Assembly: GCA_900541395.1 (NCBI GenBank)
Contig: UQJT01000001.1
Location: forward strand, 62,001-126,000
Direction: 5' to 3'
DNA: 64,000 bases
DNA from: an uncultured Desulfovibrio sp.
GTDB lineage: Bacteria; Desulfobacterota; Desulfovibrionia; Desulfovibrionales; Desulfovibrionaceae
Shown here: positions 1-64,000 of the stretch, one piece after another
Layout of the letters: every line of letters starts with the position of its first letter
Position numbering within the stretch: the first letter of the stretch is position 1
Program-made: the position numbers and the translations under genes
Notes under the pieces: generated by a model
The model's input: the letters and a program-made list of their open reading frames with translations, nothing else
The model's database searches: none
Told to the model about the DNA's origin: nothing

Positions 1-1
1 C

Positions 2-505
2 ATGGGCGAGCTGGACAAAGCCGAGGACTATTACACCAAAGCCGCCGCCAACAGCGAGGAGCAGGCCGATCCCTACATGGGCCTGGCCACCATCGCCATG
101 CAGCGCGGCGACATGGCGGGAGCGCTGACCCACTACAGCAAGGCCGCCACCATTCAGGAAAGCGACAAGGCCCTGGCCGGTCTGGGTCTGGTACACATGA
201 ACCAGGGCGAGCATGCCCGGGCCTTCGATCTGTTCGGCCGCGCCCTGACCCTCAATCCGGCCAACGCCGTGGCCCTGGGCTGCATCGTGCGCGAAGGCTA
301 CGAACAACAGCGGGTGGCGGATGTCGTTCCCTTCCTGCGCGCCAGCCTGGAGGCCACTCAGGACGAAAACACCCGAATCACCCTGGCGGGGTGCCTGCTC
401 TTTCTGGGCGATAAAGAAGAAGCGCGGCGGCATCTGAGCGAGGTGCTGGACGCCGACCCCGACAATACGAGCGCGCGCGAACTGTACGATCACATCGCGG
501 CCTGA
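2..505 (+). CDS. TPR-repeat protein, 3' part
   Basis: This is the C-terminal part of a tetratricopeptide-repeat protein; the gene very probably begins before the window. The visible 167 residues form about four TPR-type helix pairs, with recognisable repeat cores such as DPYMGLATIAMQRGDMAGAL and ALAGLGLVHMNQGEHARAF, and the familiar DPDN/LNPAN turns. TPR arrays are scaffolds for protein-protein contacts, so no enzymatic activity is implied and the partner is unknown. The ATG at position 2 lies inside a repeat and is unlikely to be the true start. A strong terminator follows about 115 bases after the stop, so this is the last gene of its transcript. Confidence 0.8.
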   Translation: MGELDKAEDYYTKAAANSEEQADPYMGLATIAMQRGDMAGALTHYSKAATIQESDKALAGLGLVHMNQGEHARAFDLFGRALTLNPANAVALGCIVREGYEQQRVADVVPFLRASLEATQDENTRITLAGCLLFLGDKEEARRHLSEVLDADPDNTSARELYDHIAA

Positions 506-621
506 CGCCGATCTTGTTTGCTGCGCCGCCGCGGGGACAGTCGGACGCGTTCACGCGCCGGACGCCCCGCCGGTTGAAACTTTCTTTCGACCGAGCGGCG
601 TCTCCATACTCCCCTCCCCAT

Positions 622-669
622 GATTTTTCGGCTCCGCAGTTGGCGCTCGGGGCCGAAAAATCTTTTTTT
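622..669 (+). terminator. Rho-independent terminator after the TPR gene
   Basis: A perfect 11-base-pair stem (GATTTTTCGGC at 622-632 with GCCGAAAAATC at 652-662) is followed directly by seven T residues on the plus strand. It ends the transcript of the TPR gene. The minus-strand tyrA gene stops about 90 bases further on. Confidence 0.85.
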
Positions 670-760
670 ACGCGGGTCCGCTTCCGCGGCAAAAGACAGC
701 CCGCGTCCCGCACGGGCCGGAGGCGGTCTTCACGTCGACGAAAGCGCGCGCTTCCGAGGC

Positions 761-1513
761 TTACCCGTCGCGTTCCTCGAACCAGCGTCCCGCCAGAGCC
801 GCCAGCATGTCCACATCGCCGCCCGCCGCCAGGTTGAGGTAGGAGCGGTATTCGCGCACCACATCCTGACTCATGGGGTTGGTCTCGAAAATGCCGGTGA
901 ACAGGGCGGCGTCCGACGTCAGCATGGAGCGGGCCGCCTCGGTCCGTCGCTGGAGCGAGGGCGTCAGAAAGGGCAGAACGTCGTTCCGTTGCGAAAGCAT
1001 GGCGAAATACGCCACGCTGGTGATGAAGTTGAGTCCCTGCACCACGGCCATAGCCCGGTCGTGGACTTCGGGCGTGCTGCGGAACGTGGTGCAGCCCATT
1101 CCCTCAAACACTTCTTCCACGGCGCGCACGGCGGCCTCGTCCGTCCCTTCGTCGGGCGTGACGCACACCGCGTTGTAATCCGGACGGGGTTTGGGACCGA
1201 ACAGAGGATGGGTGCCCACCACCGGCCCCGCGTAAGCCTTGCGCATGGCCCGCATGGGCAGCATCTTGACCGAGGCGATGTCCGCCAGCACGGCTCCCGT
1301 CTCCAAGTGGGGCGCCACCAGATGCGCCACGTCGCCCAGAACGGCGGCGGGCACGCACAGCAACGCCACGTCGGCTCCGGCGCAGGCCGCCGCCAGCACG
1401 TCGGGCGTCAGGGGCAGGTCCGCGCCGCGCGCCGTCCGACCGGCGGCTTCCAGTCTTTCCATAAGCATGGCGCCCATCCGGCCCCGGCTGCCGATGACGG
1501 CAGTCACGCTCAT
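761..1513 (-). CDS. tyrA: prephenate dehydrogenase family protein (TyrA)
   Basis: A 250-residue protein of the prephenate/arogenate dehydrogenase family, which oxidatively decarboxylates prephenate on the way to tyrosine. The N-terminal nucleotide-binding motif reads VIGSRGRMG. Further on are the family blocks DIASVKMLPMRAM, GTHPLFGPKP and HDRAMAVVQGLNF, which hold the conserved substrate-site His residues. The start at MSVTAVIG is chosen because it overlaps the aroA stop by four bases (ATGA), a typical translational-coupling junction; longer in-frame extensions run into aroA and are Arg-rich. The first glycine motif is GSRGRMG rather than the usual GGxGxMG, a mild variant also seen in related bacteria. 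Confidence 0.85.
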   Translation of the reverse strand: MSVTAVIGSRGRMGAMLMERLEAAGRTARGADLPLTPDVLAAACAGADVALLCVPAAVLGDVAHLVAPHLETGAVLADIASVKMLPMRAMRKAYAGPVVGTHPLFGPKPRPDYNAVCVTPDEGTDEAAVRAVEEVFEGMGCTTFRSTPEVHDRAMAVVQGLNFITSVAYFAMLSQRNDVLPFLTPSLQRRTEAARSMLTSDAALFTGIFETNPMSQDVVREYRSYLNLAAGGDVDMLAALAGRWFEERDG

Positions 1514-2910
1514 GCCTCGCCCCCTCGGCGTTCCGCCGCGCGGTCGCGTCCCGCGCGCAGCGCGGCCCATGTCGCCCAGAAGGCGGGGAACGACTTGTCC
1601 ACCGCCTCGGGATGATCCAGGCGCACGTCCGCGCCCCGGCATTCCAGCAGGGTCAGGCTCATGGCCATACGATGATCGCCCCACGCGGACAGTTCCAGAA
1701 CCCGGCCGTTCAAGCGGAAGTCCGAGCCCCGCCCGTGGACGATCAGACCGTCGTCCCGTTCGTCCACGGTCACACCGGCCTTGGCCAGCTCGCGGGCGGG
1801 CGCGGCGATGCGGTCGCTCTCCTTGATGCGCAGATGAGCCACGCCCCTGATGCGGGTGTCTCCCTCGGCGGCGGCGGCCAACACGGCCACCGTGGGCACC
1901 AGATCGGGACAGGAGCTCATGTCCACATCCACGCCGCGCAATGTCGAGGGGCGCGCCGTCACCCGCCGCACGCGCTCCACGCCGGGTTCGACTTCCACGT
2001 CGGCCCCCATGCTCCGCACAATATCCAACAAAGCGCGATCGCCCTGCAGCGTGTCCGGCCGCAGTCCGGACACGGCCACCGGCCGTTCACCCAGGATGCC
2101 CGCCGCCAGCAGGTAGGACGCGCCCGACCAGTCGCCTTCCACCGTATAACGGCCCGGTCGCCAGGTCGAAGGCCGCACCCGGAAGCGCACGCCTCCGGGG
2201 CGCGCCGCTTTGACGGAATGCCAGTCCACGGCCCTCCACGGGGCGTCGGGCCCGGCTTCGGGGGCGCGTTCGCTCACATCGAAACGAATGCCGAAATCAC
2301 GCATGGTTTGCAGCGTCAGCCCCACGTAAGGCCAGGACACCACCTGCCGTCCCGTAATTTCGATGGTCAGAGGAGCCCGTGCCTGAGGCGCGGCCAACAG
2401 CAGACCGGAAAGATACTGGCTGGATTCGTCCAGACCGATGCCCACCGTGCCGCCGTTCAGCCCTGAAGCCTCCAGCACGCAGGGCGGATAGCCCTCGCGC
2501 TCCTCAAACCGGAAGGAAGCTCCCAGTTCGGTCAGCGGGCCGGTCAAACCGCCCAGAGGACGGCGGTGCATGCGCGGCGCGCCGTGGATACGGAAACGTC
2601 CCCGCCCCGAGGCCAGCAACGCCGTCAGCAGTCGACAGGTGGTGCCCGACTCGTGCACGTCGCAGGATACAGGTTCGACACCGGGGCCCGCGCCCGTGAG
2701 AGCGCCCCCCACCCCCCGCACCCGGTACGCGCCCGGCCCCAAGGGCTCGAACACCGCTCCGGCCGCGCTCAACACGGCCCGCGTGCGCTCGGGGTCTTTG
2801 CTTTCCAACACGCCTTCCACCACCGACTCGCCCCCGGCCAGGGCCGCGCCGATCAACACTCTGTGCGACACCGACTTGGACGGTGGAGCTTCCACAAGGA
2901 CAGGTTCCAT
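1510..2910 (-). CDS. aroA: 3-phosphoshikimate 1-carboxyvinyltransferase (EPSP synthase)
   Basis: AroA joins shikimate-3-phosphate and phosphoenolpyruvate in the sixth step of the shikimate pathway. The protein has 466 residues, slightly longer than the usual 430-440. It opens with the substrate-binding motif PPSKSVSHR (Lys12), has an ESGTTCRLL block near residue 87 where most relatives have NSGTTMRLL, and ends with the LSAWGDHRMAMSL motif. These show the two-domain EPSP synthase fold. It is transcribed with tyrA, which begins within its stop codon. The first base of the start is at 2910. Sequence of the glyphosate-site region was not analysed further. Confidence 0.93.
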   Translation of the reverse strand: MEPVLVEAPPSKSVSHRVLIGAALAGGESVVEGVLESKDPERTRAVLSAAGAVFEPLGPGAYRVRGVGGALTGAGPGVEPVSCDVHESGTTCRLLTALLASGRGRFRIHGAPRMHRRPLGGLTGPLTELGASFRFEEREGYPPCVLEASGLNGGTVGIGLDESSQYLSGLLLAAPQARAPLTIEITGRQVVSWPYVGLTLQTMRDFGIRFDVSERAPEAGPDAPWRAVDWHSVKAARPGGVRFRVRPSTWRPGRYTVEGDWSGASYLLAAGILGERPVAVSGLRPDTLQGDRALLDIVRSMGADVEVEPGVERVRRVTARPSTLRGVDVDMSSCPDLVPTVAVLAAAAEGDTRIRGVAHLRIKESDRIAAPARELAKAGVTVDERDDGLIVHGRGSDFRLNGRVLELSAWGDHRMAMSLTLLECRGADVRLDHPEAVDKSFPAFWATWAALRAGRDRAAERRGGEA

Positions 2911-2970
2911 AACATATTCCTCAAGGGGGAGGGCGTCGCTCCAGACTCGCTACGCTCGCTGCTCCGCAGG

Positions 2971-4389
2971 TCAAATGAAGAACAACCAGGTAATCACGGC
3001 GAAGAGCGGGCAGAGAATGCCCACCGACCATGCCATATAGCCGAAGAAGCTGGGCATCTTGACCCCCTGCTCCATAGCGATGGACCGTACCATGAAGTTG
3101 GGCGCGTTGCCGATGTAGGTGATGGCGCCCATAAACACCGCACCGGCCGAAATGGCGGCCAGGGTTTCGCCCTCGTTCATCAGCACCTGGGCGTCGCCGC
3201 CCGCGGTGTTGAAGAACACCAGATAGGTGGGGGCGTTGTCCAGGAAGGACGAAAGCGCGCCCGTCAGCCAGAAGAACATGGCGTTGTTGGGCGTGCCGTC
3301 GGCGTTGGTCACCGCGTGCACCACGCCGGCCAACGCGCCCTGATCTCCCGCCTTGAGGATGGCGATGGCCGGGATCATGCTCAGGAAGATGCCGATGAAC
3401 AGCTTGGCCACTTCCAAAATGGGTTCCCAAGTGAAATCGTTGCGCTTGCGGCATTCCTTATCGGTGAGCGTCCACGACGCGGCGGCAATAAGGATGTACA
3501 CCAGATCGCGCACCACATTCTGCATTTCCATGGGGACGCCCAGGATGTGGAACGTGGGGCCGGTCCAGGCGCCGGAAATCAAAGTGTTGGCGATGACGCA
3601 GGCCAGCAGCAGGAAGTTGACGCCGCCTTCGATACCCAGTTTTTCACCCTTGCCGGGCGTCGCCCCGGGCTGGGTGGGACGACCTTCCTTATTGTACAGC
3701 ACCGTATCCACAATAAAGTAGATAATAAGCAGCGCGGCCGACAACAGGCTGGTTTTAAGCAGCAGATGAACCGTGGTCCAGAAGAAGCTCACGCCCTTGA
3801 GGAAGCCCAGGAACAGGGGAGGATCGCCCAGGGGAGTGAGGGAACCGCCGATGTTGGCCACCAGAAAAATGAAGAACACCACCTGATGCACGCGGTAACG
3901 GCGATGGCTGTTGGCGCGCAGCAAGGGACGGATAAGCAGCATGGCCGCGCCCGTGGTGCCCATCCAACTGGCCAGCACGGTGCCGATGAGCAGGATACCC
4001 GTGTTGACGGCGGGCGTGCCCACCAGAGAGCCCTTCAGGCGTATGCCCCCGGCCACGGTGAACAGAGCCAGCAAGAGCAGGATAAAGGGCAGATATTCGA
4101 GCAGCAGGGAATCCGCCGCCAGGAAAACGGCCAGCCCGCCACCGTAGACCAGCCAGCAGGGCACCAGAAAGGCCAGTCCCCAGAACAGAGCCACTTTGCC
4201 GTAATGGTGGTGCCAGAAGTGGGGCACGACAATGGGGCCCAATGCGATGGAGAGCAACATGCAGACAAAGGGAACGACCCAGATCACGGACAGATCCGCC
4301 GGTAGGGAGGGATGATCCGCAGCCAGGCACAGAGCCGGGGTCAGGAGCAAGGCCAGGAGGGACGGCGCAAGGATTCGCAATTTCGGCAT
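2971..4389 (-). CDS. Na+/H+ antiporter of the ion-transporter (NhaD/ArsB/citrate-like) superfamily
   Basis: A 472-residue polytopic membrane protein with about a dozen hydrophobic segments and a hydrophobic, signal-like N-terminus. Segments such as NIGGSLTPLGDPPLFLGF and SSFLDNAPTYLVFF are the paired re-entrant signatures (GG.LTPxGDPP and DNxPT) of the NhaD/ArsB/citrate transporter superfamily. Relatives in sulfate reducers are annotated as sodium:proton antiporters; the transported ion here is inferred. The start is fixed by an AAAGGAG ribosome site ten bases upstream. A longer in-frame opening up to 4593 has no such site and lacks hydrophobic character. The gene diverges from thiD. Confidence 0.8.
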   Translation of the reverse strand: MPKLRILAPSLLALLLTPALCLAADHPSLPADLSVIWVVPFVCMLLSIALGPIVVPHFWHHHYGKVALFWGLAFLVPCWLVYGGGLAVFLAADSLLLEYLPFILLLLALFTVAGGIRLKGSLVGTPAVNTGILLIGTVLASWMGTTGAAMLLIRPLLRANSHRRYRVHQVVFFIFLVANIGGSLTPLGDPPLFLGFLKGVSFFWTTVHLLLKTSLLSAALLIIYFIVDTVLYNKEGRPTQPGATPGKGEKLGIEGGVNFLLLACVIANTLISGAWTGPTFHILGVPMEMQNVVRDLVYILIAAASWTLTDKECRKRNDFTWEPILEVAKLFIGIFLSMIPAIAILKAGDQGALAGVVHAVTNADGTPNNAMFFWLTGALSSFLDNAPTYLVFFNTAGGDAQVLMNEGETLAAISAGAVFMGAITYIGNAPNFMVRSIAMEQGVKMPSFFGYMAWSVGILCPLFAVITWLFFI

Positions 4390-4631
4390 GCCACTCAACT
4401 CCTTTGAAGGGGAAAAAAGGTATGGTTCGGCATACCACGAAAGTTCGACCATCGGCAAGAAAAACCGAAGCTTGAGACAGGAAGGACAAGCCCCCTCCCC
4501 CACGCCGCCGGACGGCGACCGGAGCGAAACAGGCCGGAACGGGGCGTTTCCTCGACGCGTCTCCCCTTGACGAACGGCGCCGGTACGGGGCATGGGAGGA
4601 AAAATCGCTCTTTTTTCCGCCAGGAGGTCCC

Positions 4632-5435
4632 ATGCAGTATCCGCCCAACATCCTGACCGTCGCCGGGTCCGATTCCGGCGGAGGCGCGGGCATTCAGGCC
4701 GATCTGAAAACCATCACCATGCTCGGGGCATACGGCATGAGCGTCATTACCGCCCTTACCGCCCAAAACGGCTTGGGGGTGACGGGCATCCACGCCCCGG
4801 ACGCGTCCTTTGTGACCTTGCAACTGCAAACCGTGCTGGCGGGCTTTCCCGTCCACGCCGCGAAAACCGGCATGTTGTTTTCCTCCGCCATCATCGGAGC
4901 GGTGGCCGACGGCCTGGCGGACCGAAGTTTTCCCCTGGTGGTGGACCCGGTATGCGTGAGTCAGAGCGGCCACCGCCTGTTGGAGGAGGACGCCGTGGAC
5001 GCGTTGAAGGAACGCATCCTGCCTCTGGCCGATCTGCTCACGCCCAACCGGCCCGAAGCCGAACTTCTGGCGGGCATGTCCATAAACTCCGACGCCGACG
5101 TGGCCGAGGCGGGCCGCCGCCTGCTGGCCCTGGGGGCCAAAGCCGTGCTGATCAAGGGCGGCCACTTCGAGAGCGCGCCCATTCTGGTCACGGACTGGCT
5201 GATCACTCCGGACCGCGATCCCGATCCCCTGCGCCAGCCGCACGTGAACACGCCGAACAACCACGGCACGGGCTGCACTCTGTCCGCGGCCGTCGCCACC
5301 TGGCTGGGCTTCGGCATGCCGTTGCGGGTGGCCGTGACCAAGGCCCAGGAATATCTGAACCAGGGTTTGCGCCACGCCTACGCGCCGGGCGAGGGGGCGG
5401 GCCCGCCGCGTCACACTTTCGTTCTCCGCTCGTGA
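4632..5435 (+). CDS. thiD: hydroxymethylpyrimidine/phosphomethylpyrimidine kinase
   Basis: ThiD phosphorylates the pyrimidine half of thiamine twice (HMP to HMP-P to HMP-PP). The 267-residue protein has the ribokinase-like signatures of the family: GSDSGGGAGIQADLKT near the N-terminus (substrate binding) and NNHGTGCTLSAA near residue 215 (ATP/anion hole with the catalytic Asn-His-Gly-Thr-Gly-Cys). The length is typical. A strong AGGAGGT ribosome site lies directly before the ATG. No thiamine (THI-box) riboswitch was found in the 240-base leader, and no other thiamine gene is adjacent, so it stands alone. Confidence 0.93.
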   Translation: MQYPPNILTVAGSDSGGGAGIQADLKTITMLGAYGMSVITALTAQNGLGVTGIHAPDASFVTLQLQTVLAGFPVHAAKTGMLFSSAIIGAVADGLADRSFPLVVDPVCVSQSGHRLLEEDAVDALKERILPLADLLTPNRPEAELLAGMSINSDADVAEAGRRLLALGAKAVLIKGGHFESAPILVTDWLITPDRDPDPLRQPHVNTPNNHGTGCTLSAAVATWLGFGMPLRVAVTKAQEYLNQGLRHAYAPGEGAGPPRHTFVLRS

Positions 5436-5583
5436 CCATGCTCGGCGGACCAGGCCGCCACGCGCCTTCGCGGTTCGCTCAAAGCTCGCCGCTCCGTCGG
5501 TTGAGGGCGGTGGTCGGCACGGATACGCCTTTGCGTCGTCCCCGTCAGATTACGACGAGGTTTTCTGCGAAAGAAGGCGAAAT

Positions 5584-6216
5584 TTAGCGCAGTTCCTCAT
5601 CAGGCACGGCGTCGGGCAGGTGGGCCAGCATTTCCTCGCAATCGCGGTACCGGCGCATAACGGACAGGGCGCAGGGCAGGGGTGCGGCGTAGATGGTGGG
5701 GTAATCCCGTTCTCCCAGGTCCGGGCGCGGGGTGAAGGCCAGTTGTTCCCGCAGGGGATCGTCCGGAAAGAATTCCGCCTTGCAGCCGGTGTCGTTGCCC
5801 CGGGCGTCGAGCCGGGTCCAGAGTCCGGGACCGGACAGGTACACCGCATTGAGGGCGTGCAGGACAAAACCCTCTGCCGGGTTGCCGTTGCGGGCCACGC
5901 GCTGGTAGCAAAAACCCGTGGGGATGCGCACGCAGCGCAGAAGCGCGGCCATCAACATGGCCTTGGCGTGGCAGGTGCCCTCGCCGTAACGCAGAACGTC
6001 CGTGGCCCGACGTATGACGCGGTTGCTGCCGATATCCACGGAATGGGCGATGAAATCCCGAACAAAGACAAAAGCCGTCTGTATCACGGCTTCCTCGCCT
6101 CGACAGACGCTGAACAGCCCTTTGGCCTTGCCCCGGATCAGCGCCGCGCCGTAATCCACTTCGGGGGATTCCGCCAGATAATCCGCCAGGTCGCCGCTTT
6201 GCATACTATATTGCAT
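5584..6216 (-). CDS. transglutaminase-like domain protein
   Basis: A 210-residue soluble protein with the Cys-His-Asp arrangement of transglutaminase/papain-like proteins: GEGTCHAKAMLMAALLR (Cys near residue 81), VLHALNAVYL (His near 119) and TRLDARGN (Asp). The region between the Cys and His matches the arrangement used by bacterial members that act as proteases or peptide-bond hydrolases. No signal peptide is evident, so it is probably cytoplasmic. The substrate is unknown. It is followed by the P1 peptidase gene upstream on the same strand, separated by 64 bases, so the two could be co-transcribed. Confidence 0.75.
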   Translation of the reverse strand: MQYSMQSGDLADYLAESPEVDYGAALIRGKAKGLFSVCRGEEAVIQTAFVFVRDFIAHSVDIGSNRVIRRATDVLRYGEGTCHAKAMLMAALLRCVRIPTGFCYQRVARNGNPAEGFVLHALNAVYLSGPGLWTRLDARGNDTGCKAEFFPDDPLREQLAFTPRPDLGERDYPTIYAAPLPCALSVMRRYRDCEEMLAHLPDAVPDEELR

Positions 6217-6280
6217 ATATCCTCCTCAACTGCGGCGGCCCGCCGGGACGCGCCACGGCGGCCGCAAAGCCGAAATATGT

Positions 6281-7225
6281 TCATCCCCCGGTCCGACGCA
6301 CGGCGTCGGCCACGGCCCTGCCCAAAGCTTCGGCCGCCAGGGCGCCCGCCAGATCGTCCGAGACGGCGGGGCCGTCCCGGCGGGACAGCGCGAACACCAC
6401 GTCGCCGTCAAAGGTCAGATGCGCGGGTCGTATGGCCCGCCCCAGGCCCACCGAGGCCATGCGCGCCATACGGTTGGCCCCCGTCTTGTCCAAGCGGGCG
6501 TTGGTCGCCACCACGGCCAGGACGGTATTGCCCTCCGGCACGGGCCGTTCCAACAGCCGCCAGACCGTGTCGACGGGCAAACGCCGCCCTTCCCGGTCCA
6601 CGCCCCCGGCCAGCCAGGCTCCGCTGTCCGGGTCGTGCACCGCGCCCAGACAGTTGACCACGGCCAGGGCCGCCACCACCACATCTCCGACCCGCAGGCC
6701 CCAGGACCCCACGCCGCCCGGCGACGTTCCGTCCTGTCCGCCCTCCGGATGCGGCAACAAGGAAAACAAACGGCCGCAGCGCGCGCCGCAGCCGGCACCC
6801 ACCCGGCCCCGCTGCACAGGCCCGGCGTGAGCCGCGCGGGCGGCGGCGTAGCCCATGTCCGCGTCCGGCAGTTCCCCCGGCCGCTCGTTGCGGTCCAGAT
6901 CGTAAATAATGGCCCCCGGCACCAGGGGGATACGGGCGTCCGGCATGACCAGCCCCGCGCCCTGTTCGCGCAGATAACGCGCCACGCCGTCGGCCCCGGC
7001 CAATCCGAAGGCGCTGCCGCCGCCCAGATACAGGCCATGCACCTCGCCCACCGTGTTTTCGGTCCGCATGAGCTCGAGGTCGCGCGTACCCGGCGCAAAG
7101 CCCGGCAGATGCGCGCCGGGTGTAAAACCTTCGGGGCAGAGCACGGCCGTGCACCCCGTGCCCCGGCCTCCGGCATGCCCCACCAGCACGCCCGGCACGG
7201 CGGTCAGCGTCAGACTTTCGGCCAT
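6281..7225 (-). CDS. P1 family peptidase (DmpA/BapA-like aminopeptidase)
   Basis: A 314-residue member of the P1 family of N-terminal-nucleophile hydrolases, which self-cleave and then act as aminopeptidases or amidases. Typical blocks are VPGVLVGHAGG at the start, GLYLGGGSAFGLAGADGV, VPGAIIYDL, GAGCGARCGRLF and the GGVGSWGLRVGD segment around the expected autocleavage site, followed by VVAALAVVN and VATNARLDK. The start at 7225 is preceded by GGAGGAAT; the longer reading frame upstream overlaps the next gene and is not supported. Substrate is not predictable from sequence. Confidence 0.82.
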   Translation of the reverse strand: MAESLTLTAVPGVLVGHAGGRGTGCTAVLCPEGFTPGAHLPGFAPGTRDLELMRTENTVGEVHGLYLGGGSAFGLAGADGVARYLREQGAGLVMPDARIPLVPGAIIYDLDRNERPGELPDADMGYAAARAAHAGPVQRGRVGAGCGARCGRLFSLLPHPEGGQDGTSPGGVGSWGLRVGDVVVAALAVVNCLGAVHDPDSGAWLAGGVDREGRRLPVDTVWRLLERPVPEGNTVLAVVATNARLDKTGANRMARMASVGLGRAIRPAHLTFDGDVVFALSRRDGPAVSDDLAGALAAEALGRAVADAVRRTGG

Positions 7226-7256
7226 AAGGATTCCTCCGAGTTCGCGCAGCGGCCGC

Positions 7257-8909
7257 TCACGGTTTGAGGATGCGACCGACGCGGGGCATGGGCAGCGGGG
7301 AATGGGCGCGCACATAGGCGGCGAACACGTCGGCGTCCACCGGATCGGGCGCTTCCACCACCGTCCCGCGTTTCAACATATCGTAGCCGTCGCCGCCCCG
7401 GGCCAAAAAATCGAGAAGCACCACCTTGTAGCGGCCCGCCGGATCGAGGGGCCGGACGCCACCCTGTTCATCCACCAGTTCTGCCGCCAACAGGCGATGT
7501 CCCTCGGGCAAAGCCGGATCGAAACGGTAGCGCAGCCCCGCGGGCTGCAACAACCGCGCGCCCTTGCCATGCTCCGCGTCCGCGCTGAATTCCAGAGCGG
7601 CCAGCAGGTCCGCTCCGCTGTATTCCCGAATGACCAGGGTATTCCCGAAAGGCATGACCGCCAACACATCCCCCCGGGTAATGGGACCGGCGGCGAGCGG
7701 CGCGCGCAGGCTGCCGCCGTTGCTCAAAGCGGCCACCGCGCCGTAGGGCCGCCCGTAGTCCAGCATGGAATCGGTCTGAAGCATGCCCGCCAGACAATCG
7801 CCGCTGCGGCAGGCGTCCATGCCGTCGGCATAGCGCAAATGGTGTTCGCCGAGCACCGTGGCGCGGAAGCGTTCCAAAGAGCGGGCATAGGGCTCCAGCC
7901 GCGCCGTGATGTCGGGCGCGGGGGGGATGGAAGGCTCCAGCCGTTCGGCCGCGCCGCCCCAGGCAACCGGTATCCCCTTGCCGTCAAAACGAACGTGCAG
8001 ATCGCCCAGATATTCCGTACCGTATTTGGCCGTGACCACCAGCACCGGGTGTCCCTCGGGCGAACGCTCCACCAACGGGTACGGGCCTTCCGCGCCGGGC
8101 GCGGCCAGGTCGGGCGCGGCCGCGGACGCCAGCCAACTGTGGGAATGCCCGCCCACAATGACGTCCACCCCTTCCACTGTCCTGGCCAGGTCGCGATCCG
8201 CGGACAGGCCCAGATGGGTGACAGCCACAATGATATCCACGCCCTGTCCGCCCAGTTCGGCCACGGCCGCGCGCAGGGCTTCGGCGCTGTCGGTAAAACG
8301 GGTATCCGCGCACGGCGCGGCCAGCTTGGCCGTGTCGGGATTGGCCAGCCCCACCAGGCCCACCTTGCGCCCGGCCACGTTGCGCACCTCATAGGGGCGC
8401 ACACCCTCCAATCCCCGCAGGGGACAGGTTGGACCGGGGGCGAGATTGGCGGCCAGCACAGGCGTATCCAGGGCGCGGATATAATCGGCCAGAACGTCGC
8501 AGCCCTCATCGAACTCGTGGTTGCCCAGGGTTACGGCGTCGTATCCCATCAGGCCGTCCAATTCGGCCAGCATGGGCCACTTGTTGACGGTATAAAACAG
8601 GGTGCCTTGAAAACGATCGCCGGCGTCCAGCACCAACACATTATCCCGGCCCGCCTTCAATCGCCGCAGCTCCGCGGCCAGACGCCCCATGCCGCCGGCG
8701 CACGGCTCGGCCGGGTCGAGACAGGCGGCGCCGTACGTATCCATGCCCGCCATGTAGGAATGGGTATCGTTGACGTGCACTATTTCCAGCTCAAACGGCA
8801 TTTCCGGCGGCGCGGACGTCAGGCGCAGCCCGCACCCGCTCAGCCCGCAACAAGCGACGAATACGCTCAGCAGCAAAGCGGCCCCTGTTCCGAATGAACG
8901 ATGCTTCAC
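7257..8909 (-). CDS. 5'-nucleotidase/UshA-type metallophosphoesterase lipoprotein
   Basis: A two-domain metallophosphatase. The N-terminal calcineurin-like domain carries the metal-ligand blocks VHVNDTHSY, DAGDRFQGT, LGNHEFDEG, THLGLSADRDLA and GGHSHSW. The C-terminal 5'-nucleotidase domain carries SNGGSLRAPL and FGNTLVI. Enzymes of this type hydrolyse nucleotides or sugar phosphates outside the cytoplasm. A hydrophobic leader ends in the lipobox LSGC (Cys26), so it is likely a lipoprotein. I chose a GTG start at 8909 because a strong AGGGGAGGAAAG ribosome site sits just before it and it gives a normal basic-plus-hydrophobic leader; the ATG ten codons upstream (8939) lacks a site. The P1 peptidase gene follows 31 bases later. 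Confidence 0.88.
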   Translation of the reverse strand: MKHRSFGTGAALLLSVFVACCGLSGCGLRLTSAPPEMPFELEIVHVNDTHSYMAGMDTYGAACLDPAEPCAGGMGRLAAELRRLKAGRDNVLVLDAGDRFQGTLFYTVNKWPMLAELDGLMGYDAVTLGNHEFDEGCDVLADYIRALDTPVLAANLAPGPTCPLRGLEGVRPYEVRNVAGRKVGLVGLANPDTAKLAAPCADTRFTDSAEALRAAVAELGGQGVDIIVAVTHLGLSADRDLARTVEGVDVIVGGHSHSWLASAAAPDLAAPGAEGPYPLVERSPEGHPVLVVTAKYGTEYLGDLHVRFDGKGIPVAWGGAAERLEPSIPPAPDITARLEPYARSLERFRATVLGEHHLRYADGMDACRSGDCLAGMLQTDSMLDYGRPYGAVAALSNGGSLRAPLAAGPITRGDVLAVMPFGNTLVIREYSGADLLAALEFSADAEHGKGARLLQPAGLRYRFDPALPEGHRLLAAELVDEQGGVRPLDPAGRYKVVLLDFLARGGDGYDMLKRGTVVEAPDPVDADVFAAYVRAHSPLPMPRVGRILKP

Positions 8910-9165
8910 CGGCTTTCCTCCCCTTGAGACTTCCACCATGCCAAAACTCGGAGCCTTCGTCGACCCCGTTTTTTGAAGAAAGGCACGAGTATTATTTCAC
9001 TATCCCAGGGGACACGTTTCTTCTTTCCGGCCCGGAACCCCGCTTCTCGCCGCAATCATGCCTCCAACACGGTAAATAGTGGCGCGGAAGGCCGTCGCGC
9101 CCCTATGCTGGTCCAAAACGTCGCCCGCACGGGCGACGCATGTCTCCAACGCAAAGGACCTTGCC

Positions 9166-10218
9166 ATGAATAAAGAAATGAGCCTTCTGTTCCGGGCCAT
9201 TCCCCTGATGATGGGCGCCATCTGCCTGGCCTACGGGCTTTACATCTGGAACCGGGGCCCCACGCCCGACAATGTGGTGTCCGGTCATGTCGTCACCTTT
9301 CTGACGGCCATCTGCATCGCCCTGTTCAGCACTGCCGCCACCATCATTCGTCAGCTCACCGACACCTACGGTCCCGGCTACCGAGCGGCTCTGCCCGTGC
9401 TCGGCTATGCGGCGGGCATTATCGCCGTTATCTGCGGCCTGACCTTTGTGGCGCGTATTCCCCATGCCGACGGCTTTGTGGCCGGGCATGTGGTGTTCGG
9501 CATAGGTCTCATCACCTGCTGCGTGGCCACGGTGGCCGCTTCATCCACCAAATTCGTTCTTATTCCCCGAAATTCCAAGGCCGCGCCCGATGCCAAACCC
9601 GACAACGCCTTCAATGAAGGCACGGCCACCATTCTGCTGGCCGTGCCCATCATCTGCACCGTGGTCGGCCTGGCCTGGGGCTTCGCCCTGCTGACCAAAC
9701 AACATTCAGGCTCGGAATATATGGTGGCCGGGCATGTGCTGGTGGGGTTGTCGCTGGTGTGCGGCAGCCTCATCGCCCTGGTGGCCAGCGTCCTGCGTCA
9801 GATTCAGAACACCTACGGCGACCGTGAACACAGATCCTGGCCCCTGTTGGTGGCGGTTCTCGGCGGCATCAACATTTTATGGGGGTTGACCGTCCTGGTA
9901 TCCGGCGACGATCCGGCCCGCCTCGCCCCCGGTTGGGTGCTCATCGGCCTGGGCATTGTGTGCTGGAGCATTCTCAGCAAAGTGTTGTTGCTTGCCCTGG
10001 TGTGGCGGCGCAGCTTCCCGCTGGCCGACCGCATTCCCCTTATTCCGGTCATGACCGCCCTGTCCTGCCTGTTCATTGCCGGTTTTCTGTTCGAAGCCGG
10101 TCTGGACGAACCCGCCTACTACGTGCCCGCGCGGATCATGGTCGGCCTGGGGGCCGTGTGCTTCACCCTGTTCTCCATCGTGTCCATCCTGGAAAGCGGC
10201 ACCTCGGGCGGAGACTAA
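9166..10218 (+). CDS. YhiM-like integral membrane protein (DUF2776)
   Basis: A 350-residue membrane protein with about ten hydrophobic segments. Length and sequence match the DUF2776 family typified by E. coli YhiM, as I remember it: both end in MVGLGAVCFTLFSIVSILE or nearly so, and share LALVWRR and ARLAPG. YhiM has been linked to acid survival in E. coli; the molecular function is unknown. Within the protein a two-helix unit repeats about five times, each with a (A/S/P)GHVxxGLxxxC-like block (for example SGHVVTFLTAIC, AGHVVFGIGLITC, AGHVLVGLSLVC, PGWVLIGLGIVC). The start is the ATG after CAAAGGACC. An inverted repeat CGTCGCCCG-CA-CGGGCGACG lies 28-47 bases upstream (9119-9138). Confidence 0.85.
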   Translation: MNKEMSLLFRAIPLMMGAICLAYGLYIWNRGPTPDNVVSGHVVTFLTAICIALFSTAATIIRQLTDTYGPGYRAALPVLGYAAGIIAVICGLTFVARIPHADGFVAGHVVFGIGLITCCVATVAASSTKFVLIPRNSKAAPDAKPDNAFNEGTATILLAVPIICTVVGLAWGFALLTKQHSGSEYMVAGHVLVGLSLVCGSLIALVASVLRQIQNTYGDREHRSWPLLVAVLGGINILWGLTVLVSGDDPARLAPGWVLIGLGIVCWSILSKVLLLALVWRRSFPLADRIPLIPVMTALSCLFIAGFLFEAGLDEPAYYVPARIMVGLGAVCFTLFSIVSILESGTSGGD

Positions 10219-10286
10219 TACTTTTCTATTGAAAAAAAGCGGTTACGGAAGGGATATCCCTTCTCCGGCTTCACTTCCTCCCCCTC

Positions 10287-10326
10287 CACGCGGACGCGCG
10301 CTACCCGCGCGTCCGCGTGTTTTTTT
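10287..10326 (+). terminator. Rho-independent terminator of the YhiM-like gene
   Basis: A perfect 14-base-pair stem (CACGCGGACGCGCG with CGCGCGTCCGCGTG, loop CTACC) is followed by seven T residues on the plus strand. It isolates the yhiM-like gene from the regulator downstream. Confidence 0.92.
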
Positions 10327-10393
10327 CCGCCTCTCGGCCGGAATATCTACGCTCAGCCCCCAACCCGGCTCTCGGAACTTCCTTTCCGTTTTC

Positions 10394-10407
10394 TCACCAA
10401 TGGGTGA
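10394..10407. promoter_or_regulatory. palindromic operator O1 (TCACC-N4-GGTGA)
   Basis: The sequence TCACCAATGGGTGA is a perfect TCACC/GGTGA inverted repeat ending exactly 35 bases before the ATG of the first XRE regulator. The same motif occurs twice more, before the second regulator. Its repetition at equal spacing suggests an autoregulatory binding site for one or both XRE proteins; binding itself is inferred. Confidence 0.7.
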
Positions 10408-10442
10408 ATGTTTTTGCCTTTCGCAACGGTTAGAGTGATATC

Positions 10443-10721
10443 ATGAAGAAAGTGGCAACTATTTCAGATGTTTTTCCCTGGGTTTTAAAGCAATACCGAC
10501 ATCAGGCCGGGCTTACGCAAGAGCAAGTCAGCGAACGTGTGGGCGTCAGCCCGTCTTTTGTGGGAATGCTGGAAACCGGGTTGAAAAAGCCCAATCTGGC
10601 CATGCTGTTCAAGTTGTCGCAAGCCCTGGGCGTCCCCGCCAGCACTATGGTCACCACGCTGGAAGAGGAATGGCGCAGACGCGCCGCGCAAGCTCAACCG
10701 ATGGAAAACAAGCGACACTAA
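10443..10721 (+). CDS. XRE-family helix-turn-helix regulator, copy 1
   Basis: A 92-residue DNA-binding protein that is essentially one Cro/C1-type helix-turn-helix domain. The HTH lies at about residues 22-50 (AGLTQEQVSERVGVSPSF followed by the recognition-helix neighbour GMLETGLKKPNL). There is no extra effector domain; a short charged tail follows. It resembles small regulators such as phage Cro-like and restriction-modification controller proteins, but no restriction genes are near. It is about 55% identical (44 of 80 positions, ungapped) to the second XRE protein at 11261, so they arose by duplication. Operator O1 lies 35 bases before the start. The stop overlaps that of the convergent gene by four bases. 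Confidence 0.88.
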   Translation: MKKVATISDVFPWVLKQYRHQAGLTQEQVSERVGVSPSFVGMLETGLKKPNLAMLFKLSQALGVPASTMVTTLEEEWRRRAAQAQPMENKRH

Positions 10722-11176
10722 TCGCGAGAGCCCTTGTTGAGCAGTTCGTTCACATAATCCAGATATTTTCTGACACGTTCGTCAATAACCATAGGACTGG
10801 AAAAAAACAGAGCTTTTTCCATTGCCACCGTTAATTTATCTTTGTCGGCCTGGCTCAACTTTTTGATAAAAAATCCATATCTTGCGTTAAAACACAATAT
10901 TTCTTCTTTTTGAGCATTGTCGAAACGATGTTTTTCTATCTTCTCATATAAGTTAAATACCATCCGCAAAACCCAATCAACAGGGATGGATAAATTTTTT
11001 ATATAGCTTAATATATCGCCAAACGGCAATCCAAGATAGGAAGCCAGTGATTTCAAAGATTTTGTTTGCGATAAAAATAAAAAACGTTTGAGAGTCTTAT
11101 AGAATTCATCTTTATCATAAAATATATACAGTTTATCGCTCTCCTTAAAACAATATCTCTCTTCTCCCGGCGTCAT
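10718..11176 (-). CDS. AT-rich gene, possible phage-repressor-like DNA-binding protein
   Basis: A 152-residue protein I do not recognise firmly. Residues about 35-75 (SLASYLGLPFGDILSYIKN then IPVDWVLRMVFNLYEK) resemble the HTH domain of the bacteriophage CI repressor family, where an HTH is followed by IPxxWV/L. The remainder is helical and charged, without a recognised peptidase or effector domain. The coding sequence is strikingly AT-rich compared with every neighbour, suggesting recent transfer. The ATG at 11176 is preferred over one at 11215 because of the AGGGAGG site before it; the longer start would run through operators O2 and O3. It is convergent with XRE copy 1 and divergent from copy 2. 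Confidence 0.6.
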   Translation of the reverse strand: MTPGEERYCFKESDKLYIFYDKDEFYKTLKRFLFLSQTKSLKSLASYLGLPFGDILSYIKNLSIPVDWVLRMVFNLYEKIEKHRFDNAQKEEILCFNARYGFFIKKLSQADKDKLTVAMEKALFFSSPMVIDERVRKYLDYVNELLNKGSRD

Positions 11177-11192
11177 CTGGACCCTCCCTGTT

Positions 11193-11225
11193 TCACCCCT
11201 GGGTGATTTTCTCACCTATAGGTGA
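11193..11225. promoter_or_regulatory. twin palindromic operators O2 and O3
   Basis: Two perfect TCACC-N4-GGTGA palindromes sit 19 bases apart centre to centre: TCACCCCTGGGTGA (11193-11206) and TCACCTATAGGTGA (11212-11225). They lie between the divergent starts of the AT-rich gene and XRE copy 2. O3 ends exactly 35 bases before the copy 2 ATG, the same distance as O1 before copy 1. The paired layout could give cooperative binding and control both directions. Confidence 0.72.
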
Positions 11226-11260
11226 ACCTTGTCCGATACACAAGCAGCTATTCTTATTTA

Positions 11261-11503
11261 ATGGAAAAACTATATATAATATCGTGTCACTTTTCCTATG
11301 TTCTGAAGCGATTCCGACGAGAGGCAGGGCTGACGCAGGTTCAACTCAGCGAACGGGCGGGCGTCAGTCCATCGTTCATCGGCATGTTGGAAAGCGGGCG
11401 GAAAAAGCCCAGTCTGGACATGCTGTGCCAATTGGCCGAAGCTTTGGGCATTCGTGCCAGCGACCTGTTGGTCGCCATGGAAAAGGAACGTGAACTGCGT
11501 TGA
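11261..11503 (+). CDS. XRE-family helix-turn-helix regulator, copy 2
   Basis: An 80-residue single-domain HTH regulator (AGLTQVQLSERAGVSPSF, then GMLESGRKKPSL). The start was set at ATG 11261 because from there it aligns without gaps, residue for residue, with XRE copy 1 (44 identities in 80). A GTG further upstream at 11222 would lie inside operator O3. It differs from copy 1 in the first 12 residues and at the C-terminus, where copy 1 has 12 extra residues. Role inferred: repressor or activator of itself and its neighbours through the TCACC-N4-GGTGA sites. No conventional SD sequence is obvious before the ATG. Confidence 0.87.
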   Translation: MEKLYIISCHFSYVLKRFRREAGLTQVQLSERAGVSPSFIGMLESGRKKPSLDMLCQLAEALGIRASDLLVAMEKERELR

Positions 11504-11561
11504 ACGCGGACGGCTTTTCGCTGTTTCGCGCCGGAAACGGCCTCAACAATCAGGATCGTCC

Positions 11562-12401
11562 ATGTCGAATCTTTCCTTCTCCGGCCGGTCCCCGGCCCGT
11601 TGGCCCGATCCCGCCGCCGTCCGTCGACCTTTGATCATCGCCCACCGGGGGGCGCGGCGGCTCGCTCCGGAAAACACGCTGGCCGCCGCCCGTCTGGCGC
11701 GCGAAATGGGCGCGGATGCCTGGGAATTGGACGTCAACCTGACGGCCGACGGCCGCCTGGCGCTTGTCCACGACGATACCCTGGCCCGCACTACCGACGT
11801 CGCCGCCCGTCCAGAACTGGCCCACCTTGCGCCCTGGCGGGTGTGCGACCTCACCCTGTCCCAAATCCGGAGCCTGCACGCCGGCGCCGATATGCGGCCG
11901 CCGCGGGCCGAACCCGTGCCCATGCTGGAAGAGGCCTTGACGCTGACCCGCGATCTGAACTGGCTGGTCAACGTGGAAATCAAGGATCACGCCGGGCTGC
12001 GCGGGGACCATAGCGTCGTGCCCGCCACGCTGGCACTGGTCCGACGGCTGGACATGCTGCCCCGGGTGTTGTTTTCGTCATTCCGGCACGACTACCTGCG
12101 CCGACTACGCGCGCTGGAGCCGTCGGCCCTGCTCGGCGCGTTGGTGGAGGCCCGCCCTCCGCGCGGTCCGGCCGCGTTGTGCGCGGACCTGGACGCGGCC
12201 TGGTACCATCCGCTGCACACCCTGCTTATGGAAGCGGACCTGACGGAACTGCGTCGGACGGGCAAGGGAACGCTGCCCTGGACGGTCAACGAAGCCGCCG
12301 ACATGAACGCCCTGCTGACCGCAGGCGTCACCGGTCTGATCACCGACGATCCCGCCGCCGGGCGAACCGCCGTGACCCGCCTGTCCTCCCCGCGCGCCTG
12401 A
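11562..12401 (+). CDS. glycerophosphodiester phosphodiesterase
   Basis: A 279-residue TIM-barrel enzyme that hydrolyses glycerophosphodiesters to glycerol-3-phosphate and an alcohol. All family residues are visible: [17 protein letters not shown] (the catalytic His-Arg and Glu), [21 protein letters not shown] (metal-binding Glu-Leu-Asp and the second catalytic His) and NVEIKD (Glu and Lys). There is no signal peptide, so it acts in the cytoplasm, probably in phospholipid head-group recycling. The ATG at 11562 follows a weak AGGA. It starts 58 bases after the XRE copy 2 stop. Confidence 0.9.
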
Positions 12402-12477
12402 CCCCGACTCTTTCTTGCCAAGCCGGGCCCGCCGAAGCTATACAGATTTTTTGCCACCCCCAACCAAGGCAAAAGCC

Positions 12478-13113
12478 ATGCTGGCCATTCTCGACTATAA
12501 GGCGGGCAACCAGACAAGCGTGCGCCGCGCTCTGCAATCCTTGGGCATCCCGGCCGAGATCACGGCCGAGCCCGCCGCCCTCGCGGCTGCCGACGGCGTC
12601 ATCTTTCCGGGCGTGGGCGCGGCCGGGCAGGCCATGCGGCACTTGCGCGACACGGGTCTGGACGATACGTTGCGCGCTCTGGTGGCGGGCGGCAAGCCGC
12701 TGCTCGGCGTCTGCCTGGGCTGTCAAATTCTGCTGGAACACAGCGAGGAAAACGACACCGCGACCCTGGGCATCCTGCCCGGCGTCTGCCGCCGCTTCCG
12801 GCCCGAGTGGCAGGACGGCGGCCGCCCCATCCGCATCCCCCACATGGGCTGGAACAGCCTGATCGTCCGACGGCCTTCGCCCCTGCTGGAAGGCATTGCC
12901 CCCGACGCCCGATTCTACTTCGTGCACAGCTACTACCCCGAACCTCAGCCCGATCTGCTCATAGCCGAAACCATTTACGGCGCAACCTTCGCTTCGCTGT
13001 ACGGCCGCCCCGGCCTGTGGGCCGCCCAGTTCCATCCCGAAAAAAGCGGCGAACCGGGCCTGCGCCTGCTGGCCAACTTCCACGCCTGGTGCCGGGAGGC
13101 CCGCCATGCCTGA
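12478..13113 (+). CDS. hisH: imidazole glycerol phosphate synthase, glutaminase subunit
   Basis: HisH supplies ammonia from glutamine to HisF for ring closure in histidine synthesis. The 211-residue class I amidotransferase shows the nucleophile elbow LGVCLGCQ (Cys79) and the His186/Glu188 partners in QFHPEKSG. The N-terminus [11 protein letters not shown] is typical of the family, and it fixes the start at 12478; upstream in-frame codons are not HisH-like. The last eight bases overlap hisF, so the two subunits are likely translated together to form the heterodimer. Confidence 0.95.
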
Positions 13114-13918
13114 CTCCTCTTTCTCCCCCCGGGCCGTCGGCCGTCTGAGCAAGCGCCTCATCCCCTGCCTGGACGTGCGCGACGGTCGCCTGACCAAGGG
13201 CGTGCGCTTTCAGGGCAACGAGGACATCGGAGACCCGGTGGAAACGGCCCGCCGCTACTACGAGCAAGGCGCGGACGAAATCGTGTTTTACGACATCACG
13301 GCCTCGCACGAGGCGCGGGGTATTTTCCTCGATGTGGTGGAACGGGTGGCCTCGGCCATCTTCATCCCGTTTTCCGTGGGCGGCGGCATCGCCAGCGTGG
13401 AGGACATGCGGGCCGTGCTGCTGGCCGGGGCGGAAAAGGTGTCGCTCAACTCGGCGGCGGTCAAACGTCCGGAACTCATCGCCGACGGCGCGGCGGCCTT
13501 CGGCTCGCAGGCCGTGGTGGTGGGTATGGACGTGCGCCGGGTGCCCGCCTCCCCCGCCCAACCTTCGGGCTATGAAATCGTCATCCACGGCGGCCGCAAG
13601 CCCACCGGGCTGGACGCCCTGGCCTGGGCGCGGCGTTGCGAGGAACTGGGCGCGGGCGAACTGTGCGTCAATTCCATCGACGCCGACGGCACCCTGGACG
13701 GCTATGAACTGACCCTCACCCGTCTCATCGCCGACGCCGTGACCATTCCGGTTATCGCCTCGGGCGGCGCGGGCGCGCCGCAACATCTGACGGACGCGGT
13801 GACCACGGGCGGAGCCTCGGCCGCGCTGGTGGCCTCCATCGTGCACTACGGCGCCTACTCCATCCCCGAACTCAAGACCTTCATGCGCCGGGCGGGCGTG
13901 CCCGTCCGCATGGTATAA
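13106..13918 (+). CDS. hisF: imidazole glycerol phosphate synthase, cyclase subunit
   Basis: HisF is the (beta-alpha)8-barrel cyclase that makes imidazole glycerol phosphate and AICAR from PRFAR and ammonia. The 270-residue protein has the catalytic Asp in [12 protein letters not shown] (Asp23) and the second, by alignment, in VVVGMDVRR (Asp142). The phosphate-binding loops FSVGGGIAS and [11 protein letters not shown] are also present. The N-terminal 15 residues precede the usual beginning of the barrel. It overlaps hisH and is followed by a terminator, so the operon contains only hisH-hisF; the other his genes must be elsewhere. Confidence 0.95.
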
Positions 13919-14038
13919 AACGCCCCCGACCCGCGAACCTCAAAACCAACCGCAGTACCGGCGGGCCCAAAGACAGCGGCTCAAAAAAGGCGGGGCTTCG
14001 TATTTCCCACGGATAAAAAGCTTGACGGGGCGAGGTAT

Positions 14039-14079
14039 GGGGAGGGGGCTTTTTCAAAAGCCTCCCTCCCCGTCTTTTT
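14039..14079 (+). terminator. terminator between convergent hisF and lon
   Basis: An inverted repeat with arms GGGGAGGGGGCTTTT and AAAAGCCTCCCTCCCC (one unpaired base) is followed by GTCTTTTTC on the plus strand. It ends the his transcript right before the lon stop codon. The stem could also help end lon transcripts, although the minus strand lacks a clean T-run. Confidence 0.8.
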
Positions 14080-16551
14080 CTACTGCGCGGGGGCGGAAGG
14101 GGCGGCGTCCACGCCGCGGGGACGCTCCCGAAGGGAGACGAACAGAGACGGCGTATCGTCGCGCCGGGGAAAGATATCGGCGGGCGCGGCGTCCAAGGCC
14201 AGGGGCAGCACCTCGTCGACGTGGCGGACGAACACGATGTGCAAGGACTTGAGGATTTCCTCCGGCACTTCCTTGAGGTCTTTTTCATTGTCCGCGGGGA
14301 CGATGACGGTCTTGATGCCCGCGCGGCGGGCGGCGAGCAGCTTTTCGCGCAGGCCGCCGATGGGCAACACGCGGCCGCGCAGAGTGATTTCGCCGGTCAT
14401 GGCCACATCGTTGCGCACAGGGATGCCCAGCAGAGCCGAGGCCAGCGAGGTGGCCAGGGTGATCCCGGCCGAAGGGCCGTCTTTGGGCGTAGCTCCCTCG
14501 GGCACATGGACGTGGATGTCCACTTCCTTGTGGAAAGAGGGCTTGAGACCGAACAGGTCGGAGCGCGAACGCACATAGGAGAAGGCGGCCTGAGCCGATT
14601 CCTTCATGACGTCGCCGAGCTGGCCGGTGGTCGACACCTTGCCCGAACCGGGCATAAGAGCCGTTTCCACGTACAGGATTTCCCCGCCGCGATCGGTATA
14701 GGCCAGGCCGGTGACCACGCCCACCTGGGGGCCGTCTTCGCGTTCGCCGTAACGGTATTTTTTGACTCCAAGGAAGGTATGCAGGTTCTGGCGGGTGACG
14801 GTGACGCCTCCCGTCGCGCCCTTGGCGTCCACCATGCGCATGGCGGTCTTGCGGCACAGGGCGGCCAGTTCGCGCTCCAGACCGCGCACTCCGGCTTCGC
14901 GGGTGTAGGAGCGGATGACCTCCAGCAGGGCGTTGTCCGTAACGCGCAGATTGTCCGACTGCAGGCCGTGCAGTTCCCATTGTTTGGGCAGCAGAAAATC
15001 GCGGGCGATATGCGTTTTTTCGGTCTCCAGATAGCTGGAAAGCTGGAGTATCTCCATGCGGTCCAGCAGCGGGGCGGGTATCCCTTGAAGGCTGTTGGCC
15101 GTGGTGATGAAAAAGACCTGGGACAAATCGTAATCCATGTCCAGGTAGTGATCGTTGAAGGCGTAGTTCTGTTCCGGGTCCAGCACTTCCAGCAGGGCGG
15201 AGGAAGGATCGCCCCGGAAGTCGGCGGTCATTTTATCGATTTCATCCAGGCAGAACAAGGGGTTGTTGAATTTTGCCCGCTTGAGGGCCATGAGTATCTT
15301 GCCGGGCAGCGCGCCCACATAGGTGCGGCGGTGCCCCCGGATTTCCGCCTCGTCCCGCACGCCGCCCAGGGAAACGCGCACGAATTCGCGGCCCGTGGCC
15401 TTGGCCACGGATTTGGCCAGCGAGGTCTTGCCCACGCCGGGAGGCCCCACCAGGCAGAGGATGGGCCCCTTGAGGCGTCCGGCCAGCTTCTGCACGGCCA
15501 AATATTCGAGGATGCGCTCCTTGGGCTTTTCCAGACCGTAGTGAGCGCCGTCCAGCAGGGCTCGAGCTTCCTGAATGTCGACGTCGATTTCTTTCAGTTC
15601 GTTCCAAGGCAGGTCGAGAATCCAGTCGATGTAATTGCGGGCCACGCTGTATTCGGCCGACGAGGGAGGCATCTGACGCAGCTTGCGCACCTCGCGCAGG
15701 CCGCGTTCGCGCGCCTCTTCGGGCATATTCTTGGCCCGGAAGCGCTGTTCCAGTTCGGCGGCCTCGGCCTGGGGGTCGTCCTCGTGCCCCATTTCCTTGT
15801 GGATGGCCTTGATCTGCTCGTTCAGGTAGTATTCGCGCTGGTTGCGCTCCATCTGGGTTTTGACCCGGCTTTTGATGGTCTTTTCCAGAGAGGCCACGGC
15901 CAGTTCGCCGCTCAACAGTTCAAACACCTTTTCCAGCCGCGCGCCCGTGTCGAGCGTTTCCAGCACTTCCTGCTTGCGCAGATGATCGAGCTTGAGGTGG
16001 GGCATGACCGCGTCGGCCAGGCGGCCAGGCTCGCGCAGGCCCGCTATGGCGGCCAGATGTTCCTGGTTCATCTTCTTATTGACCCGGCCGAAATCCTCCA
16101 CGGCCTCATGGGTGGCGCGGATCAGGGCTTCCTGTTCGGGATTGGAGCTGCCCGCCTCATCCAGGCGCGTCACCTGAAGCAACGGAAACGGTCCGTCGCC
16201 GAACGCGCTGTGAGCGCTGTACGGCCTCCAGGCGGCACGATACATGCCTTCGAACAGCACCTTGATGCTGCCGTCGGGCAGGCGCAGCAACTGAAGGATT
16301 TTGCTCACCACCCCCACGGGAAACAGATCGTCCGGGCCGGGCTTTTCCACATCCGGCTCTTTCTGCGCCACCAAAAAAATCTGCTTGCCGTAATCGGCGA
16401 TGGAACTCTCAATGGCTTTGACCGACGCTTCCCGTCCCACAAACAACGGCATGATGGCGTGCGGAAACATCACCACCTCGCGCAGCGACATGATCGGCAA
16501 TTCCATCGGCGAATGTTCGTCCCCGGTCGGCGTCTTACGGAAAAGTCCCAT
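14080..16551 (-). CDS. lon: ATP-dependent protease Lon
   Basis: Lon degrades misfolded and regulatory proteins in the cytoplasm. The 823-residue protein has the N-terminal substrate domain, a coiled linker, the AAA+ module with Walker [10 protein letters not shown] (369-377) and Walker [11 protein letters not shown] (about 431-440), and the Lon protease domain. The catalytic dyad is visible as Ser694 in KDGPSAGIT and Lys737 in [12 protein letters not shown]. Length is typical of LonA. It lies downstream of clpP-clpX on the same strand, with a 208-base gap, so the three quality-control genes may share a stress response. Confidence 0.97.
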
Positions 16552-16580
16552 ACAATTCCCCGAAAATAGTGATAATAACC

Positions 16581-16620
16581 ACGGGGGAAGGAAACTTTTT
16601 CAACAGCTTCCTTCCCCCGT
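16581..16620 (-). terminator. stem-loop in the clpX-lon gap
   Basis: A perfect 13-base-pair inverted repeat (ACGGGGGAAGGAA at 16581-16593 with TTCCTTCCCCCGT at 16608-16620) sits about 30 bases before the lon start. There is no clean T-run on the minus strand, so it may be a weak terminator, a transcript-stabilising hairpin or a lon leader structure. A second G/C-rich imperfect repeat follows clpX at about 16685-16745. Confidence 0.45.
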
Positions 16621-16759
16621 ACCCCCACCTTTCCAAACTTTTCATCCGTGGGGAACACGACGGGTCGCCCATTATTAAAAGTTTTGGGGGGAGTGGGGTG
16701 GGGCGGAGGGAAAAGACCTCTTTTTTCAAAAAGGCCCCCTCCCGTCCCGAGCTTCTTTG

Positions 16760-18004
16760 TCAGCAGGCCTGCTGTTCGGCGTCGTAGATAAACAGGGGGG
16801 CTTCCCCCTTGTCGATGACGCCGCGGGTGACGACGCAATCCTTGACGCCGTGCATGGTCGGCAGGTTGTACATGATGTCGAGCATGACGGTTTCGAGCAC
16901 GTTGCGCAGGCCGCGCGCGCCGGTCTTGCGCTCGATGGCCTTGGCGGCCACGGCGCGCAGAGCGTCGTTTTCAAAGCGCAGATTGACGTGATCAAGTTCA
17001 AACAGCTTTTGGTACTGCTTGACCAGGGCGTTTTTAGGCTCGGTGAGCACCCGGATCAAATCGTCCTCGTCCAGTTCGTCCACATGGGTGATGACGGGAA
17101 TGCGGCCCACGAATTCGGGGATAAGCCCGAACTGCACGAGGTCCGAGGGCACCACCTGATCAAGCAGAGCGCCCAGGCTCTGTTCCTTTTTGGAGGCGAT
17201 ATTGGCCCCGAAGCCCATGCTGTTGCCGCGCACGCGCTGTTCCACCATCTTTTCAAGACCGATAAAGGCCCCGCCCACGATAAACAGAATATTCGAGGTA
17301 TTGAGACGGATGAATTCCTGCTGCGGGTGCTTGCGGCCGCCCTTGGGCGGGATATTGGCCTCGGTGCCCTCGATGATTTTCAGCAAGGCCTGCTGCACGC
17401 CTTCGCCCGAGACGTCGCGGGTGATGGACGGACCGTCGCCCTTGCGGGAAATCTTGTCGATTTCGTCGATATAGATGATGCCCTTGCCGGCGGCGTCAAG
17501 GTCGTAGTCCGCATTCTGGAGCAGTTGGACCAGAATATTTTCCACGTCTTCCCCCACATAGCCCGCCTCGGTAAGGGTGGTGGCGTCGGCGATGGCGAAG
17601 GGGACCTTGAGGATACGGGCCAGGGTGCGGGCGAGCAAAGTTTTGCCGCTGCCCGAAGGGCCTACCAGCAGCACGTTGCTCTTTTCCAGTTCCACATCGT
17701 CGAGAACGCCGCTGTAGAACACCCGCTTATAATGGTTGTGCACGGCCACGGACAGAATTTTCTTGGCCTGTTCCTGACCGATGACATACGCGTCGAGCCG
17801 GGCTTTGATTTCCGGCGGAGTGAGCAGAGGGCCGCCCTCCTCCCGCGCCTCTTCCAGGGATTGTCGGGATATGATGTCGTTGCAGGACGCCACGCACGAA
17901 TCGCAGATGCAGGCGTCGCCCTGCACGATAAAATGCTTGGCTTCAAACTCGTTTTTGCCGCAAAACGAGCAGCGCATGCCCTGCGGTTCGTTGGTGTCGC
18001 TCAT
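16760..18004 (-). CDS. clpX: ClpXP protease ATPase subunit ClpX
   Basis: ClpX unfolds substrates and feeds them to ClpP. The 414-residue protein begins with a C4 zinc-binding domain (Cys12, Cys15, Cys34, Cys37; spacing 2-18-2 as in the family), followed by an AAA+ domain with Walker A GPSGSGKT (115-122) and Walker [10 protein letters not shown]. The pore-loop motif GYVGE is present in [15 protein letters not shown]. The ATG overlaps the clpP stop by four bases, so the two subunits are translationally coupled. Confidence 0.97.
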
Positions 18005-18612
18005 TTCGTTTCGTTCTCCAAATTGCCGATATCATGGCGCGAAGTCAGGATTTTATCCACAATGCCGTATTTCACGGCTTCTTCCGCCGTCATGAAATAG
18101 TCACGCTCGGTATCCTCGGCAACCTGTTCTTCGGGTTTTCCCACGTTGGCGGCCAGAATGGCGTTGAGATTCTTTTTCATGCGCAGCACTTCGCGGGCGT
18201 GGATGTCGATGTCGGTCACCTGGCCCTGGAAGCCGCCCGAAGGCTGATGGATCATGACGCGACTGTTGGGCAGGACGTAACGCATGCCTTTGGCGCCCCC
18301 GGCCAGCAGAAAGGCCCCCATGCTGGCGGCCTGCCCGATGCACAGGGTGGCCACGGGCGGAGCCACGAACTGCATGGTGTCGTAAATGGCCATGCCCGCC
18401 GTCACCGAACCGCCGGGGCTGTTGATGTACAGGCTGATTTCCTTTTCGGGGTCCTGGGATTCGAGGAACAGAAGCTGGGCGCAGATAAGGGAGGCCACGT
18501 AATCGTTGACCTCTTCACCCAGCAGAATGATGCGGTCCTTGAGCAGGCGGGAATAAATGTCGTAAGCCCGCTCGGTACGGCCCGTCGTTTCGATGACCAT
18601 GGGTATATTCAC
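18001..18612 (-). CDS. clpP: ATP-dependent Clp protease proteolytic subunit
   Basis: ClpP forms the tetradecameric proteolytic chamber that works with ClpX. The 203-residue sequence has the complete catalytic triad: Ser97 in [11 protein letters not shown], His122 in MIHQPSGG and Asp171 in the TERDYFM block. The N-terminus [20 protein letters not shown] is typical of the family, with little or no propeptide. It is the first clp gene of the coupled clpP-clpX pair and lies directly after tig. Confidence 0.97.
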
Positions 18613-18670
18613 GGATGCGCTCCCTATGCGCGGCGCGCGCCGCCGTCCGACGGCACGCGCCTTTCATGTC

Positions 18671-20059
18671 TTATTCAGCGTTTTCGGCAGGTTCAACCAC
18701 TTTTTCCGGGGCCGCGGCCCCTGTTTCAGGCGCGGGCACGGGCTTGCCGTCGGCGTCGACCGTAATCTTCTTCGCCTTGGCGTACAGCATATCCAAAGCC
18801 TTGGCCGCCATCAGACGTTCCTGAATATCGTGGATCATGCCGTTCTGCCAGATGGCCTCGCGCAATTTGGCAAAGTCCTGCTTGGTTTCCTGGGCTATCT
18901 GCAGGATGTGGCGGTCGGCTTCCTGCTGGGTAACCCGAATATTCTCGCGGAAGGCCAGGGCCATCAGGAAAGCCTGGGCCTTGGCCTGCATCCGGGCCTG
19001 AACCGAGCCTTCGTCCTTCATGTTCTTCAGGGTATCGGCAACGGCGTTCTGGTCAAGCCCCTGCTGCGTGAGATAGTCGCGCGCTTCGGCGAGATATTCA
19101 TTAAGGTGCTTTTCCACCAGGACGGGGGGCAGAGGAAAGTCCTGGGCGTCGAGCAGGCTGTCGAGCAGCTTCTGTTGGCCCTTGGAGCGGATTTCCCGCA
19201 GCTTGTTGTTCATGGCCTGGTCCAGAATCGCCTGGCGCAGCTTGCCGATGTCCTCAAAGCCCACCTTTTTGGCGAACTCGTCGTTCAGGTCGGGCAGCAC
19301 TTCGCGGCTGATCTTGTGCAGCTTGACCTTAAGCTGCACGGTCCGACCGCGCAAAGAGGGGTCGGGATGATCCTCGGAAGCCACCATGCTGCCCTCGCCT
19401 TCCTCGCCCGCGTGCAGGGTGCGGACGACGGTTTCCACATCGGCGGGCTTGTCGCCTTCCTTGGGGGCGCGCAATTGCATGAGAAAATTCCGAGCGCTCA
19501 TGCCGGGGGCCGGCTTGCCGTCCACCGTGCCTTCCACATCCACCAGCACCACATCGCCGTCCTGGGGCAGACGATTTTCGGTCACCTCGTCCAAGGTGGC
19601 CATCGTCTTGCGGATACGCATGGTGATGCTTTCCACTTCCTCGGGCTTCAGCTCGGGCGCTTCCACATCCACAGACAGAGCGCTCATGTCTTCGGGCAAT
19701 TCGATGGAATCGGGCAACACTTCAAAGGAAAAAGTAAAGGAAAAGCTCTGATCCCGTTCGACCTGGCGGGCGTCGCCGGAGTCGAATTCGATGCGGCTGA
19801 TGGGATTGAGGCCTTCCTTTTCCAGAATTTCCGATACCTGACCGTTGACCAGGGTTTCAGTGGCGCGGGACACGATTTCCTCGGGGAAACGGCGCTCGAT
19901 GACGCGGGCGGGCACCTTGCCCTTGCGGAAACCGTCAAGGGACAAATTCGCGCCGAAACCGCGCACGGTGGAATCGAGAACGGCGTTCACGCCCGCGGCG
20001 GGCACAGTGACGGAGATTTTGCGCGCAACGGGGGAAACGACTTCAATGCTGTGTTCCAT
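18671..20059 (-). CDS. tig: trigger factor
   Basis: Trigger factor is the ribosome-bound chaperone and prolyl isomerase that greets nascent chains. The 462-residue protein has the N-terminal ribosome-binding domain with the signature GFRKGKVPARVIERR near residue 45, a central FKBP-type domain and the long helical C-terminal cradle. The tail is rich in Pro/Ala/Glu and extends beyond the usual 430-435 residues. The start MEHSIEVVSP follows an AAGGAG site; longer openings would read through tRNA-Leu and are wrong. It precedes clpP by 58 bases. Confidence 0.95.
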   Translation of the reverse strand: MEHSIEVVSPVARKISVTVPAAGVNAVLDSTVRGFGANLSLDGFRKGKVPARVIERRFPEEIVSRATETLVNGQVSEILEKEGLNPISRIEFDSGDARQVERDQSFSFTFSFEVLPDSIELPEDMSALSVDVEAPELKPEEVESITMRIRKTMATLDEVTENRLPQDGDVVLVDVEGTVDGKPAPGMSARNFLMQLRAPKEGDKPADVETVVRTLHAGEEGEGSMVASEDHPDPSLRGRTVQLKVKLHKISREVLPDLNDEFAKKVGFEDIGKLRQAILDQAMNNKLREIRSKGQQKLLDSLLDAQDFPLPPVLVEKHLNEYLAEARDYLTQQGLDQNAVADTLKNMKDEGSVQARMQAKAQAFLMALAFRENIRVTQQEADRHILQIAQETKQDFAKLREAIWQNGMIHDIQERLMAAKALDMLYAKAKKITVDADGKPVPAPETGAAAPEKVVEPAENAE

Positions 20060-20163
20060 GAGGATAGGCTCCTTGCGTGATACCCGGCTCGCCGCATGGC
20101 CGGCTCCGGAACCGGAACCGCTTCGCCAGGAATGAGGGTAATGATCGGAGGGACGCCAAACAT

Positions 20164-20247
20164 TGGTGCGAAAGGAGAGACTCGAACTCTCACGGATTGC
20201 TCCGCCGGATCCTAAATCCGGTGCGTCTACCATTCCGCCACTCTCGC
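20164..20247 (-). tRNA. tRNA-Leu (anticodon UAG)
   Basis: On the minus strand the sequence folds as a class II tRNA: acceptor GCGAGAG pairing with CTTTCGC (one G-U pair), D-loop GGAATGGTAGACGC, anticodon stem-loop CCGGA-TTTAGGA-TCCGG, a long variable arm (CGGAGCAATCCGT) and T-arm GAGAG-TTCGAGT-CTCTC. The anticodon is UAG, reading CUN leucine codons. The CCA end is encoded. It sits 104 bases upstream of the tig start in the same direction. Confidence 0.97.
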
Positions 20248-20395
20248 ATAAGCTCATCCCGCGCCAACGCGCGAAAACAAGCGGACAATCCAAACGACAT
20301 AGATTAACACAGTGCCCCGGCAGACGCAAGACGCGTCCGGCCGTCGTCCTCCATCGGCTTGCCAAAAACCGCGCGGCTGCGCTACGACCTTATGC

Positions 20396-20917
20396 ATGTT
20401 CCGCCGTTCGTCTCCTCTCCTCTCCTTTTCTTCGTTTCCGTGGACGCCCGCCGCCTTTTTCCTGACGGGCGCGGCGTTGTGCACTCGGGGCTGGAGCCTG
20501 GGGCCGGGGCGAGCGGACGCGCCGGGTCCGGGGTTATGGCCCGCCGTCGTGGGCGGCGGTCTGATGGTGTGCGGCGCGCTTCTGGCCGCTACGTCCGGCC
20601 GTTCGCCCAAAGCCGCGACGACCGTTTGTCCCGCTCCGGACGGTCGGGCGCTCAAGGGGCTGCTTCTGGGCTGCCTGGCGTGGCTGGCGCTGTTCACCTC
20701 TCTGGGCTGGTTGCCGGCAACGCTGGCAGCCGGGCTGATTTTCAGCCGCAGCGCGGGCAACGGCTGGCGAAGTTCCTTCATTCTGGCGGCCCTGGTCATC
20801 GGCGGCCTGGGGGTGGGCGTGGAATATCTGTTGCGCTTTCCCCTGCCCGGCGGTTTCTGGGGCCGAGTTTTCACCGCGCCGGCCGTCTGGCTGTCCGGCC
20901 CGGGAGGTCCGGCGTGA
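20396..20917 (+). CDS. tctB: tripartite tricarboxylate transporter small membrane subunit (TctB-like)
   Basis: A 173-residue protein with four hydrophobic segments, the usual size and topology of TctB. The block PGPGLWPAVVGGGLMVCGALLA matches the conserved GPGxxP...GG region before the second helix (here quoted in full because it is diagnostic only as a whole: positions about 48-69). The stop codon overlaps the tctA start (GTGA), supporting its identity as the small partner of that permease. The start is uncertain: ATG 20396 has no good ribosome site. The tail of this gene provides the GGAGGT site for tctA. Confidence 0.78.
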   Translation: MFRRSSPLLSFSSFPWTPAAFFLTGAALCTRGWSLGPGRADAPGPGLWPAVVGGGLMVCGALLAATSGRSPKAATTVCPAPDGRALKGLLLGCLAWLALFTSLGWLPATLAAGLIFSRSAGNGWRSSFILAALVIGGLGVGVEYLLRFPLPGGFWGRVFTAPAVWLSGPGGPA

Positions 20918-22350
20918 GCGCCGGATTCGACGCCGCCGCTCTGAGCGGCATGGCTCAGGGAGTTCTGGCCGTGGCGGGCGATCCCCTGATGTGGGGCCTG
21001 GTGCTGCTGGGCTGCGTGCTCGGTATGGTGGTGGGCGTCCTGCCCGGCTTCGGTCCTCCGGCGGCCATGGCGCTGCTCTTTCCCCTTGTCTATGTGCTGG
21101 AGCCTCTGCCGGGCATCACCCTGCTGGCGGGCATTTTTTACGGCGCCAAGTATGGCGGCGCGGTGACCTCCATTCTGCTGGGCGTTCCGGGCGAAGCCGA
21201 CGCCGTGGCCACTCTGTTCGAAGGTCACCCCCTGGCGCAAGCGGGCCGGGCGAAACAGGCCCTGGCGGCCGCCACTCTGGCCTCCTTCACGGGCGGCATG
21301 GCGGCAACCCTGGGCCTGGCGGCTCTGGCTCCTCTGCTCGGCGCCGCGGCCCTATACTTCGGGCCCGGTCAGCGCGCTCTGCTTATGGTCGGAGCCCTGG
21401 CCCTGGTGGTGCTGCTCGGCCCCGGCGATCCGCGTAAAAACCTGGGCATGGTGTTTCTGGGGCTGGCTCTGGCCCTGGTGGGCCTGGATCCGGTGCACGG
21501 GGCCGAACGCCTGACCTTCGGCTCGTGGCGGCTGATGAACGGCATCGAATTGACTTCGCTGCTGCTGGGCGTATTCGGCCTGGGCGACATCCTCGACACC
21601 CTGCTGACGCCACCCGCGCCCGCGCCGCTACGCCCGGTCGAAAGCGCGGGCGCAACCTCGCTCGTCCCGAAGTCGCGGACCGCCGCCGAAAACGAGCCCG
21701 TGCGCCCCTCATGGCGTCTTCTGTTTCCGGCCCTGCGCGGAACCGCCATCGGCTTCGCCACAGGCCTGGTGCCCTGCGGCGCGGGCATGACCGCCAGTTT
21801 CGCCTCCTACGCTCTGGAAAAACGTCTGGCGCCCGACCGCGCCCGCTTCGGCCGGGGCGCATGGTCCGGCCTGGTCGGCCCCGAAGCCTCCAACAACGCG
21901 GCGGCCGTGGCTTCGTTCGCTCCGCTGTTGCTCCTCGGGCTGCCCACCAACCCCATTACCGCCGCCCTATTGGGCGCGCTCACCGTAGGCGGCGTGGTAC
22001 CGGGGCCTCTGTTGCCCGAACGGCAACCCGTTTTTTACTGGGGGCTGGCAACCAGCCTGATCCTGGGCAACCTGCTTCTGCTCTTTCTGGGCCTGGGGCT
22101 GGCCAGGGTATGGGCCGGGCTGGCCCGCCTGCCCTATCGTCTGCTGTGGCCCTTCATCCTGCTCTTGTGCCTGACGGGCTCCTATATGGGCGCGGGCGGT
22201 CCGGAAGGTCCCGTTCAGTGCATTCTGTTCGGCGGGCTGTCCGTGCTGTTGCGCCGCCGGGGCTTCGCGCCCGCCCCGCTGGTGCTGGCTTTCGTCCTGG
22301 GGCCGAACCTGGAAACCCACATGGTGCAAATACTGATGGGCGGTTTGTAA
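20914..22350 (+). CDS. tctA: tripartite tricarboxylate transporter large permease (TctA)
   Basis: TctA is the large permease of secondary transporters that import carboxylates captured by a periplasmic TctC-type protein. The 478-residue protein has about twelve hydrophobic segments and the family signatures GVLPGFGPPAAMALLFP, FYGAKYGGAVTSILLGVPGE and GLVGPEASNNAAA with LLLLGLPTNP. It begins at a GTG overlapping the tctB stop, with GGAGGT just upstream. It is a little shorter than typical (about 500). The hydrophilic loop around residues 215-255 is long and Pro/Ala/Arg-rich. Substrate is not identifiable. Confidence 0.92.
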   Translation: MSAGFDAAALSGMAQGVLAVAGDPLMWGLVLLGCVLGMVVGVLPGFGPPAAMALLFPLVYVLEPLPGITLLAGIFYGAKYGGAVTSILLGVPGEADAVATLFEGHPLAQAGRAKQALAAATLASFTGGMAATLGLAALAPLLGAAALYFGPGQRALLMVGALALVVLLGPGDPRKNLGMVFLGLALALVGLDPVHGAERLTFGSWRLMNGIELTSLLLGVFGLGDILDTLLTPPAPAPLRPVESAGATSLVPKSRTAAENEPVRPSWRLLFPALRGTAIGFATGLVPCGAGMTASFASYALEKRLAPDRARFGRGAWSGLVGPEASNNAAAVASFAPLLLLGLPTNPITAALLGALTVGGVVPGPLLPERQPVFYWGLATSLILGNLLLLFLGLGLARVWAGLARLPYRLLWPFILLLCLTGSYMGAGGPEGPVQCILFGGLSVLLRRRGFAPAPLVLAFVLGPNLETHMVQILMGGL

Positions 22351-22390
22351 GCCCGGAATTCCGGTTTCGATACCTGCCCCCCCCTGCCTG

Positions 22391-22438
22391 TTGAGCGCGC
22401 GCTCAACCTTTGAAATTTTATGATTATGTAATTATTTT
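22391..22438 (+). promoter_or_regulatory. palindrome plus sigma70-like promoter before tctC
   Basis: A perfect 16-base palindrome TTGAGCGCGCGCTCAA (22391-22406) is followed by TTGAAA (22410-22415), 17 bases, and TATTTT (22433-22438), a good sigma70-type promoter layout. The surrounding 170 bases are AT-rich, unlike the flanking genes. It could give tctC its own promoter and operator; the palindrome could also act as part of a tctA terminator. Confidence 0.5.
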
Positions 22439-22520
22439 ACAAAGATAGAGTGTTTTAGGGTATTATTTCTTGTGAAAAAAAAATTTTTACTTGCCAAACT
22501 AGTGCAAAATCGCACACAAG

Positions 22521-23543
22521 ATGATTATGAAATGGTATTTGTCCCGCCACTTCCAGCGTACGGCCGGGATACTCGTCCTGGCGGTACTGCTCGCCGCGCT
22601 TCCTGCGCGGCTTTTTGCGGCCGATTCTTATGATTTTCCTCACAAAGTTCTGGACCTGTCCATCGTGTTCAGCCCCGGCGGAGCGCTGGACGCCGCGGCC
22701 CGCGTGCTGGCCGGAGAAGCCGAACCCCTGCTCGGCCAGGCCATTGTGCCCCGCAATGAAGCGGGCGGAGGCGGCATGCCCGGCGTGGCCAAGCTGGCCG
22801 CAGCCCGTCCCGACGGTTACAGTCTGGCCGCGGCGGTGTCCAACGCGCTGATTTACATCCCCCACCGCAACAAGGCTCCCTACAAGCCCCTGGCCGATGT
22901 GGAACCCGTGCTGGCCTTCGGTCAGGCCGCGCCTCTGCTGGTGGTCGCCCCCGGCTCGCCTTACGCCGACATCGACGCCTTTTTTGCCGCCAGTCGCGAA
23001 CACAAGGGCGAACTGCGCATCGGCGTGCCCGGCCTGGGCACGCCCTCTCACATCGCCTTGGCCATGATGAGTAAACACGACCCTTCCCTGACCTGGCGCT
23101 TCGTGCCCTTCGGCGGACCGGGCGAAGCCGAAACGGCGCTGTTGGGCGGCCATGTGGACGCGGCGGCCAGCGGTGCGCTGCCCCGCATTAAAAACGGACA
23201 ATTGCGCCCCCTTATGGTTTTGGCAGGTTCACGACTGCCGGCTCTGCCCGATGTGCCCGCCCTCGCCGACCGAGGCTTTGCCGACCCCGGCCGGGGTGAC
23301 TCTCTGTTCGTGCTGCTGGCCCCCGGGGGTACGCCCGAAACGACGCTGGACAAGCTCGAAGCCGCTTTCACCCGGGCCGCGCAATCCGAGGCTTTTCTCC
23401 GCGCGCTGGAAGGCTGGTCCGTCGCTCCGGCCCTCAAAAGCCGGGCCGAAACCAAGGCTTTTTTGGCTGAAGCATGGCGGGCCGAATCTGCTATACTGGC
23501 CGAACTCGGCCTGACGGCTCAACCCGCCACCCGGCCCGAATGA
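22521..23543 (+). CDS. tctC: tripartite tricarboxylate transporter substrate-binding protein (TctC/Bug)
   Basis: A 340-residue periplasmic binding protein of the Bug/TctC family, which captures carboxylates for the TctAB permease. A signal peptide of about 34 residues (RTAGILVLAVLLAALPA, cut near LFAADS) precedes the mature protein. Family blocks include VFSPGGALDAAARVLA, GGGGMPGVAKLAAARPDGY and RIGVPGLGTPSH, and the C-terminal APGGTP. Gene order is B-A-C rather than the commoner C-B-A. A 170-base AT-rich gap with a promoter-like sequence separates it from tctA, fitting the need for more binding protein than permease. Confidence 0.9.
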   Translation: MIMKWYLSRHFQRTAGILVLAVLLAALPARLFAADSYDFPHKVLDLSIVFSPGGALDAAARVLAGEAEPLLGQAIVPRNEAGGGGMPGVAKLAAARPDGYSLAAAVSNALIYIPHRNKAPYKPLADVEPVLAFGQAAPLLVVAPGSPYADIDAFFAASREHKGELRIGVPGLGTPSHIALAMMSKHDPSLTWRFVPFGGPGEAETALLGGHVDAAASGALPRIKNGQLRPLMVLAGSRLPALPDVPALADRGFADPGRGDSLFVLLAPGGTPETTLDKLEAAFTRAAQSEAFLRALEGWSVAPALKSRAETKAFLAEAWRAESAILAELGLTAQPATRPE

Positions 23544-23551
23544 CAAATTTT

Positions 23552-23591
23552 CCGCCCGCGCCTCTTCCCGTCCCGGTCGGGGCGCGGGCGG
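23552..23591 (+). terminator. stem-loop between tctC and the hydrogenase genes
   Basis: CCGCCCGCGCC (23552-23562) pairs perfectly with GGCGCGGGCGG (23581-23591). No T-run follows, so it is at best a weak terminator or a 5' structure of the hydrogenase transcript. A second G/C-rich imperfect hairpin follows at about 23596-23625. Confidence 0.4.
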
Positions 23592-23660
23592 ACCACCGGC
23601 CGCACGGGGATCGCCCCGCCGGCCGCCATCGGCACCTGAACGTACCAGGAGGATACACAC

Positions 23661-24149
23661 ATGGCATGTAATTGCTCGGGCGTGGACGAATTCGATCTCG
23701 CGCCGCTCATGGACATTCTGGCGGATTACCGGAAAGACCCGCGCGGGGCTCTCATTCCGGTGCTGCAGAAGGCCCAGGGCGTTTACGGGTATCTGCCCAA
23801 GCCGATTCTGGAAGTCATTGCCAAAGAACTGAACATTCCCGTTTCGGAAGTGTTCGGGGTTGTGACTTTTTATTCCCAGTTCCATCTCAATCCGCGCGGC
23901 AAAAACATTATCCGTTGCTGTCAGGGCACGGCCTGTCACGTACGGGGCGCCGCGGGCATTTTGGACGCCATCAGCCAGCATCTCAACATCAAACCCGGCG
24001 AAACAACCAAAGACCTCGAATTCACGCTGGAAACCGTGGCCTGTCTGGGCGCGTGCGGGCTGGCTCCGGTCATGATGGTCAACGATCAGACCCACGGCCG
24101 GCTGACCCCCGCCGATATTCCGGGCATTCTCGACAGCTACCTGTCGTAG
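23661..24149 (+). CDS. hndA: hydrogenase subunit HndA ([2Fe-2S] NuoE-like)
   Basis: A 162-residue thioredoxin-fold [2Fe-2S] protein of the NuoE/HndA/HydC family. Four conserved Cys are seen in RCCQGTACHVRGA and ETVACLGACGLAP, with the family block VFGVVTFYSQFHLNPRGKN between helix bundle and cluster. In Desulfovibrio fructosovorans HndA is the small electron-transfer subunit of the NADP-reducing/bifurcating hydrogenase. A strong AGGAGG lies before the ATG. It heads a three-gene operon with hndC-like and hndD-like genes, and no second NuoE-type gene is present. Confidence 0.93.
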   Translation: MACNCSGVDEFDLAPLMDILADYRKDPRGALIPVLQKAQGVYGYLPKPILEVIAKELNIPVSEVFGVVTFYSQFHLNPRGKNIIRCCQGTACHVRGAAGILDAISQHLNIKPGETTKDLEFTLETVACLGACGLAPVMMVNDQTHGRLTPADIPGILDSYLS

Positions 24150-24244
24150 AGCGGGCCGCCCCGGCGCCGCGCATACCGCATCCCGCGCGAAGAACGGTCG
24201 CATTGCCGTTCCCCGGGATCTCCATCAAGCACTGTGAGGATATC

Positions 24245-26134
24245 ATGACCAAATATGCCCGCCTTGCTTCCCCCGCCGACCTCCGGAAGGTCAGGGAAGC
24301 CTCCAAACCCAAAATCGCATTGCGCCACTATGACCGCAAGCCCACCGACAAAAAGTTCCAGATCCTCGTCTGCGGGGGCACGGGCTGTACGTCCTCGGGC
24401 AGCCAGGCCGTGCGCGATGCCTTCCACCAGGCCATCGAGGCCCACGGTCTGGCCGACCGCGTGGAAGTGGTGACCACCGGCTGCCACGGCTTTTGCGAGC
24501 TTGGCCCCCTGGTTATCGTCTATCCCGGCGGCAACTTCTATATCCGGGTCAAGGCCGAGGACGTCGAGGAAATCGTGACCACCACCCTCATCGAGGGCGG
24601 CGTGGTCGAACGCCTGCTGTTCCAGGGCCGCACCGGCAAGACCCCGCGCAAGACCTACCGCGAAATGGCTTTCTACAACCTCCAGCATCGTCTGGTGCTG
24701 CGCAACTGCGGCCGCATCGACCCCGAGGACATCGAGGAATACATCGCGGGCGGCGGTTACGAGGGATTGGTCAAAGCCATGGAAATGGGCTCCGAAGCCG
24801 CCCTTGAGGAAGTGAAAAAATCCGGCCTTCGCGGACGCGGCGGCGCGGGTTTCCCCACCGGCCGCAAATGGGAAATGATGCGCGCGGCCACGGGCTCGCC
24901 CAAGTACGTGGTGTGCAACGCCGACGAAGGCGACCCCGGCGCGTTTATGGACCGCTCGGTGCTGGAAGGCGACCCCCACGCCGTCATCGAGGGCATGCTT
25001 ATCGGGGCCTGGTGCACCGGAGCCAGCCACGGCTACATCTACGTGCGCGCCGAATATCCCCTGGCCATCCAGCGTCTGAAGGTAGCCATGGCCCAGGCCG
25101 AGGAAATGGGGCTGCTCGGCGAGCATATTCTGGGCACGGATTTCCACTTCGATCTGAAAATCAAGGAAGGCGCGGGCGCGTTCGTGTGCGGCGAAGAAAC
25201 CGCCCTGCTCCAGTCCATCGAGGGCAAGCGCGGCATGCCGCGTCCCCGGCCGCCCTTCCCCGCCAATGAAGGCGTATGGGGCAAGCCCACGGTTCTCAAC
25301 AATGTGGAAACCTTCGCCAACGTGGCCCGCATCATCACCGACGGGGCCGACGCCTATACCGCGCTGGGCACGGAAAAGTCGCCCGGCACCAAGGTCTTCG
25401 CCCTGACCGGCAAGGTGCGCAATACCGGCCTGGTGGAAGTGCCCATGGGCACTTCCATGCGCCAGATTATTTTCGACATCGGCGCGGGCATCAAGGACGG
25501 CAAAAAGTTCAAGGCCGTGCAGATCGGCGGTCCCTCGGGCGCCTGCCTGCCCGAATCGCTGCTGGACAGTCCGGTGGACTACGACTCGCTGAAGGCCGCG
25601 GGCGCCATGATGGGGTCCGGCGGTCTGGTGGTTGTGGACGAGGATACCTGCATGGTGGACCTGGCCCGCTTCTTCCTGTCCTTCACCCAGGCCGAAAGCT
25701 GCGGCAAGTGCACGCCCTGCCGCGAAGGCAGCAAGCGCATGCTGGAAATTCTGGAGCGCATCTGCCAGGGCAAGGGCAAGCCCGGCGACATCGAGGACCT
25801 GGAACGCCTGGCCCGTACCATGCAGCAGGCGGCCCTGTGCGCCCTGGGACAGACCGCGCCCAACCCGGTGCTGTCCACCCTGCGCTTTTTCCGCGACGAG
25901 TACGAGGCTCACATCTACGACAAGAAGTGCCCGGCCAAGGCTTGTACGGACCTGCTCGAATACTGGATCGACCCCGAAAAATGCATCGGCTGCGGGATGT
26001 GCGCCCGGGCCTGTCCGGCGGACGCCATCAGCGGCGAAAAACGGCAGCCCCACGTCATCGATACGGCCAAGTGCGTCAAGTGCGGCACCTGCGTGACCCA
26101 GTGCAAGAAGATGCACGCCGTCACCCGTCGTTAG
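24245..26134 (+). CDS. hndC: hydrogenase flavin subunit HndC/HydB-like with N-terminal [2Fe-2S] domain
   Basis: A 629-residue NuoF-like subunit that binds FMN and NAD(P) and holds several clusters. Residues about 37-125 form a thioredoxin-like [2Fe-2S] domain (Cys43, Cys48, Cys80, Cys84) like separate HndB proteins. Then come the FMN/NAD blocks GLRGRGGAGFPTGRKWE and NADEGDPGAFMDR, the [4Fe-4S] site SCGKCTPCREG, and a C-terminal double [4Fe-4S] ferredoxin (CIGCGMCARACP, CVKCGTCVTQC). This domain order matches Thermotoga HydB (about 626 residues). In D. fructosovorans hndB and hndC are separate genes, as I recall. The ATG at 24245 follows GTGAGGATATC. Confidence 0.93.
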   Translation: MTKYARLASPADLRKVREASKPKIALRHYDRKPTDKKFQILVCGGTGCTSSGSQAVRDAFHQAIEAHGLADRVEVVTTGCHGFCELGPLVIVYPGGNFYIRVKAEDVEEIVTTTLIEGGVVERLLFQGRTGKTPRKTYREMAFYNLQHRLVLRNCGRIDPEDIEEYIAGGGYEGLVKAMEMGSEAALEEVKKSGLRGRGGAGFPTGRKWEMMRAATGSPKYVVCNADEGDPGAFMDRSVLEGDPHAVIEGMLIGAWCTGASHGYIYVRAEYPLAIQRLKVAMAQAEEMGLLGEHILGTDFHFDLKIKEGAGAFVCGEETALLQSIEGKRGMPRPRPPFPANEGVWGKPTVLNNVETFANVARIITDGADAYTALGTEKSPGTKVFALTGKVRNTGLVEVPMGTSMRQIIFDIGAGIKDGKKFKAVQIGGPSGACLPESLLDSPVDYDSLKAAGAMMGSGGLVVVDEDTCMVDLARFFLSFTQAESCGKCTPCREGSKRMLEILERICQGKGKPGDIEDLERLARTMQQAALCALGQTAPNPVLSTLRFFRDEYEAHIYDKKCPAKACTDLLEYWIDPEKCIGCGMCARACPADAISGEKRQPHVIDTAKCVKCGTCVTQCKKMHAVTRR

Positions 26135-26267
26135 GGCGGCGCTTGCGGAAACTGATGACCATGAACGACGCTGCGAAACGCCCGGGTGGGCACAGGCGCG
26201 GCCGCGCCGCCGCCTCGGAGCGGCCGGACGCAAGTTCCGGCGAAACACGCATTTTAAGGAGAAGAGC

Positions 26268-27998
26268 ATGAGTAATACCGTTACTCTGACCATAGACGGG
26301 CAAACCGTTACCGCGCCCGCCACGGCCACGGTGTGGGAGGCCGCCAAAAGCGCGGGCATTCACATCCCCAACCTGTGCCACCACCCCATGCTGAGGCCCG
26401 AGGGGGCCTGCCGCGTGTGCGTGGTGGAAATCAAGGGCGCCCGTTCGTTGATGGCTTCGTGTGTGGCCAAGGTGGCCGAGGGCATGGAGGTCAACACCCA
26501 TACCCCCGAAGTGCTGGAAGCGCGCAAGACCATCGTCGAGCTGCTGCTTTCCAACCATCCGCGCGACTGCCTGGCCTGCGCGCGCAACGGCAACTGCGAA
26601 TTGCAGAAAATCGCGGCCGATCTGGGCATCCGTCGCATTCCCTACGCCTACAACCGCCCCCCCATGCCCAAGGACGAGAACAATCCGTCCATCGTGCGCG
26701 ACCCGTCCAAGTGCATTCTGTGCGGCCGTTGCGTGCGGGTGTGCTCCGAGGTGCAGGGCGTCAGCGTATACTCTTTCACCGGCCGCGGCATCCGGTCGGT
26801 GGTGTCGCCCGCCTTCCACCAAGGGCTGGATAAGGTGCAGTGCACCTTCTGCGGCCAGTGCGCCAAAATCTGTCCCACCGGGGCCATCACCATCAAAAGC
26901 GACATCGACAAAGTCCAGGCCGCTCTGCGCGACCCCGACAAAATCGTCATGGTTCAGACCGCTCCCTCGGTGCGCGTGGGTCTGTCCGAAGCCCTGGGCG
27001 GCAAACCCGGCGACATCGTGACCGGCAAGATGGTCGCGGCCCTGCGCCGTCTGGGCTTCGACAAGGTGTTCGACACCAACTGGTCGGCCGACCTGACCAT
27101 TATGGAAGAAGGACACGAGTTCATCCGCCGGGTCAAGGACGGCGGCGTGCTGCCCATGATCACCAGCTGCTCGCCCGGCTGGGTCAACTTCATGGAAATG
27201 TTCTACCCCGAACTCATCCCCCACTTTTCCACGGCCAAGAGCCCGCAGGCCATGTTCGGCACCATGCTCAAGACCTACTACGCGCAGAAGACGGATATCG
27301 ATCCGTCCAAAATCGTGTCGGTGTCGATCATGCCGTGCACGGCCAAAAAATACGAGGCTCAGCGCCCGGAAATGAGCGACAGCGGCTACCGTGACGTGGA
27401 CATCGTGCTGACCACCGTGGAACTGGGCCAGATGATCCGCGCGGCCTCCATCAACTTTGAAACTTTGCCCGACGAACAATTCGACCCGCTTATGGGCGTC
27501 GGTTCGGGGGCGGGCACCATCTTCGGCACCACGGGCGGCGTGATGGAAGCCGCCATCCGCACGGCCTACGAAGTGCTCACCGGACGCGGCCTGGAACCGC
27601 TGGAACTGGAACCCATCCGAGGGATGGAGGGCATCAAGGAAGCCGAGCTGGACATCGACGGCCTCAAGGTCAAGGTGGCCGTGGCCCACAACCTGAAGAA
27701 CGCCCGCGCCGTATGCGAGGCGATTAAGGCGGGCAACCCCCACGGCTGGCACTTCATCGAGATCATGGCCTGCCCCGGCGGCTGCATCAATGGCGGCGGC
27801 CAGCCCATCAGTCTGGAGGCCGATACGCCCAAACTGCGGCAGGAAGCCCTGTACCGCGACGACCGTAACCTGCCCATTCGCAAAAGCCACGAAAACCCTG
27901 AAGTCCAGGCCCTGTACCGGGACTTCCTGGGTGAACCCAACGGCCACAAAGCCCACGAACTGCTGCACACCCACTATCACGAGCAGTGCCGGGGTTAA
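26268..27998 (+). CDS. hndD: [FeFe] hydrogenase catalytic subunit HndD
   Basis: The 576-residue catalytic subunit has an N-terminal [2Fe-2S] domain (CHHPMLRPEGACRVC), a His-ligated [4Fe-4S] site (HPRDCLACARNGNC), two [4Fe-4S] clusters (CILCGRCVRVC, CTFCGQCAKICP) and the H-cluster domain. H-cluster signatures are TSCSPGW (299-305), MPCTAKKYEAQRPE (Cys357) and MACPGGCINGGGQP (Cys502, Cys506). The first has Ser302 where textbook enzymes have a second Cys. It has no signal peptide, so it is cytoplasmic. It probably oxidises or makes H2 with NAD(P)H and ferredoxin through the partner subunits. No H-cluster maturases (HydE/F/G) are in the window. Confidence 0.95.
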   Translation: MSNTVTLTIDGQTVTAPATATVWEAAKSAGIHIPNLCHHPMLRPEGACRVCVVEIKGARSLMASCVAKVAEGMEVNTHTPEVLEARKTIVELLLSNHPRDCLACARNGNCELQKIAADLGIRRIPYAYNRPPMPKDENNPSIVRDPSKCILCGRCVRVCSEVQGVSVYSFTGRGIRSVVSPAFHQGLDKVQCTFCGQCAKICPTGAITIKSDIDKVQAALRDPDKIVMVQTAPSVRVGLSEALGGKPGDIVTGKMVAALRRLGFDKVFDTNWSADLTIMEEGHEFIRRVKDGGVLPMITSCSPGWVNFMEMFYPELIPHFSTAKSPQAMFGTMLKTYYAQKTDIDPSKIVSVSIMPCTAKKYEAQRPEMSDSGYRDVDIVLTTVELGQMIRAASINFETLPDEQFDPLMGVGSGAGTIFGTTGGVMEAAIRTAYEVLTGRGLEPLELEPIRGMEGIKEAELDIDGLKVKVAVAHNLKNARAVCEAIKAGNPHGWHFIEIMACPGGCINGGGQPISLEADTPKLRQEALYRDDRNLPIRKSHENPEVQALYRDFLGEPNGHKAHELLHTHYHEQCRG

Positions 27999-28052
27999 TC
28001 CCGACGGGGGGAGCGCGCCTCCCCCCTCCTTCCCCGCGTCCGCTTTGTCTTC

Positions 28053-28087
28053 AACCGGCCCGATTTTTCTTCGGGCCGGTTTTCTTT
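28053..28087 (+). terminator. Rho-independent terminator of the hydrogenase operon
   Basis: AACCGGCCCGA pairs perfectly with TCGGGCCGGTT around a TTTTTCT loop and is followed by TTCTTT. It closes the hnd transcript 55 bases after the hndD stop. Confidence 0.9.
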
Positions 28088-28309
28088 AGAGCATTTTCCT
28101 TTTGAAATTGTCCCATTTCAAAAGCGACGCTGCCGTCATTTCACCTGAAAGCGTGGTTTTCCGGCTTATTCGGCGCGGGCGGCCGTTCCCGCGGCCGCCG
28201 GAGCGCTTGCCGTTTTCAGCAGCAAACCGCTCTAGAGCATTTTCGGCTTGAACATGCTCTTCCGACAGCGGTTCAGGCGGTCGCCGCGAAGGCATAAGCG
28301 CCATTCATC
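28087..28309. repeat. dispersed repeat, family 1, composite copy A
   Basis: This intergenic stretch begins with TAGAGCATTTTC (28087-28098) followed by a perfect 10-base-pair stem (CTTTTGAAAT/ATTTCAAAAG). A second TAGAGCATTTTC (28233-28244) opens a core that runs to about 28309. Read on the minus strand, this core matches 30390-30453 almost base for base and 54120-54190 more loosely. On the plus strand the core reads as HALPTAVQAVAAKA-stop, without an upstream gene. It looks like a REP-type or miniature element rather than a coding gene. The middle (28140-28230) is unique. Confidence 0.75.
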
Positions 28310-28382
28310 GGCACTGTCGGATGCCGAAGCGGGCGTGTCTTAAACTTTAACATTGTATAATTTAAAATTAATCCGCCCCAAG

Positions 28383-28419
28383 ACAAAAAACGCGCTTTCC
28401 TCGCCGGAGGAAAAGCGCG
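28383..28419 (-). terminator. minus-strand terminator
   Basis: On the minus strand, CGCGCTTTTCCTC pairs with GAGGAAAGCGCG (one bulged base) and is followed by TTTTTTGTCTT. It would end the transcript of the 46-residue membrane peptide gene at 28710-28850, about 290 bases downstream of its stop. The 60 bases around 28330-28380 are AT-rich and hold nothing I recognise. Confidence 0.75.
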
Positions 28420-28482
28420 CCGTCCACTAAAATTTTGTCATTGAAAATATCTACCGGCCCTATCTGCCCCACAGGGTTCGGG

Positions 28483-28630
28483 CCTGAAGCCGTCGCGTGC
28501 TCTGCCAGCCATGTCTCCACACTTTGCGGGTTACAGACGCACCCCTCCAAGCCGCCCGCCGGGGGACAACGCCGCAAACGGCCTCGACCGCGCTTCGGCA
28601 TAATCGGCTGCGTCGCGGCATCTTCAGCCG
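28483..28630. repeat. dispersed repeat, family 2, copy 1
   Basis: About 148 bases are related (roughly 70% by eye) to 34101-34252. Shared blocks include CCTGAA-CCGTCGC-TGCTC, AAGCCGCCCG, GACAACGCCGCA and CGCGCTT-GG-ATAATCGGCTGC. Read on the minus strand, both can be translated into similar Cys/Arg/Gly-rich peptides (RLRRC-P-GGL), but neither is a convincing gene. It lies between the small membrane peptide gene and its apparent terminator. Confidence 0.75.
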
Positions 28631-28709
28631 TTGATGGGAAACGCCTTACGGATGAAGCGAGCGTGAACGAGACGCATCGGGCCCCGGCTTTGCGGCCGGA
28701 GACGACGGC

Positions 28710-28850
28710 TTAGTGTTCCATGTGATCGGCTTTTTTGATACGATAGACAATAGCGCACATCATGACGACAAAATACAAAAAAATAAGGCCGACGCCCACA
28801 AAGCCCTGAGGGGTGGAATGCATGACGTCGCTGATAAGTGTTCCGAACAT
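28710..28850 (-). CDS. 46-residue single-span membrane peptide
   Basis: A short gene with convincing signals: ATG at 28850 preceded by GAAGGAGCACGTC, an open frame of 46 codons and a TAA stop. The product starts MFGTLISDVMHSTPQGFVGV and has one hydrophobic helix (about residues 17-36) followed by a basic, cytoplasmic-looking tail (YRIKKADHMEH). I do not recognise the family. Such peptides often serve as small partners of transporters or respiratory complexes, but no partner gene is adjacent: the neighbours are the divergent methyltransferase gene and repeats. A minus-strand terminator lies downstream. Confidence 0.7.
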   Translation of the reverse strand: MFGTLISDVMHSTPQGFVGVGLIFLYFVVMMCAIVYRIKKADHMEH

Positions 28851-28952
28851 GACGTGCTCCTTCGTTGCGCTTTATCCCGGCCAACCGGGCCGGACAGACT
28901 TCTTTTCATGGCCCGACTCCCTTTCAAAGTCAAGGGGCCGCGGGGAAACTGC

Positions 28953-30377
28953 ATGATCTGGAATGCGGGCGACAGCCTGGAACTGACGCTGCACGGCCTG
29001 GCCCACGACGGGCGCGCCGTGGCCCGGCCCGAAAACGGGCCGGTGGTTTTTGTACGAGGCGGCCTGCCGGGACAACGTATCCTGGCGCGGCTGACAGCCG
29101 TCAAAAAACGCATGGCCGAGGCCGAAATGCTGAACGTCGTCGCTCCGGCGGAGGACGAGCGTCCGGCGCCCTGCCCCCACGCGGCGGACTGCGGAGGCTG
29201 CCCCTGGCAGAGCCTGCCTTACCGCGCTCAACTGGGCTGGAAGCGGCGTCTGCTCACGGACGCCCTGGCCCGCATCGGCGGCGTCAAGGATGCGGAAACG
29301 CTGACGCGGCCAGTCCTGCCCTCCCCCGCCAACGCTTTTGGACCGGGTGAATGGCGTTACCGCAACAAGATGGAATTCGCCTTCGCACCGGGGCCGGACG
29401 GCTTGCCCCGTCTCGGTCTGCGTCGTCGAGCCTCGCACGAGGTGGTGGACGTGGACGCCTGTCTGTTGCAAACGCCCCGGACCATGCGCGTCCTGGCCGC
29501 ATTGCGCGTCCTGGTCCGCGCCTCGGGCCTGCCCGCCTGGACTCCGGAGGAACAGGCTCCGGGCGGGCTGCGCTTCGTCGTTATCCGCGAACCGGGCGGA
29601 ACCCCGGGCGCGTGCGTGGTGGAGCTCATCAGCGCGCCGTTCGCCGCCGCGTCCCTCGTGACCGAGCTGGGCCGCGCCCTGCTGGACGGCCCCTGGGGCG
29701 TCACCGGCTTCATCCACAGCACGCGCGCCACCTCCTCCGATGTGGCCTACGGCGAAAAAACCGAGCTCACCCTGGGCGACACGACCCTCACTGAAAGCCT
29801 GAATCTGGCCGGACATCCGGCCCCGGTACGCTTTGCCCTGGGACACAACGCCTTTTTCCAGGTCAACAGCCGGGCCACGGAACTTCTGTATAACACGGCC
29901 GTGGCCCTGAGCGCCGAAACCGGCGGCATTCCGAACGGAACGGGCGGAACTTACTGGGACCTGTACTGCGGAGCAGGCGGTCTGGCTCTGGCCTTTGCGC
30001 CTCGGTTTGATGCGGTGCTGGGCCTGGAAAGCGTGCCCTCCGCCGTGGCCCTGGCCCGTCGCAACGCGGCGGCTTTTCCGAACTGCCGCTTCGAAAGCGC
30101 GGACGCGGGTCGAGTGGGCGAATATTTCCGCCGCTTCGGCACGCCGGACCTGCTCGGCGCAGACCCGCCCCGGGCCGGACTGGAGCCGCGCGTGGTACGG
30201 GCCCTGCTGCGGGCGCGACCGCCCCGGCTGCTTATGGTGTCGTGCAATCCGGCCACCCTGGCCCGCGATCTGGCGGCCCTGGCCCCGGCTTACGCAATCA
30301 AGGCCATACAGCCCGTAGACTTGTTCCCTCAGACGCCGCATGTGGAAAGTGTGGCATCGTTGGTTTTGCGCCGCTAG
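28953..30377 (+). CDS. RNA (uracil-5-)-methyltransferase, TrmA/RlmD family
   Basis: A 474-residue SAM-dependent enzyme that methylates uracil C5 in rRNA or tRNA. It begins with a TRAM-like RNA-binding domain (LHGLAHDGRAVARPENGPVVFV), then the [4Fe-4S] cysteines CPHAADCGGCPW, and the methyltransferase domain with FFQVNSRATELLY, DLYCGAGGLALAF (SAM site) and SCNPATLARDLAAL (catalytic Cys and following signature). The start is uncertain: 28953 has a weak GGGG site, and an in-frame ATG at 28908 is possible. Whether the target is 23S rRNA U1939, another rRNA position or tRNA cannot be told. Its TAG stop is the first codon of a repeat. Confidence 0.88.
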   Translation: MIWNAGDSLELTLHGLAHDGRAVARPENGPVVFVRGGLPGQRILARLTAVKKRMAEAEMLNVVAPAEDERPAPCPHAADCGGCPWQSLPYRAQLGWKRRLLTDALARIGGVKDAETLTRPVLPSPANAFGPGEWRYRNKMEFAFAPGPDGLPRLGLRRRASHEVVDVDACLLQTPRTMRVLAALRVLVRASGLPAWTPEEQAPGGLRFVVIREPGGTPGACVVELISAPFAAASLVTELGRALLDGPWGVTGFIHSTRATSSDVAYGEKTELTLGDTTLTESLNLAGHPAPVRFALGHNAFFQVNSRATELLYNTAVALSAETGGIPNGTGGTYWDLYCGAGGLALAFAPRFDAVLGLESVPSAVALARRNAAAFPNCRFESADAGRVGEYFRRFGTPDLLGADPPRAGLEPRVVRALLRARPPRLLMVSCNPATLARDLAALAPAYAIKAIQPVDLFPQTPHVESVASLVLRR

Positions 30378-30453
30378 AGCAATTTTTATGAATGGCGCTT
30401 ATGCCTTCGCGGCTACCGCCTGTTCCGCTGTCGGAAGAGCATGTTCAAGCCGG
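30375..30453. repeat. dispersed repeat, family 1, copy B
   Basis: TAGAGCAATTTTTATGAATG is followed by the family core GCGCTTATGCCTTCGCGGC and a segment ending GGAAGAGCATGTTCAAGCCG. The core differs from copy A at only a few bases. The copy lies between two convergent genes and takes part in both: its first three bases are the stop of the methyltransferase gene, and its core, read on the minus strand, encodes about the last 18 residues and the stop of the GNAT gene. Confidence 0.8.
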
Positions 30454-30956
30454 AAGTCCTCCAGCAGCGCATGGTCCGCCAGCCGGTTCAGCGTTTCACC
30501 CGCTACCCGATACACGGTCCAATCATCCATGGCTTCCGCGCCCATGCTCCGGTAAAAGGCGATGCCGGGTTCGTTCCAGTCCAGGCAACACCATTCCAGG
30601 CGGCCGCAGCCTCGTTCCACGGCCAACGCGGCCAGGCCCCGGAGCAGGGCCTTGCCCACGCCCCGCCCTCGAGCCTCGGGCCGGACATAGAGGTCCTCCA
30701 AATAGATTCCGCCCCGCCCCAAGAAGGTGGAAAAGTTGTGGAAAAACAGGGCAAAGCCCACGGGTTCCCCGTCCAGTTCCGCAAGAAGCGCCTCGACCGT
30801 GCGCCGCTCGAACATCCATTCCCGCAGCAGTTCTTCCGTGGCCACCACCTCGTCGAGCATGTGCTCGTAGTCGGCCAGTTCGCGGATAAAACGCAGAACA
30901 AGAGGGATATCGTCCTCACGGGCAAAACGGAGGGAAAGACGCTCGGGCAGGGTCAT
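30399..30956 (-). CDS. GNAT-family N-acetyltransferase (spermidine/diamine acetyltransferase-like)
   Basis: A 185-residue acetyltransferase of the GNAT superfamily. The acetyl-CoA loop is VRPEARGRGVGKALL and the C-terminal block LDWNEPGIAFYRSMGAEAMD. With the FFHNFSTFLGRGGIYLEDLYV block this resembles the spermidine/spermine (SSAT-like) branch, suggesting an amine substrate; this is an inference. It overlaps the copA stop by four bases, so it is translated from the same message. The last 20 or so residues (FRLEHALPTAEQAVAAKA) come from a dispersed repeat and probably are not part of the fold. Confidence 0.85.
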   Translation of the reverse strand: MTLPERLSLRFAREDDIPLVLRFIRELADYEHMLDEVVATEELLREWMFERRTVEALLAELDGEPVGFALFFHNFSTFLGRGGIYLEDLYVRPEARGRGVGKALLRGLAALAVERGCGRLEWCCLDWNEPGIAFYRSMGAEAMDDWTVYRVAGETLNRLADHALLEDFRLEHALPTAEQAVAAKA

Positions 30957-33319
30957 GACATACTCCTCTGGATAACGTCGGTCGACTGCCCCTTGCCGCC
31001 CGCGCGCCGCAGACGCAGAGCGTTGAGCACCACCGATACCGACGAAGCGGCCATGGCCGCGCCCGCCAACATGGGAGACATGGCGGGGCCGCCGAACAGC
31101 AACAGCAGCCCGGCCGCAATGGGGATGAGCAGCACGTTGTATGCGAAGGCCCAGAACAGACTGAGCTTGATATTGTTCAGAGTGGCCCGGCTGAGATCCA
31201 GAGCGGTCAGCACGCCGGGCAGGCCGCGCAACAGCACCATGTCCCCGGCCTCCATAGCCACGTCGATGCCCGACCCCATGGCCATGCCCACGTCGGCGCG
31301 CGCCAGGGCGGGCGCGTCGTTGATTCCGTCGCCCACCATCCCCACGATCAGGCCGCGTCCCTGCAAATCGGCGACGACCCGTTCCTTGCCGTCGGGCAGC
31401 ACATCGGCGACAACATCCGTAATGCCGGCCCGCGCCGCCACGGCCCGGGCCGTGCGTTCATTGTCGCCCGAAAGCAGCAGCACGGTCAGACCGCGCTCCC
31501 GCAGTCGGCGCACCACATCCGGCGTTTCGGGCCGCAGGGGATCGGCCAGGCCCAACAGCCCGGCAAAGACGCCGTCCACGGCCAACAACAGGGGCGTCTG
31601 CCCCTCGTCGGCCAGGCGAGTCAGGTCCGCGTCCACATGTCCCGGCACGTCCACGCCGTTTTCGCGCAAAAAAGCCGTATTGCCGAGCAGTACCGGGTGC
31701 GGACCGTCCTCGTCGCGCACGTCGCCCCGCACGCCCCGGCCGCTCACGGCCTGAAAATTATCCACCGGCAGCGTGGGAGCGGCCGCCTCCCCGGCCGCCT
31801 CCAACACGGCTTTGGCCAGGGGATGTTCGGATGTCGCCTCCAGCGAGCCCGCCCAGCGCAGCAAATCGGCCCCGGCCGTTTCAGGCCGCAGGGTAACCAC
31901 CTTGGGCGCGCCCTCGGTCAGAGTGCCGGTTTTGTCGAAAACCACGGCCGTCAGGTGTCCGGCCGTCTCCAACGCCCCGCCGCTTTTGATCAGCACGCCC
32001 AGTTGCGCGCCGCGCCCCGTGGCCACCATAATGGACATGGGGGTTGCCAGTCCCAAAGCGCAGGGGCAGGCCACCACCAGCACGGCCACGAAAATGCGCA
32101 AAGCGTCGCCGAACGGCAGATGCCCGAGCCACAGCCAGCTCAGCCCGGCGGCCGTGGCCAACAGAATAACGGCAGGGACAAACCACAGACTGATGCGGTC
32201 GGCCAGACCGGCGATGGGCGCCTTGGACCCCTGAGCCTCGCGCACCAGGCGGATGATGCGGGCCAGCACGGTATCCGCGCCCACATGCCGGGCCTCCATG
32301 ACAAAGGCCCCGCTGACGTTCATGGTCCCGGCCGCCACCTCATCCCCAGGCCCCACATCCACGGGCAACGATTCGCCGGTCAGACTGGCCATGTCCACGG
32401 CGGACGCCCCCTCGGCCACCACGCCGTCCACAGGAATGCGCGATCCGGGCCGAATGAGCAACCGGTCCCCGGCCATGACCGAACGAACCGGCACCTCGCG
32501 CGGGGGCTGCCCTTCCCCGACCAGCAGAGACACGGTGTCCGGAGTCAGATCCATGAGCCCTTTGATGGCCTCGGAGGTGCGGGTGCGGGACACGGCCTCC
32601 AGATACTTGCCCAGCGAAATGAGAGCGATGAGCATGGCCGCCGACTCGTAATACAGGCCCATGACTCCGGCGTGAACGGCCTCGGGCGTGGTAGCGACGG
32701 CGATTTCCACAGTACTCCACAAGCTGTACAGCAGAGCCGCTCCGGTGCCCATAGCCACCAGCGAGTCCATGTTGGGCGTGCCCTTGACCAGCAAGGGCAG
32801 ACCGATGCGGTAAAAATCGCGGCCGGACCACACCACGGGCAGCGTCAGAACAAGCTGGACCAGAGCGAAGGTCAGCGGACTGAAATGCGGGTCCAGCCAG
32901 GCGGGCAGGGGCAGGCCCCAGTGGCTGCCCATGGCGATCACAACCAGGGGCAAGGCAAACACAAATTCCACCAGCAGACGACGGCGCTTCTGTGCCAGAG
33001 ACCGGGCGGAAGCCGCCTGCTCTTCTTCCCACAGGTCCTGTTCGTCCGCTTCCGGGGGCAGATACGAGGGCTTGAAGCCCAAAGAGGCAATCCGCTCCTC
33101 CACGGCATTAATGAACGCGGCCCGCGCCCCTTCCGGGTCCGCCGCAGCCCGCACGCCCTCGTCCGGCACGATGAGGGCCGTGCCCCCGGCCAAACTGACC
33201 GAAGCCGATTCCACGCCGGGCATTTTGCCCAGGGCCCGCTGAGCACGGGCCGAGCAGGCCCCGCAGGTCATGCCGTCAATGCGGAAGCGCAAAGGTTCCG
33301 TGTGTCCGTGTTCTTCCAT
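30953..33319 (-). CDS. copA: copper-translocating P-type ATPase
   Basis: A P1B-type ATPase of 788 residues that exports Cu(I). It has an N-terminal heavy-metal domain with GMTCGAC (Cys19, Cys22), eight membrane segments, the actuator TGES (314-317), the intramembrane CPC (418-420), the phosphorylation site DKTGT (462-466), the SEHPLA nucleotide-site motif, GDGINDAPAL, and the helix-8 AMAASSVSVVLNALR metal site with Met and Ser. Together these mark the Cu(I) subgroup. The ATG at 33319 is preferred to the GTG one codon earlier. It diverges from the copper chaperone gene and is coupled to the GNAT gene. Confidence 0.95.
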   Translation of the reverse strand: MEEHGHTEPLRFRIDGMTCGACSARAQRALGKMPGVESASVSLAGGTALIVPDEGVRAAADPEGARAAFINAVEERIASLGFKPSYLPPEADEQDLWEEEQAASARSLAQKRRRLLVEFVFALPLVVIAMGSHWGLPLPAWLDPHFSPLTFALVQLVLTLPVVWSGRDFYRIGLPLLVKGTPNMDSLVAMGTGAALLYSLWSTVEIAVATTPEAVHAGVMGLYYESAAMLIALISLGKYLEAVSRTRTSEAIKGLMDLTPDTVSLLVGEGQPPREVPVRSVMAGDRLLIRPGSRIPVDGVVAEGASAVDMASLTGESLPVDVGPGDEVAAGTMNVSGAFVMEARHVGADTVLARIIRLVREAQGSKAPIAGLADRISLWFVPAVILLATAAGLSWLWLGHLPFGDALRIFVAVLVVACPCALGLATPMSIMVATGRGAQLGVLIKSGGALETAGHLTAVVFDKTGTLTEGAPKVVTLRPETAGADLLRWAGSLEATSEHPLAKAVLEAAGEAAAPTLPVDNFQAVSGRGVRGDVRDEDGPHPVLLGNTAFLRENGVDVPGHVDADLTRLADEGQTPLLLAVDGVFAGLLGLADPLRPETPDVVRRLRERGLTVLLLSGDNERTARAVAARAGITDVVADVLPDGKERVVADLQGRGLIVGMVGDGINDAPALARADVGMAMGSGIDVAMEAGDMVLLRGLPGVLTALDLSRATLNNIKLSLFWAFAYNVLLIPIAAGLLLLFGGPAMSPMLAGAAMAASSVSVVLNALRLRRAGGKGQSTDVIQRSMS

Positions 33320-33365
33320 CACTTTACCCGCCCTTGCTTTTCGTGCGTTTCACGCCTATATGTTT

Positions 33366-33382
33366 TTGAAATTTGATTTCAA
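33366..33382. promoter_or_regulatory. 17-base palindrome between copA and the chaperone gene
   Basis: TTGAAATTTGATTTCAA is a perfect inverted repeat (7-base arms, 3-base spacer) in the 98-base divergent gap. The AT-rich gap must carry both promoters. The TTGA-TCAA ends resemble Crp/Fnr-type sites; a copper-responsive repressor site is equally possible. No regulator gene is adjacent. Confidence 0.5.
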
Positions 33383-33417
33383 CAGAAACACCGTATTAAT
33401 TAACCAGGAGAAGCGCC

Positions 33418-33615
33418 ATGTCCAGCATTATTGTGAACGGAATGCACTGCCAGCATTGCACCGCCGCCGTAACCAAAGCCATGCAGGCCGTGCCCGAAGC
33501 CGGCGATGTGAAAGTGGATTTGGCCAGCGGCAAGGCCGAGTGGACCGGTTCGGCCGCCGTCGAGGCCATGACCGCCGCCGTGGAAGACCAGGGCTACGAA
33601 GTGAAAAAAAACTGA
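33418..33615 (+). CDS. copZ: copper chaperone CopZ-like heavy-metal-binding protein
   Basis: A 65-residue single heavy-metal-associated domain. The metal-binding motif is GMHCQHC near residues 8-14, and the ferredoxin-like fold ends in the QGYEV strand typical of the family. Such proteins pass Cu(I) to the N-terminal domain of CopA. AGGAGA lies before the ATG. It is divergent from copA across a short gap holding a perfect palindrome, so the two are probably induced together by copper. Confidence 0.9.
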   Translation: MSSIIVNGMHCQHCTAAVTKAMQAVPEAGDVKVDLASGKAEWTGSAAVEAMTAAVEDQGYEVKKN

Positions 33616-33632
33616 TCCCGCCCGCCGGAGAC

Positions 33633-33675
33633 GCCAAGGCCGCCGCAGCCCCTGAAGGAGCGCGGCGGCCTTGGC
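33633..33675. terminator. stem-loop between convergent copZ and CGGC genes
   Basis: A perfect 14-base-pair stem (GCCAAGGCCGCCGC with GCGGCGGCCTTGGC) separated by a 15-base loop lies between two convergent stops. It may act in both directions although no T-run follows on either strand. Confidence 0.6.
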
Positions 33676-33691
33676 ATTCCCCGCGCGGAAC

Positions 33692-34021
33692 TCAGTGCGT
33701 ATAGTCGAGAATAACGGCGTCCGGTCCCAGCTTGGCGCGGATGGCGTTCAGCATGGCCTCGCGGTTCGGACAGGGGAAACCGATGGGAGTGCCTTTGGCG
33801 ATGCATGAAGCCAAGGCCACGGCCTGAGCGCCCCGATCGATCAACATCTTGGCCCTGGCCACGGCCCGCTTGCCCGGACAGCCGCCGCAGGACACAAAGC
33901 CCACCACTTCGCAGGCCCCCAATTTTTCAAAAGCGCCCTTGCCCTGGGCCGCCATCAGAAAATCCGTAGTGCCGGGGCACAAATCTTCCGTCTGTCGACA
34001 CCGGATGATACCGACTTTCAT
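33692..34021 (-). CDS. CGGC-domain protein
   Basis: A 109-residue cytoplasmic protein of the CGGC family, a small domain with conserved cysteines thought to bind metal. Visible features are the N-terminal VGIIRCRQTEDLCPG (Cys8, Cys15), the defining SCGGCPGKRAVARA motif and the later ASCIAKGTPIGFPCPNR. The family's function is not established. GAGGAAAAC precedes the ATG. It lies near the copper genes but on the opposite strand, and I see no shared promoter. Confidence 0.82.
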   Translation of the reverse strand: MKVGIIRCRQTEDLCPGTTDFLMAAQGKGAFEKLGACEVVGFVSCGGCPGKRAVARAKMLIDRGAQAVALASCIAKGTPIGFPCPNREAMLNAIRAKLGPDAVILDYTH

Positions 34022-34100
34022 GCCGTTTTCCTCTCTAAAACAGTTGACTTTGAAAAGTATGCCGGTTCAGAGCGCGGTACTCTGCCGCTTGACTTCCACG

Positions 34101-34252
34101 CCTGAAACCGTCGCTTGCTCCGCCGAGCATGCCTGACCGCCCTGCGGGCTGCAAGCGCGCCTCTTCAAGCCGCCCGGCAAGAGACAACGCCGCAGGCGCA
34201 TCCCGAACGCGCTTTGGTATAATCGGCTGCTCCGCCGTCGCAAGGTTGACGG
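34101..34252. repeat. dispersed repeat, family 2, copy 2
   Basis: About 152 bases are related to 28483-28630 (see that entry). This copy sits in the 300-base gap between the CGGC gene and a small minus-strand open frame. The rest of the gap (34022-34100 and 34253-34321) shows a short CCCCCGG/CCGGGGG inverted repeat near 34280-34316 and nothing else I recognise. Confidence 0.72.
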
Positions 34253-34321
34253 TTCAAGGCCGCCAGGCCGACGCCCACCCCCGGGAGAAACAGCCCCCGG
34301 ACGCACATGCCGGGGGTAGTT

Positions 34322-34498
34322 TCAGCAGGAGGCGCAACCGCTCTTTACACGGCCGGGGGCCATCAGCCACAGCAGCACTTCCAGCACAAAGGCCTGTCCC
34401 GGCGCGACGAGAAACAGCGTGGCGTCGGACTGCATCCGTTGATTATCCCGAGAAACAAAAAGCCTGTAAAGCTTCCACGGCTGCCACCGACGCCGCAT
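34322..34498 (-). CDS. possible 58-residue peptide downstream of the Crp-like regulator
   Basis: An open frame of 58 codons begins at ATG 34498, 30 bases after the stop of the regulator gene, and ends at TGA 34322. The product begins MRRRWQPWKLYRLFVSRDNQ, has one hydrophobic stretch (about residues 28-48) and ends SGCASC. The start has only a weak CGGGG site. A second frame of the same DNA ends in the Cys-rich CWKCCCG and has no good start. Either may be chance; the composition of the first frame looks protein-like. Confidence 0.35.
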   Translation of the reverse strand: MRRRWQPWKLYRLFVSRDNQRMQSDATLFLVAPGQAFVLEVLLWLMAPGRVKSGCASC

Positions 34499-34528
34499 GC
34501 CCCGGAGACGAAAAAAGAAGCGCCGCTA

Positions 34529-35224
34529 TTACCGCATGGCCAGACGGCGCAGCTCTTCCAGATTTTCGATGCTCAAGCGCTCTTTTGTCAGTTCTCCGAT
34601 GACGCCGCGCTGTTTCAGTTCCTGAATGGAACGCAACAGCGTGCCCCTATGCATGCCGAAAAGATTGGCCAGTTCCGTCTGGGAAATATTGGGGACGAGT
34701 TCCGTCGCGCCGTCGTTGGCCTGCGACATGTTCAGACAGAAACGGCAAATTTTGGTCAGGGCGTCCCCCGCATTGGCGTAGGACAGGGAGTTGTGCATGG
34801 CCAAAAGCTTGACGCCGAGGGAAGTCAGCAGATTGGCTATCAGTTCGGGGTTGCGGCTGATGAAGGCTTCGTCCGTCAGCAGAAAACCGGGAAAGCTCCA
34901 GAGTGTGACATCCGTAAGACAGTAGAACTGGCAGCCCGGATCGCGAAAATTCGTGCTCTGACGTCCGAGGGCGTCCGCCACGTTGATCAGGCTGCCCGGC
35001 TCCATATACAACATGTGCTGCACCTTGCCGTTGACGGCCCCGTGCAGAATGGTCAGGCGCCCTTTTTCCAAATAAAAAAAAGTTCCGGTGGGAACGGTGT
35101 TGAGGATCAGATAACGGCCTTTGCCGTGCTCCTGCTTTTGAGCGAGAGAAAGGACCTTTTCCCAGATCTTGTTCAGCCCGGGAAGTGTGGAGGTGTGAAT
35201 GGCGGAAGCGGGAACAGGCGGCAT
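34529..35224 (-). CDS. Crp/Fnr-family transcriptional regulator
   Basis: A 231-residue regulator with an N-terminal cyclic-nucleotide-like sensory barrel (about residues 30-130, including PTGTFFYLEKGRLTI and LYMEPGSLINVADAL), the long dimer helix, and a C-terminal winged HTH of the Crp type (SQTELANLFGMHRGTLLRSI). There is no N-terminal Fnr cysteine cluster and no obvious haem ligand set like CooA's, so the signal is unknown. AGGAG precedes the ATG. It lies downstream of the dctPQM genes on the same strand, after a strong stem-loop, and is the best candidate regulator of that cluster. Confidence 0.88.
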   Translation of the reverse strand: MPPVPASAIHTSTLPGLNKIWEKVLSLAQKQEHGKGRYLILNTVPTGTFFYLEKGRLTILHGAVNGKVQHMLYMEPGSLINVADALGRQSTNFRDPGCQFYCLTDVTLWSFPGFLLTDEAFISRNPELIANLLTSLGVKLLAMHNSLSYANAGDALTKICRFCLNMSQANDGATELVPNISQTELANLFGMHRGTLLRSIQELKQRGVIGELTKERLSIENLEELRRLAMR

Positions 35225-35406
35225 GGGAACTCCTGTTCGATATGGCGCGGACGAACCCCATTATAAGCATGTCCGGGGACATCGCGCAACCATCCGTGAA
35301 ACGAAGATTCCATGCTCTGCGGCAGGCTCCGTTCCGCCAGGCCGCCCTTTTGTTCCCATTGCTTTTCCGGACGGCGCGCCTCCGTTACCGGCCCGGGGCC
35401 TGTAAA

Positions 35407-35440
35407 GCCGCGCGGGACGCGGGGATGCGTCCCGCGCGGC
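35407..35440 (-). terminator. strong stem-loop after dctM
   Basis: A perfect 14-base-pair stem (GCCGCGCGGGACGC with GCGTCCCGCGCGGC) lies 20 bases after the dctM stop. On the minus strand it is followed by TTTACAGG, a weak tail. It probably ends or attenuates the TRAP transcript before the regulator gene. Confidence 0.7.
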
Positions 35441-35459
35441 CGTTATGGGAGCGTCAGAC

Positions 35460-36761
35460 TCAGTGCGCGGCCAGGCCGGGCAACCAGAGAGAAAGGATGG
35501 GGAAGGCCAGAAGGATGGCCACATGAATGGCGTCCGCCACAAGGAAGGGCATGACGCCTCTGAAGACGGATATCATGGGCACGTCGGCCACGCCCTTGAT
35601 GACGAAAAGATTCAGTCCCACGGGGGGGGTGATCAGCCCGATTTCCGTCACGCGCACCACCAGGATGCCGAACCATATAGGGTTGATGCCGTATGCCTCG
35701 ATGAGCGGATAGAAAATCGGCACGGTGAGCAGAACAATAGCCATGGAATCCATGAAGCAGCCCAGAATGACCATGACCAGCAGCACGCCGAGCACGATTA
35801 AGAGCGGGCTTTCCACCACGCCCGCGATAAGCCCGGAAAGCTCCGCCGGAATACGGCTGACCGTAAGAAAGTAGCCGAAAATCATGGCCCCAAGCACCAC
35901 CAGATAACACATGCCGGAGGTTCTGACCGCATCTTCCAGACTGTCGCGCAGAAAGGCGAAACGGTTCTTGCAACGGGCCAGACCAAGCAGCAGCGCGCCG
36001 AACGCCCCCACCCCCGCGGCTTCGTTGGGGGAGAAAAAACCGACATAAAGGCCGCCGATGACCAGCACAAACAGCGCGACAATGCTCCACACCTTGGAAA
36101 GGGAACGCACCTTCTGCGCCATGGTGTGACTTTCCCCCGCGGGACCGGCTTCGGGCCGACGGCGTACCCACAGACGCACCACGGCAATGTAGAGGGCAAT
36201 CTGAATCAGGCCGGGAATGACGCCCGCCATGAACATGTCGCCGATGGACTGTCCGGTGATGATGCCATACAGCACCATGACGGTGCTGGGCGGGATGAGG
36301 ATGCCCAACGTGCCCCCGGCGGCAATGCAGCCCGTGGCCAGGGTGTTGGCGTATTTGAACTTCCGCATTTCCGGTATGGCGACCACGCCCATGGTAACGG
36401 CGCAGGCCACGGAGGAACCGCAGATGGCGGCGAAACCGCCGCAGGCCGCGATGGTGGCGACGGCCAGCCCGCCTTTCAGGCGGCCGAGCCAGGTGTTCAC
36501 ACAAGCGAAAAGTTCGTCGCTGATGCCGGATTTGAAGGCAAAATTGCCCATGAGCAGAAAAAGACAGACAACGGCATAAGTGGAGTTGGCGAAGGTTTCG
36601 TAGGGGACGCCGCGAAGAATGCCCAGGGCCGCGTCCACGCCGGAAATGGCGGCGAAACCTCCCGCGCCCACGGCCAACATGGCGATGCCGATGGGGACGC
36701 GGGCGAAAATGGCGGCGAGGAGGCAGACAATGCCGATACAGCCGATGGAGACGGGACTCAT
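35460..36761 (-). CDS. dctM: TRAP transporter large permease (DctM)
   Basis: A 433-residue membrane protein with about twelve segments, the Na+-driven transport subunit of a TRAP system. Family blocks include RVPIGIAMLAVG, GGTLGILIPPSTVMVLYG and GCFMDSMAIVLLTVPIFYP, plus the C-terminal EIGLITPPVGLNLFV that carries the typical TPPVG motif. GGAGGAAAATC precedes the start at 36761; the longer frame upstream overlaps dctQ. The ATG overlaps the dctQ stop by four bases. Confidence 0.95.
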   Translation of the reverse strand: MSPVSIGCIGIVCLLAAIFARVPIGIAMLAVGAGGFAAISGVDAALGILRGVPYETFANSTYAVVCLFLLMGNFAFKSGISDELFACVNTWLGRLKGGLAVATIAACGGFAAICGSSVACAVTMGVVAIPEMRKFKYANTLATGCIAAGGTLGILIPPSTVMVLYGIITGQSIGDMFMAGVIPGLIQIALYIAVVRLWVRRRPEAGPAGESHTMAQKVRSLSKVWSIVALFVLVIGGLYVGFFSPNEAAGVGAFGALLLGLARCKNRFAFLRDSLEDAVRTSGMCYLVVLGAMIFGYFLTVSRIPAELSGLIAGVVESPLLIVLGVLLVMVILGCFMDSMAIVLLTVPIFYPLIEAYGINPIWFGILVVRVTEIGLITPPVGLNLFVIKGVADVPMISVFRGVMPFLVADAIHVAILLAFPILSLWLPGLAAH

Positions 36762-37228
36762 GATTTTCCTCCGCGTCGCATATGAAGCATGGAAACGGGA
36801 ATGAACAGGATGAAGGACAACAGGAAGACGCAGCCCAGGGGCCACGAAGGGATGCCGAGAGTGGGCGTGGTGAAACCGAAATCCCTGAGTTCAAGCATGA
36901 GATGCCAGCTTTGCCAGGCAAGCAGAAACGCGCTTATCAGCGTGACGGCGTCGGCGAAGAGCAAACAGGCTCGCTGCGCGGTTCGGGAAAGATGGTCGAA
37001 CAGAATGTCCACGCAAACATGGGAATTTGTATAGGCGCAATAAAGAAGCGCGATTGGCGAAAAAATTCCCATGAGAATTTCGGAAAGCTCGTAGGAGGAC
37101 GTTATGGGTCGATTGAAGAAAGACCGCAGCCCCACGTCGGCGGCGGTAAGCAGAACCATGACGAGCAGGGCCGCGCAAGCGAGCGAAAGCAGGGCGCTCA
37201 TGGCCAGATCAAGACATTTTTTCAGCAT
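36758..37228 (-). CDS. dctQ: TRAP transporter small permease (DctQ)
   Basis: A 156-residue protein with four hydrophobic segments, the small membrane partner of DctM. The block VLLTAADVGLRSFFNRPIT is the usual DctQ signature after helix 1, and the last helices hold PSWPLGCVFLLSFILFI. It is coupled to dctM by an ATGA overlap. It is preceded by a 17-base-pair hairpin that separates it from dctP. Confidence 0.93.
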   Translation of the reverse strand: MLKKCLDLAMSALLSLACAALLVMVLLTAADVGLRSFFNRPITSSYELSEILMGIFSPIALLYCAYTNSHVCVDILFDHLSRTAQRACLLFADAVTLISAFLLAWQSWHLMLELRDFGFTTPTLGIPSWPLGCVFLLSFILFIPVSMLHMRRGGKS

Positions 37229-37280
37229 CTTGTTTCACCGGAAATTCCTTTATGGGTTGACAACGCGGCGAAGCTGACGA

Positions 37281-37320
37281 CGTTCATTCCGCCCGCCCCT
37301 GAAGGCGGGCGGAATGAACG
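37281..37320 (-). other. 17-base-pair hairpin between dctP and dctQ
   Basis: CGTTCATTCCGCCCGCC and GGCGGGCGGAATGAACG form a perfect 17-base-pair stem with loop CCTGAA, directly after the dctP stop and about 50 bases before dctQ. No T-run follows in the minus direction. Such intercistronic stems protect upstream message and could keep the binding protein in excess over the permease. Confidence 0.75.
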
Positions 37321-37322
37321 TG

Positions 37323-38336
37323 CTACTTTGTCATGTAGTCAAGCACCACCGGGGCATCCTTAAGTCCCTTGTCGTCCATGGTTTCGAGCCATTTGTCCCA
37401 CAACGGCCGTCCGACAAGTTCCGTCCAGCGGGCCTTTTCCTCGGCGGAAAGCGTAATGAGCTCCTTAAGGGCGGGAGCCACCTCCTTTTCCAGCTCGCGG
37501 GAATCCAGCGAAAAATGCCGGGCCAGCCACATGGAGCCCGCGCGGCCGCTATTGTCGTCAATGGCCTTTTTGGCTTCGGCGGGCAGGGAATCGTAGGTAC
37601 GCCGGTTCATGGCAACGGCGAAGTTCACGTTGCCGATGGGAATGTTTTTGGTAATGTACGGCGCCACATCGGCAAAACGGAAACCGGCGACAAGTTCCCA
37701 GTCTCCGATAAGGCCGTCGATGACGCCTTTTTGAAGGCTCATGTAGACATCCGGCGCGGCCATGACCACCGGCGTGGCGCCGAGAGCGGTAAGCCAGTTC
37801 ACATAGGCTCCCGCCGTGCAACGGATTTTCATGCCCTTGAGGTCCTCAAGGGTCCGCACGGGCTTCTTGGTCATAAGAAATATGGACGCCGTATCCGTGG
37901 AGTAGACGGCCAGCATTCTGTTGGCGGCCCACGGCTTGCGGACGGCTTCCACGTTTTCGTATACGTTCCATACCCGCTCGGTTCCCTGCAGGGCGTCTTC
38001 GGCGGCAAGCCCGCCGAGCCCCACCACTTCCATAAGCGGGTTCATGCCCGCATACATATTCATGGGAATCCAGCCCATATCCGCGATGCCGTTGCGGATG
38101 GCCGCCCATACCTGAGGGCCTTTGGCCAGCGTCTGATTCGCGTAAAGCTCGATTTTCAGCGTGCCGTCGGATTCCGCTTCGATTTTCCGCAGCCAGGGTA
38201 TGAGTCCGTTTTCCGTGCTCCAGGCGTTTTCCGCGTTCTGGGTGGCGAACTTCAGGGTGACGGGAGCCGCTTCGGCCGCGCCGGTCGCCAGCAATGTCGC
38301 CATGCCGAGGGTGAACAAAAGTTTTTTACCGAACAT
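37323..38336 (-). CDS. dctP: TRAP transporter substrate-binding protein (DctP)
   Basis: A 337-residue periplasmic binding protein with a signal peptide of about 24 residues (KKLLFTLGMATLLATGAAEA). Family blocks include LKFATQNAENAW, GLIPWLRKIEAESDGTLKIE, MGWIPMNMYAGMNP and the ligand-binding segment DLKGMKIRCTAG, where the Arg usually salt-bridges a carboxylate. AAGGAGGACACC precedes the ATG. The upstream in-frame extension is not signal-peptide-like. With dctQ and dctM it forms a complete TRAP importer. The ligand, likely a carboxylate or sulfonate, cannot be named. Confidence 0.93.
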   Translation of the reverse strand: MFGKKLLFTLGMATLLATGAAEAAPVTLKFATQNAENAWSTENGLIPWLRKIEAESDGTLKIELYANQTLAKGPQVWAAIRNGIADMGWIPMNMYAGMNPLMEVVGLGGLAAEDALQGTERVWNVYENVEAVRKPWAANRMLAVYSTDTASIFLMTKKPVRTLEDLKGMKIRCTAGAYVNWLTALGATPVVMAAPDVYMSLQKGVIDGLIGDWELVAGFRFADVAPYITKNIPIGNVNFAVAMNRRTYDSLPAEAKKAIDDNSGRAGSMWLARHFSLDSRELEKEVAPALKELITLSAEEKARWTELVGRPLWDKWLETMDDKGLKDAPVVLDYMTK

Positions 38337-38592
38337 GGTGTCCTCCTTGTTTCGGGCAAAACAGCCGGGGGAATCATCCCTCCGACAAGGGTAAGGGCGG
38401 GCCTCGACGCCCCGGACAAACTGTTTTTCTGCGCTCTGCGGAAGCCGGGGACGCGCATTTCCGTCAGAGAGGCGCTCGACAGCGCGCTCTCCGCTCGGCA
38501 AGGCTTCATCTCCGGGAGGAAGGAGGCGGCGGACGCTTCAACGGACCGAAAACGGATAAAACACGGACCCGCGTAGCCCCGGCCGCCCGCCG

Positions 38593-40314
38593 CTATGCCG
38601 GGGATGCCCCGAGCCGCGGCTGATCCGGGTAGTTGAAGTCGTCCATGTAGTAGCGATGGGGCTGGATAGGATAACGCTCCAGCGGAACAGGCTCGAGCGC
38701 GGCGCGAACTTCTCCGTCCCGTTTTTCCAGCACCACCCAGGCGGGACGGGGCAGGCGGCTCGGATAGTCCTCGCGGAAATGCCCGCAGCGCGATTCCTTG
38801 CGGGCCAGAGCCGCCTTCAGGTACATTTCCGTCAGCAGGGTCATGGCCCTGGCCTCCACCAGCTTGAGCAGATAATGCGGTTCGGAGGCCGCGACTCCGG
38901 GCAGGATGTTGTCGCGCACGTCTTCCAGCTCGGCCAGGGCGCGGCTGAGCCCCTCGCCGGTCTTGAGAATGCTGACGTCCACAGGATTGACGATCTCCTG
39001 CATGCGCCGCACGATGTCCTTGGGCGCTATGCCCGGTTTGCCCAGCAGCCCCAGAGTGCCGTTCAAGCTTTCCTTCGCGGCGGCCATGTCCATGTCGTCC
39101 GGACAAACATCCCCCGCATGAGCGGCGGCCTCTTCCCCCGCGATATAGCCGGTGGTGCTGGTGATGCAGGTATCCCATCCCCCCATGTACACGCCGGTAT
39201 GAACGCTGAGCGCGCGCCCCGCCACATACAGGCCGGGCACGTCGGTACGACAGCGGGTATCCGCCGCCACTCCGCCGAAATTGTTGTTGAGCTGGGGCAT
39301 CCAGGGCGTCTTCATGTTGAAGAAGTCGATGCCGATCTTTTTCAGTTTCTGGTCATTAAGCAGCATCCAGCCCCCGGTGGGCGTCATCACCCGAACGCCC
39401 TCCTCGCTCATGGTGCTGGTATCGAACCACACCGGGCCCCGACCTTCCCGCGCTTCCAGAGCCATGCCCCGGATGTTGTAGTGCGGGTCCACCTTGGCGC
39501 CGCGCTTCGGCGAATACCCCCTCATGAAGTCTTCGCCGTTTCCGTTCAAAAAACGCGCCCCGTAGGGCAGCATGCCCGTCTGCCCTTCCCAGGCGAACTG
39601 CACGGGCACGTTCCAGTGCTGGAGAAACTCCATATTGCGCAGCCTGGCCCCGGCATGGAAAGCCAGCATGGCCCCTTCGCCCGCGCAGGTGTTGGACAGG
39701 TAGGACTGCTTCCAGCCGCCTGTATGCGCGCACAGCACCACGGCCCCGGCCCGGAACACGCAGGGCGCGCCGCCGCGGGCATGGAAGCCGACCGCCCCGC
39801 AGACCCGGCCGTCTTGTTTGATCAGTTCGGTGATCTCCACGTTGGAAATGCGCCGCGCGCCATATTCGTCCATCTTGGCCTGAAGGGTGTCCGTGGTATG
39901 GATGCCGCCCTTGCCGTAAGGATGATAGAGATAGTAGCGCATAAAAGAGAGACCGCGCTGGGGAACATACAGCAGGGTTCCCTTTTCGTCCCTGGCGAAG
40001 ATGTGCCCCCAGTTTTCCAGATCACGGAAGCGGTCGTAAGACGCTTCAAGAATGACGGCAAGCTGTTCCTGATCGCAGAGGCCGTCATAGTAATAGACCA
40101 GTTCGTCCAACAGATCCTTCACATCGAATTCCGGCTGCATGACGATCATGTCGCCGCCGGACACCATGCCCAACCCGCGCCAGTCGCGGGGCCCCTTGTC
40201 CACGACAAGCACGCTCCGTCCCTGCTGGGAGGCCCGTATCGCCGCCCACATGCCCGAAAAGCCTCCGCCGATGATCAGAACGTCGGAGGTATGTACGATG
40301 GGTTTCACGGCCAT
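38593..40314 (-). CDS. fumarate-reductase/AprA-like FAD-binding oxidoreductase
   Basis: A 573-residue flavoprotein of the succinate dehydrogenase/fumarate reductase/AprA superfamily. The FAD-binding Rossmann motif is VLIIGGGFSGMWAA (about residues 12-25), followed by the acidic strand VLVVDKG. The block GAMLAFHAGARLRNMEFLQ and the C-terminal VAGRALSVHTGVYMGGWDTC are typical of the family. There is no signal peptide and no twin-arginine motif, so it is cytoplasmic. Two bases separate it from the upstream iron-sulfur flavoprotein gene. The TRAP genes follow after a 256-base gap with no clear terminator. The substrate reduced or oxidised is unknown. Confidence 0.8.
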   Translation of the reverse strand: MAVKPIVHTSDVLIIGGGFSGMWAAIRASQQGRSVLVVDKGPRDWRGLGMVSGGDMIVMQPEFDVKDLLDELVYYYDGLCDQEQLAVILEASYDRFRDLENWGHIFARDEKGTLLYVPQRGLSFMRYYLYHPYGKGGIHTTDTLQAKMDEYGARRISNVEITELIKQDGRVCGAVGFHARGGAPCVFRAGAVVLCAHTGGWKQSYLSNTCAGEGAMLAFHAGARLRNMEFLQHWNVPVQFAWEGQTGMLPYGARFLNGNGEDFMRGYSPKRGAKVDPHYNIRGMALEAREGRGPVWFDTSTMSEEGVRVMTPTGGWMLLNDQKLKKIGIDFFNMKTPWMPQLNNNFGGVAADTRCRTDVPGLYVAGRALSVHTGVYMGGWDTCITSTTGYIAGEEAAAHAGDVCPDDMDMAAAKESLNGTLGLLGKPGIAPKDIVRRMQEIVNPVDVSILKTGEGLSRALAELEDVRDNILPGVAASEPHYLLKLVEARAMTLLTEMYLKAALARKESRCGHFREDYPSRLPRPAWVVLEKRDGEVRAALEPVPLERYPIQPHRYYMDDFNYPDQPRLGASPA

Positions 40315-40316
40315 GA

Positions 40317-41963
40317 CTAGAATCCTCCCGTGTTGCTTTCGATGGTATAGGGCAGGCGTTCCTTGAAGGGATGCACGTCGATGGCCCCGCTCGGGCAGCG
40401 CAGCTCGCAGAAGAAGCAGGTCATGCAGTCGTCCCGAAAGGTTATGCGGGCCTTCGCGCCGCAGGTCATGCAGCGCATGCTTTCATTCAACGCGTCGATG
40501 GCGTCGAAACCGCGCCGGGTTTCGGAGAAGCCTTCACCGGGCACGGAGTTGCGCTCGTTGCGCGGAACGGTCGGCACGCCTTCGCCGGGCAGGTTTTCCG
40601 CCACTTCGCGCGATTCCCCGCGGTCGCTGTGCAGGTGCGCGCCCTGCATCAGGCGGTCTATGGAGACGGCCGCCTCGCGTCCGCCCGCGATGGCCTTGAT
40701 GACCGAAGCCGGACCGGTGACGGCGTCGCCGGCGGCAAACACGTTCCAGATCGAGGTGCCGAACGTGACGGGATCGACCTTGAGACGGGTGGCGGAAGCC
40801 TTTTCCAGATTCGGAAAAAGAGAAAGATCGCTGGCCTGACCAATGGCGAAAACAACGGCGTCGGCCCCGACTTCCCGCGTCTCGTTATCGTCGAAGACCG
40901 GGCGGAAGGCGTGGGCGTCGTCCCATACGGAAAGACAACGCCTGAGGACAAGACCGCGTACCCGGCCGTCCTTTCCCTCCACTTCCCTTACGCCCCAACC
41001 GGCATGGATAAGCACGCCCTCCGCGCGGGCGTCCGCGATATTGTGCGGAAAGGCGGGCATGGAATTCTCATCCTCCAGACAGAAGAGTTCCACGCGGGCC
41101 GCGCCCATGCGCCTGGCGCTGAGCGCGGCGTCCATAGCCACGTCGCCGCCGCCGATGACGACGACCGCGCCGCCGCGGGGAAAATCCGGCAAAGAAGAAA
41201 CCGCGTCGCGACGATCCGCGCGCGCGGCGCGCAGAAATTCTATGCCGTGGAACACGCCGCGCAGATCTTCGCCGGGAACATCCGCCCTGCGTCCGAGATT
41301 CGCGCCGGGAGCCAGGCAGACGGCCCGGAAACCGCGCCGCTTCAACTCCTCAAGACTGATGTCGCCTCCTTCGCCGATGCGGACGTTGCACATGAATCTG
41401 ACGCCGAGGGCCTTGAGTTTGTTCACCTGGGCCTCAACGACGGCGCTCGGCAGACGATAGGCGGGAATGCCCCATCGCAGCATACCGCCGGGTTCCGGCA
41501 GGGCCTCGAACACGGTGACGGGATAGCCGGCTCTTGCCAAAAACCACGCGCAGGAGAGCCCCGCGGGGCCGGAACCGGCCACGGCTATTTCGGCAAGATG
41601 CCGGACGGACGGAGGTTCGGGCGCGTCGTGCAGATCGTGGTCGCCCAAAAACTGTTCGACGGCATTGATGTTGACGGCGGAATCCACCCTGGCGCGTCGG
41701 CATTCCTTTTCGCAACCGTGCGGACAGACGCGGCCGGTAATGGCCGGAAAAGGATTTTTTTCTTTCAGCTTCTGTGCCGCCTCAAAAAATTTTCCCTGCT
41801 GCATGAGGGCGTTGTAGGCCCGGATGTCCGTTCCGGCGGGACAGGCCGCCATGCAGGGCGAAAGAGTGTTCTGGTTCGTGTCGATGCGGAACACGTCCAG
41901 ACCGCATGTCTTGTAGCATGTGCCGCAGCCCGTGCATTTGGCCACGTCGATGGTGTTGATCAC
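40317..41963 (-). CDS. GltD-like NAD(P)-FAD oxidoreductase with N- and C-terminal ferredoxin motifs
   Basis: A 548-residue protein related to the small subunit of glutamate synthase. It starts with a [4Fe-4S] motif (CTGCGTCYKTC), has the GltD-type Cys-rich segment (CMAACPAG, then CPHGCEKEC), the FAD site VAGSGPAGLSCAWFL, the second nucleotide site VVVIGGGDVAMDAA, and FAAGDAVTGP. The C-terminus carries MRCMTCGAK and CMTCFFCELRCPSGAID, a further [4Fe-4S] site. It is suited to move electrons between NAD(P)H and ferredoxin-like centres, most likely to the adjacent flavoprotein. The start is GTG at 41963 after GGGAGGACAAC. No large GltB subunit is present, so it is not glutamate synthase. Confidence 0.82.
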   Translation of the reverse strand: MINTIDVAKCTGCGTCYKTCGLDVFRIDTNQNTLSPCMAACPAGTDIRAYNALMQQGKFFEAAQKLKEKNPFPAITGRVCPHGCEKECRRARVDSAVNINAVEQFLGDHDLHDAPEPPSVRHLAEIAVAGSGPAGLSCAWFLARAGYPVTVFEALPEPGGMLRWGIPAYRLPSAVVEAQVNKLKALGVRFMCNVRIGEGGDISLEELKRRGFRAVCLAPGANLGRRADVPGEDLRGVFHGIEFLRAARADRRDAVSSLPDFPRGGAVVVIGGGDVAMDAALSARRMGAARVELFCLEDENSMPAFPHNIADARAEGVLIHAGWGVREVEGKDGRVRGLVLRRCLSVWDDAHAFRPVFDDNETREVGADAVVFAIGQASDLSLFPNLEKASATRLKVDPVTFGTSIWNVFAAGDAVTGPASVIKAIAGGREAAVSIDRLMQGAHLHSDRGESREVAENLPGEGVPTVPRNERNSVPGEGFSETRRGFDAIDALNESMRCMTCGAKARITFRDDCMTCFFCELRCPSGAIDVHPFKERLPYTIESNTGGF

Positions 41964-42071
41964 GTTGTCCTCCCGAAAGACGTTGCGGGGCGCGGCCTTC
42001 CCTCCGGCCGGAGCGGGGCGCCGCGCGCGTTGCCTTTTTCGAGGACATCATCGCCTTTTGGCGGAAAGGGG

Positions 42072-42091
42072 CATGTCTCAATTGCGACATG
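42072..42091. promoter_or_regulatory. palindrome upstream of the redox operon
   Basis: CATGTCTCAATTGCGACATG is a 20-base near-perfect palindrome (one mismatched pair) about 108 bases before the GltD-like start. Its ATGTC/GACAT ends and spacing are compatible with a Crp/Fnr-type site. It is a plausible target of the regulator encoded at the other end of the cluster. Confidence 0.45.
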
Positions 42092-42095
42092 AAAT

Positions 42096-42120
42096 AAAAA
42101 AGACCGCCCCGGCAGGGGCG
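42096..42120 (-). terminator. minus-strand terminator or attenuator before the redox operon
   Basis: On the minus strand a CGCCCC-TGCC-GGGGCG stem is followed by GTCTTTTTTATTTC. It lies about 130 bases upstream of the GltD-like gene. It could end a transcript coming from the DUF486 side, or act as an attenuator if transcription starts before it. Confidence 0.6.
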
Positions 42121-42911
42121 ATTCGGGGAAAAGTCCGGGCTTCCCGCGCGGTTTTCCTTATATGCTCCGCTCCGGCCGCCGAGGGGACAGTCCGCACGGC
42201 TGGAGCGTTTTGCTCTTGAAAATATCTGCCGCCCGCAGGTTTGACGCCTCCACGCGCCGAACAATTCTCCGAGGTTCTGCCGTATCAACGGACCGGAGCA
42301 GATGGAGCCGAACACGGCGGCGGTCCGCAGTCGGCGGGAACGACTGCCGGGCGCTCCGGACGGTTCCGCTCGAAACGCAGAGTCAGCGGCGGGAAAAAGG
42401 CGGCGTGGACGCGGCGCAGTTCCTGCGGAGGCAGAGCCCCGCGGCCCGGCGGCGTCCATGACGAAAAAACGCAGACAAAGGATTTCGCCACAGCGGCGTA
42501 TCCACACATGTGTTTTCCGCGGCATGCCGTCCGACCGGAGAAATCAGGGCGATGCCCCGTCCGCCGAATGTTCAGCGCGGTTCGTCGCTTTCCTTCAGCG
42601 GAACTCGGGGGTAACGCGCCCGGTTACGCCCGCCTCGGCGGCATCTTTCGCGAAGTTGCCCGAGCCGATTTACAGAATGGAATTCATGCGCCCCATGTGG
42701 TCAACCCGACTTGCAGGCGGAGAAAGGCTCGCAAAGTATTCGGGATGTCGGCGCGCGACGGGAGACTTCTTCCACGACAAGGCCTTCGGCCGCAGACTCG
42801 GGGAAGGGAACGCCCATTTCAGTATTGTCCCCGCCGCGGGCTTCCGGTTCTTCCACAGCGCCGCGAAAGCGCTCCATGTTTCGCCTCGGCCGGATCGGAA
42901 GCGCCGCCCTT
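42121..42911. other. 790-base region with no supported gene
   Basis: Open frames on both strands are Arg/Pro/Gly-rich and match no family I know. The most protein-like are two short minus-strand frames: 42701-42877 (58 codons; starts MERFRGAVEEPEARGG after GAGGCGAAAC, ends FSACKSG) and 42285-42509 (74 codons, starts MCGYAAVAKS). Either could be a remnant of a decayed gene. Nothing repeated from elsewhere in the window was seen here. Confidence 0.5.
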
Positions 42912-43262
42912 TCACCCCTTGAACACGAAAAAGGCCCCGCCCACGATGAGGGCGAACCCCACCAGATGATTCCAGCTCAGGCTTTCGCCCAGATACAGCG
43001 TGGAAAACACGCCGAAGATGGTGAGCGAAATGACTTCCTGGATGGTCTTGAGTTCCGCCGCGCTGAAGTAGCCGTATCCGATACGGTTGGCGGGCACTTG
43101 CAGGCAGTATTCAAAAAAAGCCACTCCCCAACTGATGACGATGGCCGCCAGCACCGGCATGGCCTGATGGCGCAGATGACCGTACCATGCATAGGTCATG
43201 AACAGGTTGGAGCCGATGAGCAGGCCGATGGTGGCCACAGGAATGGGCATGTTGAACAGCAT
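42912..43262 (-). CDS. DMT-family membrane protein (DUF486)
   Basis: A 116-residue protein with four hydrophobic segments. It is a clear member of the DUF486 family, which belongs to the drug/metabolite transporter group: GLLIGSNLFMTYAWYGHL, SWGVAFFEYCLQVPANRIGY and KTIQEVISLTIFGVF are its conserved blocks. The transport role, if any, is not known. GGAGG lies before the ATG at 43262; a longer frame has no such site. It follows cimA after 75 bases on the same strand. Confidence 0.88.
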   Translation of the reverse strand: MLFNMPIPVATIGLLIGSNLFMTYAWYGHLRHQAMPVLAAIVISWGVAFFEYCLQVPANRIGYGYFSAAELKTIQEVISLTIFGVFSTLYLGESLSWNHLVGFALIVGGAFFVFKG

Positions 43263-43337
43263 TTCATCCGCCTCCGGGCGCGGGATGGCCTGTTCCGCCG
43301 ACGCGCTCCCCACGAAGAACGCCGGTCGGAAAGAATA

Positions 43338-44957
43338 TCAGTCTCCGCTCGCCCCGTGGTCGAGCCATTCGTCCCGGTACAGCTTGTAGCTGACCGAATC
43401 GGCCAGGGCCTGCCAACTGGCCTCGATGATGTCGTGGTCCACGCCCACAGTCACCCATGATCCGCTTTTGTCGGCCGATTCGATAAGCACCCGGGTGACC
43501 GAAGCCGTGCCCGTGGTATTGGCCGCGTCGTCGGGGTTGCCGGGCAGCACGCGGACCTTGAAGTCGCGCAGACTCATTTCGGCCAGACGGGGATAAAAAG
43601 GCAGCAAAGCCTTGCGCAGGGCGTTGTCCAGGGCGTTGACCGGACCGTGACCCGTGGCGGCGGTGTGTTCCACCACGCCCTCGACCTCGACCATGACCGT
43701 GGCTTCGGCCAGGGGCGCGCCACCCGTCTTGGTCTCCACCACCCGCAGTTGTTGCAGACGGAAGAATTCGCGCACGCCGCGCCGGGCCATCTTGCGCAGC
43801 AGCAACAGTTCCACGCTGGCCTCGGCGGCCGCGTAGTCGTAGCCCTGGCTGGCCTTTTTTTTGAGTTCGTTGGACAGTCCCTTGACCACGGGCTCGTCCT
43901 TGTCCAGATGGAAGCCGAAACGCCGGGCCAGGGACACTATATTGCTGCGGCCGCCCAATTCGCTGATCAGCACACGCTGGCCGTTGCCCACCAGTTCGGG
44001 CGCGATGTGCTCGTACAGAGAGGCGTCGCGGTTGACCGCGCTGACGTGTACCCCGCCCTTGTGCGCGAAGGCCGACCGCCCCACAAAGGCTTGACGGCTG
44101 AAGGGCGTCATGTTGGCCACTTCCGATACGTAACGGGATACGGCGGCCAACGAGGGCAGCCGCCCCTCGGGCAGGCAGGGCGTGTTCAGCTTGAGTTCCA
44201 GCACCGGAATGATGGAACACAGATTGGCGTTGCCGCAACGCTCGCCCACGCCGTTGATCGTGCCCTGGATATGAGTCGCTCCGGCCTGGACGGCGGCGAC
44301 GGTGGCGGCCACGGCCATCTCGCAGTCGTTGTGGGCGTGAATGCCCAGCACCGCGCCGGGCAGACGGCGGGCCACCTCGGCCACGATGGCGGCCACGTCG
44401 GCGGGCAGGGTGCCGCCGTTGGTGTCGCACAGCACCAGAGCCGAGGCCCCGGCCTCATGGGCGCTTTGCAGCGCGGCGAACGTGTAGTCGGCGTTTTCGC
44501 GCCAGCCGTCGAAAAAATGTTCGGCGTCGAAAAACACGGTGTCCGTATGGCGGCGCAAAAAGGCCACCGAATCACGGATGACGTCCAGGTTGCGGACGGG
44601 TTCCAGACGCAGGGCGTCCTTGGCATGGCGTTCGCTGGACTTGCCGAAAATGGTCAGCACGGGCGCGCCGCAACTGATAAGGGCGCGCAGGGTGGGATCG
44701 GCGTCCGCCGCATGGGCGGGGTGATGGGTGCTGCCGAAGGCGGCCACACGGGCATGATCCAGACTGTAGGACTGGATTTCGCGGAAAAAATCGGTATCCA
44801 CCGGGCTGGCCCCCGGCCAGCCGCCCTCGATGTAGTCCACGCCCAGTTCGTCCAGTTTGAGGGCGATCTTGATCTTGTCCGGCGTGGTCAACTGCACGTC
44901 TTCGCACTGCGCGCCGTCGCGCAGGGTGGTGTCGTAAAGCGTCATGGATGCGGACAT
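43338..44957 (-). CDS. cimA: (R)-citramalate synthase
   Basis: A 539-residue enzyme of the isopropylmalate/citramalate synthase family. The N-terminal motif LYDTTLRDGAQCEDVQLT, the GGWPGASPVD block and the metal-binding HAHNDCEMAVA and NGVGERCGNANL are characteristic; GGWPGA and CGNANL favour CimA over LeuA. CimA condenses pyruvate with acetyl-CoA to citramalate, the threonine-independent route to isoleucine. The C-terminal regulatory (LeuA dimer) domain is present, so feedback control by isoleucine is likely. It follows lysC after 13 bases. An in-frame ATG four codons later is possible. Confidence 0.92.
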   Translation of the reverse strand: MSASMTLYDTTLRDGAQCEDVQLTTPDKIKIALKLDELGVDYIEGGWPGASPVDTDFFREIQSYSLDHARVAAFGSTHHPAHAADADPTLRALISCGAPVLTIFGKSSERHAKDALRLEPVRNLDVIRDSVAFLRRHTDTVFFDAEHFFDGWRENADYTFAALQSAHEAGASALVLCDTNGGTLPADVAAIVAEVARRLPGAVLGIHAHNDCEMAVAATVAAVQAGATHIQGTINGVGERCGNANLCSIIPVLELKLNTPCLPEGRLPSLAAVSRYVSEVANMTPFSRQAFVGRSAFAHKGGVHVSAVNRDASLYEHIAPELVGNGQRVLISELGGRSNIVSLARRFGFHLDKDEPVVKGLSNELKKKASQGYDYAAAEASVELLLLRKMARRGVREFFRLQQLRVVETKTGGAPLAEATVMVEVEGVVEHTAATGHGPVNALDNALRKALLPFYPRLAEMSLRDFKVRVLPGNPDDAANTTGTASVTRVLIESADKSGSWVTVGVDHDIIEASWQALADSVSYKLYRDEWLDHGASGD

Positions 44958-44970
44958 GGCAGGCTCCGCG

Positions 44971-46197
44971 CTATTCCGCGCAAGACAGATGAAGGTCGAA
45001 TTCCCTGTGCAGGGTGTTCACCGCCAAATCGACCAGGCCTTCCTCGATGAGGCAGGAAATTTTGATTTCCGAAGTGCTGATCATGAGGATATTGACGCCC
45101 GCCCGGTACAGCGCGTCGAAGGCCCGGGCCGCCACGCCGCTGTGGTTGCGCATGCCCACCCCGATGACGGACACCTTGGCCACATTGAGGTCGTGCTCGA
45201 TATCCTGGCAGCCTATGGTCGGGCACACCGTGGACACAGTGGCCAGGGCGCGCTTCAAATCCTTGCGGGATACGGTGAAGGTCATGTCGGTAATGCCCTC
45301 GCGGCTGGCCTTCTGGACAATCATGTCCACCAAGATGCCGCCATCGGCCAGAGGGCCGAAAATAGCGGCGGAGATGCCCGGACGATCCGGAATGCCGCAC
45401 AACGTGACGCGGGCCTGATCGCGGTCGTAGGCAATGCCCGAAACCAGCACGGATTCCATCATTTCGTCCTCCTGCGTGACCAGCGTGCCGGGATCGTCGG
45501 AAAAAGTCGAGCGCACCCGCACGGGAACCTTGTATTTTTTGGCGAACTCCACGGACCGGATTTGCAGCACCTTGGCGCCCATAGACGACATTTCCAGCAT
45601 TTCCTCGTAGCTGACGCGCTCCACCTTGCGGGCCTCGGAGCACACGCGGGGGTCGGTGGTGTAGACGCCGTCCACGTCGGTATAGATATGACATTCGGTA
45701 TCGCCCAGGGCGGCGGCCACGGCCACGGCCGAGGTATCGGAGCCTCCCCGGCCCAGCGTGGTCAGCCGACCGGCGTCGGTGCACCCCTGAAAGCCCGCCA
45801 TGACCAACACGTCATACCGTTCCAGCTCGCGTCGCAGAAAATCGGCGTCGATGGACAGGATGCGCGCGCCGCCGTGGGCGTCGTCGGTGCGGACGGGCAA
45901 CTGGTGGCCGAGCAGGGAACGGGCGTTGACGCCCGCGTCGCGCAGCAGCATGGCGAACAGCGCCACGGACTCCTGCTCGCCTGTGGTCAGCAGCACGTCC
46001 AGTTCGGCCGGGTCGGGCTCGTCGGACCACTGGTAGGCCATCTCCAGCAATTTGTTGGTCTGCCCGTAGCGGGCGGACAGGACCACAATCACCTTGCAGC
46101 CCTCGCCCCGGGCGGCCAGCACCTTGGCGCGCACCTTTTTCATGCACTCCAGATCGGCAACGGAGGAGCCCCCGAATTTCTGCACCAGAATACGCAT
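44971..46197 (-). CDS. lysC: aspartate kinase
   Basis: Aspartokinase opens the lysine, threonine and methionine pathways by phosphorylating aspartate. The 408-residue protein has the kinase motif VQKFGGSSVAD at the N-terminus, GRGGSDTSAVAVAAAL and YTDVDGVYTTDPR in the catalytic domain, and two C-terminal ACT domains (ITDMTFTVSRKDLKRA and SVIGVGMRNHSGVAARAF) that bind feedback inhibitors. The length is that of the monofunctional lysine/threonine-sensitive type. AAGGATTCAGCC precedes the ATG. It lies between tsaE and cimA in one direction. Confidence 0.95.
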   Translation of the reverse strand: MRILVQKFGGSSVADLECMKKVRAKVLAARGEGCKVIVVLSARYGQTNKLLEMAYQWSDEPDPAELDVLLTTGEQESVALFAMLLRDAGVNARSLLGHQLPVRTDDAHGGARILSIDADFLRRELERYDVLVMAGFQGCTDAGRLTTLGRGGSDTSAVAVAAALGDTECHIYTDVDGVYTTDPRVCSEARKVERVSYEEMLEMSSMGAKVLQIRSVEFAKKYKVPVRVRSTFSDDPGTLVTQEDEMMESVLVSGIAYDRDQARVTLCGIPDRPGISAAIFGPLADGGILVDMIVQKASREGITDMTFTVSRKDLKRALATVSTVCPTIGCQDIEHDLNVAKVSVIGVGMRNHSGVAARAFDALYRAGVNILMISTSEIKISCLIEEGLVDLAVNTLHREFDLHLSCAE

Positions 46198-46252
46198 GGC
46201 TGAATCCTTGTATGTTTCACGCCGCGGCCGCTTCCGGCCGGAGACCGGCCGG

Positions 46253-46837
46253 TCAGCGCCGGTCGGGCGCCTGCGCCGACGGGAAGCCCGCGCGCCCCGC
46301 CACGGGAAAACGCGCTTCCAAAACGGGCCGCAACTCGTCCAGCAGACGGCGGGCGGCCTCGCCGTGGGCCGCCAGCCGCGCCAAGCGCTTCCTTTCGCAC
46401 GGTTGCCTTAGAATGTCCAGATTTTCCGCCGGGTCAGCCGCATACGGACGCAGTTCCACATCCAGCCTGTCCGGCGCATGAGACGACGTTGCCAGGCGTT
46501 CGGGCCACTCCAGAGCCAGCAGAACGCGCCCGTCGATTTCGTCCAGTTCCTCGGGCAAGGCCGAACCCGGCTCCAGCCGATACAAATCGGCGTGAAACAC
46601 GGGAGGCAGCGTGGGGTATTCGTTGCACAGGGTGAAACTGGGGCTGGCCACTTCGGCCTGGTCTCCGCCGGGCAGTGCGGCGGCCAAACCGCGCACCAGG
46701 GTGGTTTTGCCGCCGCCCAGATCGCCGTAAAGGTACAGAGCGGGCAAAACGTCGGAAGGACAGGACGCCAGGGCCCGCCCCAAAAGATCGCCCAAATTCA
46801 TGGTGGCTTCCGGAGAGTCCAGAATCAGCGTCAACAT
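46253..46837 (-). CDS. tsaE: tRNA threonylcarbamoyladenosine biosynthesis ATPase TsaE
   Basis: TsaE drives the TsaBDE complex that makes t6A in tRNAs. The 194-residue protein has the P-loop YLYGDLGGGKTTLVRGL near residue 35, the SPSFTLCNEY block, the HADLYRLE strand and the VLALEWPER motif. It is longer than usual (about 150-160) because of a C-terminal extension of some 45 residues without known motifs. GGAGGCGAGCC precedes the ATG at 46837, which overlaps the nnrDE stop region by seven bases. Confidence 0.93.
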   Translation of the reverse strand: MLTLILDSPEATMNLGDLLGRALASCPSDVLPALYLYGDLGGGKTTLVRGLAAALPGGDQAEVASPSFTLCNEYPTLPPVFHADLYRLEPGSALPEELDEIDGRVLLALEWPERLATSSHAPDRLDVELRPYAADPAENLDILRQPCERKRLARLAAHGEAARRLLDELRPVLEARFPVAGRAGFPSAQAPDRR

Positions 46838-48588
46838 GGCTCGCCTCCGCCGCGCCGCGGCGTATGGGAATGACAAGAAGGCCGGGGTCCGCGTTCCGCT
46901 CCGCGGCTCAGGGTTTCCAACAGGGGCCACGCGCCGGGCAATGCGGCGGCGATGTCGCGCGGTCCGTTGCCGCGCCGGGGATAAGGACCGGCCAGAGCCA
47001 GCCCGGCCAACGCATGCAGATGAACGCCCACGCAGGCCGCGTCCGGGGCGGTCCGTCCCGCGGCCAGCAGAGCGCCGATCAGTCCGGCCAGCACGTCACC
47101 CGAGCCGCCCACAGCCAGTTGCGGCACGTTGTAGGGGACGATGATCGAAGCTTCGCCCGGGCAGGCGATGAGGGTTCCCGCCCCCTTGAGCACCCATACC
47201 GCCGGAGCCAAGGCCGCCAGGGCGGCCAGCGCGCCGAAGCGATCCGCCTGCACGTCCGCTGCGCTCAGGCCCAGCAGGCGGGCCGCCTCGCCGGGATGGG
47301 GAGTGAGCACGTCGCGCCCGCCCAGCCCGGCCAACAGGTCGGGGCGCCCCGCCAGGGCGTACAGGGCGTCGGCGTCCAACACCAGAGGAGGCCGCGCGGG
47401 CAGGCCGAGCAAAGCGGTCAGAACGTCGCCCGCTCCGTTGTCCCGGCCCATGCCGGGGCCGACGACCGCGGCCCGGGCCGAAGCCAGAGCGGGGGCCAAC
47501 AAGTCCACGTGCCGGGCCGCCCACTCCGCAGCATGATTTTCACCCACGCGGGGCAAGGCCACGGTAAGCGCCTCGGGCAGTTCGGCGCGCACCTCGGGCA
47601 TGGACGCGACGGGCACGGCCGCTTCCACCAGACCGGCCCCGCCGCGCAACGCGCCTAAAGCGGCCAGGCGCGGCGCTCCGCTCATGCCCTCGCTCCCGCC
47701 GATTACCAGCACCCGCCCGGCCTCGCCCTTATGGGCCGGACCGGAGGACGCGACGGCCTCCGCCCGGTCCAGACGGCGGGCGCGACGCGGTCGAGGCAAG
47801 TCCGGACCGCGGCTCACCGTAAAAACATCCGTGGCATCGGCCGATTGCGCCGAAGCCGGGCCCCGCCACAGACGATAAGACGCGGCGGCGCGGGCGGCGG
47901 CGGGAATGCCGATGGGACACACCTCCAGCCTGCCGGTGTGGGCCGCGGCTTCGGGAACCAGCAGGCCCGGCTTGGGGGCCTGGAAGGTAACGGTGAGGGT
48001 GGCGCGCACCGCGTCGGGCGCGGCGCGGCCGCTGCCCGCGTCGAAGCCCGAGGGCACGTCCAGGGCCAGGATGAAACTGCCGGCCCCGGCCAGAGCGTTG
48101 ATCCGGGCCGCCACAGCGGCCTCGGCCGGGCGCAGGGGGCCGGAAAATCCCGTGCCCAGCAATCCGTCCACTACAATATCGGGCACAATATCGGATACGG
48201 CGCGGGAAACGGACAGAGCCGGGCTCCATGCCCAGGCGGCGGGCCGTTCGGGACGTGCCGGAGCGAAGGGCACGCCCAAGCGGCGGGCCAGCAGGGCGTA
48301 GCGACGGGCCGCGCCCCTGGCGGCGGACAGCGGCCGGGTGTGCAGCACACGGGGCAGGGCTCCGGCGTCGAGCAGATGCCGAGCCAGACAAGCCGCGTCG
48401 CCGCCGTTGTTGCCGCCGCCCATGACCAACAGCACGCGCGCGCCCCGCAGCGGTCCGTAATGGCGACGCAACGCGGCGAAGGCCGCGCGGGCCGCGTTTT
48501 CCATCAGCACCTCTTCGGGCAGCCCCAGAGCCGCGGCCGCTCTATCCCAGTCCGCCATTTCAGCCGGAGTCGGCACGGGCGCAAACAT
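46831..48588 (-). CDS. bifunctional NAD(P)H-hydrate epimerase/dehydratase
   Basis: A 585-residue fusion of the two NAD(P)H-hydrate repair enzymes. The N-terminal YjeF_N domain (epimerase) has MENAARAAFAALR and MGGGNNGGDAACLARHL; the C-terminal ribokinase-like domain (ADP-dependent dehydratase) has GGSEGMSGAPRLAALGALR, VVGPGMGRDNGAG and AVGGSGDVLAGLIGALLAAG with the catalytic GSGD. It restores NADH and NADPH damaged by hydration. GGAGGGCTGATT precedes the ATG at 48588; the frame extends upstream only as a shadow of acpS. The gene is sandwiched between acpS and tsaE in a tight run. Confidence 0.93.
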   Translation of the reverse strand: MFAPVPTPAEMADWDRAAAALGLPEEVLMENAARAAFAALRRHYGPLRGARVLLVMGGGNNGGDAACLARHLLDAGALPRVLHTRPLSAARGAARRYALLARRLGVPFAPARPERPAAWAWSPALSVSRAVSDIVPDIVVDGLLGTGFSGPLRPAEAAVAARINALAGAGSFILALDVPSGFDAGSGRAAPDAVRATLTVTFQAPKPGLLVPEAAAHTGRLEVCPIGIPAAARAAASYRLWRGPASAQSADATDVFTVSRGPDLPRPRRARRLDRAEAVASSGPAHKGEAGRVLVIGGSEGMSGAPRLAALGALRGGAGLVEAAVPVASMPEVRAELPEALTVALPRVGENHAAEWAARHVDLLAPALASARAAVVGPGMGRDNGAGDVLTALLGLPARPPLVLDADALYALAGRPDLLAGLGGRDVLTPHPGEAARLLGLSAADVQADRFGALAALAALAPAVWVLKGAGTLIACPGEASIIVPYNVPQLAVGGSGDVLAGLIGALLAAGRTAPDAACVGVHLHALAGLALAGPYPRRGNGPRDIAAALPGAWPLLETLSRGAERGPRPSCHSHTPRRGGGEPC

Positions 48589-48590
48589 AA

Positions 48591-48971
48591 TCAGCCCTCC
48601 AGAATCACCACGGCGGCGGCCGCGTCGCGCTCGTGCGTCAGGGAAATATGGACGGAGGCGGCCCCCAGTTCCCCGGCCCGGCGGGCGGCCGCGCCATGCA
48701 GATGCAGTTCGGGCTTGCCCGAAGGCAGGGAAACCACTTCCACGTCCCGGGGGCCCACGCCGGCGGCGAAGCCCGTGCCCAGGGCCTTGACCGCCGCCTC
48801 CTTGGCGGCGAAACGGGCGGCCACGTAGGCTGTCCGGGGCCCCGACGCGGCAGGCAGGGCCGCGCGCTCGACCGGGGTCAGCACGCGTTCCAGCAGACGA
48901 TCGCCGAAGCGCTCCAGACTGCGCTCCATGCGCGGCAGGGACACCAGGTCCAGACCGAGACCGAGAATCAT
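48591..48971 (-). CDS. acpS: holo-[acyl-carrier-protein] synthase
   Basis: AcpS moves phosphopantetheine from CoA to acyl carrier protein. The 126-residue protein has the [20 protein letters not shown] motif with the Mg-binding Asp and the [15 protein letters not shown] helix with the catalytic Glu/Lys. The [13 protein letters not shown] block closes the active site. Length is typical. Two bases separate its stop from the nnrDE start, so it heads the acpS-nnrDE-tsaE-lysC-cimA series. Confidence 0.94.
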
Positions 48972-49052
48972 AGGCGCGCCTTGGTTGAAGTCGTGGCCCG
49001 ACTTGAATCAAGCGGGCGAAAACAGGTACGTTGCAGGCCCGCGCCCGGAATG

Positions 49053-49994
49053 TCAAGAAACGGCGCGCGGGCCTCGGGCCGCGCCCGGCAGACGCAGGGC
49101 CGCCCGGTTGCGACGCATGATGGACAGGGTCTGCAGGGCCACGGACAGGATGATGAGCCCCAGACCGCCGTAAAAGGCGGCGTTGAGTTGCCGGGCCTCG
49201 TCGAAAATGAGCATGGCCAGCAGAATGCTGTACACAGGTTCCAGATTATAGGTAAGATTGACCGTGAAGGCCGAAATGCTTTGCAGCGCCTGGATTTGGA
49301 GGATATACAGGCCGATGGTGCAGAACAACGAAAGCATGAGCAGAAAGGCGAAGTCCCGGCCGTCGGGCAGGGCGAAGGGTATGGACAGCGCGGGCAGATA
49401 GAAGGGCAGCAGGCAGCTCAGACCGAGAAAGCCGCCGATCATCTCGTACCACAGCATGGTGGAGGCGTGACGGTCGCGCCCCACCCGCTTGTTGACGATG
49501 GTGAACAGGGCCGCCAGAATCGCGCCGACGAGGCCCATGGCAATCCCCGCGCGGTAGCGGGTGTCGAAGTGAAAAATCAGGGCCACGCCCGCCACGGTGA
49601 GCAGGCTGAAGGCCATTTCCCGCAGCGAAATGCGGCGACGGTCGAACAGCGGCTCCATAAGGGCGGTGAAAAAGCCCACGGTGGAAAAGCTGACCACGCC
49701 CACGGACACATTGGAAGCCTTGATGCTGCCGTAAAAAAAGACCCAATGCAGCCCCAGCAGCACGCCCACGCCGCCGATGCGCAGCGCGTCGCGCAAGGAT
49801 ACGCGGGGCAGCCGTCGCCCCAGGGCCAGCAGCGCCCCGAACAAAAGCGCGGTGATAAGCAGGCGGTACCACACCAGCAGTCCCTCGTTGAGGCTGATCA
49901 GCTTGCCGAACACGCCTGTGAATCCGGCCAGCAGCACGGACAGATGCAACTTGCCGAAGGCGAGGGGCATGGAATCGGGCTTGGCGTCAAACAT
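49053..49994 (-). CDS. EamA/DMT-family transporter
   Basis: A 313-residue membrane protein with ten hydrophobic segments arranged as two EamA repeats. The first repeat ends near SVGVVSFSTVGFFTALMEPL, the second carries VNLTYNLEPVYSILLAMLIFDEA, the typical conserved helix 9-10 region. Family members export amino acids, purines or metabolites; the substrate is unknown. The ATG at 49994 follows GGAGCATTCCC. A long in-frame opening that continues upstream overlaps mutL on the other strand and is not coding. Divergent from mutL. Confidence 0.88.
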   Translation of the reverse strand: MFDAKPDSMPLAFGKLHLSVLLAGFTGVFGKLISLNEGLLVWYRLLITALLFGALLALGRRLPRVSLRDALRIGGVGVLLGLHWVFFYGSIKASNVSVGVVSFSTVGFFTALMEPLFDRRRISLREMAFSLLTVAGVALIFHFDTRYRAGIAMGLVGAILAALFTIVNKRVGRDRHASTMLWYEMIGGFLGLSCLLPFYLPALSIPFALPDGRDFAFLLMLSLFCTIGLYILQIQALQSISAFTVNLTYNLEPVYSILLAMLIFDEARQLNAAFYGGLGLIILSVALQTLSIMRRNRAALRLPGAARGPRAVS

Positions 49995-50105
49995 GGGAAT
50001 GCTCCAAAACTCGGGGTGAACGGCGTTTCGGGGCATATACCAAGCACGGTCCGGAGGCAAGCGGCATCGCTTGTTCTCCGCCGCGCTCCGGTATATATTC
50101 TTCGT

Positions 50106-52118
50106 ATGAGCTTCATCGTCGACACACCTCCCGCGGCCCCTGTTTCTCCCGCTTCCTCCGCCTCCATCCACGTGCTCCCGCCGGAGTTGGCCAACCAGAT
50201 CGCCGCGGGCGAGGTGGTGGAACGCCCCGCCAGCGTGGTCAAGGAGCTGACCGAAAACAGCCTGGACGCGGGCGCGCGCCATGTGGAAGCAATTCTGGAA
50301 AACGGCGGCCAGACCCTGATCCGGGTCACCGACGACGGCCGGGGCGTCGCCCCCGGCGAACTGGAACTGGCCGTCACCCGCCACGCCACCAGCAAAATAG
50401 CCGGGGTGGACGATCTGTCCCGAATCGCCTCCTACGGTTTCCGGGGCGAAGCCTTGCCCAGCATAGCCTCGGTGTCGCGCTTCCGCATCGTATCCGCGCC
50501 CCGCGCGGCGGACGGTTCCATCGGCGACGCCCACAGCCTGGACGTGGAGTACGGCTCCGTCAAACGCTCGGGTCCGGCCTCGCTGCGCGAGGGGACTATG
50601 GTGGAGGTCCGCGACCTGTTCACCAATATTCCGGCCCGGCTCAAATTTCTCAAAAGCCCGGCCACCGAACTCAAGCGCGCCCAGGAATTGTTCACCCGCC
50701 TGGCCCTGGCCCGGACCGACGTGGGATTCGTTCTCATGGCGGGCTCGCGCGAGGCGCTGCGCTTCGAGGCGGGGCAGAACCTGACCCGACGCCTGGGCCT
50801 GTTGTGGCCGCCTCTGGTGGTGGACGCCCTGCGCCCCTTCGATCTGACCGTGGGGTCCGTCCGCGTGCGGGGGCTGGCCTCCAACCCGCGCTCGTCCCAA
50901 CCGCGCGCCGACCGCATGTTGTTCTACGTCAACGGCCGGGCCGTCAACGACAGGCTCATCATGCGGGCCGTGCGCCAGGCTTATCAGGGACGCCTGACCA
51001 GCCGCGACTACCCGCAGGCGGTGCTGTTTCTGGATCTTCCGCCCGACGAAGTGGACGTCAACGTCCATCCGGCCAAAAACGAAGTCCGTTTTCGGGACGA
51101 ACAAGCCGTGTTCGTGGCCGTGCTGCGCGCCGTGGGACAGGTGCTGAACGTCGACGCCGCCTCCGTTGCCCGTTCCGGAGAATTGACGCCGCCGACATCC
51201 GCTTCGGACGCGGATGTCGCTCCCTCCCGTTCCGTGCCCGACGCCGCCCCTCATCCGCCGGGCTTCTGGGGCGAGGCCGATCGCACCCGCATTATGCCCC
51301 GGCGCGAACCCCGTCCCGACCTGACCGCGTCGGATTACGCTCCCGAGGACGGCGCGCCTTTCGGCGGCGGCATGCGGGAGGCCCCCGCGCCCTACATAAC
51401 GGCTCGCCCCACGGGGGCTCCGACTCCACCGGACTTTCCGGTCGCTCCGCTTCCTGATTCCCGCCTTGATGCGGACCGCCCCGCGCCGGAGCGTTCGGCC
51501 TTTCCCGCTCCGCACACGACGACGGAGCAAGCGGGCACGGACGAGCGGGACGCGCCCGTACCCCTCTCCAGCCGGGATTTCCGCTATCTGGGGCAGATTG
51601 CGGGCACTTACCTGGTCCTGGGCAAAGGCCGGGATACTTTGGTGCTGCTCGATCAGCACGCCGCCCATGAACGCATCCTCTACGAAAAATTCCGACAGGG
51701 CGGTCTGCGCGGGGTCGGGCGCCCGGTGCTGGTTCCGCTGGAAATGCCCCTGCATCCGGCCGAGGAAGAACGCCTGTTGGAAATGCGGGACACCCTGGCC
51801 GAACTGGGCTTTGAACTGGAAACCCGGGGCGGCCGCTGCTCGGTCACGGCTCTGCCTCCCTCGCTGGATCGCTCCGCCGCGGCGGCCTTTCTGCGCGAAG
51901 CTCTGTCCGGCCGCCAGGACGATCTGACGGCGCTGTGGGCCTCCCATGCCTGCGCCACGGCCATCCGGGCCGGTCAAAGCCTGACCGAGACGGATGCCCT
52001 GGCCCTGGTGGCCCAATGGCTGGCCGCCGAAGAGCCGGACTATTGCCCGCACGGCCGCCCCTGCGCCGTCACATTGGACAAAGGCGACCTGGAAAAACTG
52101 TTCAAGCGACGCCAGTGA
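50106..52118 (+). CDS. mutL: DNA mismatch repair protein MutL
   Basis: A 670-residue MutL with the N-terminal GHKL ATPase: ELTENSLDAGARHVE, VTDDGRGV, HATSKI and YGFRGEALPSI are the ATP-site motifs. A variable Pro-rich linker (about 370-490) precedes the C-terminal dimer domain. There the sequence DQHAAHERILYE fits the endonuclease consensus DQHA(X)2E(X)4E exactly, and CPHGRP matches the second metal-site motif. This suggests MutL nicks DNA itself, as in bacteria without MutH. The ATG has no strong ribosome site. It is divergent from the EamA gene. Confidence 0.95.
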   Translation: MSFIVDTPPAAPVSPASSASIHVLPPELANQIAAGEVVERPASVVKELTENSLDAGARHVEAILENGGQTLIRVTDDGRGVAPGELELAVTRHATSKIAGVDDLSRIASYGFRGEALPSIASVSRFRIVSAPRAADGSIGDAHSLDVEYGSVKRSGPASLREGTMVEVRDLFTNIPARLKFLKSPATELKRAQELFTRLALARTDVGFVLMAGSREALRFEAGQNLTRRLGLLWPPLVVDALRPFDLTVGSVRVRGLASNPRSSQPRADRMLFYVNGRAVNDRLIMRAVRQAYQGRLTSRDYPQAVLFLDLPPDEVDVNVHPAKNEVRFRDEQAVFVAVLRAVGQVLNVDAASVARSGELTPPTSASDADVAPSRSVPDAAPHPPGFWGEADRTRIMPRREPRPDLTASDYAPEDGAPFGGGMREAPAPYITARPTGAPTPPDFPVAPLPDSRLDADRPAPERSAFPAPHTTTEQAGTDERDAPVPLSSRDFRYLGQIAGTYLVLGKGRDTLVLLDQHAAHERILYEKFRQGGLRGVGRPVLVPLEMPLHPAEEERLLEMRDTLAELGFELETRGGRCSVTALPPSLDRSAAAAFLREALSGRQDDLTALWASHACATAIRAGQSLTETDALALVAQWLAAEEPDYCPHGRPCAVTLDKGDLEKLFKRRQ

Positions 52119-52372
52119 CCTTTTGCCGCCGTCCCGCATCCGTTCCGCGCCCCACTTTGCCGGAACGGCAATACAGGCGCGAGACAAAGCGCTTGTCCCT
52201 CGTGTCGTGTCCTCTGTGGATGGACGAAAAAATATTGGGAAAAAAAAAACGCGTTTCTCGTTGACTTGGCAGTAACGTTAGTGCAAGAAAGGAAAACAGG
52301 AGAGCACGCCTTGGCAAAGGGTTTGTCGGTAGAAAGGCGTGTATGGTGATTCTTTTTTGTGAGGTTTTTTTA

Positions 52373-52639
52373 ATGGCCAAGTCTATTTATGTCGGGAACC
52401 TTCCCTGGTCCGCTACCGAAGAACAAGTGCAGAACCTTTTTGCGGAATATGGAGACGTGCTCTCTGTAAAACTGGTGAGCGACCGCGATACGGGCCGCGC
52501 CCGCGGTTTCGGTTTTGTCGAAATGGAAGAGCCCGGCGCCACCGCGGCCATCGAAGCTCTGGACAACGCCTCGTTCGGCGGCCGCACCCTGCGCGTGAAC
52601 GAAGCCAAGCCCCGCGCTCCGCGTCCGCCCCGCTATTGA
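52373..52639 (+). CDS. RNA-recognition-motif protein
   Basis: An 88-residue protein made of one RRM domain. RNP2 is SIYVGNL (residues 3-9) and RNP1 is RGFGFVEM (near 44-51), with the usual aromatic residues for RNA stacking. A short basic Pro/Arg tail follows. Bacterial proteins of this type resemble the Rbp cold-shock-like RNA chaperones. The true ATG follows GTGAGG; a longer frame upstream is unlikely. The 254-base gap before it is long and ends in an AT-rich leader with a TTGACT element at 52261, which hints at post-transcriptional control. A strong terminator follows. Confidence 0.92.
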   Translation: MAKSIYVGNLPWSATEEQVQNLFAEYGDVLSVKLVSDRDTGRARGFGFVEMEEPGATAAIEALDNASFGGRTLRVNEAKPRAPRPPRY

Positions 52640-52670
52640 TAGTACGCCGTTTTGCGCGGCGGCAATTTCC

Positions 52671-52699
52671 AAGCCGTCCCAAGAGGGACGGCTTTTTTT
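52671..52699 (+). terminator. Rho-independent terminator of the RRM gene
   Basis: AGCCGTCCC pairs perfectly with GGGACGGCT around an AAGA loop and is followed by eight T residues. It ends the RRM message. Confidence 0.95.
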
Positions 52700-52911
52700 T
52701 CGCGCCTTGTCCGGCGACAATCGCCCTGTTTCATCCCCGGCGCAAGGTTTCCGGACCGGCCGAGCCTTCCGTTAACTGGACATTCCCTCCCGGCTCCGGC
52801 TACAATGGATATCGCATGCCGTCCGTGTCGACAGCCGGACGACCCGCTTTGCCGGCGACTCTGTTCCCCGGGCAATTCGGGGGGTAAGGAAAAACCACGA
52901 GGTATCGCCTT

Positions 52912-53391
52912 ATGAAACTGTATAAGCACATGGCCCTGTTTTTGGCGGCGCTGCTTGCGACCGTGCCGGTTCTCGGCGGCTGCGCGCCCAGCGTGGGCGG
53001 CAACGACTACGCCGTGTCCGGAGCCCAAGGCGGCTACGACGTGCAGTACGGAACGGTACAGTCCGTGCGCATGGTAAAAATCAATAACGAAAGCGACGGC
53101 AAGACGGCCGTCGGCGCGGTGGGCGGCGGCGTGCTGGGCGGCGTGCTCGGCAATATGATCGGCGGCGGCAAGGGCAATACCCTGGCCACCGTGATCGGCG
53201 CGGGCGCGGGCGCCCTGCTCGGTGGAGCGGGCAGCCAGGCCGTGGGCAATCAGACCGGCGTCGAAGTCACCGTCAAGCTGGACAGCGGCCGCACCATGGC
53301 CGTGGTGCAGGGCGCGGACATCAGCTTCGCCCCCGGTCAGCGCGTGCGCGTCATGATCGGTCAGGGCACCACCCGCGTCGTTCCCCAATAA
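52912..53391 (+). CDS. glycine-zipper outer-membrane lipoprotein (SlyB/Pcp-like)
   Basis: A 159-residue lipoprotein with a signal sequence ending in the lipobox LGGC (Cys24). The mature part holds a glycine-zipper double helix (GAVGGGVLGGVLGNMIGGG, then GAGAGALLGGAGSQA) and a C-terminal beta-strand segment (VEVTVKLDSGRTMAVVQ), as in SlyB/Pcp outer-membrane proteins. These stabilise the envelope. The ribosome site is a modest GAGGT. It is followed by a stem-loop and the SLOG-like gene. Confidence 0.9.
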   Translation: MKLYKHMALFLAALLATVPVLGGCAPSVGGNDYAVSGAQGGYDVQYGTVQSVRMVKINNESDGKTAVGAVGGGVLGGVLGNMIGGGKGNTLATVIGAGAGALLGGAGSQAVGNQTGVEVTVKLDSGRTMAVVQGADISFAPGQRVRVMIGQGTTRVVPQ

Positions 53392-53405
53392 CCCCTTATC
53401 GTTAT

Positions 53406-53430
53406 CGCCGCCCGGTTCGGTCGGGCGGCG
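53406..53430 (+). terminator. stem-loop after the lipoprotein gene
   Basis: CGCCGCCCG pairs perfectly with CGGGCGGCG (loop GTTCGGT), without a T-run. Possible weak terminator or message-stabilising hairpin, 15 bases after the stop. Confidence 0.55.
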
Positions 53431-53470
53431 GCGTGCGGCTTGGCACGCAACAACCTTTTCGGAGGAAAGA

Positions 53471-54025
53471 ATGCTGGACCCGAAACAATGTGTTCTCTTC
53501 AGCGGCGGCGCGGCGGGTACGGAACAATTTTTCGGCGCCCAGGCCGAAGCCTGGGGTATCGAAGAAGTCAACTACAGCTTTGAAGGCCACCAGATTGAGC
53601 GTTCGCGCGGGGTGCGCGTGCTGACCAGCGACGAACTGGCCCTCAAGGATGTAAGCATGACGTATGTCTCCCGCCTGATGGGGCGTGAATACACCCGCGC
53701 CCCCCTGTTCCGCAAAGTGCTCCAGTCCATCTGCTGGCAGGTCAGCAGCGGCCAGGAAGTTCTGGTGGTGGGCAGCATTCAGTCCGACAAAACCGTCAAG
53801 GGCGGCACCGGCTGGGGCGCGGAATTCGCCAAATTGTGCAATAAACCGCTTCTGGTGTTCGACCAGGAACGCAACGGCTGGTTCCGCTGGAACAAGGAAG
53901 ATTGGGAAGCCGAGGCCGATCCGGTCATCGCCCATTCCCATTTTACCGCCACGGGCACCCGTTTTCTGGAGGCCAACGGCCGCAAAGCCATTGCCGACCT
54001 CTACAGCCGTTCGTTCTCTCGCTAG
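53471..54025 (+). CDS. SLOG-like Rossmann-fold protein of unknown function
   Basis: A 184-residue cytoplasmic protein without a named family match. The N-terminal LFSGGAAGTEQFFGAQAEAW resembles the nucleotide-binding glycine loop of SLOG/YpsA-type Rossmann proteins (SGGAxGxD), and VLVVGSIQSDKTVKGGTGWG with LLVFDQERNGWFRW are consistent with that fold. SLOG domains bind nucleotide-derived ligands in several conflict and signalling systems, but nothing beside it suggests such a system. CGGAGGAAAGA precedes the ATG. It follows the lipoprotein gene by 79 bases and may be co-transcribed. The SLOG assignment is my reading and is not certain. Confidence 0.6.
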   Translation: MLDPKQCVLFSGGAAGTEQFFGAQAEAWGIEEVNYSFEGHQIERSRGVRVLTSDELALKDVSMTYVSRLMGREYTRAPLFRKVLQSICWQVSSGQEVLVVGSIQSDKTVKGGTGWGAEFAKLCNKPLLVFDQERNGWFRWNKEDWEAEADPVIAHSHFTATGTRFLEANGRKAIADLYSRSFSR

Positions 54026-54037
54026 ACTCGGCCCTCA

Positions 54038-54190
54038 TTAGAGCGGATTCGCTTTGACTTTTTACAAAGTCAAAGCTGAAAGACACGCTCGCTTCGGCAT
54101 GTAACAGCGCAAATAAATTGCGCTTATGCCTTCGCGGCGGCCGCCTGCTCACGTAGTCGGCAGAGCATTTTCAACGGGAAAATGCTCTAA
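54038..54190. repeat. dispersed repeat, family 1, copy C
   Basis: The stretch begins TTAGAGCGGATTCGC, then has a hairpin (GCTTTGACTTT/AAAGTCAAAGC, 11 pairs), the family core GCGCTTATGCCTTCGCGGC (54120-54138) and ends with AGAGCATTTTC-AACGG-GAAAATGCTCT, a perfect 11-base-pair stem. The order hairpin, core, TAGAGC end resembles copy A in inverted form. A further isolated TAGAGCATTTTC lies at 54351-54362. The intervening 54191-54350 holds no gene that I can support. Confidence 0.72.
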
Positions 54191-54431
54191 AAACGGCGGT
54201 CCGCGAAACGCTGATTTTTTCGGTCGGCAAGGTGCAAGGCACACATCGGGCGAAGCTGTATCGGACATACCGCAAGGTCGATGTCGGCCTTGCAACGCCG
54301 CGGGACGGAAAAAGGCGGCTTTGCAGCAGGCGGGGCAATGAGGCTGAACCTAGAGCATTTTCACTTTAAACGCTCCGCGGAGCCGAGCCGTAGCGAGCCT
54401 TCGAGGCGACGCCGAAACAGCCGCCTTTCGA

Positions 54432-54458
54432 AACCCGGCCGACGATGTCGGCCGGGTT
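54432..54458 (+). other. hairpin 1 of the rarD leader
   Basis: AACCCGGCCGAC pairs with GTCGGCCGGGTT around GAT (12 base pairs). It is the first of three strong stems in the 160 bases before the RarD start. Confidence 0.6.
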
Positions 54459-54506
54459 GATTCTCCGGCATGCCGATTCCGGCCCGGCCGTCATCGACAT
54501 GACCGC

Positions 54507-54536
54507 AAAACCGCGAGCCCCATCGCGGTTTTGTCC
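54507..54536 (+). terminator. hairpin 2 of the rarD leader, terminator-like
   Basis: AAAACCGCGA pairs with TCGCGGTTTT (10 base pairs, loop GCCCCA) and is followed by GTCCGTTTTATTT. It looks like a Rho-independent terminator positioned 57 bases before a start codon, as expected either for an upstream transcript or for an attenuator. Confidence 0.65.
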
Positions 54537-54547
54537 GTTTTATTTCC

Positions 54548-54574
54548 GTCGCGCGGGCGGTCCGTCCGCGCGAC
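54548..54574 (+). other. hairpin 3 of the rarD leader
   Basis: GTCGCGCGG pairs with CCGCGCGAC, and the nine loop bases can pair further (GCGG with CCGT imperfectly). It ends 18 bases before the ATG, close to the GAGGT ribosome site, so folding could limit translation initiation. Confidence 0.55.
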
Positions 54575-54592
54575 GCTTTCTCACGAGGTCCC

Positions 54593-55570
54593 ATGCCCTC
54601 CGCTTCTGCCACCCTCCCCGCGTCGACCCGCGCGGATTCCTTCCGGGGCGTTTTGGCCGGATGTTCGGCCCACGCGCTTTGGGGGGTCGCCGTCCTGTAC
54701 TGGCGTCTGCTGGCCGAACTGCCCGCGGTATCCATCCTGGCCCACCGCATGGCCTGGTCCTGTCTGTTCGTGCTGGCCGTGCTGATCGCCACCGGGCGCA
54801 CGGGCGAGGTCAGGTCGGCCGCGGCCGACCGCCGTTCCCTGTTCACCCTGGCCTGTTGCGCCTGTATCCTCAGCGTCAACTGGGGCACCTTTCTGTGGGC
54901 CGTCAACCGGGGCAACGTGGTGGAAACCAGCCTGGGCTATTTCATCACCCCCCTGCTCAACGTGCTCATGGGCCGCGTGCTGCTGGGCGAACGCCTGTCC
55001 CGGCCCCAGGCCGCGGCCATCCTGCTGGCCCTGGCGGGAGTTTTGTGGGGCGTTGTGGCCTACGGCCATGTGCCGTGGATAGCCTTTGTCCTGGCCCTGA
55101 CCTTCGCCGTGTACGGATACCTGCAAAAAACCGTGCGCGTGGAGGCCGCCCCCGGCCTGTTTGTGGAAACGGCCGTGCTTCTGCCCTTTGCCCTGTTGTG
55201 GCTGATCTTCGCCCATCCCGGCGAAATGGGCGGCCTGGCCGGACACGGAACGGCCCGTCCCCTGCTGCTTATGGGCACCTGTCTGTTCACCGCCCTGCCC
55301 CTTTTGCTGTTCAGCTACGCCGCCCGCCACGTCACCCTGGCCACGGTGGGCATCGTCCAGTATCTGAGCCCCAGCATCAATTTTCTGCTGGCCGTGACCG
55401 TCATGGGCGAAGCGATCAAGCCCGGCGACATGGTCACCTTTCCGCTCATCTGGAGCGCCCTGGCCCTCTATACTTGGGATGCCCTGCGTTCCATGCGCCG
55501 CCTGAAGGCCGAAAACGCCGCGCGCTTTGCCGCCCGGGCCGAGGCGGTCGACGAATCGCCCCTTTCCTGA
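54593..55570 (+). CDS. rarD: RarD-type EamA transporter
   Basis: A 325-residue ten-helix membrane protein of the RarD branch of the EamA family. The marker blocks are LWGVAVLYWRLL near the N-terminus, SVNWGTFLWAVNRGNVVETS and GYFITPLLNVLMGRVLLGERL, which are characteristic of RarD, and QYLSPSINFLLAV near the C-terminus. RarD was first linked to chloramphenicol sensitivity in other bacteria; the natural substrate is not known. CGAGGTCCC precedes the ATG. The leader holds three hairpins. The ispG gene starts 31 bases after the stop. Confidence 0.9.
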   Translation: MPSASATLPASTRADSFRGVLAGCSAHALWGVAVLYWRLLAELPAVSILAHRMAWSCLFVLAVLIATGRTGEVRSAAADRRSLFTLACCACILSVNWGTFLWAVNRGNVVETSLGYFITPLLNVLMGRVLLGERLSRPQAAAILLALAGVLWGVVAYGHVPWIAFVLALTFAVYGYLQKTVRVEAAPGLFVETAVLLPFALLWLIFAHPGEMGGLAGHGTARPLLLMGTCLFTALPLLLFSYAARHVTLATVGIVQYLSPSINFLLAVTVMGEAIKPGDMVTFPLIWSALALYTWDALRSMRRLKAENAARFAARAEAVDESPLS

Positions 55571-55601
55571 CCTTCTCCCGATTCCATACGGAGCTGCCGC
55601 C

Positions 55602-56750
55602 ATGTCCCCTGCCGAAACGCCTTCCCACTCCTGCCCGTCGGCGTCCCCTTCTCCGGCCGCCGCGCCCCACCGAGCGCGCACGCGCGTTTTGCATCTGGGC
55701 CCCGTGACCATAGGCGGCGGCCATCCGGTGGCGGTCCAGAGCATGACCAACACCGATACCCGCGACCCCGAGGCCACGCTGGCCCAGATCGAGCGTCTGG
55801 CTCGGGCCGGATGCGAGATCGTCCGGGTGGCCGTGCCCGACGAGGCGGCGGCCCGCGCCCTGAAACCTCTGGTGGCCCGCTCGCCCCTGCCCCTGGTGGC
55901 CGACATCCACTTCGATCACCGTCTGGCCTTGGCCGCGCTGGAAGCGGGCGTGCCCGGCCTGCGCATCAACCCCGGCAACATCCGGGTTACCGGCGAGGGA
56001 GGCGAAGCCCGGTTGGACGCCGTGGTGGACGCGGCCAAGGCCCGTCACGCCGTCATCCGGATAGGAGTCAACAGCGGTTCGGTGGAAAAAGATCTGCTGG
56101 ACCGCTTCGGCGGTCCCACGCCCGAGGCCCTGGTCGAAAGCGCGCTGCGCCACGTGCGCCTGCTGGAAAAACGCGGTTTCGCCGACATCAAGGTATCGCT
56201 CAAATCCTCGTCCGTGCCCGGCACGGTGGAAGCCTGCCGCCTGATGGCCGCCCGCGCGGACTATCCCCTGCACATCGGCGTCACCGAGGCGGGCACCCTG
56301 ACGCGCGGCACGGTCAAATCGGCCGTAGGTCTCGGGGTTTTGCTTTTTGAAGGCATAGGCGATACACTTCGCGTTTCGCTGACCGCCGATCCCGTACGCG
56401 AAGTGGCCGTGGCCTGGGAAATACTGCGCGCCGCCGGACTGCGCCGCCGGGGGCCGGAAATCGTGTCCTGCCCCACCTGCGGCCGTACCGAAATCGACCT
56501 CATCGGCCTGGCCGAAAGGGTGGAAGCCCATCTGCAAGACTGTACGGCCGACCTCAAAATCGCGGTCATGGGTTGCGTGGTCAACGGCCCCGGCGAGGCG
56601 CGCGAAGCCGATCTGGGCCTGGCCGGAGGCCGCGACAAAGGCGTCATCTTCCGCAAGGGCGAGGTCGTGCGCACCGTGCGCGGGCAGGACGCCCTGCTGA
56701 CCGCCTTTCTGGACGAACTGGACACGCTGCTGCAACATCATCAACACTAG
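55602..56750 (+). CDS. ispG: 4-hydroxy-3-methylbut-2-en-1-yl diphosphate synthase
   Basis: IspG (GcpE) is the [4Fe-4S] enzyme of the methylerythritol phosphate pathway that converts MEcPP to HMBPP. The 382-residue protein has the N-terminal TIM barrel (GGGHPVAVQSMTNTDTRD, ADIHFDHRLAL, GLRINPGNI) and the C-terminal cluster domain with SCPTCGRTEIDL and GCVVNGPGEA, which hold the three cluster cysteines. A 25-residue Ala/Ser/Pro-rich N-terminus precedes the barrel. CGGAGCTGCC lies before the ATG at 55602. proS begins nine bases later. dxs and ispA of the same pathway lie at the end of the window. Confidence 0.95.
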   Translation: MSPAETPSHSCPSASPSPAAAPHRARTRVLHLGPVTIGGGHPVAVQSMTNTDTRDPEATLAQIERLARAGCEIVRVAVPDEAAARALKPLVARSPLPLVADIHFDHRLALAALEAGVPGLRINPGNIRVTGEGGEARLDAVVDAAKARHAVIRIGVNSGSVEKDLLDRFGGPTPEALVESALRHVRLLEKRGFADIKVSLKSSSVPGTVEACRLMAARADYPLHIGVTEAGTLTRGTVKSAVGLGVLLFEGIGDTLRVSLTADPVREVAVAWEILRAAGLRRRGPEIVSCPTCGRTEIDLIGLAERVEAHLQDCTADLKIAVMGCVVNGPGEAREADLGLAGGRDKGVIFRKGEVVRTVRGQDALLTAFLDELDTLLQHHQH

Positions 56751-56759
56751 AGGACCCTC

Positions 56760-58499
56760 ATGCGCTGGAGCCGCTATTACATCCCCACCCTCAAGGAAGC
56801 CCCCGCCGACGCCGAAGTGGTCAGCCACAAGCTGCTGGTGCGGGCGGGCATGATCCGCAAACTGACCTCGGGCATATATACATGGTTGCCGCTGGGCTTG
56901 CGCGCGCTCGAAAAGGCCAAGGCCATCGTGCGCCGCGAAATGAACGCGGCCGGGGCCTGCGAAGTGTTGATGCCCATGGTCATTCCCGCCGACCTGTGGA
57001 TCGAAACCGGCCGATGGGAAAAATTCGGGGACCAGTTATTGCGCTTCAAAGACCGCAACGAGCGCGACTATTGCCTGGGGCCCACCCACGAGGAAGTGGT
57101 CACCGATCTGCTGCGGGGCGAAGTGCGCTCGTACCGCCAGCTTCCGCTCAATCTGTACCAGATTCAGACCAAATTCCGCGATGAGTTGCGGCCCCGCTTC
57201 GGTCTTATGCGCGGGCGCGAATTTATGATGAAGGACGCCTATTCCTTCGACGCCGACGACGCGGGCGCGGACCGGAGCTACCTGGCCATGCGGGACGCCT
57301 ACCACCGCATCTTCTCCGGCATGACTCTGGGCTTCCGCCAGGTGGAAGCCGACACCGGGGCCATAGGCGGCAATTTCTCGCACGAATTCATGGTCCTGGC
57401 CGAAACCGGCGAAGACACCATCGCCTCCTGCACCGGCTGGCCCGAGTGCGACTGGGCGGCCAATGTGGAGCGCGCGCCCATCGTCACCGCTTTCGAACAG
57501 GACGCCACGCCCTGCCCCCCCCTGGAAGAAGTGTCCACCCCGGCTCAGCACAGCATCGAAGACGTGTGCGCCTTCCTCCGGGTCGAGCCCTCGGCCCTGA
57601 TCAAAACTCTGCTGCTGGTGGCCGACGGCAAACCCGTGGCGGTACTGCTGCGCGGCGACCGCGAACTGAATGAAATCAAGCTCGGCAAGTTGCTGGGCGC
57701 GGATCGTCTGGCCTTCGCCTCGCCCGAGCAGGTTCGGGAATGGTCGGGCGCCCCGGCGGGCTTCGCCGGTCCGGCCGGGCTGAAAGGCGTGGACCGCATC
57801 TACGCGGACAACGAACTGAAAAGCGGAAACGACTGGATAGCCGGGGCCAACAAGGCCGACGCCCATGTGCGCCACTTGAGCCTGCTCCGCGACGTGACCC
57901 TGCCCCTGGAATGGGTCGATCTGCGCAACGCCGTGGCCGGCGACCCCTGCCCGCGCTGCGGCAGGCCGGTGGAGCTCAAGCGCGGCATCGAAGTGGGGCA
58001 CATTTTCAAACTGGGCACCAAGTACAGTGAATCCATGCGCGCCGTGTTCCTGGATGAAAACGGCAAAGAACGGCCCATGATCATGGGGTGCTACGGCATC
58101 GGCGTGTCCCGCGTGGTGGCGGCCTGTATCGAACAGAACTTCGACGAGGGCGGCATTATGTTCCCGCCGCCCCTGGCGCCCTTCGACGTTCACCTGATCG
58201 GCCTGGACCCCAAAAACGCCGAGGTGGCCGCCAAGGCCGACGCCCTGGACGCCGATCTGGCGGCCCTGGGGCTGGAAACCCTGTACGACGACCGCGACGA
58301 ACGGCCCGGCGTCAAATTCAAGGACGCCGACCTCATCGGCCTGCCCGCCCAGGTGGTGGTGGGCGGCAAAAGCCTGGCCCGGGGCGAGGTGGAAGTCAAA
58401 AATCGGCGTACCGGAGTCAAAAGCGTCCTGCCCGCCGAGGGCTTCCGCGAAGCCTTCGCCGCCTGGTATCAAGACGTATTGCAAAGCTGGAAACGCTGA
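56760..58499 (+). CDS. proS: prolyl-tRNA synthetase
   Basis: A 579-residue class II synthetase of the bacterial ProS type. The class II motifs are visible: [15 protein letters not shown] and [11 protein letters not shown] in motif 1, [12 protein letters not shown] and [20 protein letters not shown] in motif 2, and [14 protein letters not shown] in motif 3. Between motifs 2 and 3 lies the YbaK-like editing domain (about residues 235-390), which clears Ala-tRNA(Pro). The C-terminal anticodon domain includes [26 protein letters not shown] precedes the ATG. It is downstream of ispG in the same run. Confidence 0.96.
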
Positions 58500-58612
58500 C
58501 CCGTTCCGGCTGCCGGGCCGCCCGCGGCGGCCCGGCAGCCGACGTTTTTCACCGCCGGATCGCCCGGCATGGATTCCCCACCCGTTCCATCCCCGCCTCG
58601 GACCATACGCCC

Positions 58613-59656
58613 ATGACTCCGTCCCGTCCCGTCGCGCTCATCCCCGCCTACAAACCCGCGCCTGTTTTGGTCGACATCGCGGCCGCCCTGATGGCGAGCG
58701 AGGTCTTCGAAGCGGTCATTTGCGTGGACGACGGCGGCGGCGAGGCATACGCCCCTCTGTTCCGCCGTCTGGAAGAGATGGGGGTGGAAGTTCTGCATCA
58801 TGCCGTCAACCTGGGCAAGGGTCAGGCCCTCAAAACAGGGTTCAACCACGCCCTGCTCCACTGGCCGGACAGCATCGGCGTGGTCACCCTGGACGCCGAC
58901 GGCCAACATCTGCCCGAAGACGTGGAAGCCGTGGGCCGGGCCCTGGACGCCGAGCCGAATCGCCTGGTGCTGGGCTGCCGCTCGTTCCACCGGCGCAACC
59001 GGGACATCCCCTGGCGCAGCCGCTGGGGCAACCGGGCCACCTGCCTCGCCATGCGCCTGTTCACCGGTCTGGCGGTCAGCGATACACAGACCGGCCTGCG
59101 CGGCGTGCCCCTGTCCATGCTGCCCGTTCTTCTGCGCCTGAAAGCCATGCGTTACGAATACGAAACGGACATGCTGCTGACGGCCAAACGGCACAATGTC
59201 CCCCTGCGCGAGGTGCCGATCCGCACTGTGTACGAGGAAGGCAACCCCACCTCGCATTTCAATCCGCTGTGGGACTCCATGCGGATTTACTTCATGCTGC
59301 TGCGCTTTTCCTCTGTGTCTCTGCTGACGGCCCTGCTGGACTACGCGCTGTTTGCCGCGCTCATCGTTTTCTTTCCTCTGTGGCTGGCCCTGCCCCTGGC
59401 CCGCATCACGGCCGCCGTGTTCCAATTCGTCATGTCCGCGCGCTACGTGTTTTTCGCGCGGGGCAGACGCTGGCCCTTTTTGCTCCGCTATGCGCTGGTG
59501 TTCGTATTCATCGCCTTCCTGGCCTACGGCGGCATCTTTCTGCTGACCCACCACACGCCGGTGCCGGTGCTGGCAGCCAAAGCCCTGGTGGAAACGGCCC
59601 TGTTTTTCGTTTCCTTCCTGCTCCAGCGGGAATTCGTGTTCAAGCCCCGGAACTGA
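58613..59656 (+). CDS. glycosyltransferase family 2 fused to a GtrA-like membrane domain
   Basis: A 347-residue fusion. Residues 1 to about 225 form a GT-A glycosyltransferase (ALIPAYKPAPVLVD, ICVDDGG, NLGKGQALKTGFNHAL, TLDADGQHLPEDV, SDTQTGLRGVP), similar to polyprenyl-phosphate sugar transferases. The rest is a GtrA-type four-helix membrane domain (SLLTALLDYALFAALIVFF through LLQREFVFKPRN). In other bacteria GtrA and GT2 are separate partners in glucosylating cell-surface polymers, which suggests the fusion handles lipid-linked sugar. The start at 58613 has no strong ribosome site; a 113-base gap separates it from proS. Confidence 0.88.
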   Translation: MTPSRPVALIPAYKPAPVLVDIAAALMASEVFEAVICVDDGGGEAYAPLFRRLEEMGVEVLHHAVNLGKGQALKTGFNHALLHWPDSIGVVTLDADGQHLPEDVEAVGRALDAEPNRLVLGCRSFHRRNRDIPWRSRWGNRATCLAMRLFTGLAVSDTQTGLRGVPLSMLPVLLRLKAMRYEYETDMLLTAKRHNVPLREVPIRTVYEEGNPTSHFNPLWDSMRIYFMLLRFSSVSLLTALLDYALFAALIVFFPLWLALPLARITAAVFQFVMSARYVFFARGRRWPFLLRYALVFVFIAFLAYGGIFLLTHHTPVPVLAAKALVETALFFVSFLLQREFVFKPRN

Positions 59657-59662
59657 ACCGAC

Positions 59663-61135
59663 ATGGACAATATTCTTTCGGTACGCGAGCTTACGGAACG
59701 TCTGCGTCAGGTAGTGGAGCAGCGTTTTCCCTACGCCTGGGTACGGGGCGAGGTGACCAACCTCTCCCGCCCCTCGTCGGGTCACGTGTACTTTTCCCTT
59801 AAAGAGGGCGACGCCCTGCTGGGATGCGTGTGGTTCGCGGGCCGTCAGAAAACTCACGAGCGCTTCGACCCGCTCACCGGCGAGGTATGGGAAGGCGGTC
59901 CCAAGCCCAGCCTGGCCCACAGCCTGGAAAACGGGCAGGAAATCGTGTGCGCGGGGCGCTTGTCGGTCTACGGGCCGCGCGGAGCCTACCAGATGCTCGT
60001 GGACCTGGCCCAGGAAACCGGCCGGGGGCGCTGGTATCTGGCCTTTGAGGAACTCAAGCGTTCGCTGGCCGCCCAGGGCTTTTTCGACCAGTCGCGCAAG
60101 CGTCCCATTCCGGACAGCCCCCGCCGCGTGGCCCTGATCACCGCCCCCACCGGCGCGGCCGTGCGCGACTTCATCCGCATTGCCGCCGACAGAGGATTAG
60201 GAGCCGGTATTCGCATCTATCCCACGCCGGTGCAGGGCGACGACGCCCCTCCGCGCATCGTGGCCGCTTTGGAAGAAGCCAACCGCCAGGGCTGGGCCGA
60301 GGTGGCGGTGCTCATCCGGGGCGGCGGCTCCATTCAGGATTTGTGGGCCTTCAATGACGAACGGGTGGCCCGGGCCGTATTCGCCTCGCGTTTACCCGTG
60401 CTGACCGGCGTAGGGCACGAGATCGATCACAGCATCGCCGACTTCGTGGCCGACAAGGCGGCCGCCACCCCCAGCCACACGGCCCAATTATTGTGGCCCG
60501 AACGTCGAACCTACGCGCAACGGGTGGACGATGCCGAAACGGCCCTCCTCCAGGCCGCCGCGCGTCGTCTGGGGTACGGCCTGCGCGCTCTGGACGGTCT
60601 GGAACGCACCCTGACCCTGCTCTCTCCCACAGCGCGCCTGAACCGTCAGACCGAGCGGCTGGCCGACGCGGTCGGACGCCTGACCCCGGCTTTGCAGCGC
60701 CTTCTGCGCGAGCGGGAAGCCGACCTGAGCGCGGGCCTGGCCGCCCTGATGCGCCACGGCGGACCAAACGGATTGGAACAACGCCGCCGCGCCTTGGATG
60801 AACTTGTTCCGCGCCTCGACTCCGCCGGGCGCGCGCGGCTGGACCGCGCCGGGCGCGAAGCCGAACGCGGACGGGACCGGCTGCTGCCCCTGGCGGCCCT
60901 GCGGCTGGACCGCGCCGAGCATAGTCTGGAGCGGCTGGCCCTGCGCCTGGCCGGACTGGACCCCGCCGCTCCCCTGGAACGGGGCTACGCCCTGGTACAC
61001 GGCCGGGACGGTCGTCTGGTGCGCTCGGTGGACGACGTGGCCGTCGACGAAAACGTCAGCCTAGAAGTGCGGAACGGCTCCATCGCCGCCCGCGTCACCG
61101 GCGTCACCCCCGCGCCCTCTCCCAATCCCTCGTAG
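59663..61135 (+). CDS. xseA: exodeoxyribonuclease VII large subunit
   Basis: XseA is the catalytic subunit of exonuclease VII, which degrades single-stranded DNA. The 490-residue protein has an N-terminal OB-fold (SVRELTERLRQVVEQRFPYA, GEVTNLSRPSSGHVYFSLK), a central nuclease domain with ITAPTGAAVRDFI, LIRGGGSIQDLWAFNDE and GVGHEIDHSIADFVAD, and a coiled-coil C-terminal part that binds XseB, ending in LERGYALVHGRDG. It is somewhat longer than E. coli XseA (about 456). The gene for its partner xseB lies two genes on, after an M23 peptidase. Confidence 0.95.
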   Translation: MDNILSVRELTERLRQVVEQRFPYAWVRGEVTNLSRPSSGHVYFSLKEGDALLGCVWFAGRQKTHERFDPLTGEVWEGGPKPSLAHSLENGQEIVCAGRLSVYGPRGAYQMLVDLAQETGRGRWYLAFEELKRSLAAQGFFDQSRKRPIPDSPRRVALITAPTGAAVRDFIRIAADRGLGAGIRIYPTPVQGDDAPPRIVAALEEANRQGWAEVAVLIRGGGSIQDLWAFNDERVARAVFASRLPVLTGVGHEIDHSIADFVADKAAATPSHTAQLLWPERRTYAQRVDDAETALLQAAARRLGYGLRALDGLERTLTLLSPTARLNRQTERLADAVGRLTPALQRLLREREADLSAGLAALMRHGGPNGLEQRRRALDELVPRLDSAGRARLDRAGREAERGRDRLLPLAALRLDRAEHSLERLALRLAGLDPAAPLERGYALVHGRDGRLVRSVDDVAVDENVSLEVRNGSIAARVTGVTPAPSPNPS

Positions 61136-61168
61136 AACCCATCCGGCGCGCCGCGCCAAGGAGTCGCC

Positions 61169-62146
61169 ATGTCCCCTGTTTTCTCTTTTCTTTGCGCCCG
61201 TCCGGGCCGTGTTCTGCGTCGGGCGGTCGCTCTGACTCTGGCCCTCGCGGCCGTCCAGAGCGCCGCCTGGGCCGCGCCCCGCTGGGATGCCCCCGCCGAG
61301 GTCAGCCAGGGCCGGGCCTTCGTGGTCCGTGCCACGGACACGCAACCCTTCACGGCTTCCGTCGTCTGGCGGGACAAAACCATTCCTCTGGCCGTGACCG
61401 AGCACGCGGACGGCTGGGAAGGCCGGGTCATGCTGGCCGTGCCCATCGACGCCAAAGGTTCGCTCAATCTGACACTCAAGGACAGCGAAGGCGCGCGCAC
61501 GGTCAAGGTAGAGGCCCTGTCCGTGCCCTGGCATGAGGACCGGCTCACCGTGGCCCCCCAATATGTCACTCCGCCCGCCGAGGTTCAGGCCCGGATCAAA
61601 CGCGACGGCGAACACAACGCCAGGGTTCTGGCTTCGATGCGGCCCGAGGCGGAATGGACGCTGCCCCTGTATCGCCCGGTCAAAGGCAGCATCAGCGGCC
61701 CCTTCGGCGGACGCCGGGTATTCAACGGTCAACCCCGGGCCCCGCACAAAGGCACGGACATGCGCGGCCCCACCGGCACCCCGGCCCACGCGGTGGCCGC
61801 GGGCACCGTGGTCCTGGCCGAACCCCAGTATTATTCCGGCAACGTGGTCATGGTGGATCACGGTCAGGGCGTGATAAGCATGTACGCCCACCTGTCGGCC
61901 TTTGACGTCAAAGTGGGAGACAGGGTAGAACGGGGACAGATCGTGGGCAAAGTGGGCGCCACAGGGCGGGTGACAGGTCCCCACCTGCATCTCGGCCTGA
62001 TGGTGCAGGGCGTGGCCGTGGACGCCATGCCCCTGTATACGGAACCGCTTCGGGTAGTAGGCGGCCCCACTCCCGAGGATAAAATCGCGCGGCCCGCGCC
62101 GCAGAACAAGGCCGCCGCGCCCGGCCCGGCGGGAACCAAATCATGA
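61169..62146 (+). CDS. M23-family metallopeptidase (LytM-like)
   Basis: A 325-residue secreted peptidase with a signal peptide (about 36 residues, cut after AWA). The C-terminal LytM domain holds the zinc ligands: HKGTDMRG (His and Asp) and GPHLHLGLMVQG (His of HxH), with the catalytic His in SMYAHLS. All motif residues are present, so it is probably an active peptidoglycan endopeptidase. The middle part (30-165) is a beta-rich region of unknown function. AAGGAGTCGCC precedes the ATG. The stop overlaps the xseB ATG by four bases. Confidence 0.92.
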   Translation: MSPVFSFLCARPGRVLRRAVALTLALAAVQSAAWAAPRWDAPAEVSQGRAFVVRATDTQPFTASVVWRDKTIPLAVTEHADGWEGRVMLAVPIDAKGSLNLTLKDSEGARTVKVEALSVPWHEDRLTVAPQYVTPPAEVQARIKRDGEHNARVLASMRPEAEWTLPLYRPVKGSISGPFGGRRVFNGQPRAPHKGTDMRGPTGTPAHAVAAGTVVLAEPQYYSGNVVMVDHGQGVISMYAHLSAFDVKVGDRVERGQIVGKVGATGRVTGPHLHLGLMVQGVAVDAMPLYTEPLRVVGGPTPEDKIARPAPQNKAAAPGPAGTKS

Positions 62147-62436
62147 CAAGAAAACCCAAAGAACTCAGCTTCGAGCAACGACTCGCCCGTCTCCAGGCCA
62201 TTGTGGCCGCGCTGGAATCCGGCGAAAGCCCGCTGGAGGAAAGCGTCGCCCTGTATAAAGAAGGGCTGGCCCACACCAGGGCCTGCCGCGAACAGCTTGC
62301 CAAGGCACGGCACGACATTGAAATTTATCAGAACGGAGCCTGCGCGCCCTTCGCCGTCGATCCGGCGGAAGACGACCGGGCCTCCGGCGACACGGACGGC
62401 GCGGGCGACGAGGATGGAGACGGCCATGAGTTCTGA
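62143..62436 (+). CDS. xseB: exodeoxyribonuclease VII small subunit
   Basis: XseB is the small helical subunit of exonuclease VII; several copies coat XseA. The 97-residue protein has the family core FEQRLARLQAIVAALESGESPLEESVALYKEGL, shown here only in part in the quoted ends FEQRLARL and EESVALYKEGL. The Asp/Glu-rich C-terminal tail is longer than usual. Its start overlaps the M23 stop by four bases and its end overlaps the ispA start by 11 bases, so the three genes are translationally coupled. Confidence 0.93.
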   Translation: MTRKPKELSFEQRLARLQAIVAALESGESPLEESVALYKEGLAHTRACREQLAKARHDIEIYQNGACAPFAVDPAEDDRASGDTDGAGDEDGDGHEF

Positions 62437-63355
62437 CCCGATGCGGACCGCCCGGCCGGACTGGAAAAAACTGCTGCGTGAACGGGCCGCCCTGGTTGAA
62501 GATGAATTGGCACGGGTGTACGCCGGGGGCGACGAGCCGTCCCGCCTGGTCGAGGCCGCCCGCTACAGCCTGTTGGCCGGAGGCAAGCGGCTGCGCCCCG
62601 TCCTGTGTCTGGCCTGTGCCCGAGTGTGCGAACCGGACGGCGGAGCTGCCCTTGACGCGGCCGTATTGCCCTTCGCCGTCGGGCTGGAGATGATCCACAC
62701 CTATTCGCTGATCCACGACGATCTGCCCGCTATGGACGACGACGATCTGCGCCGGGGCCGTCCCACCTGCCACAAAGTCTGGGGCGAAGCCACGGCCATC
62801 TTGGCCGGCGACGCCCTGCTGACCGACGCTTTCGGCCGCATGGCCACCGTTCCGCTGCCCCCGGATCGGGTGCTGGCGGCTGTGGCCCTGGCAGCCCGTG
62901 CCGCCGGAGCCGCGGGCATGGTCGGCGGACAAGTTCTGGACCTGGCCGCCGAGGGCCGGACGCTGTCCCGCGCCGAACTGGTGGAGCTCAACGCCAAAAA
63001 GACAGGCGCGCTTATCGCCGCCGCCTGCGAATGCGGGGCGACGCTGGCCGGAGCCGATCCGGCCCGGCGCGCGGCGCTGCGCCGTTTCGGCGAGGAATTG
63101 GGCATTGCCTTTCAAATAACGGATGATATACTTGACGTTGTCGGCGATGAGACGGAAGTGGGCAAGGAGGTGCGCCACGACGCCAAAGCCGCCAAAGCCA
63201 CCTGGCCCGCCCTGTTGGGCCTGGATGCCGCCCGCGCCCTGGCCGAAAAACACTGCCGGGCGGCCGAAGCGACCGTGGACCCGACGTTCTTTTCCGGACC
63301 CGAGGCCGACTTTCTGCGTCTGAGCGCCCGTTATCTGGTGTCTCGCACGTTTTGA
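62426..63355 (+). CDS. ispA: polyprenyl (farnesyl/geranylgeranyl) diphosphate synthase
   Basis: A 309-residue short-chain prenyltransferase that builds farnesyl or geranylgeranyl diphosphate from IPP and DMAPP. Both Asp-rich motifs are clear: HDDLPAMDDDDLRRG (first) and QITDDILDVVGD (second), with GGKRLRPVL near residue 52 for diphosphate binding. The residues before the first Asp motif (MIHTYSLIHDD) are typical of bacterial FPP synthases. GGAGACGGCC precedes the ATG. It precedes dxs by 129 bases, linking precursor synthesis and chain assembly. Confidence 0.94.
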   Translation: MSSDPMRTARPDWKKLLRERAALVEDELARVYAGGDEPSRLVEAARYSLLAGGKRLRPVLCLACARVCEPDGGAALDAAVLPFAVGLEMIHTYSLIHDDLPAMDDDDLRRGRPTCHKVWGEATAILAGDALLTDAFGRMATVPLPPDRVLAAVALAARAAGAAGMVGGQVLDLAAEGRTLSRAELVELNAKKTGALIAAACECGATLAGADPARRAALRRFGEELGIAFQITDDILDVVGDETEVGKEVRHDAKAAKATWPALLGLDAARALAEKHCRAAEATVDPTFFSGPEADFLRLSARYLVSRTF

Positions 63356-63484
63356 AATTTTGCCGGAAAAAGCAAACGCCCAACCGCGGCACGCTGTTCC
63401 GGCCCCGGTTTCACGCGTCTCCGGAGCAGGGATTGCCCTTACCCCGCTGCCCTTCCCAAAACAACATTTCACCCCCTCAAGCCC

Positions 63485-64000
63485 ATGCCGTTTGAACTCC
63501 CTCCCCTGCTGGCTTCCCTGTGTCTGCCCGACGACATCCCGGGGCTGACGCCGCCGCAACGGGCGATTCTGGCCCAGGAGGTACGCGACGTCATTCTCAG
63601 GGTAGTGTCGCAAAACGGCGGACATCTGGCTCCGTCGCTGGGCGTGGTGGAATTGACCATAGCCCTGCTTGCGGTCTTTGATCCTCGCCGCGACGCCGTA
63701 GTGTGGGACGTGGGGCACCAGGCTTATCCCTGGAAGCTGCTCACCGGACGGGCCGACCGCTTCGACACGCTGCGCCGCCGGGGAGGCTTGTCCGGCTTTC
63801 CGCACCGGAGCGAAAGCCCTTGCGACGCGTTCGGCGTAGGGCATGCCTCCACCTCGCTGTCGGCGGCCCTGGGCATGGCTGTGGCTCGCGATCTCCAGGG
63901 CGGCGACGAGCACGTGACGGCCGTCATCGGAGACGGCGCCCTGACCGGAGGCATGGCCTTCGAGGCTCTGAACCAGGCCGGAGGCATGGGCAAGCGGCTC
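63485..64000 (+). CDS. dxs: 1-deoxy-D-xylulose-5-phosphate synthase, 5' part
   Basis: The first 172 codons of dxs run off the window. DXS is the thiamine-diphosphate enzyme that starts the MEP pathway from pyruvate and glyceraldehyde-3-phosphate. Visible blocks are [19 protein letters not shown] (with the conserved His), [34 protein letters not shown] and [16 protein letters not shown], the thiamine-diphosphate/Mg motif. The start at 63485 is the first ATG in a fitting reading frame. No good ribosome site is seen. The gene continues beyond the window. Confidence 0.93.

Follow-up and report, generated by a model that had tools for sequence, protein, structure and literature searches.

What kind of genetic circuit, if any, is formed by two small XRE-family regulator genes and the AT-rich gene that lies between them on a Desulfovibrio contig? 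In the window, by which we mean the whole 64-kb stretch of DNA that was analysed and to which all positions refer, the three genes form an island, set among ordinary housekeeping genes, whose sequence has the look of a small gene switch under its own control. The surrounding genes encode DUF2776, GDPD, a class-I glutamine amidotransferase (HisH by place), HisF, Lon, ClpX and ClpP. A terminator-like hairpin of 14 pairs (10287-10319) follows the upstream DUF2776 gene. The product of this gene (window 9079-10218) is a DUF2776 family membrane protein (509 bits), and among 14 control genomes the family was found only in E. coli.

The island is defined by an inverted repeat, TCACC-N4-GGTGA (Table 1). 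The three copies that the first-pass annotation had placed at 10394, 11193 and 11212 are exact and are the only ones in the 64-kb window, where 0.08 were expected from 100 dinucleotide shuffles, none of which contained three or more. A search that tolerated one mismatch recovered these three sites and none extra, although the bare count of three one-mismatch sites is not unusual (shuffle mean 1.74; at least three in 23 of 100 shuffles). Among the 119 perfect 5-N4-5 inverted repeats of the window, TCACC is the sole arm that occurs three times within 1 kb, and any such arm did so in one of 60 block-shuffled windows.

Each of the three island genes has one of these sites in front. The distances from O1 to the XRE1 start codon and from O3 to that of XRE2 are, as claimed earlier, both 35 bases. 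O3 is in fact equidistant, with 35 bases also to the ATG of the middle gene on the opposite side. This may be a coincidence, since the middle gene has a Shine-Dalgarno sequence where the XRE genes have a conserved hexamer. Four of the 210 ATG ORFs in the window (at least 75 aa, overlapping and often unreal) are preceded by a perfect 5-N4-5 repeat whose centre is at -42, namely the three island genes and an ORF at 26359. Another inverted repeat, CGGAA-N6-TTCCG (window 10370-10388, centre some 62 bases upstream of the XRE1 ATG), holds at XRE1 the place that O2 has at XRE2; its sequence is unrelated to TCACC, and it is perhaps there by chance.

Table 1. Genes, inverted repeats and proposed promoter elements of the island (window coordinates)
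Feature	Position	Strand	Remarks
O1, TCACCAATGGGTGA	10394..10407	.	-49 to -36 from XRE1 ATG
TAGAGT, proposed -10 of XRE1	10431..10436	+	4/6 to TATAAT, 6 bases before ATG; inferred
XRE1	10443..10721	+	92 aa, single HTH_3 (PF01381, 58.7 bits, cut-off 23)
Middle gene	10718..11176	-	152 aa, AT-rich, no family assigned; GGGAGG Shine-Dalgarno before ATG
O2, TCACCCCTGGGTGA	11193..11206	.	-68 to -55 from XRE2 ATG; 16 bases before middle gene's ATG
O3, TCACCTATAGGTGA	11212..11225	.	Full palindrome; 35 bases to XRE2 ATG, 35 to middle gene's ATG
TATTCT, proposed -10 of XRE2	11249..11254	+	4/6 to TATAAT, 6 bases before ATG; inferred
XRE2	11261..11503	+	80 aa, single HTH_3 (PF01381, 60.7 bits, cut-off 23)

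The two XRE proteins are paralogues, 57% identical over 76 residues (about 55% in the first-pass annotation), and their recognition-helix regions are nearly alike (SPSF[VI]GMLE). Compared with the PDB, an XRE profile matched best the phage immunity repressor 8bny, and second the controller (C) protein C.BclI (2b5a). PADLOC control-protein models also match both proteins (E 3.9e-5 and 3.3e-8), but its HTH_VI model scores higher. XRE2 matches PF07022, the phage CI repressor HTH, below the cut-off. In phage lambda, CI contacts sigma through acidic residues of helix 2; such residues were set aside as a sign of activation, as they are common in the family.

A search of a phage collection with XRE2 returned one relative (56.5% identical), encoded on L035 (MT838691.1), a 4974-base record from human faeces deposited under the name of a bacteriophage. 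Its genes for a MobA/MobL relaxase and a Rep_3 initiator make L035 plasmid-like, and it looks like a small mobilizable plasmid; the region had no match among plasmids. The sequence at one end of the record (1-4974) recurs at the other, as it would in a circular molecule. Like XRE2, the L035 gene is preceded by two related sites, TCTCCCGTGGGTAA and TCTCCCATAGGAGA, whose starts lie 18 bases apart and the second of which lies 35 bases before the ATG. Unlike the island, L035 has one XRE gene, its sites have the arm TCTCC and are each two mismatches away from TCACC-N4-GGTGA, and the middle gene has no match in the phage records. Two-mismatch sites number four in L035 versus 1.36 expected, a count reached in 9 of 200 shuffles, so that the evidence lies in the position of the sites rather than in their number. 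The 35-base layout is thus based on three genes in two contexts, the island and L035.

This recurrence bears on the idea that the XRE proteins bind elsewhere and that the sites serve an unlinked regulator or form RNA hairpins. O1 and O2 do pass a loose scan for terminator-like structures, with 11 such sites in the region versus 1.8 expected. Yet exact sites stand in the 64 kb solely before these genes, related ones precede the L035 gene at an equal distance, and Rfam gave a single match, with a score far short of the gathering threshold. We consider this explanation improbable.

What, then, could the fixed distance mean? All three XRE promoters carry a TAnnnT hexamer six bases before the ATG. 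By mononucleotide shuffling, the probability of this common offset is 2.5e-4, for a feature that was picked after inspection, and none of 113 window ATG ORFs of at least 150 aa, many of them not real genes, has the hexamer there. The 35 bases between site and ATG are otherwise only 37-46% identical among the three promoters. None of the tested Shine-Dalgarno patterns precedes XRE1, XRE2 or the L035 gene, and the middle gene has one; GAAAGG, immediately before the L035 ATG, could be a weak Shine-Dalgarno sequence. The hexamer, together with the absence of these patterns, suggests that the XRE mRNAs are leaderless. If TAnnnT is the -10 element, transcripts would start at the ATG, and the near site would span -49 to -36 with its centre at about -42, which is the position of an activator. 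The site from which lambda CI activates likewise has its centre near -42.

Other features of these promoters point away from such an arrangement. The -35 position is poor at XRE1 (ATGTTT, 2/6) and reads ACCTTG (0/6) at XRE2, the proposed hexamer pairs of the three XRE promoters are weak (6, 4 and 4 of 12), and a promoter scan found no sigma-70 site at XRE1 or XRE2. Pairs with higher scores and a start inside the gene exist, three for XRE2 (score 8) and one for XRE1 (score 9). Among the alternatives is TTCACC-19-TATAGG (score 8), which is built from O2 and O3 themselves, so that binding there would repress.

The reading that we tentatively put first, although we would give it somewhat less than an even chance, is that the island is a small autogenous switch resembling C-protein circuits. 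XRE1 and XRE2 dimers would bind TCACC-N4-GGTGA, and thereby each other's sites. The leaderless XRE mRNAs, with their poor -35 elements, would be switched on when an HTH dimer on O1 or O3, centred at about -42, touches sigma. Dimers on O2 and O3 would at the same time silence the divergent middle gene by covering its start region. Occupancy of O2 and O3 would span this start region under activation or repression alike. The confinement of the three sites to the island favours the C-like reading, as do the distance and the hexamer, kept in three promoters despite the divergence of the bases between them, and the distribution of Shine-Dalgarno patterns between the XRE genes and the middle gene. 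The second place of C.BclI among the PDB matches also speaks for it, together with the description of C-protein transcripts, in passages of three papers, as leaderless and self-activated (PMC2997769, PMC4824078, PMC4041747).

The same comparison also weakens the C-like reading. In known C systems, activation comes from the distal site and repression from the proximal one (PMC4824078, PMC4041747); the reverse is proposed for O3, and XRE1 lacks a distal TCACC site. The weak hexamers, the empty sigma-70 scan, the higher-scoring alternative pairs including the one on O2 and O3, the possible Shine-Dalgarno sequence in L035, the repressor 8bny as best PDB match and the rank of HTH_VI above the control-protein models weaken it further. 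Plain negative autoregulation, in which the sites would serve each XRE only to repress its own promoter and the middle gene, never to activate, is therefore a real possibility and close in likelihood: the weak hexamers, the lack of a promoter in the scan, a promoter that TTCACC-19-TATAGG would place on O2 and O3, and a near site that represses in C systems all bring it near, and the match to 8bny agrees with it. Negative autoregulation, which many small XRE repressors show, is moreover the commonest behaviour in the family. A repressor site, however, need not keep exactly 35 bases to the ATG while the intervening bases diverge. Taken by itself, the geometry is about equally suggestive of self-activation and of a plain repressor switch.

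The C proteins C.PvuII, C.Esp1396I, C.Csp231I and C.BclI are described as small and HTH-only, as are XRE1 and XRE2 (92 and 80 aa, PF01381), and as encoded by leaderless genes that are each preceded by two inverted-repeat operators. XRE2 has O2 and O3 in this place, whereas XRE1 has only O1. In the Esp1396I system, a third site is described at the promoter of another gene, a likeness to the island. Unlike the C systems of restriction-modification loci, the island has no restriction or methylase gene among the ten neighbours scanned (1510 to 16551), its arm is TCACC instead of GACT/AGTC, and its nearer site is the one proposed to activate. The neighbouring Lon protein matches BrxL and three other AAA/Lon-type models. 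In the lambda CI/Cro switch, HTH dimers act on shared operators between divergent promoters. The island likewise has shared operators between divergent genes, but its XRE proteins (80-92 aa) lack the CI C-terminal domain, and its middle gene is not recognised as CI or Cro.

The middle gene stands apart in composition (GC 0.346 and GC3 0.373, versus a window GC of 0.644), in line with the AT-richness noted by the first-pass annotation. It also converges with XRE1, with which its ORF shares four bases (10718-10721), but it does not point at XRE2, as had been stated: it starts beside XRE2 and reads away, and is thus divergent from it. The CI-repressor-like segment attributed to it found no counterpart. 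PF07022 was absent from 3/3 homologues scanned at E up to 10, with filters that drop most weak matches, and neither a PHROG (E <= 0.1) nor a PDB sequence (E <= 10) was matched. An AlphaFold2 model is poor (mean pLDDT 51.8); its helices at 41-48 and 52-60 would be compatible with an HTH, and Foldseek returned no match for this poor model at E <= 0.001. IMG/VR contained no match. On the minus strand, TTGTGT-17-TATAGG, with its -10 inside O3, scores 7/12 as a promoter of the middle gene, and five others score 8.

The gene has two homologues, at 99% and 49% identity. It seems to diverge faster than the XRE genes, since environmental XRE relatives other than near-copies are 78-88% identical. Such rarity, AT-richness and divergence would fit a toxin, antirepressor or exclusion gene acting as effector in a module of mobile or addiction type that has decayed, with the XRE proteins as its antitoxin- or immunity-like keepers, and the XRE relative on plasmid-like L035 would fit as well. 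We regard this as improbable. No toxin, defence or phage family was matched by the middle gene in the profile libraries and PADLOC models searched, the gene and XRE2 are divergently oriented instead of forming one operon, and both XRE groups recur in other samples. A type II toxin-antitoxin pair is also unlike the island in that the XRE proteins score 44.5 and 52.9 bits against the Y4mF/HipB-like antitoxin model TIGR03070, below its curated cut-off of 71.65.

In a tree of 15 proteins, an XRE1 group (6 rows) separates from an XRE2 group (4 rows) on a branch with a support of 91/92, which is below the tool's mark for firm support, and 9 of 12 inner branches are unresolved. The rows comprise XRE1, XRE2, the L035 protein and 12 of 26 environmental XRE proteins, near-copies and distant ones being left out. 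The split suggests that the duplication is probably older than these environmental relatives. The earlier proposal of a duplicated and diverged switch thus retains its self-regulating pair, which fits the split and the shared site and distance, and loses the CI identity and the direction of the middle gene. Among the environmental proteins, equal 'longest contig' values alone suggest that P0003 and P0013 may lie on one contig of 2561 bases, and P0002 and P0007 on one of 4596.

The known role of C-protein circuits is to time restriction systems. A C-like pair on a chromosome, with no restriction gene close by and with operators that also serve a rare adjacent gene, would be a case of this promoter logic put to another use. 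With two paralogues that read identical sites, it would also allow a direct test of how a duplicated switch diverges. A bolder version, which we consider unlikely, is a controller-like switch freed from restriction-modification. In such a chromosomal switch, both paralogues would recognise a common operator, activate themselves and cross-regulate one another. A two-way double operator would let them keep a dedicated, rapidly evolving output gene down, so that the on or off state is inherited, and mobilizable plasmids of the gut would use an identical promoter arrangement.

How widespread is the arrangement? A scan of genome contigs for relatives gave 34 loci with identities of at most 50%, none of them titled Desulfovibrionaceae. 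Within 90 bases upstream of other XRE genes, with start codons chosen by rule, TCWCC-N4-GGWGA was found in 0/37 loci (24 of the 34 genome-contig loci, 2/17 and 1/3 IMG/VR loci, and 10 plasmid or phage regions); anywhere in these checked loci it occurs only in L025, twice. The exact site was absent from all 52 loci examined, and the island DNA matched neither phages nor plasmids. Alignments of the XRE proteins to IMG/VR yielded 17, 3 and 26 loci, all weak. The tandem-site pattern is present there in 11 stretches, with no XRE, as judged by eye, among the neighbouring ORFs printed. The full geometry occurs in 74 stretches, in 33 of which the ATG opens at least 25 codons; none of these 33 matches an XRE profile, and the geometry pattern alone is thus no predictor of an XRE gene. 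In the open-licence literature, none of four literal spellings of TCACC-N4-GGTGA was found anywhere in the text, nor was a title on this island. In the one Desulfovibrio paper that contains GGTGA, the site shown is a ModE site with an N14 spacer, a different motif (PMC545781). On the Burkholderia vietnamiensis plasmid pBVIE03 (L152, 1569-2219), two XRE genes, each encoding about 80 aa, likewise stand in tandem and are followed by a small convergent hypothetical gene.
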